The notes below the pieces were generated by a model that was given only the letters and a program-made list of their open reading frames with translations, searched no databases and had not been told where the DNA came from. A DNA stretch of 35,331 bases, taken from assembly GCA_017414605.1 (NCBI GenBank), contig JAFQLG010000093.1, positions 1 to 35,331 on the forward strand, read 5' to 3'. Shown here one piece after another: positions 1-35,331 of this stretch. The stretch is from Clostridia bacterium. Lineage in GTDB: Bacteria; Bacillota_A; Clostridia; Oscillospirales; CAG-272. The position numbers and the translations under genes are program-made. Position 1 is the first letter of the stretch; each line of letters begins with the position of its first letter.

Positions 1-6
1 GCCCTT

Positions 7-20
7 CGGGCTCATAACCC
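7..20 (+). repeat. Inverted copy of the initiator tRNA anticodon stem-loop
   Basis: The 14 bases CGGGCTCATAACCC are the exact reverse complement of positions 126-139, the anticodon arm of the initiator tRNA next door. The fragment runs on to GGCAACCA at 48-55, so its spacing resembles the 3' half of a tRNA (49 nt against 50 nt in the real gene). No T-arm can be folded. It may be a tRNA-derived fragment or a coincidence at the window edge. Confidence 0.5.
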
Positions 21-59
21 TGCGCCCACGAGGGTTAAGTCGCGCTCGGCAACCAAACG

Positions 60-85
60 AAAAAGGCATCCTTTTGGATGCCTTT
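60..85 (-). terminator. Rho-independent terminator of the tRNA unit
   Basis: A 10-bp perfect stem (62-71 with 76-85) and a TTTT loop read on the minus strand into a run of five T residues. It lies 4 nt past the CCA end of the initiator tRNA, so it ends the minus-strand tRNA transcript. Confidence 0.88.
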
Positions 86-89
86 CGGT

Positions 90-167
<78 letters not shown>

Positions 168-190
168 ATATTAAATTTGAGCCACGAGCG

Positions 191-279
191 TGGTGCCGGT
201 GACCGGGGTCGAACCGGTACGATACTCTCGTATCACGGGATTTTAAGTCCCGGGCGTCTGCCTGTTCCGCCACACCGGC
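191..279 (-). tRNA. tRNA-Leu (UAA)
   Basis: This is an 89-nt class II tRNA on the minus strand. The acceptor stem GCCGGTG/CACCGGC is perfect, the CCA is encoded (191-193), the anticodon loop CTTAAAA gives UAA, and a long variable arm is present (around 219-234), as expected for leucine tRNAs. It is cotranscribed with the initiator tRNA downstream. Confidence 0.96.
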
Positions 280-327
280 ATACATTGGACAACCGTTCTG
301 GACACTCCCTGTCGGCTCGCACGGATT

Positions 328-356
328 ATTATAGCACAAAGAAGTTGCCTTGTCAA
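328..356 (-). promoter_or_regulatory. Sigma-A promoter of the tRNA unit
   Basis: On the minus strand TTGACA (356-351) and TATAAT (333-328) are separated by exactly 17 nt, a perfect consensus match. Transcription would start near 320 and run through tRNA-Leu and initiator tRNA-Met. The stretch 280-589 has no gene; it holds this promoter, the divergent rnf promoter and about 110 nt of AT-rich spacer in which I see nothing else. Confidence 0.9.
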
Positions 357-473
357 CCCCTTTTTTATATTTCTTTGCAAAATTTATTTTGACACGATTT
401 GACTCGTTGCGCCAAACTTGTCTTTTATTGATTTTTCACAAAAATTGCATAATCAAATGAGCTATTCGTCCTA

Positions 474-502
474 TTGACAAATGAATGGTAATAATGTATA
501 AT
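474..502 (+). promoter_or_regulatory. Sigma-A promoter of the rnf operon
   Basis: TTGACA (474-479) and TATAAT (497-502) with a 17-nt spacer match the consensus perfectly. The predicted start is near 509, giving a leader of about 80 nt before rnfC, whose ribosome site AAGGAGAGG (572-580) is strong. Confidence 0.88.
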
Positions 503-509
503 TAATTAG

Positions 510-537
510 ATATGCATTTGGACAAATTAGTGCATAT
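510..537 (+). promoter_or_regulatory. Palindrome at the rnf transcription start, possible operator
   Basis: ATATGCA (510-516) and TGCATAT (531-537) are inverted copies. An inner pair, ATTTG (516-520) and CAAAT (523-527), nests inside them. The element sits at the predicted +1, where a bound repressor would block RNA polymerase; it could also be an RNA hairpin. It does not match the Rex consensus TTGTTAANNNNTTAACAA. Its role is inferred from position only. Confidence 0.4.
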
Positions 538-589
538 TACTCGCAAAGAAATATCTTTTAAGGACTATTATAAGGAGAGGTAGATAATA

Positions 590-1909
590 ATGGCGTTTTC
601 TATTCACGGCATTCACGTGCCACACAGAAAAAACACGCAAAATGATCTTCCAAAGCGTTTAGACACGCCCAAAACTGTGGCAATTCCTATGTCCATGCAC
701 ATAGGCGCGCCCTCAAAGCCCATTGTTAAGGTGGGTGACGTTGTCAAAATAGGTACGAGGATCGCGGAACCCGGCGGATTCGTTTCCGTTCCCACTTACT
801 CCAGCGTTTCTGGAAAGGTTACAAAAATTCAGGAAATTCTCACGAGTAGCGGCGGCTCAATGTCTGCTATTGTTATTGAATCGGACGGTGAAAACACTGT
901 TGACGAGTCGGTAAAGGCTCCCGAGATCAACTCGCGCGAGGAATTTGTTGAGGCTGTAAGACAAAGCGGCATCGTTGGTCTTGGCGGCGCGGGATTCCCC
1001 ACGCACGTTAAGCTTGCGGCAGACCCATCTCGCATTGAATACCTCATTATAAACGGCGCAGAGTGCGAGCCATACGTAACGAGCGACACCTACACCATGG
1101 TAAATCGCGGTGAGGATATGAAGGCGGGACTTGAGGCTCTTCATAAGCATATTGGCATCAAGACTGTCATATTTGGAATAGAAGAAAACAAAAAGTCTGC
1201 AATCAAGGCTGTTCGCGAGCTTGCATCGGAGCTTTCGGGTGTTATTGCTGTCAGCGTGAAGGTTTTGCCTTCCATTTACCCTCAGGGCGGAGAAAAGGTA
1301 CTTATTTTTAATACGACCGGAAGAGCCGTTCCTACGGGCAAGCTTCCCATCGACGTTGGTTGCGTAGTTCTCAACTGCACCACGCTTGCCGAGATTGGAA
1401 ACTATATGAAAACGGGCATGCCGCTGGTAGAAAAGTGTGTGACCGTTGACGGCGGCGCGGTAAGTCAGCCTCAAAACGTCATTGTACCCATCGGAACCAG
1501 AATTTGTGAGCTTTTCGAGGCTTGCGGCGGATTTAAGACAGAGCCCGAGAAGGTGCTTTACGGCGGCCCCATGATGGGAATTGCCATACCGGATCTTGAG
1601 CTTCCCATAATGAAGAACACCAATATGGTGCTGGCACTTACCGAAAAGGAAGCAAGAGTTCCAAAGACTACTGCTTGTATCCGTTGCGGAAGCTGTACCA
1701 ACAGCTGTCCCTTCGGCATAGCACCCGCGGCTATCGCAAGGGCATATGAAAATAAAGACGCCATAAAGCTTGACGAGCTTTGCGTCAACACCTGTATGGA
1801 ATGTGGCTGCTGCAACTTCGTTTGCCCCGCAAACCGTCCTTTAGTACAGACCAACAAGCTTGCAAAGGCATTTTTGAGAGATGAAAAGGCAAAGGAGGGA
1901 AAGAAATAA
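590..1909 (+). CDS. rnfC: Rnf complex subunit RnfC
   Basis: RnfC is the soluble NADH-interacting subunit of the Rnf complex, which moves electrons between reduced ferredoxin and NAD+ and pumps Na+ or H+. The protein has 439 residues, usual for clostridial RnfC. The N-terminal barrel-sandwich region is followed by the glycine-rich nucleotide/flavin segment GLGGAGFPTHVKL (about 130-142) and GAECEPYVTSD (156-166), typical of the 51-kDa Complex I fold. Two 4Fe-4S motifs follow: C363/C366/C369 with C373, and C402/C405/C408 with C412. The start is set by AAGGAGAGG about 9 nt upstream. It is the first gene of rnfCDGEAB, and its stop codon overlaps the rnfD start by one base. Confidence 0.96.
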   Translation: MAFSIHGIHVPHRKNTQNDLPKRLDTPKTVAIPMSMHIGAPSKPIVKVGDVVKIGTRIAEPGGFVSVPTYSSVSGKVTKIQEILTSSGGSMSAIVIESDGENTVDESVKAPEINSREEFVEAVRQSGIVGLGGAGFPTHVKLAADPSRIEYLIINGAECEPYVTSDTYTMVNRGEDMKAGLEALHKHIGIKTVIFGIEENKKSAIKAVRELASELSGVIAVSVKVLPSIYPQGGEKVLIFNTTGRAVPTGKLPIDVGCVVLNCTTLAEIGNYMKTGMPLVEKCVTVDGGAVSQPQNVIVPIGTRICELFEACGGFKTEPEKVLYGGPMMGIAIPDLELPIMKNTNMVLALTEKEARVPKTTACIRCGSCTNSCPFGIAPAAIARAYENKDAIKLDELCVNTCMECGCCNFVCPANRPLVQTNKLAKAFLRDEKAKEGKK

Positions 1910-2847
1910 TGAGTAAAAAGCTTAAGCTTTCGGTATCCCCTCACATACATAGCGGCAGGTCAACGAGCCGCATAATGCTGGACGTTATTATCGCGCTTTT
2001 GCCCGCCACGGTTGCGGGAACGATAATTTTCGGTCTTCGCTCATTGCTCGTGGTCGCGGTAACGGTTGCGTCGGCAGTTCTTTTTGAATTACTATTCAAT
2101 CTTATTGTCAAAAAGGATCAGACGGTATCCGATCTCAGCGCCGTTGTTACGGGCTTGCTTCTGGCACTCAATCTTCCCGCAAACGTTCCGATATGGCAAT
2201 GTGTTGTGGGCGCGTTGTTTGCGATAGTCGTTGTCAAGTGCCTTTTCGGCGGACTTGGCTCCAATGTCGTAAACCCCGCAATCACAGCGAGAGTGTTTAT
2301 GCTTATTGCGTTTGGCTCTATGGCAAAGAGCGCGTTTCCTCAGGGTGTTGAGCTTGAAGGCGCGGCAACTCCTCTTGCAAGCATTGCAAAGGGTGAGACG
2401 GTTGAGCTTATGGACGTTTTGCTCGGAAAGACGGGCGGAACCATCGGTGAGACCTGCGCTGTTGCGCTGCTCATTGGATTTGTTTATTTGCTCGTTCGCC
2501 GTGTTATCACGTGGCAGCTTCCCGTAACCATGGTTGGAGTTGTATTCGTGTTCTCCTTCTTTATGGAAGGCTTTGACGTTGTAAAGGCATTGACACTCGT
2601 TCTTTCGGGCGGTCTGCTTCTTGGCGCTATATTTATGGCAACCGATTACGTTACCTCGCCTGCTACGGCTTGGGGTAAGGTGATATTCGGTGTTGGCGCA
2701 GGACTTATTACCTGCATCATCCGTTATTTCGGCGCATATCCCGAAGGAGTTTCCTTCGCGATACTGTTTATGAACATCCTCACACCTTATATTGACTCCT
2801 GGACGAGACACAAGGTATTCGGAACAGAGGAGGTGGCCAAGGCATGA
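1909..2847 (+). CDS. rnfD: Rnf complex membrane subunit RnfD
   Basis: RnfD is an integral membrane flavoprotein of the Rnf pump, related to NqrB. The 312 residues are mostly hydrophobic, with several membrane helices from residue 23 on. The SNVVNPAITARV segment (118-129) is a family signature. The covalent-FMN threonine is expected in the ATPL motif, here GAATPLAS with T154. The start overlaps the rnfC stop (TAATG), and the C-terminus overlaps rnfG by ATGA, so subunits are translationally coupled. Confidence 0.95.
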   Translation: MSKKLKLSVSPHIHSGRSTSRIMLDVIIALLPATVAGTIIFGLRSLLVVAVTVASAVLFELLFNLIVKKDQTVSDLSAVVTGLLLALNLPANVPIWQCVVGALFAIVVVKCLFGGLGSNVVNPAITARVFMLIAFGSMAKSAFPQGVELEGAATPLASIAKGETVELMDVLLGKTGGTIGETCAVALLIGFVYLLVRRVITWQLPVTMVGVVFVFSFFMEGFDVVKALTLVLSGGLLLGAIFMATDYVTSPATAWGKVIFGVGAGLITCIIRYFGAYPEGVSFAILFMNILTPYIDSWTRHKVFGTEEVAKA

Positions 2848-3362
2848 AGCAGCAAATAAAAAGCACGGTTACTCTGGTCTGCATTTGCGCAGTCGTTGCT
2901 CTTATGCTTGCGGTAACCAATTTCATAACGGCTCCGACAATAGCCGAAAACGAGAGAATTGCCGTCGAAAAGGCACTTCTTGAGGTTATGCCCGAGGGCA
3001 AAAACTTTGAAAAAATTGATATTGACGGATACGAGCTTCCCGCAAGCGTTACCGAGGTCTATGCCGAGGACGGCGGCGGACACGTATTCAAGCTTTTAGG
3101 CAAGGGCTACAGCTCGGGAATGATAATTATGTGCGGCGTTAACGCGGACGGAACGGTCAGCGGTGTCGTATGTCTTTCCTCGGGCGAGACGCTCGGATAT
3201 GAAAAGACCTTTGGTCAGAGTTTTGTCGGCAAGGACGCTACAGGTGTTAACGCCGTTGAAATAATCGCCGGCGCGACCAAGACGACCGAGGGATATAAGA
3301 GCGTTGTAAAGGACGCGCTAAAGGCTGCCGAGGCATTGGAAGGAGGTGCGGCAAATGAGTAA
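2844..3362 (+). CDS. rnfG: Rnf complex subunit RnfG (FMN-binding)
   Basis: RnfG carries a covalently bound FMN on the outer face of the membrane and takes part in electron transfer through Rnf. The protein has 172 residues, one N-terminal membrane anchor (about 7-28) and an FMN-binding domain. The flavinylation site aligns to AGATKTT with acceptor T145. The usual ApbE recognition motif is D-x-x-S/T-G-A-T; here it reads EIIAGAT, so the Asp is Glu and the Ser/Thr is Ala. The start ATGA overlaps the rnfD stop. It overlaps the preferred rnfE start by 8 nt. Confidence 0.92.
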   Translation: MKQQIKSTVTLVCICAVVALMLAVTNFITAPTIAENERIAVEKALLEVMPEGKNFEKIDIDGYELPASVTEVYAEDGGGHVFKLLGKGYSSGMIIMCGVNADGTVSGVVCLSSGETLGYEKTFGQSFVGKDATGVNAVEIIAGATKTTEGYKSVVKDALKAAEALEGGAANE

Positions 3363-4047
3363 GAATTCAAATCTTTCCACTCTGGTAAAGGGAATCCTCA
3401 AGGAGAATCCCGTATTCGTGCTTATTCTTGGCACCTGTCCCACGCTCGCGACCACAACCAACGTTGAGGGCGCATTCGGTATGGGTATTGCCGCTCTCGT
3501 AGTTCTTATTTGTTCAAATGTACTTATCTCGCTTTTGAGAAAAGTCATTCCCGACAGCGTGCGAATTCCTTGCTACATAGTTATTATTGCGGGATTCGTC
3601 ACCGTTGTTCAGATGGTGGTTCAGGCATTTTTCCCCGCGCTTTACGATATGCTGGGCGTATATCTGCCGCTGATCACCGTTAACTGTATAATTCTCGGCA
3701 GAGCCGAGCTTTTCGCGAGCAAGAATCCCGTTTTGAAGTCTGCGCTTGACGGTGCGGGCATGGGACTTGGATTTACGTTGGCGCTTTGCGCTATGGCTGT
3801 CATACGCGAGGTGCTTGGAAACGCAAGCTTTGCCGGAATTGCGATCCCCGCGCTTGAACCCTATAAGATAGCTGTTCTTACCAAAGCGCCCGGCGGTATG
3901 CTGGTTTACGGTATGCTTATCGCGCTCGTATACGTTATCACGCGCGGTAAATTCCCCAAAAAGAAGAGCTTTATGTGCGAGGGCTGTCCCTCTGCGGCGA
4001 CCTGTCACACGGGCTCTTGCCAATCTAAGAAGGGAGGAGAGCAGTAA
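3355..4047 (+). CDS. rnfE: Rnf complex membrane subunit RnfE
   Basis: RnfE is one of two homologous membrane subunits (with RnfA) that form the ion-translocating core. The protein has 230 residues with about six membrane helices. NPVFVLILGTCPTLA (about 15-29) is the family signature, with Cys in the membrane thought to help bind an iron site. The ATG at 3355 is preferred over an upstream in-frame GTG at 3346, because that GTG overlaps the ribosome site AGGAGG (3341-3346), which is correctly spaced for 3355. The C-terminal tail has four cysteines, CX2CX5CX4C (3976-4020). The stop overlaps the rnfA start. Confidence 0.94.
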   Translation: MSKNSNLSTLVKGILKENPVFVLILGTCPTLATTTNVEGAFGMGIAALVVLICSNVLISLLRKVIPDSVRIPCYIVIIAGFVTVVQMVVQAFFPALYDMLGVYLPLITVNCIILGRAELFASKNPVLKSALDGAGMGLGFTLALCAMAVIREVLGNASFAGIAIPALEPYKIAVLTKAPGGMLVYGMLIALVYVITRGKFPKKKSFMCEGCPSAATCHTGSCQSKKGGEQ

Positions 4048-4646
4048 TGGAATTGTTCTATTCATTGATAGCCATTCTTCTTTCGTCCGTTCTGGTCGAT
4101 AACTACGTTTTGAGCCGCTTCCTCGGAATATGCCCCTTCCTTGGTGTTTCCAAGAAGCTTGATCAGGCAACGGGCATGGGCATTTCGGTTACTGCCGTTA
4201 TGCTTCTCGCAACCGCGGTCACCTGGCCTATACAGACCTTTATTCTGGATAAGCTCGGACTCGGATATATGCAGACCATAGTGTTTATCCTTGTTATCGC
4301 GGCGCTCGTTCAGATGCTTGAGATAATTCTTAAGAAGTTCTCGCCCGCGCTTCACAAGGGACTGGGCGTATATCTTCCCCTTATCACCACAAACTGTGCC
4401 GTTCTCGGTGTTGCGCTCAACAACATAAACGACGGCTACAACTTTCTTGAATCGATCGTAAGCTCACTCGGTGTAGGTCTCGGATTCTTGTTCGCTATGG
4501 TGCTCTTCTCGGGATTGCGTTCACGCATAGACGAGAGCCGTATTCCCAAGCCCTTCAGAGGCCTTGCATCAACTCTGATCGCCGCATCCTTCATCTCTCT
4601 TGCGTTTATGGGATTTGCCGGAGTGGTAGAATCGCTGTTCGCGTAA
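4047..4646 (+). CDS. rnfA: Rnf complex membrane subunit RnfA
   Basis: RnfA is the second RnfE/RnfA-type membrane subunit. It has 199 residues and about six membrane helices. The segment DNYVLSRFLGICPFLGVSKK (18-37) is diagnostic and contains the conserved membrane Cys. A second conserved stretch, LPLITTNCAVLGVAL (about 110-124), mirrors the inverted-topology partner RnfE. The start shares one base with the rnfE stop and is served by GGGAGGAG upstream. The rnfB start follows 13 nt after its stop. Confidence 0.95.
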   Translation: MELFYSLIAILLSSVLVDNYVLSRFLGICPFLGVSKKLDQATGMGISVTAVMLLATAVTWPIQTFILDKLGLGYMQTIVFILVIAALVQMLEIILKKFSPALHKGLGVYLPLITTNCAVLGVALNNINDGYNFLESIVSSLGVGLGFLFAMVLFSGLRSRIDESRIPKPFRGLASTLIAASFISLAFMGFAGVVESLFA

Positions 4647-4659
4647 AGGAGGTAGCGCT

Positions 4660-5514
4660 ATGATTGAAATTTTGATTGCACTTGCCGTTGTTGCGGCGGT
4701 TGGAATTTTGGCGGGCGTTTTGCTGGCACTTGTTTCTCACTTCTTTGGTGTCAAGGAAGACGAAAGGGTTAAGGAGATAAGAGCATGCCTTCCCGGAATA
4801 AACTGCGGAGCCTGCGGCTTTAAGGGCTGCGACGATTACGCGGCTTCACTTGCGGCGGGCGGTGTCAGAGCCGATCTTTGTGTTCCCGGTGCGGAGGATA
4901 CCGCAAATGCGCTTTCTGCACTTTTAGGAGTTGAGGTTGAAACTCCCGAGGATCTCGTTGCCTTCGTTCACTGCAACGGAAACTGCGAGGCAACGGGCAA
5001 AAAGGCTGAATACGACGGTATTTCGAGCTGTCGCGCGGCTGCCATGCTTTACGGAGGTCCCGATGCCTGCAAATACGGTTGTCTTGGCTTTGGTGATTGT
5101 GCTGCGGCTTGTCCCGTTCAGGCTATATGCTTGAAGGACGGTATCGCTCACGTTGACAGCAGTAAATGTCTCGGCTGCGGACTTTGCACCGAGGTTTGCC
5201 CCAAGCATATCATTTCACTTATTCCTCAGGAAGCCCGAAGCGTTGTTATGTGTAGTAACAAGGACAAGGGAGCCGATGCGAGAAAGGCATGCAAGAATGC
5301 CTGCATCGGTTGCAAGAAGTGTGAAAAGGCTTGTCCCGAGGGAGCTATAACGGTAACCAACAATCTCGCCGTTATCGACTACTCAAAGTGCACAGGCTGC
5401 GGAATATGCGTTGCCGGCTGCCCCACGGGATGCTTGCATAAGGTATTCCTGCCTGACCTTGAGCCCGACGGAGAGATAAACACTCCCGAGCATATGAATA
5501 GTATAAATAATTGA
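4660..5514 (+). CDS. rnfB: Rnf complex ferredoxin-like subunit RnfB
   Basis: RnfB is the polyferredoxin that accepts electrons from reduced ferredoxin. The 284-residue protein starts with one membrane anchor (about 2-26). The Fe-S domain follows with C43, C49, C52 and C57 (CLPGINCGACGFKGC). Then come several CxxCxxCxxxCP-type motifs: CLGFGDCAAACP (141-152, with C137 just before), CLGCGLCTEVCP (170-181), CIGCKKCEKACP (215-226) and CTGCGICVAGCP (244-255). This extended cluster set is typical of clostridial RnfB. It is the last gene of the operon and is followed at once by a terminator. Confidence 0.95.
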   Translation: MIEILIALAVVAAVGILAGVLLALVSHFFGVKEDERVKEIRACLPGINCGACGFKGCDDYAASLAAGGVRADLCVPGAEDTANALSALLGVEVETPEDLVAFVHCNGNCEATGKKAEYDGISSCRAAAMLYGGPDACKYGCLGFGDCAAACPVQAICLKDGIAHVDSSKCLGCGLCTEVCPKHIISLIPQEARSVVMCSNKDKGADARKACKNACIGCKKCEKACPEGAITVTNNLAVIDYSKCTGCGICVAGCPTGCLHKVFLPDLEPDGEINTPEHMNSINN

Positions 5515-5519
5515 TATAG

Positions 5520-5549
5520 AAGCCATCGGAAATTCCGATGGCTTTTTTC
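5520..5549 (+). terminator. Terminator of the rnf operon
   Basis: An 11-bp perfect stem (5520-5530 with 5534-5544) and a 3-nt loop are followed by six T residues. It sits 6 nt after the rnfB stop. Confidence 0.93.
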
Positions 5550-5607
5550 TTGAATAGAGCACGAGGAGGACGTAAATAATAGCTTCAAAAACGCGCGGAG
5601 GTAAAAT

Positions 5608-6609
5608 ATGTGTACTGCGGTTGTTTTTGGAAGAGAAAATAGGTTTTTCGGCAGAAATCTTGACTTGGAGGTGGGCTTTGGAGAGAGCGTTATCGTAACG
5701 CCGAGAAGATACGATCTCGCTTTCAGGTATATGCCAAATATGAAGCGGCACGCCGCCTTGATAGGCACTGGTATAATAATGGAAGGATATCCGCTCTATT
5801 TTGAGGCAACGAACGAGCAAGGGCTGTCAATGGCGGGCCTTAATTTTGTTGGCAACTGTCATTATTCAAAAATGGCGCTTGATATGTGCGATAACGTATG
5901 CCAATTCGAGCTGATACCTCATATTTTGGGGCGATGCTCAAGCGTTTTTGAGGCGAGAAGGCTTATCAATAAAATCAACCTTGTTAAAGAGCCGTTTTGT
6001 GAGGAGCTTGCCCTGCCCGAGCTGCATTGGATCATTTCGGACGAAAAGGATTGCATCGTGCTTGAGATAACGGAGGAGGGAACGCGCGTATTTAATGATC
6101 CATATTCCGTTCTGACCAATAATCCGCCCTTTGAATATCATTTGAACAATATATGCAATTATCAGTCGCTCTCGGCGAGCGACCCTGCGGCTTGCTTTGG
6201 CAAGCAGTTGAGCTTTAGCCGATACAGTCGCGGAATGGGCGCTATCGGCCTTCCGGGAGATTGGTCAAGCGCATCTCGCTTTGTGCGCGCGGCATTTGTC
6301 CGCGCAAACGCGATAGGTGGAGGAAACGTAGAAAACGAAGAAAATGGGGAAAGAGAGGGCGCATTGCCGCGCGGCGTCCTGCAGCTTTTTCACATTTTGT
6401 CAAGCGTTGCCATGCCATATGGCTGTGTGGCAGTTGGAGAGAAATACGAGTACACAAGATACACCTCGTGCTGCGACGTAAGGACAGGGGAATATTATTT
6501 CAAGCGGTATTTCGACCCTTGTATCAGAAAGGTGGCAATGAAGGACTTTGACCTTGACAGAGAGGAGCTTTATTCTTTATTGCACGGGGATTGCCGCTCA
6601 ATTTGCTGA
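5608..6609 (+). CDS. Choloylglycine hydrolase family protein (bile-salt-hydrolase-like)
   Basis: This is an Ntn-hydrolase of the choloylglycine hydrolase/penicillin V acylase family (333 residues; known bile salt hydrolases are about 315-330). Residue 2 is Cys, which becomes the N-terminal nucleophile once Met is removed. R16 and D19 (GRNLDLE) match the conserved Arg and Asp near the active site. Further on, NEQGLSMAGLNF, LTNNPPFEYHL (with the conserved Asn) and SRFVRAAF (the conserved Arg) all align with bile salt hydrolases. There is no signal peptide, so it is cytoplasmic. The likely reaction is deconjugation of glycine/taurine bile salts; a penicillin-V or lactone acylase cannot be excluded. 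The ribosome site is CGGAGG. No clear promoter is visible in the 60 nt upstream, so it may depend on read-through from rnf or on a weak TTGAAT element at 5550. Confidence 0.88.
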   Translation: MCTAVVFGRENRFFGRNLDLEVGFGESVIVTPRRYDLAFRYMPNMKRHAALIGTGIIMEGYPLYFEATNEQGLSMAGLNFVGNCHYSKMALDMCDNVCQFELIPHILGRCSSVFEARRLINKINLVKEPFCEELALPELHWIISDEKDCIVLEITEEGTRVFNDPYSVLTNNPPFEYHLNNICNYQSLSASDPAACFGKQLSFSRYSRGMGAIGLPGDWSSASRFVRAAFVRANAIGGGNVENEENGEREGALPRGVLQLFHILSSVAMPYGCVAVGEKYEYTRYTSCCDVRTGEYYFKRYFDPCIRKVAMKDFDLDREELYSLLHGDCRSIC

Positions 6610-6682
6610 TAATTCGCGAAAAGACAGGTGTTTTTGGTTAAAAAATAAATTGAAAATTGTAAAAACAACAAAAAATTAACAG

Positions 6683-6715
6683 AAAACGGGAGAAAAATCC
6701 CGTTTTTTGTTTTTG
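6683..6715 (+). terminator. Terminator after the choloylglycine hydrolase gene
   Basis: A 9-bp stem (6683-6691 with 6698-6706) with a 6-nt loop is followed by a T-rich tract interrupted by one G. Confidence 0.85.
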
Positions 6716-6735
6716 GGAAAAGTTTTGTCCAAATC

Positions 6736-6764
6736 TTTACAAATGCGCGCGAATGTGATATAAT
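6736..6764 (+). promoter_or_regulatory. Promoter of the sugar ABC transporter operon
   Basis: TTTACA (6736-6741) and TATAAT (6759-6764) have a 17-nt spacer, and the extended -10 TGA precedes the hexamer. The spacer contains GCGCGC, which recurs twice in the leader hairpin just downstream. Confidence 0.85.
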
Positions 6765-6786
6765 TATCTTGTATAACTGTTATCTT

Positions 6787-6804
6787 GCGCGCCGAGGTGC
6801 GCGC
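6787..6804 (+). promoter_or_regulatory. GCGCGC hairpin or operator in the transporter leader
   Basis: GCGCGC (6787-6792), a loop of CGAGGT and GCGCGC (6799-6804) form a strong hairpin in a leader of only about 48 nt, ending just before the ribosome site (GGAAAGG, 6805-6811). It could limit ribosome access or be a DNA operator for a sugar-responsive regulator. No regulator gene is present next to it. Confidence 0.35.
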
Positions 6805-6818
6805 GGAAAGGATACCAA

Positions 6819-7709
6819 ATGGAAAAAAAGAGCCTTAAGGGTTGGCTGTACCTGGCTCCCGCCTTTATATTTTTGGGCGTATTTATGATCTATCCGCTCA
6901 TTGACGTATTCATTTACGCCTTTGAGGAGGACTTTAATTTCGTAACTCAGATATACACGGGCGTGGGCTTTGGAAATTTTGAGCATATTTTTCAGGACCC
7001 CTATTTTATGCAGGCGCTGAAAAACACTCTTATTCTGGTTGCGATAACCGTTCCGCTTTCAACGGGCATAGCGCTTGTCATATCGCTGGGTCTTTCCAGC
7101 ATCAAATGGCTGCGCAAGCTGTTTCAAACGGTGTATTTCCTGCCTTACGTAACCAACACTCTGGCGGTTGGTCTTGTATTTATGATACTTTTCAAGCCCA
7201 CAGAGTATACGGACGGCATGATAAATCTTCTCATACACACCTTTGGCGGCGAAACGGTGGACTTTATAGGCGGACCCTATTGGGCAAAGATGTTTGTGCT
7301 TTGCTTTTACACGATATGGGTCGTTATGCCATTTAAGATACTCATTCTCACAGGATCTCTTGCCTCGGTAAATCAGACCTATTACGACGCCGCAAAGGTG
7401 GACGGAACGGGTAAAGCGAGAATGTTCTGGAGAATTACTCTGCCTATGATCTCGCCCATGATCTCTTACCTTGTGATAACGGGCTTTATCGGCGCATTCA
7501 AGGCATACAGCGATTCGGTTGCGCTTTTCGGCACCAACCTCAACGTTGCGGGAATGAACACCCTCGTCGGTTACGTTTACGACATGCTGTACGGAAACAG
7601 CGGCGGATATCCTTCATATGCTTCTGCGGCGGCTGTCGTTCTGTTCTTTATTGTGCTTTGCATCACGGGCATCAACCTTGTGGTAAGCAAAAAGCACGTT
7701 CATTATTGA
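6819..7709 (+). CDS. Carbohydrate ABC transporter permease, MalF/UgpA type
   Basis: This is an inner-membrane permease of a CUT1-family sugar importer, with 296 residues and about six membrane helices (first at about 11-34). The EAA loop that contacts the ATPase is YYDAAKVDGTGKARMFWRIT (around 188-207), followed by LPMISPMI. It is the first gene of a permease-permease-binding protein operon. No ATPase gene is present, which is common in Firmicutes that use one shared MsmX/UgpC-type ATPase for many importers. The substrate cannot be read from the sequence; an oligosaccharide is likely. The second permease starts 15 nt downstream. Confidence 0.92.
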   Translation: MEKKSLKGWLYLAPAFIFLGVFMIYPLIDVFIYAFEEDFNFVTQIYTGVGFGNFEHIFQDPYFMQALKNTLILVAITVPLSTGIALVISLGLSSIKWLRKLFQTVYFLPYVTNTLAVGLVFMILFKPTEYTDGMINLLIHTFGGETVDFIGGPYWAKMFVLCFYTIWVVMPFKILILTGSLASVNQTYYDAAKVDGTGKARMFWRITLPMISPMISYLVITGFIGAFKAYSDSVALFGTNLNVAGMNTLVGYVYDMLYGNSGGYPSYASAAAVVLFFIVLCITGINLVVSKKHVHY

Positions 7710-7724
7710 TAGGGAGGTGCTCGT

Positions 7725-8612
7725 ATGACTAACGTTCAGTTAAAGACCCCTACCTACAAGGCAAAGGAGCAGAGAGCGCACGTCCGCGACGTCGTTCTTA
7801 AGATGCTGATATATACCATGCTCGTTTTCTGGGCTCTGATGGTGCTTTTCCCGTTCTACTATATGATACTCACCTCGCTCAAGGAGTTCGGTGCATATAA
7901 CGCGGAATTCACGCCAAAGCTATATACGCTGGCGCCCACTATCAAGAATTACGTAACGGCGTTTACCGCGGTGCCTCTGGCGGACTATTTTGTGAACACT
8001 TTGATATACACGGTAGCAACCACCGTGATAATGCTCATCGTGTCTATACTTGCGGCGTTTGCCTTTGCAAGACTTGATTTTCACGGCAAGAATCTTGCCT
8101 TTACGCTGTTTTTGGCGCTTATGATGATACCGAGCGAGCTTGTTGTCATCACGAACTTTGTAACCATAACCAATCTCGACCTGCGCAATACCTTTACGGG
8201 ACTTATTTTGCCCAGCGTGACCTCGGTATTCTATATCTATCTGCTCAAAGAGAATTTTGCGCAGATACCCGATGAGCTTTATCTTGCCGCAAAGGTGGAC
8301 GGCACGCGCGACCTCAAGTATCTTGTCAAGGTAATGGTGCCCATCTGCCGACCCACGATAGTTACCGTAATAATTCTCAAGGTCATCGAGTGCTGGAATG
8401 CATACGTTTGGCCAAGACTTATTACGGACGACCCCGAATATTTCCTTGTATCAAACGGAATACAGGCGATACGCGAGGGAGGCTTTGGAAGAGAAAATAT
8501 TCCCGCGATGATGGCGGCAGTTTGCGTTGTATCCGCGCCGCTTATCGTACTGTTTTTGATATTCAGAAACAAAATTATGGAGGGTGTATCCAGAGGAGGA
8601 CTTAAGGGATGA
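7725..8612 (+). CDS. Carbohydrate ABC transporter permease, MalG/UgpE type
   Basis: This is the second permease subunit of the CUT1 importer (295 residues, about six membrane helices). The N-terminal cytoplasmic stretch (1-25) is followed by the first helix, and the EAA loop is ELYLAAKVDGTRDLKYL (around 184-200). The ribosome site GGGAGGTG is well placed. The last codons overlap the binding-protein start by ATGA (8609-8612), so membrane and binding subunits are translationally coupled. Confidence 0.92.
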   Translation: MTNVQLKTPTYKAKEQRAHVRDVVLKMLIYTMLVFWALMVLFPFYYMILTSLKEFGAYNAEFTPKLYTLAPTIKNYVTAFTAVPLADYFVNTLIYTVATTVIMLIVSILAAFAFARLDFHGKNLAFTLFLALMMIPSELVVITNFVTITNLDLRNTFTGLILPSVTSVFYIYLLKENFAQIPDELYLAAKVDGTRDLKYLVKVMVPICRPTIVTVIILKVIECWNAYVWPRLITDDPEYFLVSNGIQAIREGGFGRENIPAMMAAVCVVSAPLIVLFLIFRNKIMEGVSRGGLKG

Positions 8613-10153
8613 GTATTTCAAAACGTATATTAGCCATTCTTTTGGCGCTCGGAATGCTTATAGGCTCGCTTTCCCTGGTAGCATGCCATGGCAGATATCA
8701 GCCGCTTGAGGAATTCAATATTGACGTTGAATTTGACGAAACAAAGCCCATTGAGATAAGCTTCTGGGCTAAAAACGAGAACAACGCCGCGCAGGTTGAA
8801 GTGTATAAAAAGGCTGTTGCCGATTTTGAGGCGCTTTATCCCAACATCAAGGTCAATCTCAAGCCCTATTCCGACTACACGCTCATATATCAGGACGTTA
8901 TAACCAATATTTCAACGGGAACAACGCCCAACGTCTGCATCAGCTATCCCGACCATATAGCGACTTATATGACGGGACGCAACGTTATAGTCAGGCTTGA
9001 CGACCTCATGCGCGACAGCCGTTATGGCTTTGGCGGTTCATATCATAAGTTTGACGCAGTAAAGCGCGAGGAAATGATAGACAAGTATCTCAATGAGGGC
9101 AAGATAGCGGGCAGCTATTACGCCATACCCTACATGCGTTCCACCGAGGCTCTCTATATAAACAAGACCTACGTTGAAAAGCTGGGCTACGAGATCCCCG
9201 AAATTCTTACCTGGGATTTCGTTTGGGAGGTCAGCGAGGCGGCTATGAAAAAGAACGCGGACGGCACCTTTGCCGTCAACGGTCAGAAGGTCATGATACC
9301 CTTTATCTATAAGTCCACGGACAATATGATGATAAGCATGCTTAAGCAAAAGGGAGCAGGGTATTCAACCGATAACGCCGATATCGAGATATTCAACGAC
9401 ACCACAAAGGAGATTCTTTACGAGATCGCAGAGCATGCGGGAACGCGCGCTTTTTCAACCTTTAAGATCTCGAGCTATCCCGGAAACTATTTCAATGCGG
9501 GACAGTGCATTTTCGCGATAGACTCCACCGCGGGTGCGACCTGGATCGGCTCGGACGCACCTCTGCTTGACATTGATGCATCCGAGATCGTGCAGTTTGA
9601 AACGGTGGTCAGAGCCATTCCGCAGTATGACGTTGAAAATCCCAAAATGATATCGCAGGGTCCCTCGGTCTGCATTTTCAACAAGGCAGATCCCCAAGAG
9701 GTGCTTGCTTCCTGGTTCTTCGTTCAGTTCCTGCTCACAAACGACGTGCAGATAGCTTATGCAAAGACGGAGGGCTACGTCCCCGTAACGCACAAGGCGC
9801 AGGAGAGCGAGGAATACCTTGAATATATGTCCCGCGCGGGCGAGGACAATTCGCTTTACTATAAGGTGAAGATAGACTGCTGTAAGCTGCTCAACGAAAA
9901 CGTTGAAAATACTTTTGTAACTCCCGTATTCTCGGGCTCCGCTTCTCTTCGTGACGCGGCGGGCCAGATGATAGAGGAGGTCGTTACCGCCAAGCGCAGA
10001 AAGATAAAGGTGGATAATGCGTATATGGAAAAGCTGTTTAACAATATGGTGTCGCTGTACCGTCTTGACCAGGTAAAGCCCGTTGAGGTGGTGACCGATG
10101 CCGAGAGCGGCAGCGAAACCGAAACCGAGATTAAAAAGAAATCGTCCCAATAA
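8609..10153 (+). CDS. Extracellular sugar-binding lipoprotein of the ABC transporter
   Basis: This is a family 1 extracellular solute-binding protein (514 residues) that captures the sugar outside the cell for the two permeases upstream. The signal peptide (1-25) ends in a lipobox, LVAC, with lipidated C26. The mature part begins after a short linker with the typical opening KPIEISFWAKNENN. Long uninterrupted alpha/beta segments follow, with ALYINKTYVEKLGY (the hinge-side family motif) near 184. The C-terminus has an acidic Ser/Thr/Glu tail (TDAESGSETETEI). At 514 residues it is longer than the usual 420-450. The order with the binding protein last is less common. Confidence 0.9.
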   Translation: MSISKRILAILLALGMLIGSLSLVACHGRYQPLEEFNIDVEFDETKPIEISFWAKNENNAAQVEVYKKAVADFEALYPNIKVNLKPYSDYTLIYQDVITNISTGTTPNVCISYPDHIATYMTGRNVIVRLDDLMRDSRYGFGGSYHKFDAVKREEMIDKYLNEGKIAGSYYAIPYMRSTEALYINKTYVEKLGYEIPEILTWDFVWEVSEAAMKKNADGTFAVNGQKVMIPFIYKSTDNMMISMLKQKGAGYSTDNADIEIFNDTTKEILYEIAEHAGTRAFSTFKISSYPGNYFNAGQCIFAIDSTAGATWIGSDAPLLDIDASEIVQFETVVRAIPQYDVENPKMISQGPSVCIFNKADPQEVLASWFFVQFLLTNDVQIAYAKTEGYVPVTHKAQESEEYLEYMSRAGEDNSLYYKVKIDCCKLLNENVENTFVTPVFSGSASLRDAAGQMIEEVVTAKRRKIKVDNAYMEKLFNNMVSLYRLDQVKPVEVVTDAESGSETETEIKKKSSQ

Positions 10154-10183
10154 ATGAAATTTGCGGAAATATAATTTTTATTG

Positions 10184-10212
10184 TTGACAATTTTTCAAAA
10201 TCGGTATATAAT
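10184..10212 (+). promoter_or_regulatory. Promoter of the duplicated lipoprotein gene
   Basis: TTGACA (10184-10189) and TATAAT (10207-10212) with a 17-nt spacer match the consensus perfectly. No terminator separates it from the transporter operon, so read-through is also possible. Confidence 0.88.
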
Positions 10213-10225
10213 GATGATGACATAA

Positions 10226-10240
10226 TCGGGAATATCCCGA
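10226..10240 (+). promoter_or_regulatory. Palindrome in the lipoprotein leader
   Basis: TCGGGA, ATA and TCCCGA form a perfect 6-bp inverted repeat around the predicted transcript start (about 10219) and 18 nt before the start codon. It could be an operator or a small hairpin before the ribosome site AAAGGAG (10246-10252). Confidence 0.35.
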
Positions 10241-10258
10241 AAATTAAAGGAGAAAAAT

Positions 10259-11683
10259 ATGAAAAAGTTTTTAGTATTGCTTCTTGCACTTGTAATGGTT
10301 ATCTCTCTCGCTGCTTGCGGCACGACAGAGAACGAGACCACTGAGGGCACGACCGAGGGTACAACTGAGGGTACCACACAGGGTACTACCCAGGGCACTA
10401 CCGAGGGAACTACCGAGAGCGAGACCGAGTCCACTACCGAAGAGGCAGATCCCTTTGAAAATCTTAGCGTTATGACTTATGATGAGTATATCGCTGCAGA
10501 GATGGATGCTCCCGTTATTATTGAGGCTTACGTTCAGGCAACTCAGTCCTGGTGGAACAACAAGATAGTTGCATATCTTCAGGATGAGAACGGCGGATAC
10601 CTTGCATACAATATGGTATGCTCCGAGGAGGATGCTGCAAACCTCGTTCCCGGTGTAAAGATCCGCGTAAAGGGTTATAAGACCGAATGGCAGGGCGAGG
10701 TTGAGCTGGCAGCAGGCTGCACCTTTGAGTTTGTTGAGGGTGCCGACACCTACGTTGCAGATCCCATTGACCTTACCGACATTCTTGCAAACGAGGAAGA
10801 GCTTATCAAGCATCAGAACGAGCTTGCTCTCTTCAGAGGTCTTGTGATCAGCAAGATCGAGTACAAGAACGGCGAGCCCGGCGATGACATTTACGTAACC
10901 GTAAAGCAGGGCGCTAAAGAGTTCAGCTTCTGCGTTGAGCGTTACCTTACCGCTCCCGACACCGAGCTTTATCAGGCATTTGCCGATCTCGAGGAAGGCG
11001 ACGTTGTTGACATTACCGGATTCGTTTATTGGTATGGCGCAGTTAATACTCACATCACAGCCGTTCAGAAGGTTCTTTCTCACGAGGAATTTATGGCTGC
11101 TGAGATGGACGAGTACGTAATTATCGAGGCTTACGTTCAGGCAACTCAGTCCTGGTGGAACAACCAGATCGTTGTTTACCTTCAGGATCACGACGGCGGT
11201 TACCTCGCATATAACATGGTTTGCACCGCAGAGGAGGCTGAACAGCTGGTTCCCGGTACAAAGATCCGCGTAAGAGGTTATAAGACCGCATGGCAGGGCG
11301 AGGTTGAGCTGGCAGCAGGCTGCACCTTTGAGTTTGTTGAGGGTGCCGACACCTACGTTGCAGAGCCCGTTGACCTTACCGACATTCTTGCAAACGAGGA
11401 AGAGCTTATCAAGCATCAGAACGAGCTTGCTGTATTCAAGGGACTTACCGTTGAAAGCGTTACTTATAAGAACGGCGAGCCCGGTGACGATATATACGTT
11501 AACGTAAAGCAGGGCAATGAAACGTTCAGCTTCTGCGTTGAGCGCTACCTCACTGATCCCGACACCGAGCTTTACAAGGCATTTGCTGACATCAAGGCAG
11601 GCGACGTTGTTGACATTACCGGCTTCGTTTACTGGTACGGTTCAGTAAATACTCACATCACAAAGGTTGAAGTTAACGGCTGA
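10259..11683 (+). CDS. Surface lipoprotein with two near-identical 201-residue units
   Basis: I do not recognise a named family. The signal peptide (1-19) ends in the lipobox LAAC, with lipidated C20, so the protein is anchored on the outer face of the membrane. Residues 27-54 are a TTEG/TTQG/TTES repeat linker, probably a flexible stalk. Residues 71-271 and 272-474 are tandem copies (for example YVQATQSWWNN at 91 and 292, FSFCVERYL at 222 and 423). Each unit contains two beta-rich halves ending in segments such as GDVVDITGFVYWYG, which look like OB-fold domains of the kind found in secreted nucleic-acid or sugar-binding proteins; this is inference. Each unit has three Cys. It has its own promoter and terminator. 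It follows a sugar transporter, so a binding role on the surface is possible. Confidence 0.85.
   Translation: MKKFLVLLLALVMVISLAACGTTENETTEGTTEGTTEGTTQGTTQGTTEGTTESETESTTEEADPFENLSVMTYDEYIAAEMDAPVIIEAYVQATQSWWNNKIVAYLQDENGGYLAYNMVCSEEDAANLVPGVKIRVKGYKTEWQGEVELAAGCTFEFVEGADTYVADPIDLTDILANEEELIKHQNELALFRGLVISKIEYKNGEPGDDIYVTVKQGAKEFSFCVERYLTAPDTELYQAFADLEEGDVVDITGFVYWYGAVNTHITAVQKVLSHEEFMAAEMDEYVIIEAYVQATQSWWNNQIVVYLQDHDGGYLAYNMVCTAEEAEQLVPGTKIRVRGYKTAWQGEVELAAGCTFEFVEGADTYVAEPVDLTDILANEEELIKHQNELAVFKGLTVESVTYKNGEPGDDIYVNVKQGNETFSFCVERYLTDPDTELYKAFADIKAGDVVDITGFVYWYGSVNTHITKVEVNG
10337..10420 (+). repeat. Seven 12-bp units encoding the TTEG/TTQG linker
   Basis: Seven in-frame 12-nt units of the form ACNNCNSAGGGN encode TTEG, TTEG, TTEG, TTQG, TTQG, TTEG and TTES. 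The units differ mainly at third positions. Gain or loss of units would change stalk length without a frameshift. Confidence 0.88.
10469..11680 (+). repeat. Tandem 603-bp intragenic duplication
   Basis: The units 10469-11071 and 11072-11680 are offset by exactly 603 nt. Identical DNA stretches include 75 nt beginning ATGGCAGGGCGAGG (about 10687 and 11290) and 62 nt beginning TTGACCTTACCGAC. Silent differences are few in the middle and more frequent at the ends, which fits a recent duplication or ongoing gene conversion. Confidence 0.93.
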
Positions 11684-11701
11684 TAATCACTTTTAATACA
11701 T

Positions 11702-11730
11702 AAAGGCGGCGAGTTTTCGCCGCCTTTTTC
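11702..11730 (+). terminator. Terminator of the lipoprotein gene
   Basis: An 11-bp perfect stem (11702-11712 with 11717-11727) with a GTTT loop runs into TT and C. It lies 18 nt after the stop codon. Confidence 0.9.
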
Positions 11731-11746
11731 CGTTGTAAAAAAACTA

Positions 11747-11775
11747 TTGATTTTTGTAAAGGTAAATGGTATAAT
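11747..11775 (+). promoter_or_regulatory. Promoter of the deoCDB operon
   Basis: TTGATT (11747-11752) and TATAAT (11770-11775) have a 17-nt spacer, with the extended -10 TGG just before the hexamer. The leader is about 30 nt. I see no DeoR-type operator. Confidence 0.85.
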
Positions 11776-11812
11776 AAAAGGGAAGAGAAAAAACAGAAAG
11801 GTGATGTGAAAT

Positions 11813-12493
11813 ATGAGCGAAAATAACAGAAACCAAAAGATACTCAGCCTTTGCGATCACACCCTGCTTGCGCAAACTGCAACCTGGGACGATATCAAGG
11901 CGATTTGTGATGACGGAATCAAGTACAACACGGCTTCCGTTTGCATTCCGCCCGTATTTGTGGGCAGAGCAAAGAATTACGTTGGCGAAAGATTGGCTAT
12001 CTGCACCGTTATCGGATTTCCCAACGGATACAATTCAACCGCCGTTAAGGTGTTTGAAACCGAGGACGCCATAAAGGCGGGCGCGGACGAGATCGATATG
12101 GTCATCAACATCGGCGAGCTTAAGGCAAAGAATTACGATTATCTTCTCTCCGAGATCAAAGCTATAAAGGCGGCTTGCGGCAACAAGATACTCAAGGTTA
12201 TCATCGAAACCTGTCTGCTTACCGAGGAGGAGAAGATAGAAATGTGCCGCATAGTTGGTGAATCGGGCGCGGACTTTATCAAAACCTCAACAGGCTTTTC
12301 AACCGCGGGCGCTACACGCGAGGACGTTAAGCTTATGCGCGCAAACTCCCCCGCACACGTAAAGGTAAAGGCGGCAGGCGGCATCGGCTCTCTTGAGGAT
12401 GCGGACGACTTTATCGCGCTTGGCGCAGACAGACTGGGAACCAGCCGCGTTGTTAAGATAATCAAACAGACCGACACCGGCGCGGGCTATTGA
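11813..12493 (+). CDS. deoC: Deoxyribose-phosphate aldolase
   Basis: This cytoplasmic class I aldolase splits 2-deoxyribose 5-phosphate into glyceraldehyde 3-phosphate and acetaldehyde, the last step of deoxynucleoside breakdown. The protein has 226 residues, normal for the short bacterial form. The Schiff-base lysine is K157 in FIKTSTGF, the catalytic pair includes K186 in KVKAAGG, and D95 lies in EIDMVIN. It is the first gene of a deoC-deoD-deoB unit, so three steps of one pathway are cotranscribed. The ribosome site is GAAAGGTGATG before the ATG. Confidence 0.96.
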
Positions 12494-12528
12494 TGCGTTT
12501 GAATTTTATTTGAAAAGGAGATATAAAA

Positions 12529-13242
12529 ATGTCAATTCCAACCCCCCATATAACTTGTAAAAAAGAGGATTTTGCAAAGACCGTGCTTATGCCAGGCGAC
12601 CCCCTGCGCTCCAAGTTCATCGCCGAAACCTATCTTGAGGACGCAAAGCTTGTAAACGACGTTCGCGGCGTTCAGGGATACACGGGCTACTATAAGGGAA
12701 AGAGAGTTTCCGTTATGGCATCGGGAATGGGTCAGCCCTCTATCGGCATCTATTCCTATGAGCTGTTTAATTTCTATGACGTATCCAGCATCATTCGCGT
12801 TGGTTCCTGCGGATCCTATCAGGCAGATCTCAAGCCCCGCGATATAGTTCTGGCTATGGGTGCTTGCACAAACTCCAGCTTTGCGGATCAGTACGGTATG
12901 AACGGCCGCTTTGCTCCTATTGCAAGCTTTGAGCTTTTGCGCCGCGCAGTTGACGAATGCGAAAAGGCAGGCGTTAACTATCGCGTTGGTAACGTATTCT
13001 CGTCCGACGTTTTCTATAACGACACCTATAACGATCTCAACTGGGCAAAGCTGGGCGTTCTCGGCGTTGAGATGGAGGCTGCAGCACTGTATGCAACCGC
13101 GGCTCGCGCAGGCAAAAAGGCTCTCTGCATCTGCTCGGTAAGCGATTCCCTGGTAGACACCTCGCTCAATCTGCCTGCAGACGAGCGCAGAACGGCGTTT
13201 ACAAAGATGATGGAGATCGCGCTTGAGGTTGCGGAGGCATAA
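12529..13242 (+). CDS. deoD: Purine nucleoside phosphorylase, DeoD type
   Basis: This hexameric-type enzyme splits purine (deoxy)nucleosides with phosphate, giving the base and (deoxy)ribose 1-phosphate, the substrate of DeoB. The protein has 237 residues, as in E. coli DeoD. Features include H7 in PTPHI, the phosphate-binding GDPLR (23-27) and R90 with SCG, the sugar-binding VEMEA (180-184) and the general acid D206 in SVSD. It starts 35 nt after deoC behind AAAAGGAG, and deoB begins directly at its stop codon. Confidence 0.96.
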   Translation: MSIPTPHITCKKEDFAKTVLMPGDPLRSKFIAETYLEDAKLVNDVRGVQGYTGYYKGKRVSVMASGMGQPSIGIYSYELFNFYDVSSIIRVGSCGSYQADLKPRDIVLAMGACTNSSFADQYGMNGRFAPIASFELLRRAVDECEKAGVNYRVGNVFSSDVFYNDTYNDLNWAKLGVLGVEMEAAALYATAARAGKKALCICSVSDSLVDTSLNLPADERRTAFTKMMEIALEVAEA

Positions 13243-14373
13243 ATGAGCAAGAAAAGAGTATTTTTGATAGTTCTGGATAGCTTTGGTGTTGGCGAGCTTC
13301 CGGATGCGGCGGACTTTTCTGATGAGGGAAGTAACACTCTTGCCGCAGTTCAGTCATCGGGCGCGTTCAACGTTCCCAACCTTGCAAAAATGGGTCTTTT
13401 CAACATTTCAGGTTGTTCGCGCGGAAAATTTGTTCCCGAGGAGCAGCCCATTGCCGACTTTGGCAAGATGCTGGAGCTGTCGCGGGGCAAGGACACCACA
13501 ACGGGACATTGGGAGATAGCGGGCATTGTTTCAGAGCAACCGCTGCCCACCTATCCCGAGGGCTTTCCGCCTGAGGTAATTGAGGAGTTTGAGCGCCAAT
13601 GCGGCAGGGGAGTGCTTTGCAACAAGCCATATTCGGGCACAGAGGTAATAAAGGACTATGGCGAGGAGCATCTGAAAACGGGTAAGCTTATCGTTTACAC
13701 CTCGGCGGATTCTGTTTTCCAGATCGCCGCGCATGAGAGTATCGTTTCTCTCCCCGAGCTTTACAGATATTGCGAGATAGCTCGAGCTATGCTTGTCGGT
13801 AAGCACGGAGTGGGCAGAGTTATCGCCCGTCCCTTTGGCGGCGAGCATCCCTTCAAGCGCCTTTCGGGTCGCCATGACTATTCGCTGCTTCCTCCAAAGG
13901 AAACTATGCTGGATAGATTGAAGGATAAGGGCTTTGACACGATTTCCGTTGGCAAGATAAACGATATTTTTGCAGGCCGCGGAGTGACCGAATCCAATCC
14001 CACCGTTAATAACGATGACGGAATGGACAAGACTCTGGCTATCGCAAAGAGAGATTTTTCGGGACTTTGCTTTACGAATCTCGTTGATTTCGATATGGTT
14101 TACGGACACAGAAACGACGTGGAGGGTTATGCGGCGGCTCTTACGCGCTTTGATGAGCGCCTGGGCGAGCTTTTGGCGCTTTTGCGCGAGGACGACCTGC
14201 TTATCATTACCGCGGACCACGGATGCGACCCCTCAACGCCTTCAACGGACCACTCCCGCGAGTACGTTCCGCTCCTGATCTACTCCAATTCCTTGGATTG
14301 CGGCTATGATCTGGGAACGATCAACGGCTTCTCATACGTTGCAAAAGTTGTTGAAAAGTATCTTGCAGAGTAA
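13243..14373 (+). CDS. deoB: Phosphopentomutase
   Basis: This Mn-dependent mutase of the alkaline-phosphatase superfamily converts (deoxy)ribose 1-phosphate to the 5-phosphate, linking DeoD to DeoC. The protein has 376 residues, slightly shorter than the usual 390-405. The metal site D12 lies in LDSFGVG, the phosphorylated Thr in GKDTTTGHW (82-90, T86 by alignment), and the C-terminal ligands in [15 protein letters not shown]. The start codon is immediately after the deoD stop, with the ribosome site GCGGAGG inside deoD. A terminator follows, closing the operon. Confidence 0.95.
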
Positions 14374-14398
14374 TTGGAAAAGCAAATTGCATAAATTT

Positions 14399-14433
14399 GG
14401 CACATTGATTTTGGTCAATGTGCCGATTTTTTG
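14399..14433 (+). terminator. Terminator of the deo operon
   Basis: A 10-bp perfect stem (14399-14408 with 14415-14424) and a 6-nt loop are followed by GATTTTTTG. Confidence 0.92.
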
Positions 14434-14443
14434 TTTTGTGGGG

Positions 14444-14472
14444 TTTACACAAAAGAACAAATGTGCGATAAT
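14444..14472 (+). promoter_or_regulatory. Promoter of the phage tail cassette
   Basis: TTTACA (14444-14449) and GATAAT (14467-14472) have a 17-nt spacer, with the extended -10 TGC. The transcript would have a leader of about 170 nt before the first gene. Confidence 0.75.
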
Positions 14473-14598
14473 TGATACGAGTTAAGGACACTTAACTTTG
14501 CTCGTTTCATTTACGTTGCCTCGGGGGAGGAGTACACAGGGAAAGATAGCGGCGTTCTTGTGTGAGGCGCGTGGGGAGAGGTGAAGGGGCAAAAAGGC

Positions 14599-14622
14599 TC
14601 CTCGGGTGGCGGCTGCCGAGGA
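14599..14622 (+). other. Hairpin in the leader of the tail cassette
   Basis: TCCTCGG (14599-14605) pairs with CCGAGGA (14616-14622) around a 10-nt loop, 27 nt before the first start codon. A shorter CCTC-GGGG-GAGG hairpin lies near 14519-14530. The rest of the leader is purine-rich and holds no open frame with a credible start. The function is unknown. Confidence 0.5.
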
Positions 14623-14649
14623 TGCAACTCTGTAAAGAAAGGAATTTTT

Positions 14650-15750
14650 ATGGAAAAGGTAACAAGAAATATTACAGTCGACCTGTCGCGCAAGAGCAAT
14701 GCCCGCGTTGTTTTTGCAACGCAGAACGATCTTAAGTCACGCCGCCTTTCGATAAGGCTCACCGATGACGGAAAGCCTTATTCTGTAAGCCGTGACGTGA
14801 CCGCAACCGTCAATTTTGCCTGCGCGGACGGAACGAGCGGAGCTTATCTTGGCGAGGTGTGCGAAAACGGCTATGTCGAATACGTTATAGACGCCGCTAT
14901 CCTGCTTTGTGCGGGGCAGACCAAATGCTCCGTTTCACTTACAGGCGCGGATGGAGCAAAATTGACCAGCTCGCAGTTTGTCATAGACGTTGCAAGTGCG
15001 CTTTACGCAGGCGATGACATCAGTCCCGAAGCGGCGCAAAGTCTTATCGACAGTATGATGCAGGCGCACGCCACTATGCAGGAGGCGGAGGCTCGGAGAG
15101 AGGCGCAGGACACCGTTCGCGAGGGCAATGAAGCCTCAAGAGAGGCGGCGGAGATAGGGAGAGCCGATGCGGAAAATCAAAGAGCGGAGGCGGAGCAATC
15201 AAGGCAGGGGTACTACGAGAGCATAGACGAGCTGCTTTTGGGCATCGAGGAAGTGCAAAAAGGTTATATAGGCGAGTTTTCGGATTCTGCGGCTCTGGTG
15301 GAACTTGGGCGCGTTTATCCCATAGGCTCGGTGTATATCTCGGAAAAAGCAACCAGCCCTGCCCAGCTTTTCGGCGGTGTCTGGGAGCAGATCCACAACA
15401 GATTTTTAGCGGCGGCGGGAGGCTTGGAGTGGTCTGCCGCAGGAACTATGGGCGGTACCGCTGCACACGCGCACGAACACGATTTGTGGGCTGATATTTA
15501 TATACTTGGTGAGGATACTGAGCATAGAGATAAAGGCATTATGCTGATGAGGAGCAAGTCACACGAAAACTTTCGCTATATGGACTACATATTGCAAGAT
15601 AATGGCGCTCTGACAAGGGTAACTCTACCAAATAAAGACGTAACTGGTAGTATAGCTTACAAACATGCTACTGACGTTGACGGCACTATCAACAGCTCAA
15701 GCAATTTGCCGCCCTATTTGACGGTATATATGTGGAAACGAGTGGCTTAA
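14650..15750 (+). CDS. Phage baseplate/tail-fibre protein, BppU-like N-terminus
   Basis: This is a phage tail-tip protein of 366 residues. Residues 1-130 resemble the BppU-type baseplate attachment domain (DUF2479): it opens with a short segment and alternating strands such as RRLSIRLTDDGKPYSV and ends near SSQFVIDVASALYAGDD. Residues about 145-215 are a charged, Ala/Glu-rich coiled coil. The rest begins YPIGSVYISEKATSPAQLFGGVWEQ in the family (positions about 220-245) and ends NLPPYLTVYMWKRVA, the classic tail-collar/receptor-binding tip. The start ATG at 14650 follows AAAGGA; an upstream GTG start at 14581 is less likely. The base composition turns AT-rich after about 15480, suggesting an exchanged tip. 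It is the first gene of an isolated tail cassette. Confidence 0.82.
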   Translation: MEKVTRNITVDLSRKSNARVVFATQNDLKSRRLSIRLTDDGKPYSVSRDVTATVNFACADGTSGAYLGEVCENGYVEYVIDAAILLCAGQTKCSVSLTGADGAKLTSSQFVIDVASALYAGDDISPEAAQSLIDSMMQAHATMQEAEARREAQDTVREGNEASREAAEIGRADAENQRAEAEQSRQGYYESIDELLLGIEEVQKGYIGEFSDSAALVELGRVYPIGSVYISEKATSPAQLFGGVWEQIHNRFLAAAGGLEWSAAGTMGGTAAHAHEHDLWADIYILGEDTEHRDKGIMLMRSKSHENFRYMDYILQDNGALTRVTLPNKDVTGSIAYKHATDVDGTINSSSNLPPYLTVYMWKRVA

Positions 15751-15763
15751 GGAGGGTATAGAT

Positions 15764-16225
15764 ATGAGAATATTTGACGAAACAAAAACGGTTGAATTGA
15801 CAGAATTTGACCTTGCCAAAGGCTATCTTAAGACCGAGTTTATAGAAACCGAAATAGCCGAGCAGGCGGCGGTTGCCGAGGTGTCGCACTATGAGGTCGT
15901 AAAGCAGTATGAAAACGGCGGTTACGACGTAAAAAAGGTGATCGACGTTGAAGAGATGCCCTATGCTCCCGCGAGAGTGGAGCGCGAGGAGATAGGGGTA
16001 TATATCCCTTATACCGAAAGGGAACTTGAGGTCATGGCGGCAGAGCGCGAGATAAGAGATCTCAAGGTCAGACTTGCCGAGAGCGACTACAAGGCGATAA
16101 AGTACGCGGAGGGCTTTATTACCGAGCCCGAATACGCGCCGATAAGAGCCGAAAGGCAGGCTTGGAGGGAGCGCATAGGCGCTCTTGAGGCGGTTTTGGT
16201 CGATGGCGGAGGTGAAGGCCGATGA
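15764..16225 (+). CDS. Phage tail accessory protein (XkdW-like position)
   Basis: This 153-residue acidic protein is of uncertain family. It lies directly after a tail-fibre gene, where siphophages and PBSX-like elements carry small XkdW-type or fibre-assembly proteins. The sequence is rich in Glu and begins MRIFDETKTVELTEFDL. The C-terminal half (about 85-148) is predicted helical and coiled-coil-like, with EAEREIRDLKVRL-type heptads. There are no Cys, signal peptide or membrane segments. The ribosome site TAAGGAGGG is strong, and the stop overlaps the next start by ATGA, so it belongs to the same transcript. Confidence 0.65.
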   Translation: MRIFDETKTVELTEFDLAKGYLKTEFIETEIAEQAAVAEVSHYEVVKQYENGGYDVKKVIDVEEMPYAPARVEREEIGVYIPYTERELEVMAAEREIRDLKVRLAESDYKAIKYAEGFITEPEYAPIRAERQAWRERIGALEAVLVDGGGEGR

Positions 16226-16959
16226 GTGAGCAGAAGGGTAACGTTTTTGACAGTCTGAAAAGGGTCAGCGAGAACGTAACCAAAGTGTTTCAGTCAGGTG
16301 TTTCAAGAGGCATTCAGCAGGCTCGAAAGGTCGCCGACAATGAGTTCTGGAATGGCTTTACCGATAACGGAAGCAGAACGACTTATGCTCGCGCGTTTTC
16401 CTATTGGGGCAGCGAATACCTGCGCCCTGCGAAAAAGATAATTTTTACGCAGGCGGACTCGGGAATGAACACTTTTTCGTTCAACACCAAGTTGAAAAGG
16501 GTGGAATCGGCTTATTTTGATTTTTCGCAAAAGGCAAGAGGAACAGGAACACAGAGCGGCTACTATTTCACCTTCTATAACTGCAAGGCATTGGAGGAAA
16601 TAGAAGATATAGGTATGCAACCCGATTTCACCTATAATAATGCTTTTGCTAACTGTGTCAGATTACACACGATAGCAAAAATGAGAGCAGACGAGGATAC
16701 CGCATTTACGAATGCTTTTGACTTTTGCAATGCTTTGCAAAACGTAACCTTTGAGGGTGTTATCGGTCAAAACTTGAACGTTCGTTGGAGTACGAAATTA
16801 TCCAAGGACAGCATTTCCAATATCGTGTCTTGTCTATCCGACACGGCAAGCGGAAAGACGCTTTCCTTGTCAAAAACGGCGGTTAACAACGCATTTACGG
16901 ATGCCGAGTGGACAGCTCTTGCCGACACCAAGAAAAATTGGACTATTTCTTTAGTCTGA
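16222..16959 (+). CDS. Phage-associated leucine-rich-repeat-like protein
   Basis: This 245-residue protein has an N-terminal helical part (1-50) followed by irregular repeats that resemble BspA-type leucine-rich repeats. Examples are FYNCKALEEIEDIG (about 117-130), FANCVRLHTIAKM (145-157) and FDFCNALQNVTFEG (about 166-179); each has the pattern F-x-x-C-x-x-L. Such proteins occur near tail fibres in gut phages and may bind surface ligands. The C-terminal segment (190-245) has the BspA-like SNIVSCLSDTASGKTLSLSK. The start overlaps the preceding stop (ATGA). I cannot name the family with certainty. Confidence 0.65.
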   Translation: MSEQKGNVFDSLKRVSENVTKVFQSGVSRGIQQARKVADNEFWNGFTDNGSRTTYARAFSYWGSEYLRPAKKIIFTQADSGMNTFSFNTKLKRVESAYFDFSQKARGTGTQSGYYFTFYNCKALEEIEDIGMQPDFTYNNAFANCVRLHTIAKMRADEDTAFTNAFDFCNALQNVTFEGVIGQNLNVRWSTKLSKDSISNIVSCLSDTASGKTLSLSKTAVNNAFTDAEWTALADTKKNWTISLV

Positions 16960-16974
16960 ATTCGGAGGTGAAAT

Positions 16975-17151
16975 ATGAGCAGAAAAATATTGACCGCGAG
17001 TGAGGGCAAGATGTTGACGGACGGCGAAATTTACGGCAAGGTCATTTATCTTGCCGAGTGTGTGGACGGGGCAAGCTTTTATGAGATCACGGATCGGGAA
17101 TATAAGCAGATAATGCTTGAAGATGACCGAGGTGGAGGCGATCATGCTTGA
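16975..17151 (+). CDS. Short phage tail-region protein (58 residues)
   Basis: A 58-residue open frame begins MSRKILTASEGKML and ends DDRGGGDHA, behind the strong ribosome site CGGAGG (16963-16968). Its size and position, between a tail protein and an XhlA-like gene, match the small XkdX-type or host-specificity accessory proteins of phages. No motif identifies it. Its stop overlaps the start of the next gene (ATGCTTGA at 17144-17151), so translation is coupled. Confidence 0.6.
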   Translation: MSRKILTASEGKMLTDGEIYGKVIYLAECVDGASFYEITDREYKQIMLEDDRGGGDHA

Positions 17152-17452
17152 CCACGAGGATCTTGTGAAGGCGGTGGCAGAAAACGAGCAGAGAAGCAAG
17201 TCCAATTCTCACAGAATAACCGCGCTTGAACAAAACGCCAAGCTGCTAAACAAAATGGTAACCGCGCTTGAGGTGCTCGCAACTCAGCAAAAAAACGTTG
17301 CGGATCAGGTTGAAAAAATTGATGGCAAGGTGACAAAGCTGGAGCAATCGCCTATGAAGAGGATATCCGCCGTCATAGGATATATTCTTGCCGCGATATG
17401 CTCCGCGGGAGCAGGTCTGCTTTTGGGATTTATTCAGGATTTCGGGGCATAA
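17144..17452 (+). CDS. XhlA-like phage membrane protein
   Basis: This 102-residue protein resembles the haemolysin XhlA family, cell-surface proteins found beside holins in PBSX-like prophages. The N-terminal part (about 8-70) is a coiled coil with heptads such as ENEQRSKSNSHRITALEQNA. A C-terminal membrane helix (about 78-97, ISAVIGYILAAICSAGAGLL) follows. I chose ATG 17144 because GGAGG (17134-17138) lies 5 nt upstream; starts at 17123 or 17117 have weaker sites. Normally a holin and an amidase follow, but here the next thing is a terminator-like hairpin and an unrelated operon. Confidence 0.72.
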   Translation: MLDHEDLVKAVAENEQRSKSNSHRITALEQNAKLLNKMVTALEVLATQQKNVADQVEKIDGKVTKLEQSPMKRISAVIGYILAAICSAGAGLLLGFIQDFGA

Positions 17453-17478
17453 GATACGCATACTTGACCCGGCAAAAT

Positions 17479-17523
17479 AATAACCCCGTGTGAACGGACA
17501 AGGTTCGTTTGCACGGGGTTATT
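17479..17523 (+). terminator. Long hairpin after the tail cassette
   Basis: An 18-bp stem (17479-17496 with 17506-17523, two G-U wobbles) has a 9-nt loop, GACAAGGTT. The 3' side is followed by GGCTGTTTTAT, only a modest T tract. The strand is uncertain because the stem is symmetric; it most likely ends the tail cassette transcript. The rest of 17453-17626 is AT-rich without a credible gene. Confidence 0.72.
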
Positions 17524-17626
17524 GGCTGTTTTATAGAAAAAATTTCCAATGCAACGTTTGAATCATGCAGAATTGACGCCAATATATCACAAAAACCGAC
17601 AATATTTGGCTTATTGTGAATTTATG

Positions 17627-17655
17627 TTGACTTTTGGTATATATAGTGATATAAT
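17627..17655 (+). promoter_or_regulatory. Promoter of the polysaccharide operon
   Basis: TTGACT (17627-17632) and TATAAT (17650-17655) have a 17-nt spacer and the extended -10 TGA. It is the only clear promoter before the 14-gene run that ends near 32728. Confidence 0.85.
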
Positions 17656-17661
17656 ATAGAT

Positions 17662-17776
17662 AATAATGGGATAACTATGCCATTTTGACATATATGCGGA
17701 CGTTTTGGGGCAAAAAAAGCTCTTTTGAATGTGCCGCGAGCATAAAATTTACTACGTTTGATGAGGTGATCGGCAA
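17662..17776 (+). other. Leader of the polysaccharide operon
   Basis: A leader of about 115 nt lies between the promoter and the first ATG. TATGCGG (about 17694-17700) can pair with CCGCGAGCATA (about 17734-17744), leaving a bulge, and CAAAA with TTTTG inside it. No known riboswitch core was recognised. A processive antitermination site is possible for such a long operon but cannot be shown here. Confidence 0.3.
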
Positions 17777-19036
17777 ATGAAGAAATTTGATAAAAAGGTT
17801 TGGCTTGCAACTCCTACGATGCACGGCGAGGAGATGCAGTTTGTAAAGCAAGCATACGATACCAACTGGGTAAGCACGGTTGGCGAAAACATAAACGAGG
17901 TAGAGCGCATTGCTGCAGACAAGGCAGAGATGAAATATGCCGTTGGCCTGTCCAGCTGTACCGCGGCTCTCCATTTGTGCGTTAAGGCGGCGGGCGAAAG
18001 ACTTTACGGTCGCCCCGCTATAAGTCACGGCGCGCTTGAGGGAAAACGCGTATTCTGCTCGGATATGACCTTTGATGCAACGCTTAACCCCGTAGTATAC
18101 GAGGGCGGTATTCCGATATTTATCGATACCGAGGCAGATTCCTGGAATATGGACCCCGTGGCGCTGGAGCGCGCATTTGAGCTTTACCCCGAAGTAAAGC
18201 TTGTAGTGTGTGCCGAGCTGTACGGATTCCCCGGAAAAATGGACGCAATAAGGGATATCTGTGACCGCCACGGAGCGCTGCTTATAGAGGACGCGGCAGA
18301 GGCCATGGGTGCAACGCTTGGCGGCAAGCAGTGCGGCTCTTTCGGCGATTACGGCGCCGTCAGCTATAACGGAAACAAGATAATAACGGGCTCTGCGGGC
18401 GGTTGCCTGCTTACCAACGACCTTGAGGTTGCAAACAAGGCGCGCAAGTGGTCCACCCAGGCCAGAGAAAATGCCCCCTGGTATCAGCACGAGGAGGTTG
18501 GATATAACTACCGCATGAGCAACATCGTTGCGGGTGTTATCCGCGGTCAGTACATATATCTTGAGGAGCATATCGCGCGCAAAAAGGCGGTCTACGACAG
18601 ATATTGCGAGGGCTTGAAGGGGCTTCCCGTAAAGATGAACCCGATCGTTGAGGCAAGTGAGCCTAACTATTGGCTTTCCGCAATGATCATTGACGAGGAG
18701 GCAATGTGCCGCCAGGTAAGAGATGACACTACCGCGCTTTATGTAAAGGAGCAGGGCAAGACCTGTCCTACCGAGATACTCGAAAAGCTTGCCGAGGCAA
18801 ACGCCGAGGGCAGACCTATCTGGAAGCCTATGCACATGCAGCCTATGTACCGCATGCACGAGTTTATCACGCGCGAGGGAAGCGCCAGAGCCAAGACAAA
18901 CGCTTATATCGCGGGCGGTTGTGCCGACGTTGGAGCCGACATTTTCAACCGCGGCCTGTGCTTGCCGAGCGATATAAAGATGACCGCCGAGGAGCAGGAT
19001 GCGGTCATAGAGATAATAAGATCCTGCTTTGAGTGA
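17777..19036 (+). CDS. DegT/DnrJ/EryC1 family sugar aminotransferase (PglE-like)
   Basis: This PLP-dependent enzyme transfers an amino group to a keto sugar nucleotide. The protein has 419 residues, slightly longer than the usual 370-400. The motifs are TVGENINEVE (34-43, substrate side), IEDAAEAMGA (170-179, with D172 touching the PLP nitrogen) and SYNGNKIIT (196-204), where K201 forms the Schiff base. The GNK variant of the lysine motif is typical of the UDP-4-keto-6-deoxy-HexNAc aminotransferases PglE/LegC type rather than VioA. No matching 4,6-dehydratase for UDP-GlcNAc (PglF) is present in the window, so it either uses an external one or another substrate. It is the first gene of the polysaccharide operon and sits before a PglC-like transferase, consistent with an amino sugar at the reducing end. 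Confidence 0.88.
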   Translation: MKKFDKKVWLATPTMHGEEMQFVKQAYDTNWVSTVGENINEVERIAADKAEMKYAVGLSSCTAALHLCVKAAGERLYGRPAISHGALEGKRVFCSDMTFDATLNPVVYEGGIPIFIDTEADSWNMDPVALERAFELYPEVKLVVCAELYGFPGKMDAIRDICDRHGALLIEDAAEAMGATLGGKQCGSFGDYGAVSYNGNKIITGSAGGCLLTNDLEVANKARKWSTQARENAPWYQHEEVGYNYRMSNIVAGVIRGQYIYLEEHIARKKAVYDRYCEGLKGLPVKMNPIVEASEPNYWLSAMIIDEEAMCRQVRDDTTALYVKEQGKTCPTEILEKLAEANAEGRPIWKPMHMQPMYRMHEFITREGSARAKTNAYIAGGCADVGADIFNRGLCLPSDIKMTAEEQDAVIEIIRSCFE

Positions 19037-19074
19037 TAACGAGATCCGAGTTTTTTGTTAGTTTGGAGGATAAT

Positions 19075-19740
19075 ATGTATTCCAAGTTTTTTAAGAGATT
19101 TTTTGACATCGTTTTGTCTTTGATGGCTATATCGGTGCTGTCGCCTTTTTTGCTCATCTTTACGATCGTTGGAGCGATAGCGATGAAGGGAAATCCCTTC
19201 TACATACAAAAGCGACCCGGAAAGATCGATAAGAAAACGGGCAAGGAGCGCATCATAAAGCTTTTCAAGTTTCGTTCTATGTCCAATGCAAAGGACGAAA
19301 ACGGCAATCTTCTTCCCAGCAAGGACAGACTGAACAAATACGGCCGCATCATAAGAGCGCTTTCTATTGACGAGCTGCCCTCGCTATTGAACATTCTTAT
19401 CGGCGACTTGTCTATAGTCGGCCCCAGACCCTTGGCGGTAAAGTATCTGGATTACTACACCGAGGAGGAGCGCAGACGTCACACCGTTCGCCCCGGACTT
19501 ACGGGCCTTGCTCAATGCATGGGAAGAAACAATCTTTCCTGGGAGGAAAAGTTCGCTTACGATCTTGAATACGTTGACAACATCTCCTTGGCAATGGACG
19601 TTAAGGTTATTTTCAAAACCTTGATCAAGGTGCTTAAACGCGAGGGAATCGGGCAGGGCGAGCAGCAGCCCGTCAGCCTGCATATTGAGCGCGCTGACAG
19701 AGTTTTGCGCAGAGATGCGGAAAGCGTTAGCGAAAAATAA
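19075..19740 (+). CDS. PglC-like phosphoglycosyl transferase
   Basis: This monotopic phosphoglycosyl transferase starts repeat-unit synthesis by moving a sugar phosphate from a nucleotide sugar to undecaprenyl phosphate. The protein has 221 residues, the size of PglC/WecP-minimal forms rather than long WbaP types. The re-entrant helix (about 9-34) is broken by S23-P24, as in PglC. Further motifs are QKRPGK, LFKFRSM, and DELPSLLNILIGDLSIVGPRP with catalytic D99-E100, then VRPGLTGLAQCMGRNNLSWE. The ATG at 19075 follows GGAGGA (19065-19070); the longer frame from 19033 lacks a site. It follows the PglE-like gene by 38 nt. Confidence 0.9.
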   Translation: MYSKFFKRFFDIVLSLMAISVLSPFLLIFTIVGAIAMKGNPFYIQKRPGKIDKKTGKERIIKLFKFRSMSNAKDENGNLLPSKDRLNKYGRIIRALSIDELPSLLNILIGDLSIVGPRPLAVKYLDYYTEEERRRHTVRPGLTGLAQCMGRNNLSWEEKFAYDLEYVDNISLAMDVKVIFKTLIKVLKREGIGQGEQQPVSLHIERADRVLRRDAESVSEK

Positions 19741-19812
19741 TGCGGCGGAGAGCTTCTTGCATTGCAAGAACCCATTCGCCAATACAATAATTTTTGAAAG
19801 GTGATTTTGCAT

Positions 19813-21099
19813 ATGTTTGAGAATTGTAAAGGAAAAAAGCTTTTGCTCATCGGAGTTGAGGAAAATGAAAGCTTGACAAGAGCCGCTCACGAAATGGGCG
19901 TCTACGTTATACTTATAGACAGGAATGCCAGCAAAATAAACTGTCTTTCCAAGAGCCTTGCGGACGAGGTCTGGGAGATGGACTATTCTGATATTGACGC
20001 GGTGGTTAAAAAGTGCCGCGAAAACGGAGTTGGCGGAGTTATGGCGGGATACAGCGAGTTCAAGGTTGCTTCCGCACAAAAGGTGGCAGAGGCTCTGGGC
20101 ACCCCGTTTTACGCAACTGCAGAGCAGATAGAGCTTACGAGAAACAAGCGCACGTTCAAGGATATGTGCGAAAAATATGACATTCCCACCCCCAGAGATT
20201 ATCGCTTTACAAAGGGCATAAGCGAGGAGGATAAAAAGCATATCGTATATCCCGTTATCATTAAGCCCACAGACTATGCAGGCTGCAAGGGTATTTCCGT
20301 TTGCCATAGTGAGAGCGAGCTTGATGAGGCGGTAAGATATGCGCTTGAATATTCCGTAAGCCAGACGATCATTTGCGAGCAATATCTGGTTGGCGTTGAG
20401 TTTGCGGCTATATACACCATAGTTGACGGAGTTGCAAGCCTTTCCTGCCTGAACGATAAATTTATCTCTCGCAATGACGAGGGCTTTGCAGGTCGCTGTG
20501 CGCTCGTGTTTACCCCCTCGAAATATTATGGCAAGTTTATGGAAACCGTTGACGGAAAGATCAAGACCTTCCTTAAGGGAATAGGCGCCCAAAACGGAGT
20601 TGCATTTTTCCAGGGTATCGCAAACGATGAGAGCATTCACGTTTTTGAGATGGGTTACCGCCTCAACGGAAATAACGACTGCACGATTATTGAGAAGTTT
20701 AACAACATAAACTTTATGAAAATGCTGATATCCCATTCCTTAACGGGAAGCATGGGTGACGATATTTCAAAGGATAACCCCCAATTCAGCGAATATTCAA
20801 TATCGCTCTGTTTCCGCCTGCACCGCGGCGTTGTAAAGACTATCGATTATAGCAAAATATTTGATGATCCCAACGTTCTCGATGCGCATTGCTACATAAC
20901 GCCGGGAACCGAGATAGTAAATGAAAACACTTCGCAGAGCAGAGGACTTCTCGTTAAATTCAAGGCTCCCACCCTGGAGGATGTTGAAAAGACTATAAAG
21001 TCCTTGCAGTCAAAGGTATTCTTCCTTAACGAGAAGGGCGAGAATATGCTCTTTGACGGCTTTGATACCAAGCTTCTGTACGAAAGATACGGAAAATAA
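19813..21099 (+). CDS. ATP-grasp ligase in the polysaccharide locus (first of two)
   Basis: This ATP-grasp superfamily protein has 428 residues. The family joins a carboxylate to an amine or thiol through an acyl-phosphate. Residues 8-80 form a Rossmann-like pre-domain (LLLIGVEENESL, VILIDRNA). Residues 120-200 hold the ATP-binding lysines (YPVIIKPTDYAGCKGISV, with the flexible glycine loop). VEFAAIYT near 195-205 and HVFEMGYRLNGNND near 280-293 carry the Mg-binding Glu/Asn positions. It is not a purine-synthesis enzyme by context. It sits with a divergent DegT-like protein and a FemAB-like transferase, so a carboxyl group (amino acid or uronic acid) activation role in polysaccharide decoration is likely. 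Start ATG 19813 follows GAAAGGTG. A gap of 72 nt with an imperfect TTCTTGC/GCAAGAA hairpin separates it from the PglC gene. Confidence 0.85.
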   Translation: MFENCKGKKLLLIGVEENESLTRAAHEMGVYVILIDRNASKINCLSKSLADEVWEMDYSDIDAVVKKCRENGVGGVMAGYSEFKVASAQKVAEALGTPFYATAEQIELTRNKRTFKDMCEKYDIPTPRDYRFTKGISEEDKKHIVYPVIIKPTDYAGCKGISVCHSESELDEAVRYALEYSVSQTIICEQYLVGVEFAAIYTIVDGVASLSCLNDKFISRNDEGFAGRCALVFTPSKYYGKFMETVDGKIKTFLKGIGAQNGVAFFQGIANDESIHVFEMGYRLNGNNDCTIIEKFNNINFMKMLISHSLTGSMGDDISKDNPQFSEYSISLCFRLHRGVVKTIDYSKIFDDPNVLDAHCYITPGTEIVNENTSQSRGLLVKFKAPTLEDVEKTIKSLQSKVFFLNEKGENMLFDGFDTKLLYERYGK

Positions 21100-21118
21100 A
21101 GATTCAGGATTTCAGATT

Positions 21119-22120
21119 ATGAGAAAAGAGATCGGCAGCGAATTCTGGAGCGTTCCGACAACCAACGCGGAGCGAGGCATTTTTGCTGATGACACCGGCT
21201 GGTTTATGTCGGGAAGAAGCGCCCTTGAAGCCATTATTGTTCATGCTATGGACAGCTCCGGTGCAAAGGTGGCTCATCTTCCTTCCTGGTGCTGTGACAG
21301 TATGATAATTCCTTTTGTAAAGCACGGGCTGGAGGTCAGATTTTACCCCGTGTATATGAGGAATGGGGAGCTTGTTCAAGAGATACCCGAGTGCGAGGCG
21401 GGCGAGCTTTTGCTCGTTATGGATTATTTCGGATATTCAAGCGAATATAGCGCCGATGGGCAAAAGGCAACGGTTATCCGAGATCTCACCCACACGGTGT
21501 TTTCAAATGATCGGCATGACGCGGATTATTATTTCGGCAGCCTGCGCAAATGGTGCGGGTTCAAAACGGGCGGCTTTGCTATAGGCATTGGCAAACAGCT
21601 CATGCCCACAGCCGAAAAATACGTTGCCCTCAGGAGCAGAGCAATGGAGGCAAAGGCGGGATATATGCAAGGAGAGCGCGAGGACAAAGGATATCTTGCT
21701 TGCTTTGCAGAGGCAGAAGAATACCTCGATCATTCGCCCGTTGCGGGAGCTCTGCCATGTGAGATAGAGCTGGCGAACAAAATCGACGTTGAGCTTATCA
21801 GAAACAGGCGCAGACAAAACGCCGCAATTCTTATGGAGGCTTTTCCGGAGCATCTTATTTTTGACAGGCTTTGCGACCGGGACTGTCCATTGTTCGTTCC
21901 AATAGTTCTTGATCCAACCGTGCGTGACGGATTGAGAAAACATTTGATATCAAGAGAGATCTATCTGCCTATACATTGGCCGATATCGAGCTATCATAAG
22001 CTTGATGGTAATACGCGCGATATTTATGAGCGCGAGATCAGTCTTGTATGCGACCAGCGCTATGGGCAAGAGGATATGTACCGCATGGTAAATGCAATAA
22101 ATGATTATTTTAAGAGGTAA
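21119..22120 (+). CDS. Divergent DegT-like PLP-fold protein
   Basis: This 333-residue protein shares the fold-type I PLP pattern but is far from classical DegT. The putative cofactor aspartate is D122 in VIRDLTHTVF and the putative Schiff-base lysine is K144 in SLRKWCGFKTGG. GRSALEAII (32-40) matches the phosphate-binding start of the fold, and PSWCCDSMIIPF (55-66) replaces the usual substrate loop. The C-terminal part (235-333) has FPEHLIFDRL and LPIHWP, the latter seen in similar proteins beside FemAB genes. The start ATG at 21119 has a weak ribosome site; translation may be coupled to the ATP-grasp gene ending 20 nt upstream. Three nucleotides separate its stop from the FemAB-like start. 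The substrate is unknown. Confidence 0.72.
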   Translation: MRKEIGSEFWSVPTTNAERGIFADDTGWFMSGRSALEAIIVHAMDSSGAKVAHLPSWCCDSMIIPFVKHGLEVRFYPVYMRNGELVQEIPECEAGELLLVMDYFGYSSEYSADGQKATVIRDLTHTVFSNDRHDADYYFGSLRKWCGFKTGGFAIGIGKQLMPTAEKYVALRSRAMEAKAGYMQGEREDKGYLACFAEAEEYLDHSPVAGALPCEIELANKIDVELIRNRRRQNAAILMEAFPEHLIFDRLCDRDCPLFVPIVLDPTVRDGLRKHLISREIYLPIHWPISSYHKLDGNTRDIYEREISLVCDQRYGQEDMYRMVNAINDYFKR

Positions 22121-22123
22121 GGT

Positions 22124-23164
22124 ATGCTGTCCGTTTATACAGTAGAGAGATCGACCGAATGGGACGATATAGTGAGATCGTTCTCAAAATATGATACGTA
22201 TTGGCTTTGCGGTTACGTAAAAGCATTTCAGATCCATGGGGAAGGAGAGCCCTTGCTCTTCTACTATGATGACGGATGCGGAACTCGCGCCATCAACGTT
22301 GTAATGAAACGCGATATTGCCGGATGCAAGAGCTTTTGCGGCGCTTTGCCAGAGAATACGTATTTTGATTTTTCAACGCCTTATGGATATGGGGGATGGC
22401 TCATTGAGGGTGAAAACACCGCCGAGCTGTTCGGAGCGTATGAGCTTTGGTGCAAGAACAACAATATCGTTTCCGAGTTTGTCAGATTTCATCCCGTTGT
22501 GGACAATCACGTTGCTGCGGCACAAGCCTATGAAACGGTAGAGCTTGGTTACGTGGTCACTATGGATCTGTCGAGCAAGGAAACCCTTTATGCCAATATT
22601 ACAAGCAAGAATCGCAACGTAATAAGGAAGGCGCAAAAAAACGGAGTTAAGATATATAACGGTCGGTTTGAGGAGATATTCCGAGAGTTCCGAGAGGTAT
22701 ATAACGAAACCATGGACAAGGATAACGCCGATTCGTATTATTATTTTGGCGAGGAGTTTTACAAAAGTATCGTTGAGGACCTGCCATATAATGCGCAGAT
22801 GTTTTACGCTGTCTATGAAGGACGCGTTATCGCGGCATCTATTATGCTTATGGCAAACGGAATGATGAATTATCATCTGTCCGGCTCGAGGCGCGAGTTT
22901 TCAAGCCTTGCCCCCACAAATCTTTTACTTTATGAGGCGGCGCTCTGGGGCTGCCATAACGGATATAAGACATTATATCTCGGCGGCGGCGTTGGAAGCG
23001 CGGAGGATAGCCTTTTCAAGTTCAAAAAGGCTTTTTACAGACAGGATGATCCCAACCGCTTTGTTATCGGTAAAAAGATATTCAATAGTGAGATCTACGA
23101 CAGGCTAGTCAGTATGAGAGAGGACGTTTCCGAGAGCGGATTCTTTCCCAAATACAGAGCGTAA
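22124..23164 (+). CDS. FemAB/GNAT-type transferase (BioF2-like)
   Basis: This 346-residue protein belongs to the peptidoglycan-interpeptide FemAB/GNAT superfamily. Such enzymes transfer aminoacyl groups from aminoacyl-tRNA (FemX) or acyl groups from CoA (CelD-type). Two GNAT halves are visible. The first (1-140) is degenerate. The second (150-340) has the signature NRNVIRKAQKNGVKI (about 166-180), the acyl-donor loop VYEGRVIAASIMLMANG (around 226-242) and the C-terminal motif YHLSGSRREFSSLAPTNLLL (247-266). The frame begins 3 nt after the DegT-like stop, so the two are coupled. With the adjacent ATP-grasp gene this makes an aminoacylation/acylation module for a surface polymer; the donor is not predictable. 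Confidence 0.8.
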   Translation: MLSVYTVERSTEWDDIVRSFSKYDTYWLCGYVKAFQIHGEGEPLLFYYDDGCGTRAINVVMKRDIAGCKSFCGALPENTYFDFSTPYGYGGWLIEGENTAELFGAYELWCKNNNIVSEFVRFHPVVDNHVAAAQAYETVELGYVVTMDLSSKETLYANITSKNRNVIRKAQKNGVKIYNGRFEEIFREFREVYNETMDKDNADSYYYFGEEFYKSIVEDLPYNAQMFYAVYEGRVIAASIMLMANGMMNYHLSGSRREFSSLAPTNLLLYEAALWGCHNGYKTLYLGGGVGSAEDSLFKFKKAFYRQDDPNRFVIGKKIFNSEIYDRLVSMREDVSESGFFPKYRA

Positions 23165-23205
23165 AGGTCGTTTCGAAATAAAAAAATGTTTCTTGAGGAA
23201 TTGTA

Positions 23206-24393
23206 ATGGATATAGTAATTTTAGCTGACTTTAGCGGTTCTTTTGACGGGAGGACCAACAATCGCTTTATGTATCTCGCAAATATGCTGTCTGAAGAGCA
23301 CAGCGTTGAGCTTGTAACCAGTGATTTTCATCATGGCAGCAAAACGCATTTTGCAAAAACGCCCGAGGACTATCCTTTTAAGGTGACGATGCTGCATGAG
23401 GCGCAGTACAAGAAAAATATCAGCTTAAAGCGCTTTTACAGTCATTTCGTATGGGGCAGCGAGGTCAAAAAGTATCTCAAAAAGAGAAAAAAGCCGGACG
23501 TTATTTATTGTGCCGTGCCCACGCTTTACGCATCGTATAATGCGGCAAAGTATTGTAAGAAAAACGGTGTAAAGTTTATAGTTGACATACAGGACCTATG
23601 GCCCGAGGCATTTAAGATGGTATTGCGCATACCCGTTGTCAGCGATATTATTTTTGCCCCCTTTACCTTCCTTGCAAACGGCATATATAAGCGCGCGGAC
23701 GAGGTGGTGGCGGTTTCCGACACCTACGTAAATAGGGCGCAAAGGGTGAATAAAAAAGGAAATAACGGCCATACCGTTTATCTTGGAACAAGGCTTGAAA
23801 CCTATGATGGCGGAGCAAGCCAAGCTCCTCTCTATACAAAGCCCGAGGGGGAGATGTGGATAGGATATTGTGGCACTCTCGGCGCAAGCTATGACATTCC
23901 CAATCTCATATATGCAATAAAGCAGCTTGGCGAAAAAGGAATAAGCAATCTTAAGCTGATAGTTATGGGAGATGGAGCCCGTCGCGCTGATTTTGAGGCT
24001 ATTGCCGAGCAGAGCGGGATAAATTGCTTGTTTACTGGCCGCTTGCCTTACGGGGATATGTGCGCACAGCTGACTCAGTGCGATATAGTGGTTAATCCGA
24101 TAAAACGCGGCTCGGCGGCAAGTATAATAAACAAGCACGCGGACTATGCGGCATCGGGACTTCCCGTTGTTAACTCTCAGGAGAGCCGAGAGTACAGAGA
24201 GCTTATTGAGCGCTATAATATGGGGCTCAACTGCAAAAATGAGGACGCGAATGATATGGCAGACAAGCTTGAGATGCTTGTTGCCAACCGCGAGCTGCGT
24301 ATTGAAATGGGCAAGAACGCCCGCCGCTGCGCAGAGGAAAGATTTGATAGAAAGAATAGCTATAAGGAGATAGCGGACGCTATTGTGGGCTGA
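23206..24393 (+). CDS. Glycosyltransferase family 4
   Basis: This retaining GT-B fold glycosyltransferase has 395 residues. The N-terminal Rossmann domain begins MDIVILADFSGSFDGRTNN. The C-terminal domain has the donor-binding sequence GYCGTLGASYDIPNLI (around 224-239), the E-x7-E-like region KRGSAASIINKHADYAASGLP (about 306-326 in part), and VVNSQESREY. A linker segment IVDIQDLWPEAF (about 125-136) resembles WbuB-type L-fucosamine transferases. There is no signal peptide; it works at the cytoplasmic face on the lipid-linked repeat unit. The start has AGGAATTG-type weak spacing but is the first in-frame ATG after the FemAB-like gene. Confidence 0.86.
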   Translation: MDIVILADFSGSFDGRTNNRFMYLANMLSEEHSVELVTSDFHHGSKTHFAKTPEDYPFKVTMLHEAQYKKNISLKRFYSHFVWGSEVKKYLKKRKKPDVIYCAVPTLYASYNAAKYCKKNGVKFIVDIQDLWPEAFKMVLRIPVVSDIIFAPFTFLANGIYKRADEVVAVSDTYVNRAQRVNKKGNNGHTVYLGTRLETYDGGASQAPLYTKPEGEMWIGYCGTLGASYDIPNLIYAIKQLGEKGISNLKLIVMGDGARRADFEAIAEQSGINCLFTGRLPYGDMCAQLTQCDIVVNPIKRGSAASIINKHADYAASGLPVVNSQESREYRELIERYNMGLNCKNEDANDMADKLEMLVANRELRIEMGKNARRCAEERFDRKNSYKEIADAIVG

Positions 24394-24461
24394 TTCCCGG
24401 ATGTTGGCGAGCAGCTAAATGACCGTGTGACCATTATTTAGCGGGAGCTTAAGGAGGAAAT

Positions 24462-25244
24462 ATGAAATTTCAAGTTATATTAAGTTGTATGCATAACAAG
24501 GACTTTTCAATAATTGAAAGATCAGGGCTTGGTGCTGTTAACACTTTGATCATAAATCAGTGTGATACCGATGCCGATTACAAAGTTGAAGAGGGAATAC
24601 ATACTATGATATATACTGCTACAAGGGGTCTTTCCGTTAGCAGAAATATGGCAATAGACAATTCTGATGCGGATATCTGTCTTGTTTCTGATGATGATGA
24701 GCTTTTTGTGCCGGACCTTGAAAAATTGGTGGTTGACGCATATGAGAGATTTCCTCAGGCTGATCTTATCGTGTTTCGGATGGTAAACAGATCAACAAAG
24801 CTTGGAGATAAGCCAAAGAAACTTTCAAAGCTTGAGCTTTTGAGGGTGTCGTCATGGCAAATAAGCTTTAAGCTTGCTTCCGTTAAAGGCAAGGTTGCCT
24901 TTGATACAAATCTTGGTGCGGGAACCAAAAATGGCGCCGGAGAGGAAAACAAATTTTTGCTTGACTGCTACCGCGCAGGTTTGAATATATATTATGTTCC
25001 GATAAAAATTGCCGCCGTTGCGCAGGAAAGCTCAACATGGTTTCGCGGATACGACCGTAGATTTTTCTTTAATCGCGGAAAGACAACGAGATATATCCTC
25101 GGTTTGCCTTTGTCTGTTTTTTATGCAGTTCATTACCTTGTCACCAAGCGCAGGATTTATACCAAAGATATATCGATAAAGCTTGCGGCAAAAGAGCTGT
25201 TCAGAGGCATATTTGCAAAGGGAATCAATTCAAGCTTTGAATAG
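24462..25244 (+). CDS. Glycosyltransferase family 2-like protein
   Basis: This 260-residue GT-A fold protein has the opening MKFQVILSCMHNKDFSII and the acidic metal/nucleotide motif LVSDDDELFVPDL with D77-D78-D79. GLSVSRNMAID (56-66) is the canonical GT2 RN motif. The last 60 residues are basic and partly hydrophobic (ILGLPLSVFYAVHYLV), perhaps membrane-associating. A strong ribosome site AAGGAGG (24451-24457) is present. The nucleotide composition is visibly AT-richer than the genes on both sides, which could mark separate acquisition. The acceptor and donor sugars are unknown. Confidence 0.78.
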   Translation: MKFQVILSCMHNKDFSIIERSGLGAVNTLIINQCDTDADYKVEEGIHTMIYTATRGLSVSRNMAIDNSDADICLVSDDDELFVPDLEKLVVDAYERFPQADLIVFRMVNRSTKLGDKPKKLSKLELLRVSSWQISFKLASVKGKVAFDTNLGAGTKNGAGEENKFLLDCYRAGLNIYYVPIKIAAVAQESSTWFRGYDRRFFFNRGKTTRYILGLPLSVFYAVHYLVTKRRIYTKDISIKLAAKELFRGIFAKGINSSFE

Positions 25245-25269
25245 TGTAAAGAAAGGTAATTTTTGATAT

Positions 25270-26175
25270 ATGTGCAAAGAGAAAAATAATCCATTGGTCA
25301 GTGTGGTCATTCCCACGTACAAAAGATCGGAGATGCTTCCGCGCGCCATCGCGTCGGTTTTGGAGCAAACATATAAAAACGTTCAGGTGGTCGTTGTGGA
25401 TGATAATAATCCGGACACCGAGTGGCGTACCGCAACGGCCAAAATGATGGAGCAGTATGCGCATGACGCGCGCGTCAAGTACGTTTGCCACGAAAAGAAT
25501 ATGAACGGTTCTGTGGCGAGAAATACCGGTATACAGTCTGCGGATGGCGACATAGTTTGCTTTCTTGACGACGACGATTGGTTTTTGCCCACAAAGATAG
25601 AAAAGCAGGTTCAATATCTCGTTGACCACCCCGAGCATCACGCGGTTTATTGCGGCTGGCGCAGAAAGAACAGCGATTTTTTGAACGGAAAAGAGGGCAA
25701 CTTGTCCTTTGAGATACTCAGCGGAAGCCAGCTCATCTACACCAACGTTATTATGATGTGGCGCCGCGACGCGCTGGAATGCGGCGGATGGGACGTCACC
25801 TTCAAGCGTCATCAGGAGGCGGCTTTTATGCTGCGCTATTTCCGAACGGGTGCAACCATCGGCTTTGTTCCCGAAGTGCTTGTTGAATTTGACGTTTCGG
25901 ACAGAGGAAATGCAGAGGGCAATCCCGAAAGGTTTGAGGAGCTGACGCTGTTTTATCTGAATAGCTATCCCGATATGATCGATGCTTGCGAAAAGGCGCG
26001 AAAGGGAGCTAAAAAGGATATCTGGTCATACAGGACCAGAAGTATATTTTTGAGCTACGTTAAGTATAAAAAATACAAGGGCGCGATGAGGGTATATTGG
26101 CGCGCGGTTAAGAAAATGCCGCTGAAATTCAATGCAGACCTTATCAGATATGCGCTCAAGAGGTTAGGAAAATGA
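25270..26175 (+). CDS. Glycosyltransferase family 2
   Basis: This inverting GT2 enzyme has 301 residues. The nucleotide-binding strand is SVVIPTYKRSEMLPRAIASV (11-30), followed by VVVVDDNNPD (40-49). RNTGIQSADGDIVCFLDDDDW (84-104 in part) carries the metal-binding D100-D103. The base GQ/W-type acceptor region lies in the C-terminal half. There are no membrane helices. The start is preceded by AAAGGTAATTTTTG. The end overlaps the polymerase gene by 4 nt (ATGA), so the two are coupled in translation. Confidence 0.9.
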   Translation: MCKEKNNPLVSVVIPTYKRSEMLPRAIASVLEQTYKNVQVVVVDDNNPDTEWRTATAKMMEQYAHDARVKYVCHEKNMNGSVARNTGIQSADGDIVCFLDDDDWFLPTKIEKQVQYLVDHPEHHAVYCGWRRKNSDFLNGKEGNLSFEILSGSQLIYTNVIMMWRRDALECGGWDVTFKRHQEAAFMLRYFRTGATIGFVPEVLVEFDVSDRGNAEGNPERFEELTLFYLNSYPDMIDACEKARKGAKKDIWSYRTRSIFLSYVKYKKYKGAMRVYWRAVKKMPLKFNADLIRYALKRLGK

Positions 26176-27377
26176 CAAATGAGTTAAACGTTGGGCGCAA
26201 GTCCACGGCGGAGTTCCTTTTTGCATTGTATTGCTTTGCATTCGCCTTCGCAAAGCCTGTTACAACGGCGGTTGGCGGATTGTCAACGCTTGTTTTGCTT
26301 GGGGTGGCGCTGGTTATATTGCTGGTATATATATTTACCAACATAGGCGATCTGAACTTTTTGAATCTTTTGAAGTTCATTGCGTTCTTTTTGCTTATGG
26401 CGGCGTTTTTCGGCTTTAACGTTCTTTTTGCGGGCAATGCAGTTGTGTATGCGCACATATATAACTTCATCATATACGGTCTTATCCCCATATTTTTGCT
26501 GATCAACGTCAGAGATTATGCCAGAGTGCTCAAATATTGGTGCTATATCGGTATGATCCAGGGTTGTATGTTCCTGATAGACCCCTTTGTGGGATATCAA
26601 TGGTCAGGCGGCTACATGCAGCTCGGATTTAACCACCTGCTTCCCGCATTTGCTGCGAGTGTAGTAATATGGCTTTACTATGAAAAAAAGTGGGGACTGG
26701 TCCCAACTGCCGTATTTTTCGTTGATATGCTGCTCAACACCAACAAGGGCTCGCCCGTAACCGCAGTCATCTTTTTCATATTGTTCTTTCTTATGATGAG
26801 AAAGCTCAAGTACAATAAAAAGGCAACGGGTGCTATTCTGGGTATTGCGGCAGTGGCAGGATTGGTGGTGTTGTTCAGGTTTCAGCTGTTTGAATTGGCG
26901 GTTGACCTTGCAGAATTGCTGGGCGTAAACAGCTATTCTCTAAACACCTTCAGAGAAATGCTTTACAAGTCGCCCGACAGAATATTCTCGATAAGAACAG
27001 ATATATGGAATATGGCTTTGGAGGCATTCAAGGAGAGTCCTATTCTGGGCCTTGGAATCGGTACTTTTGAGCATGATTTTGGCAAATATCCTCATAACGT
27101 TATGATAGAGGTGCTTTCCTCATCGGGAGTTTTTGCCTTTATCTTCTTCTGCGCGATGATAGTTGTCAGTGCGCTGTCTATAAAGCGCGCAAGTGCGGAG
27201 AAAAGAGTGCTTATGTTCACCTTCCTGATTCTTTGGATCGTGCCTATGCAGATAAGCCTTTCTCTCTGGAACTATCCTATATTTTGGATCTATTGGGGAA
27301 TATTCCTTTACAATACCGATACGCCAAAAACTTTGGTTGACGTCACCGATAAGACATCGACCTCGGAGGAGAAATGA
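26172..27377 (+). CDS. Wzy-like O-antigen/polysaccharide polymerase
   Basis: This integral membrane protein of 401 residues has about ten to eleven hydrophobic helices along its length. The layout is typical of Wzy polymerases and O-antigen ligases: several short helices, a longer central loop (residues about 245-285, LGVNSYSLNTFREMLYKSPDRIF) and the LGLGIGTFEHDFGKYPHN segment, which in Wzy/WaaL proteins carries His near the periplasmic face. Wzy joins lipid-linked repeat units outside the membrane. A true Wzx flippase was not found in the window. The start overlaps the preceding GT gene by ATGA, and its end overlaps the next GT gene by 4 nt. Confidence 0.85.
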   Translation: MTNELNVGRKSTAEFLFALYCFAFAFAKPVTTAVGGLSTLVLLGVALVILLVYIFTNIGDLNFLNLLKFIAFFLLMAAFFGFNVLFAGNAVVYAHIYNFIIYGLIPIFLLINVRDYARVLKYWCYIGMIQGCMFLIDPFVGYQWSGGYMQLGFNHLLPAFAASVVIWLYYEKKWGLVPTAVFFVDMLLNTNKGSPVTAVIFFILFFLMMRKLKYNKKATGAILGIAAVAGLVVLFRFQLFELAVDLAELLGVNSYSLNTFREMLYKSPDRIFSIRTDIWNMALEAFKESPILGLGIGTFEHDFGKYPHNVMIEVLSSSGVFAFIFFCAMIVVSALSIKRASAEKRVLMFTFLILWIVPMQISLSLWNYPIFWIYWGIFLYNTDTPKTLVDVTDKTSTSEEK

Positions 27378-28381
27378 ACGGTAATGAAATAATGGTAACG
27401 GTACTGTGCTCGGCCTATAATCACGAAAAATACATTCGTGATGCGCTGGAGGGCTTCATTAAGCAAAAAACAAGCTTTGCTTTTGAGGTTGTCATTCACG
27501 ATGACGCATCCACGGACAAAACTGCCGACATAATACGCGAATATGAGATTAAATACCCCGATATTATAAAGCCGATATACCAAACGGTTAATCAGTTTAC
27601 CGTTAAGGTGAACAGAATATATGCCCATATGCTGCCGCGCGCAAGAGGAAAATATATCGCATTCTGCGAGGGCGACGACTATTGGACGAGCGAAAACAAG
27701 CTGCAGGCGCAGTTTGACTATATGGAGGCGCACCCCGAGTGTGCTCTGGTGGCGCATATGGCAATGACACATAATCTGGATGGCAATTACGTTGAAAAAT
27801 ATACAAGCAGAGATTTTTCAACTGCTGAGAGATGCCTCATCTCTGCGGAGGAGATAATCAATAATCATCTGATATTTCCAACGGCATCTATGTTTTTCCG
27901 CAGGGATTATTACGAGCGGCATAAGGAACTTTTGACCTCTATCAAGACCTTTGACTACGTGCATAAGATGCTTTTGGCAACGGAGGGAACGGTTTACGTT
28001 ATTCCCGAGGTCATGTCAGTTTACAGATATGGCGGAGCAAGCTCCTGGACCAAAACGGTTTCCGTTGACAAAGAAAAAATGGTCAAGCATCTGGAGCTGG
28101 CAGTTAATACGCTCTTAAAGCTGGATGAGTATCGCGATTTCAAATATCACGATGTTATACAGGCAAACATTGCACAACGGCGCTTTGATATTCTGGTAAA
28201 AACGCTTGATATCAAGGCCATGAAAAAGGAGCCTTATTTGGAAATGTACCGTAAGCTCCCCATAAAAAAGCGATTCATTATCTGGAGTCGTAAATATGCC
28301 CGATTTGCATTCAATATGTACAGAGGGGTAGCTCGCTTTATAAAGCGGGTTATAAACAGAAAAAATAAGACCGCAAAATAA
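27374..28381 (+). CDS. Glycosyltransferase family 2
   Basis: This GT2 enzyme has 335 residues. The opening strand is MVTVLCSAYNHEKYIRDALE (7-26), and EVVIHDDASTDKTADII (38-54) is the GT2 nucleotide region. The metal motif is CEGDDYWTSENKL (98-110) with D101-D102. The C-terminal region is basic (for example KRFIIWSRKYARF) and could associate with the membrane. The start overlaps the polymerase stop (ATGA), consistent with coupled translation in the operon. The donor is not predictable. Confidence 0.88.
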   Translation: MNGNEIMVTVLCSAYNHEKYIRDALEGFIKQKTSFAFEVVIHDDASTDKTADIIREYEIKYPDIIKPIYQTVNQFTVKVNRIYAHMLPRARGKYIAFCEGDDYWTSENKLQAQFDYMEAHPECALVAHMAMTHNLDGNYVEKYTSRDFSTAERCLISAEEIINNHLIFPTASMFFRRDYYERHKELLTSIKTFDYVHKMLLATEGTVYVIPEVMSVYRYGGASSWTKTVSVDKEKMVKHLELAVNTLLKLDEYRDFKYHDVIQANIAQRRFDILVKTLDIKAMKKEPYLEMYRKLPIKKRFIIWSRKYARFAFNMYRGVARFIKRVINRKNKTAK

Positions 28382-28427
28382 ATGCCTATAAACAGGCTCG
28401 TTTGAGGTCATGGAAAGGTAATATCCT

Positions 28428-29654
28428 ATGAAAGCACTTGTTTTAGCGGGAGGATTTCCGCAAATAGCATTGATAAAAGACCTCAAGAGCAGGGGGATAA
28501 CCGTTGTTTTGGCGGATTGGAATCGCGAGCCCGTTGCAAAAAAATATGCGGACGTGTTCTATCAGGAGTCCACTCTGGATATTGAGGCGATAAAGCGCGT
28601 TGCCGTTGCGGAAAAGGTGGACTTTCTCATCACGGTTTGCACAGATCAGGCGTTGCTCACCGTTGCAAAGGTGTCCGAGGATCTGGGCTTGCCCTGCTAT
28701 ATAGACTATCAGACCGCGCTGAACGTAACCAACAAGGCTTATATGAAAAAAGTGTTTGAGGAGCACGGCGTGTCAACCGCAAAGCACGTTTGTATGGCGG
28801 AGCTTGACGAGGCGGCTATCGCCGACATGCCTTATCCTCTTATAGTAAAGCCCGTGGATTGCAACAGCTCCAAGGGCGTAAAAAAAGTTGAAAACATTGA
28901 AGAATTGAGGGCGGCTTTTGCCGATGCAGTTCGTTTCAGCCGAACCGATACGGCTATCGTTGAGAGGTTTATTGACGGACCCGAGATAAGCGTTGACGTT
29001 TACGTTGAGGAGGGACGCGCAAAGGTGCTTTGCATCTCAAACAACGTTAAAATTGCCGATAAGGACAAGTTCGTCATTTTCAGAGGACGTTGTCCTGCGG
29101 CGGAGGCAGAGGCAGTCCGAGAGCAGATAGAGAAAACTGCGCAGCAAATAGCGGACGCCTTTGGACTTAAGAATACGCCCATGCTCATTCAGCTGATAAC
29201 GAACGGCAAGGAAGTGTTCGTTCTGGAATTCAGCGCGAGAACGGGTGGAGGAACCAAATTTTTGAGAATTAAGAGAATGACGGGATTTGACGTTGTAGGC
29301 GCGGTCATTGATCTTACGTTAGGTAAAAAGCCGCACGTTGAGGATTTTGACACAAACGCTTCCTATCTCGTTGACGATTTTATATACTGTAAGCCCGGCA
29401 GATTTGACCATCTTGAAGGCTTTGACGAGATGGTAGCGGCGGGCTATATGACCGATTATTATCTTTTCAAATGGCGCGGCGCGGAGTTCGATACTATTGA
29501 AAACAGCGGAGATCGCATTGCAGGCTTTACCGTTTGGGCAGATTCGCTTGAAGGGCTTAAGCAAAAGCACAGGATCATTTGCGATAACATCAAGGTAATT
29601 GACGACGGCGGCAACGATATGATGCGCCACGACCTGCTTTGCGAGGTTGAATAA
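28428..29654 (+). CDS. ATP-grasp ligase in the polysaccharide locus (second of two)
   Basis: This 408-residue ATP-grasp protein is clearly different from the first one but built on the same plan. The pre-domain starts MKALVLAGGFPQIALIKDL, with ADWNREPVAKKYAD and ITVCTDQALLTVAK following. YPLIVKPVDCNSSKGVKKV (144-162) is the ATP-binding strand and glycine-type loop. VERFIDGPEISVDVYV (182-197) and FVLEFSARTGGGTKF (near 262-276) contain the acidic metal-binding positions. It is not part of a purine or arginine operon. It sits immediately before a VioA-type aminotransferase and RfbA-RfbB, so it may acylate the amino group of the resulting sugar nucleotide. This is inference. The start follows AAAGG by about 9 nt. 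Confidence 0.82.
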   Translation: MKALVLAGGFPQIALIKDLKSRGITVVLADWNREPVAKKYADVFYQESTLDIEAIKRVAVAEKVDFLITVCTDQALLTVAKVSEDLGLPCYIDYQTALNVTNKAYMKKVFEEHGVSTAKHVCMAELDEAAIADMPYPLIVKPVDCNSSKGVKKVENIEELRAAFADAVRFSRTDTAIVERFIDGPEISVDVYVEEGRAKVLCISNNVKIADKDKFVIFRGRCPAAEAEAVREQIEKTAQQIADAFGLKNTPMLIQLITNGKEVFVLEFSARTGGGTKFLRIKRMTGFDVVGAVIDLTLGKKPHVEDFDTNASYLVDDFIYCKPGRFDHLEGFDEMVAAGYMTDYYLFKWRGAEFDTIENSGDRIAGFTVWADSLEGLKQKHRIICDNIKVIDDGGNDMMRHDLLCEVE

Positions 29655-29674
29655 TTACTAAAAGGAGAATTGAT

Positions 29675-30763
29675 ATGTCAATCAACGTAACGCGCTCCTC
29701 GATGCCCGGCTTTGAGGAATATTGCGAGGAGATCAAAGATCTGTGGGAGAGCCGTTGGCTTACCAATATGGGTGCAAAGCACAACGCGCTCAAAGCAAAG
29801 CTTTGCGATTATCTCAAGGTGCCTAACGCCGAGCTGTTTGTAAACGGTCATCTGGCGCTGTATTGCGCGATCAAGGCATTGAAGCTTGAGGGCGAGATAA
29901 TCACAACACCATTCACCTTTGCCTCCACCACAAATGCTATAGTTCAGGCGGGCTGCACTCCTGTATTCTGCGACGTGGCGGACGATTACACGATAGACGT
30001 TACCAAGATAGAGGAGCTTATAACCGACAAGACCTCGGCAATTCTCGGTGTCCACGTTTACGGTAACATTTGTGACGTTGAGGCGATAGATGAGATAGCC
30101 AAAAAGCACGGTCTTAAGGTCATTTACGATGCGGCACACGCCTTTGGCGTTGAATATCGCGGCAGGGGTATCTGCACTTTCGGTGACGTATCTATGCTGT
30201 CCTTCCACGCGACAAAGGTGTTCCACACCATTGAGGGCGGAGCGCTTTGCTACAATGATGCGTCTTTGACGCCCGAGATCGTTAAGCAGCGCGGCTTTGG
30301 CCTTAACGGCGAGGAGATAGACTGCTTTGGAACAAACGGCAAAATGAACGAATTTCAGGCGGCTATGGGACTTTGCAATCTTCGCCATATAGACGGCGAG
30401 ATAGAATCGCGCGGAAAGGCTTATCGCCGCTATGACGAAAGACTTTCGGGCATTGAGGGCTTGAAGCTCTTGCCTTTGCATGAGGGAATTAAGCAAAACT
30501 TTGCATACTATCCCGTGCTTTTCGATAAAGCGGTATTCGGCAAGAATCGCGACGAGGTTATGGCTACCTTGGCGGAGAACGGAATTGTAGCGAGAAAGTA
30601 TTTCTATCCGCTCGTTTCGGCTAACAAGGAATTTGGATGCGAGCTTACGCATCTAACGCCCATTGCAAAGAGCTATTCCGAAAACGTACTTTGTTTACCT
30701 ATGTTCGCCCATCTTGATCTGGCGGACGTTGATAAAATATGCGATCTGATCATTAAAGGATAA
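29675..30763 (+). CDS. DegT family aminotransferase, VioA/DesI-like
   Basis: This PLP-dependent sugar aminotransferase has 362 residues. The motif SFHATKVFHTIEGG (176-189) has the Schiff-base lysine K181 and matches the HATK form found in VioA/DesI, which make dTDP-4-amino-4,6-dideoxyglucose from dTDP-4-keto-6-deoxyglucose. D152 in IYDAAHAFG binds the PLP nitrogen. The opening ESRWLTNMGAKHNAL replaces the usual GP-x3-G segment. Its direct neighbours rfbA and rfbB provide exactly the expected keto sugar, and rfbC/rfbD for rhamnose are absent from the window. A strong ribosome site AAAAGGAG precedes the start. FdtB/QdtB-type 3-amination remains possible. Confidence 0.86.
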   Translation: MSINVTRSSMPGFEEYCEEIKDLWESRWLTNMGAKHNALKAKLCDYLKVPNAELFVNGHLALYCAIKALKLEGEIITTPFTFASTTNAIVQAGCTPVFCDVADDYTIDVTKIEELITDKTSAILGVHVYGNICDVEAIDEIAKKHGLKVIYDAAHAFGVEYRGRGICTFGDVSMLSFHATKVFHTIEGGALCYNDASLTPEIVKQRGFGLNGEEIDCFGTNGKMNEFQAAMGLCNLRHIDGEIESRGKAYRRYDERLSGIEGLKLLPLHEGIKQNFAYYPVLFDKAVFGKNRDEVMATLAENGIVARKYFYPLVSANKEFGCELTHLTPIAKSYSENVLCLPMFAHLDLADVDKICDLIIKG

Positions 30764-30775
30764 AGGAGAAAAACA

Positions 30776-31648
30776 ATGAAGGGTATTATTTTAGCAGGCG
30801 GCAAGGGAACAAGACTGTATCCCATGACCAAGGTGGTTTCAAAGCAGCTTCTTCCCATTTACGACAAGCCCCTTATCTATTATCCGCTTTCCATGCTTTT
30901 GCTGGCGGGTATTCGCGAGATTCTTATTATTTCCACGCCCGACGATCTTCCCAACTATGAAAGACTTCTCGGCACGGGCGAAAAGATTGGCGTTAAGTTT
31001 TCCTATAAGGTCCAGGACACGCCCCGCGGACTTGCGGACGCATTCATTCTCGGCGAGGAGTTTATCGGCGACGATAACGTATGCCTTATCCTTGGCGACA
31101 ACGTGTTCTACGGTCAGGATATGAGCCGAGTGCTCTGGAGAGCAAAAGACAGAAAGGTTGGAGCCACTATTTTCGGCTATCCCGTTCAGGATGCGCGAGC
31201 ATTCGGTGTAGTTGAATTCGACAAGGATCGCAAAGTGGTTTCTATTGAGGAAAAGCCCGAGCATCCCAAGTCCAATTATGCCGTTCCCGGTCTTTATTTC
31301 TACGATAACAGAGTTATCGAGATAGCAAAGAACGTAAAGCCCTCGGCGCGCGGCGAGATAGAGATAACCGCAGTTAACAATGCATATCTTGAAATGGGCG
31401 AGCTGCACGTTGAGCTTTTAGGTCGCGGCATGGCATGGCTCGATACGGGAACGCCCGAGGGTATGCTCAAGGCGGGCATGTACGTTGAGGCAGTCCAGGA
31501 AAGACAGGGCTTTTACATATCCTGCATAGAGGAGATCGCTTGGCGCCGCGGATTTATCACCACCGAGCAGCTCATTAAGCTCGGCGAGGAGCTCAGGATG
31601 ACGGATTACGGTCAGTATCTGCTCACCATAGCAAAGGAAGAAAAATAA
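30776..31648 (+). CDS. rfbA: Glucose-1-phosphate thymidylyltransferase
   Basis: This enzyme joins glucose 1-phosphate and dTTP to dTDP-glucose. The 290-residue protein has the signature [20 protein letters not shown] (2-21), then [19 protein letters not shown] (22-40) and [10 protein letters not shown] (103-112) with the metal-binding Asp. [20 protein letters not shown] (139-158 in part) and the ending AWLDTGT (around 217-223) are also typical. It precedes rfbB, which uses its product. The ribosome site is AAAGGAG. The absence of rfbC and rfbD nearby fits use of dTDP-glucose for a deoxyamino sugar rather than rhamnose. Confidence 0.96.
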
Positions 31649-31702
31649 TTAACGTTAAGGATAAAAAATAATAAATTCGCACAAGCGAAGAACGGAGTTT
31701 TT

Positions 31703-32728
31703 ATGTCAAAGACCATTATAGTTACCGGCGGCGCCGGCTTTATCGGCTCAAACTTTGTTTATCATATGCTTGACAAGCATAAGGATTACAAGATAGTCTG
31801 CGTGGACTGCCTGACCTATGCGGGCAATATGTCAACGCTTGCAGAGGCTATGAAAAACCCCAATTTCAAGTTTTATAAGACCAACATCTGCGACAGAGCG
31901 GGAATTTATGACATCTTTGAGGCTGAAAAGCCCGATATCGTTGTCAATTTCGCCGCAGAGAGCCACGTTGACCGCTCTATTGAAAACCCCGAGGTGTTCT
32001 TGCAGACCAATATTCTCGGCACGCAGGTAATGATGGACGCTTGTCGCAAGTACGGCATTGAGAGATATCACCAGGTGTCCACGGACGAGGTGTACGGCGA
32101 CCTTCCGCTTGACCGCCCCGACCTGTTCTTCACCGAGGAAACGCCTATACACACAAGCTCGCCTTATTCCAGCTCCAAGGCGGGAGCTGACCTTTTGGTG
32201 CTTGCATATCATCGCACCTTCGGTCTTCCCGTAACCATCAGCCGTTGCTCCAACAACTACGGGCCTTATCATTTCCCCGAGAAGCTTATTCCTCTTATGA
32301 TAGCAAATGCGCTGGGTGACAAGCCTCTGCCCGTTTACGGCAAGGGTGAGAACGTTCGCGATTGGCTGTACGTTGAGGATCACTGCAAGGCGATCGACCT
32401 CATAATCCACAACGGTAGAGTGGGTGAGGTATACAACGTTGGCGGTCACAACGAGATGGCTAACATTGATATAGTCAAGCTCATCTGCCACAAGCTCGGC
32501 AAGCCCGAGAGCCTTATCACCTACGTTGCTGACAGAAAGGGACACGATATGCGTTACGCTATCGACCCCACAAAGATCCATTCCGAGCTTGGCTGGCTTC
32601 CCGAAACAAAATTTGCGGAGGGAATTGACAAGACGATAAAGTGGTATCTTGAAAACAAGGAGTGGTGGGAAACCATCATTTCGGGAGAATACCAGAACTA
32701 TTACGAAAAGATGTACGGCAACAGATAA
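31703..32728 (+). CDS. rfbB: dTDP-glucose 4,6-dehydratase
   Basis: This NAD-dependent short-chain dehydrogenase converts dTDP-glucose to dTDP-4-keto-6-deoxyglucose. The 341-residue protein has GGAGFIGSNF (9-18) for NAD binding, the catalytic D128-E129 in STDEVYGD, and the Y155-x3-K159 pair in YSSSK. NNYGPYHFPEKLIPLMI is a further family signature. It is the last gene of the polysaccharide operon and feeds the VioA-like aminotransferase two genes upstream. It starts 54 nt after rfbA, a slightly larger gap than between other genes. A terminator follows 18 nt after the stop. Confidence 0.97.
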   Translation: MSKTIIVTGGAGFIGSNFVYHMLDKHKDYKIVCVDCLTYAGNMSTLAEAMKNPNFKFYKTNICDRAGIYDIFEAEKPDIVVNFAAESHVDRSIENPEVFLQTNILGTQVMMDACRKYGIERYHQVSTDEVYGDLPLDRPDLFFTEETPIHTSSPYSSSKAGADLLVLAYHRTFGLPVTISRCSNNYGPYHFPEKLIPLMIANALGDKPLPVYGKGENVRDWLYVEDHCKAIDLIIHNGRVGEVYNVGGHNEMANIDIVKLICHKLGKPESLITYVADRKGHDMRYAIDPTKIHSELGWLPETKFAEGIDKTIKWYLENKEWWETIISGEYQNYYEKMYGNR

Positions 32729-32746
32729 CCGTTAAAATTTCAGAGC

Positions 32747-32782
32747 AAAAACCGCGCAAGACTGAGCTTTCGCGGTTTTTGT
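32747..32782 (+). terminator. Terminator of the polysaccharide operon
   Basis: A perfect 10-bp stem, AAAAACCGCG (32747-32756) with CGCGGTTTTT (32771-32780), has a 14-nt loop and ends in T residues and G. It follows rfbB. Only 33 nt lie between it and the next start codon, with no clear promoter, so the GH13 gene may rely on partial read-through. Confidence 0.86.
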
Positions 32783-32815
32783 CGCAATTTAAGCACAAAC
32801 CAAAAGGAGAAATTT

Positions 32816-34450
32816 ATGGCACTCAACATAAAAAACGATACGGTCGTTTATCAGATATATCCGCGCTCCTTTAAGGACACCAATGGGGACGGAGTTGGCG
32901 ATCTGCGCGGAATAATCGAGAGCCTTGACTATCTGGCGGAGCTTGGAATAAACGCGATATGGCTCTCTCCCATATACGAAAGCCCCAATGACGACAACGG
33001 ATACGACATATCAAACTACAAGGCTATTCAGCCCGAGTTTGGCACTATGGAGGATTTTGACGAGCTTGTCAGAGAGGCAAAAAAGCGCGGCATAGGTATC
33101 GTTATGGACCTTGTTATCAACCACACGTCCGATGAGCACGAGTGGTTTAAGCGAGCGCTTGCGGGTGAGCAGAAATACCGCGATTATTATATAATTCAAA
33201 AGGGAAAGAACGGCAAGCTGCCCAACAACTGGGGCAACTTCTTTGCAGAGTGCCCTTGGGCCAAATTCGGAGATAGCGAGGACGAATATTATCTGCATCT
33301 GTTCTCCAAAAAGCAGCCCGATCTCAACTGGCACAATCCCGAAGTGCTTGAGGAAGTAAAGGGAATAATGCGATTTTGGCTTGACCGCGGTGTTGTCGGC
33401 TTCCGCTGTGACGTTATAAATATCATTTATAAGGATTCACTTGAGGACGGCAAAAAGCAGCTCGTGCTTACGGGACAGGAGCATTATCTGTCAAAGCAGG
33501 GCTGCCACGATATACTTAACACGTTGCGCCGCGAGGTGCTTGAGCCATACGGCGCTTGGGCGGTTGGCGAAACTGTGTTTGTCAGCACCAAGCAGGCGCG
33601 TGACCTCTGTGACGAGGCGCGCGGCGAGCTTGATATGGTGTTCTATTTTGAGCATATGGAAACCGATCAGGTGTTCGTTAAGTGGTTCAAGACCTGGCTT
33701 ACACCCAAAAAGCTTATGAGAACGCTGACAAAATGGCAGAACGCGCTCTCTTGGAACGCCTGCTATTTTGAAAACCACGATCAACCCAGATTTATATCAC
33801 GATTTACCGACCTTGGCGAGTACAGGCGCGAGGCATCGCGCATGATGGCAGGTCTGCTTATGACCATGCGCGGCACGCCCTTTGTGTTCGAGGGTCAGGA
33901 GATAGGAATGACAAACGGAGATTTCAAGGATCTTTCCGAGGTGGAGGACATAGAGAGCCACAACATCTATGCTATGGCAAAGTCGCTGTGCATTCCAAAG
34001 GGTATCCGCTGGAAGATGATAAAGCGCACGTCACGCGACAACGGAAGAACTCCTATGCAGTGGACGGGCGGCGAAGGCGCAGGCTTTACCCGAGGCAAGC
34101 CCTGGCTCAAGGTCAACGCAAATCACACCGAGGTAAACGTTGAGCGAGAGCGGGCGGACGATAGCGGAGTGCTTGCATTTTGGAAAAATATGATAGCGAT
34201 GAGAAAGCAAAGCGCAACTCTGAGGGACGGAAGCTTCAAGAGTGTCTACGAGGGCAGGGCAATATATGCATTCGAGCGCGAGCTTGAGGGCGAGATCTTG
34301 ACTTCCATATGCAACATGACGGGCAAGGTGCAAAAGCTGCCAAAGCAGCTGTGCGGCGGCGACGTTGTAACTTGCAGCTACAAGGAGTACGATGCGCAAA
34401 TGCTCATGCCATTTGAGTTCCGTCTTATAAAAAAGGAGCGCCGTAAATGA
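32816..34450 (+). CDS. GH13 alpha-glucosidase (oligo-1,6-glucosidase type)
   Basis: This cytoplasmic glycoside hydrolase has 544 residues, close to the usual 550. The calcium-binding DTNGDGVGDLRGI (21-33) marks GH13 subfamily 31 oligo-1,6-glucosidases and related enzymes. Catalytic residues are nucleophile D199 in GFRCDV, acid/base E252 in AVGETVF and the transition-state D322 in FENHDQPR. NGYDISNYKAIQPEFG and INHTSDEHEWF also belong to the family. The C-terminal beta domain begins near 475. No signal peptide is seen, so substrates such as isomaltose, sucrose-type or trehalulose-type sugars would need import, possibly by transporters like the one at 6819. The start follows AAAAGGAG. The GH36 gene overlaps its stop by ATGA. 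Confidence 0.94.
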   Translation: MALNIKNDTVVYQIYPRSFKDTNGDGVGDLRGIIESLDYLAELGINAIWLSPIYESPNDDNGYDISNYKAIQPEFGTMEDFDELVREAKKRGIGIVMDLVINHTSDEHEWFKRALAGEQKYRDYYIIQKGKNGKLPNNWGNFFAECPWAKFGDSEDEYYLHLFSKKQPDLNWHNPEVLEEVKGIMRFWLDRGVVGFRCDVINIIYKDSLEDGKKQLVLTGQEHYLSKQGCHDILNTLRREVLEPYGAWAVGETVFVSTKQARDLCDEARGELDMVFYFEHMETDQVFVKWFKTWLTPKKLMRTLTKWQNALSWNACYFENHDQPRFISRFTDLGEYRREASRMMAGLLMTMRGTPFVFEGQEIGMTNGDFKDLSEVEDIESHNIYAMAKSLCIPKGIRWKMIKRTSRDNGRTPMQWTGGEGAGFTRGKPWLKVNANHTEVNVERERADDSGVLAFWKNMIAMRKQSATLRDGSFKSVYEGRAIYAFERELEGEILTSICNMTGKVQKLPKQLCGGDVVTCSYKEYDAQMLMPFEFRLIKKERRK

Positions 34451-35331
34451 TAACAGTTCAGGACAGAATATTCAAGCTTGATACCAAAAACACAAGCTAC
34501 GTTTTTGCTATAACCGACAAGGGCCATGCCGAGCATATCCATTACGGCAAAAGGCTTGCCGCGGCGGACGTTGAGGCTCTGCGCCTCAAGAATACCATAG
34601 TCCTCGGCACGACCGTTGACTATGACGAAACATTGGGCTATTCGCTTGACACTCTGCCGCAGGAGTATTCGGGCATTGGTAAGGGCGATTTCAGACATGC
34701 TCCCCTGGAGCTTATTATGCCGGACGGCTCTTTCGTTACCGATTTTGTCTATTCTCATCACGAGATAGTTGAAGGCGCATACAAAAATGAAGACAGCGGC
34801 CTGCCCTATGCCACGGGCGATGCGCAAACGCTGATACTTACATTAAAGGACAGAAAATATCCCAAGCTTACGTTAAAGCTGGCTTATTCCGTCTTTGAGG
34901 AGTGCGACGTTATCGGGCGAAATGCCGAGCTTGTAAACGAGGGCTGCGGCGAGGTCTATATCCGCAAGCTTATGAGCTTTATGATGGATATGCCAAAGGC
35001 GGATTATACTATGCTCACGCTGGACGGTGGCTGGGCAAAGGAGGCGCACGCACACGAGCGCGAGGTGTCATACGGTCTGCTCGTTAACGATTCCACAACG
35101 GGCGGCTCTTCAAACCGCCACAACCCCGCCTTTATGTTAAAGGAAAAGGGCTGCTGTGAGCTTTGGGGCAATGCATACGCCTTTAACCTCGTATATAGCG
35201 GAAATCACTATTCCGCAGTTGAAAAGACCAATCACGACACCATGCGCGTGATGAGCGGCATCAATCCGCATTGCTTTTTGTGGAAACTTAAGCAAGGGGA
35301 GCGCTTTGCAACTCCCGAGGCGGTAATGAGC
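34447..35331 (+). CDS. GH36 alpha-galactosidase, N-terminal part (cut by window end)
   Basis: The frame is open to the window edge (295 codons). The N-terminal beta-sandwich of GH36 alpha-galactosidases is recognisable: LDTKNTSYVFAITDKGHAEH (11-30), HYGKRL, LGYSLDTLPQEYSGIGKGDF (67-86) and the DSGLPYATGDAQTLIL segment. Full family members are about 720-740 residues, so the catalytic barrel with its two Asp lies beyond the end. The enzyme would release galactose from raffinose-type sugars. The ATG overlaps the GH13 stop (ATGA), so the two glycosidases are coupled and probably act on one set of imported oligosaccharides. No signal peptide is visible. Confidence 0.92.
   Translation, partial: MITVQDRIFKLDTKNTSYVFAITDKGHAEHIHYGKRLAAADVEALRLKNTIVLGTTVDYDETLGYSLDTLPQEYSGIGKGDFRHAPLELIMPDGSFVTDFVYSHHEIVEGAYKNEDSGLPYATGDAQTLILTLKDRKYPKLTLKLAYSVFEECDVIGRNAELVNEGCGEVYIRKLMSFMMDMPKADYTMLTLDGGWAKEAHAHEREVSYGLLVNDSTTGGSSNRHNPAFMLKEKGCCELWGNAYAFNLVYSGNHYSAVEKTNHDTMRVMSGINPHCFLWKLKQGERFATPEAVMS

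What the first reader, a model, noticed from the sequence alone, without database searches (positions are those of the whole stretch)
19813..23164. ATP-grasp / divergent PLP protein / FemAB-like module in a polysaccharide operon
Three consecutive genes encode an ATP-grasp ligase, a very divergent DegT-like PLP protein and a FemAB/GNAT transferase. The second and third are only 3 nt apart. ATP-grasp enzymes activate carboxylates and FemAB proteins transfer aminoacyl or acyl groups, so the module may build an amino acid derivative and attach it to a polysaccharide. The set is not part of any pathway I can name. That it is a coherent decoration system is inference from order and coupling.
Basis: partly seen in the sequence, partly recalled or inferred. 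Interest (0 to 1): 0.72.

Follow-up and report, generated by a model that had tools for sequence, protein, structure and literature searches.

The report
Polysaccharide sugar-acylation genes with FemAB
The three genes sit in a bacterial surface-polysaccharide cluster, in the spot where many relatives keep the enzyme that acetylates the cluster's first sugar, and they probably put an amino acid there instead, borrowed from the cell's protein-making machinery.

Summary
In detail: ATP-grasp (19813-21099), a divergent DegT-fold PLP protein (21119-22120) and a FemAB/FemX-like transferase (22124-23164) lie in one + strand run. The unit starts earlier, with a PglE/EpsN-like 4-aminotransferase (17777) and a PglC/EpsL-like phosphoglycosyltransferase (PGT). 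FemAB is the core. In two genome samples a PGT lies within four genes of FemAB in 16 of 23 loci, and legionaminic-type genes in 5; 2 are cut by contig ends. FemAB takes the slot that holds a PglD/EpsM-like N-acetyltransferase in 34 of 64 EpsN+PGT loci. The two were never found together (none in 34 loci scanned). ATP-grasp, GNAT, SDR and PLP genes are optional partners; the exact trio is rare (1 of 23). Best reading: FemAB aminoacylates the 4-amino group of QuiNAc4N from aminoacyl-tRNA (FemX's catalytic Lys kept in 140 of 140, its UDP-MurNAc-site Arg not), and ATP-grasp and PLP tailor the acyl group. No chemistry was tested. Closest in print: C. difficile type B flagellin locus (FemAB + ATP-grasp + FdtB-like; Fuc3N carrying Gly-Ala-taurine) and Neisseria PglB2.

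The parts
17480..17522 (+). intrinsic-terminator-like hairpin ending the upstream genes
   Evidence: 20-pair stem; consensus match only
17627..17655 (+). best promoter-like site before the operon: TTGACT, 17 nt, TATAAT with TG before the second hexamer
   Evidence: 11 of 12 matches; the total of 21 sites in the region is not above the shuffle mean of 25.2, so suggestive only
17777..19036 (+). EpsN/PglE/LegC-like aminotransferase expected to make UDP-QuiNAc4N (UDP-4-amino-4,6-dideoxy-GlcNAc)
   Evidence: Pfam DegT E 5e-71; TIGR04181 LegC 280 bits, under its cut-off of 420; best solved structures 1o61 E 3e-61 and 4ztc E 1e-60, the latter titled PglE
19075..19740 (+). PglC/EpsL-like phosphoglycosyltransferase (PGT, initiating sugar transferase); mechanical ORF starts GTG 19033, likely start ATG 19075 behind GGAGG
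   Evidence: Pfam Bac_transf E 2e-53; sequence
19813..21099 (+). ATP-grasp carboxylate-amine ligase (ATP-grasp 1)
   Evidence: 4dim E 4e-15; L-amino acid ligase 3vot E 1e-9; Lys112, Lys151 128 of 128
21119..22120 (+). divergent DegT-fold PLP protein
22124..23164 (+). FemAB/FemX-like double-GNAT transferase, the conserved core of the module
23206..24393 (+). family 4 glycosyltransferase that follows the module; similar ones follow it in some relatives
   Evidence: Pfam Glycos_transf_1 E 9e-19; e.g. L086, L090, L096
28428..29654 (+). second ATP-grasp (ATP-grasp 2); relatives directly follow EpsN (L131) or EpsN-PGT (L109)
   Evidence: Pfam ATP-grasp_4 E 4e-18, LAL_C2 E 2e-5 (under cut-off)
29675..30763 (+). 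DegT aminotransferase, DesI/VioA-like
   Evidence: Pfam DegT E 6e-90; TIGR04427 268 bits, under its cut-off of 650
30776..31648 (+). RmlA (glucose-1-phosphate thymidylyltransferase)
   Evidence: TIGR01207 461 bits, over its cut-off
31703..32728 (+). RmlB (dTDP-glucose 4,6-dehydratase)
   Evidence: TIGR01181 480 bits, over its cut-off

Best explanation
The module is an N-acylation cassette for the priming sugar of a surface polysaccharide. The EpsN-like enzyme (17777) makes UDP-QuiNAc4N (inferred from homology) and the PGT loads it on undecaprenyl phosphate (inferred). In place of the usual PglD/EpsM acetyltransferase, the FemAB protein transfers an amino acid from aminoacyl-tRNA to the free 4-amino group of that sugar, on the UDP or lipid carrier (inferred from fold, the kept catalytic lysine and slot replacement). 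The ATP-grasp then joins a further carboxylate, or acts as an alternative acylating enzyme, and the PLP enzyme remodels the acyl or amino-acid part (weakest step). Shown: genes, predicted folds, kept catalytic residues, linkage, slot substitution. Not shown: donor, acceptor, product.
Against: No biochemical or glycan data. The window shows no EpsC/PglF-type dehydratase and its genome is not held, so UDP-QuiNAc4N supply is assumed. PLP was not seen in 14 of 23 FemAB loci (2 of them cut upstream of FemAB) and ATP-grasp in 18 of 23, so their roles are guesses. Seven of 23 loci carry a GNAT directly before FemAB, so FemAB may not be the first acylating enzyme there; the window's relative L001 also has a small GNAT ORF. 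Ten of 64 EpsN+PGT loci show none of the three enzymes, so the slot can be empty in the stretch seen. Two distant FemAB relatives (27% and 24% identity; Azospirillum, D. actinosclerus) have no annotated aminotransferase or sugar transferase nearby. The exclusivity test rests on 6 FemAB loci, ignores relatedness, and uses a home-made PglD model. In C. difficile the FemAB mutant could not be made (PMC5207246), so that precedent is not direct proof for FemAB.
Confidence: 0.55

Rival explanations
1. The ATP-grasp alone acylates the 4-amino group (as PglB2 does with a glycerate-like acid), and PLP + FemAB serve a different sugar or decoration of the same polymer.
For: PglB2 is an ATP-grasp/PGT protein that makes GATDH (PMC11130364), and here the ATP-grasp directly follows the PGT; 16 of 64 EpsN+PGT loci carry an ATP-grasp and none of those 16 has FemAB; in ten loci an ATP-grasp directly follows the PGT, and L131 has EpsN followed by an ATP-grasp.
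Against: FemAB directly follows the PGT in loci where no ATP-grasp was seen (L085, L088 and Cetobacterium; L097 too, but it is cut just behind FemAB), so FemAB tracks the same sugar. ATP-grasp and FemAB occur side by side in L089, L091, L003-type order, L185 and the window, which suggests joint action.
Confidence: 0.2
2. The PLP protein is a sugar aminotransferase that creates a second amino group (for example at C3), and FemAB aminoacylates that one.
For: Fold closest to DegT-family sugar enzymes with catalytic Lys and Asp kept; in C. difficile the acylated sugar is a 3-amino sugar attributed to an FdtB-like DegT enzyme (PMC5207245, PMC5207246).
Against: FemAB occurs without PLP in sight in 14 of 23 loci; no sugar-3-dehydrogenase or ketoisomerase was seen to recur beside PLP (my reading, not a family search); several Leg- and Pse-type loci already have their own LegC/PseC-like aminotransferase (L043, L044, L046, L093, L095, L184).
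Confidence: 0.12
3. FemAB is an acyl-CoA-dependent GNAT or a peptidoglycan cross-bridge enzyme that sits in the operon for other reasons.
For: Pfam Acetyltransf_6 (a GNAT model) is its best Pfam hit.
Confidence: 0.08

Closest known systems
C. difficile type B flagellin glycan locus CDR20291_0244-0247 (PMC5207245, PMC5207246)
   Same: FemAB-type acyltransferase, ATP-grasp ligase and DegT-type aminotransferase side by side; an amino sugar N-acylated by amino acids; the authors propose the FemAB protein as the acylating enzyme; ATP-grasp mutant loses the terminal unit.
   Different: Sugar is Fuc3N on a flagellin O-glycan, not a PGT-primed polymer; its aminotransferase is FdtB-like by the paper, not the divergent PLP family; it has an ornithine cyclodeaminase-like gene. 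Its sequences were not compared here.
Neisseria PglB2 (ATP-grasp + PGT, makes GATDH; PMC11130364, PMC6959607)
   Same: 4-amino-6-deoxy-GlcNAc priming sugar acylated by something other than acetyl, with the ATP-grasp joined to the PGT; here the same two functions are adjacent genes.
   Different: No FemAB or PLP partner is named in the passages read; here an ATP-grasp is one of several optional partners of FemAB. Sequences not compared.
Bacillus EpsC-EpsN-EpsM-EpsL / Campylobacter PglF-PglE-PglD-PglC route to diNAcBac (recalled)
   Same: PglE-like aminotransferase followed by a PglC-like PGT.
   Different: No PglD/EpsM-like gene in the window or in 33 other loci scanned; FemAB stands in its slot.
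FemX/FemA and tRNA-dependent natural-product transferases (Sbb17/Sba18 in the PDB; Orf11, DhpH-C in PMC12945691)
   Different: UDP-MurNAc-site residues not kept; clustered with amino-sugar pathway genes, not peptidoglycan or antibiotic genes.

Membership tests
FemABX aminoacyl-tRNA-dependent transferases | double-GNAT fold | tested here: met
FemABX aminoacyl-tRNA-dependent transferases | catalytic Phe304-Lys305 (FemX numbering) | tested here: met
   HMMER alignment to 4ii9 (the chain is numbered one higher than the literature, my inference); Lys301 140 of 140, Phe/Tyr300 140 of 140; roles from PMC4964394
FemABX aminoacyl-tRNA-dependent transferases | UDP-MurNAc-peptide site residues Arg211 and Tyr215 (peptidoglycan branch only) | tested here: not met
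   aligned residues are Phe208 (138 of 140 F) and Phe212 (132 F, 8 Y); so not filed as a peptidoglycan FemX. Lys36 lies outside the aligned stretch
FemABX aminoacyl-tRNA-dependent transferases | uses aminoacyl-tRNA | not testable with these tools
   needs an assay
DegT/DnrJ/EryC1/StrS PLP enzymes | Pfam PF01041 match | tested here: not met
   no match at E<=0.1; relatives L043 (E 6e-4, just under cut-off) and L046 (E 3e-5, over cut-off) do match
DegT/DnrJ/EryC1/StrS PLP enzymes | fold and PLP-binding Lys/Asp | tested here: met
   distant relative by fold and profile
DegT/DnrJ/EryC1/StrS PLP enzymes | sugar aminotransferase activity | not testable with these tools
   substrate unknown
ATP-grasp ligases | Pfam ATP-grasp domain over cut-off and ATP-binding lysines | tested here: met
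diNAcBac (EpsCNML/Pgl) pathway | PglE-like aminotransferase and PglC-like PGT | tested here: met
diNAcBac (EpsCNML/Pgl) pathway | PglD/EpsM N-acetyltransferase | tested here: not met
   no ORF at E<1e-60 in the window and 33 other loci; the rest of the window's genome could not be searched
diNAcBac (EpsCNML/Pgl) pathway | 4,6-dehydratase (EpsC/PglF) | tested here: inconclusive
   not seen among the window genes scanned (RmlB at 31703 is the dTDP-glucose type); the rest of the genome is not held
C. difficile type B locus | same protein families by sequence | not tested
   the C. difficile proteins were not fetched; likeness is from the papers' domain names

The most novel reading that the evidence does not exclude
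A tRNA-dependent route decorates the lipid-linked first sugar of surface polysaccharides: FemAB loads an amino acid from aminoacyl-tRNA on the 4-amino group, and the DegT-like PLP enzyme then works on the sugar-bound amino acid (transamination or racemisation), after which SDR, GNAT or ATP-grasp partners turn it into hydroxy-acyl, N-acetyl-aminoacyl or peptidyl forms; the same toolkit serves bacillosamine-, legionaminic- and pseudaminic-type sugars.
Probability: 0.25. Interest if true: 0.75.

Novelty: new variant of a known kind. Interest (0 to 1): 0.55.

Why it matters
If right, the gene in this slot would predict whether the first sugar carries acetyl, another acid or an amino acid, and would link translation's charged tRNAs to cell-surface glycans. 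The prediction is directly testable with purified enzymes.

Tried and rejected
Rejected: PLP + FemAB + ATP-grasp as an obligatory trio (1 of 23 loci). Rejected: FemAB as an ordinary peptidoglycan FemX (acceptor residues differ, context differs). Rejected as chance: the PLP-FemAB linkage (control). Left open: PLP as racemase, transaminase of the bound amino acid, or sugar aminotransferase. Led nowhere: PDB by single PLP sequence (0 hits); PHROGs for the three proteins (one weak, unnamed hit); Pfam FemAB in two genomes with the tool's control genomes (3 of 14 ring), uninformative. Paper searches: ATP-grasp+FemAB+polysaccharide+aminotransferase (0), FemAB+glycan+aminoacyl+sugar nucleotide (0), DegT+FemAB+capsul (1, not relevant from the listing), WbqC+aminotransferase (3, listing only), PglB2+ATP-grasp (0), FemAB+bacillosamine (0), ATP-grasp+bacillosamine (0). 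Searches with 'ATP-grasp' miss papers that write 'ATP grasp' with a space, such as PMC11130364. FemAB+legionaminic found the C. difficile paper. 'Not in print' is claimed only for these searches of an open-access library.

Limits of my labels: the ORF caller drops a real gene when a longer antisense ORF overlaps it. In the window it lost the PGT and ATP-grasp under the antisense ORF 19384-20736, and in GC-rich records (L037, L038, L039) it fails often, so window labels come and those records from their own annotation. In Deinococcus proteolyticus the PLP-position gene is a DegT by annotation; my PLP model did not label it. Gene labels in relatives come from home-made HMMs, phmmer with fixed thresholds and, for Pse-type genes and WbqC, my reading of the N-termini, except. 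The PglD model was grown from one seed in L040. The PLP profile in 392 genomes of the order of G001 gave 27 with E<=1e-10 but only G001 below 1e-100.
Full report
What is there. The three ORFs exist as described, with one correction: the PLP protein starts at ATG 21119, not at the mechanical TTG 21053. The FemAB start is 3 nt behind the PLP stop, behind a GAGGTAAGG ribosome-site-like stretch. The run begins earlier: a terminator-like hairpin at 17480-17522, a promoter-like site at 17627-17655 (11 of 12 matches, though promoter-like sites in the region are not more frequent than in shuffles), then an EpsN/PglE-like aminotransferase (17777-19036) and a PGT (19075-19740). Behind FemAB come glycosyltransferases, a Wzy_C-type protein (26172) and, at 28428-32728, a second ATP-grasp with DegT, RmlA and RmlB.

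Where the genes occur. A profile of the FemAB protein (A2) in 391 genomes of the class of G001 (an Acetatifactor MAG) gives 66 with E<=1e-15, of which 14 stand apart (E<=5.3e-61; the next is 7e-28 and likely other FemX-type proteins). Thirteen were fetched and read with L001: PGT within one to four genes of FemAB in 10; legionaminic-type genes in 3; one (L091) at a contig end. A second sample (199 genomes of the phylum of G002, 9 positive including G002 itself) gave nine further loci from 8 genomes: PGT within two genes in 6, legionaminic-type genes in 2, one (L179) at a contig end. PLP is seen with FemAB in 9 of these 23 loci, a GNAT directly before FemAB in 7, ATP-grasp of any kind within a few genes in 5 (L089, L091, L179, L180 at a contig end with a weak match, L185). 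The exact trio is seen in 1 of 23 (L089), besides the window and L003. Named records: Cetobacterium dehydratase-LegC-PGT-FemAB, Priestia dehydratase-aminotransferase-PGT-GNAT-PLP-FemAB, Deinococcus proteolyticus sugar transferase-GNAT-DegT-FemAB by its annotation, Absicoccus porci EpsN-PGT-GNAT-PLP-FemAB, and Acetatifactor EpsN-PGT-SDR-PLP-FemAB with a small GNAT ORF between. Against the pattern: the Azospirillum and D. actinosclerus relatives (27% and 24% identity) have no annotated aminotransferase or sugar transferase within 9 kb, though the second has 'polysaccharide biosynthesis' and CapK genes.

The slot test. The window's EpsN found 84 of 391 genomes, 90 places. Eighty neighbourhoods were fetched and six more were in hand from the FemAB work; the three weakest places (G526:C23, G608:C137, G478:C10) were not fetched. 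Of 86 loci, 85 had a labelled EpsN and 64 also a PGT within -5 to +8 genes. Of the 64: 34 with a PglD/EpsM-like acetyltransferase, 16 with an ATP-grasp (2 of them with PglD), 6 with FemAB, 10 with none of these. PglD and FemAB never coincide (hypergeometric P 0.008; without requiring the PGT 36 and 6 of 85, P 0.03). ATP-grasp and PglD coincide less than expected (P 0.0002). These values ignore relatedness. In 34 loci with a FemAB relative, window included, a scan of all stop-to-stop ORFs of 120 aa or more found no PglD/EpsM-like gene at E<1e-60; six other hexapeptide-type ORFs matched more weakly (E 2e-47 to 5e-11), none with the PglD-type N-terminus as I read it. Several of those loci are short (3-8 kb).

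Beyond bacillosamine. PLP + FemAB stand beside some of LegB, LegC, NeuA, NeuB and NeuC-like genes in L044, L048, L093-L095, L184 and L186. In pseudaminic-type clusters (names by my reading, recalled) PLP stands with ATP-grasp (L045, L047), or is fused to Glyco_tran_28_C and cytidylyltransferase domains, PseG- and PseF-like (L043), or to a part that matches Glyco_tran_28_C only below its cut-off (L046). Locus L040 has EpsC-EpsN-PGT-ATP-grasp-octopine dehydrogenase-PLP-ATP-grasp without FemAB.

How it most likely works. These pathways share a 4-amino-4,6-dideoxy-HexNAc whose amine must be acylated (established, recalled). The acetyltransferase for that step was not found where FemAB occurs. FemAB alone can follow the PGT (L085, L088, Cetobacterium; L097 is cut behind it), so it is the likely substitute: aminoacyl-tRNA to 4-amino sugar. 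GNAT, ATP-grasp, SDR and PLP then look like optional tailoring of the amino-acyl group: N-acetylation, ligation, reduction, and a PLP reaction. The PLP step is the least certain; a sugar aminotransferase role is possible, but I saw no matching oxidase recur. L185 has three FemAB copies in a row before an ATP-grasp, which would suit a short peptide (inference).

Compared with print. In C. difficile type B flagellin, FemAB (0244), ATP-grasp (0245), an ornithine cyclodeaminase-like protein (0246) and an FdtB-like aminotransferase (0247) lie together; mutants of 0245 and 0246 lose the terminal unit, and mutants of 0244 and 0247 could not be made (PMC5207246, passages). The glycan is Fuc3N N-acylated by glycine, with alanine and taurine, and the authors name 0244 as the candidate for acylating the amino sugar (PMC5207245, abstract and passages). 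So the idea of a FemAB protein acylating an amino sugar is in print. PglB2 is described as 'ATP grasp/phosphorglycosyl-transferase' and makes GATDH (PMC11130364, passages; PMC6959607, passages). tRNA-dependent FemX-like enzymes act on other amines, among them Orf11 on streptothrisamine (PMC12945691, passages). What I did not find in print is the broad FemAB family in the EpsM/LegH slot, its link to the divergent PLP family, and the interchange among PglD, ATP-grasp and FemAB; no held paper joins the words FemAB and bacillosamine.

Score. Interest 0.55: a coherent, testable placement of large unnamed families, short of a new mechanism until the donor and product are measured.

Noticed in passing
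28428-32728: A second ATP-grasp lies with DegT, RmlA and RmlB, as if a dTDP-4-amino-4,6-dideoxy sugar in the same polymer is also acylated by an ATP-grasp; relatives of this ATP-grasp directly follow EpsN in L131 and EpsN-PGT in L109.
   Followed up: partly
14581-17452: Phage-like genes just upstream of the operon: BppU_N/Gp10_C tail protein, a small unknown, an LRR_5 protein and a phage hemolysin-family protein.
   Followed up: partly
L043:7743-10718; L046:279-2543: The PLP protein is fused to Glyco_tran_28_C and cytidylyltransferase domains (L043) or to a part matching Glyco_tran_28_C only below cut-off (L046), beside pseudaminic-type genes.
   Followed up: partly
L185:8353-11406: Three FemAB genes in tandem between a PGT and an ATP-grasp, suggestive of stepwise peptide building.
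   Followed up: no
L040:6311-11182: EpsC-EpsN-PGT-ATP-grasp-octopine dehydrogenase-PLP-ATP-grasp without FemAB; the dehydrogenase recalls the N-alkylated alanine of the C. difficile type B glycan.
   Followed up: no
L101, L103, L110, L113, L122, L135, L140, L153, L154, L165: Another ATP-grasp family (many begin MNILxxSxGRR) sits right behind the PGT of EpsN loci in place of PglD in ten loci.
   Followed up: partly
L041:12433-14128; L050:7190-9919: A second type of the PLP family (EIGGYFELE- or EIGSFLELD-like start) sits near a WbqC-like protein (my reading of the start), in L050 also with an SDR related to that of L001 (E 8e-143) and a VioA-like DegT.
   Followed up: no
5608-6609: Choloylglycine-hydrolase family protein (Pfam CBAH E 3e-80) behind a complete-looking Rnf operon at 590-5514.
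   Followed up: no
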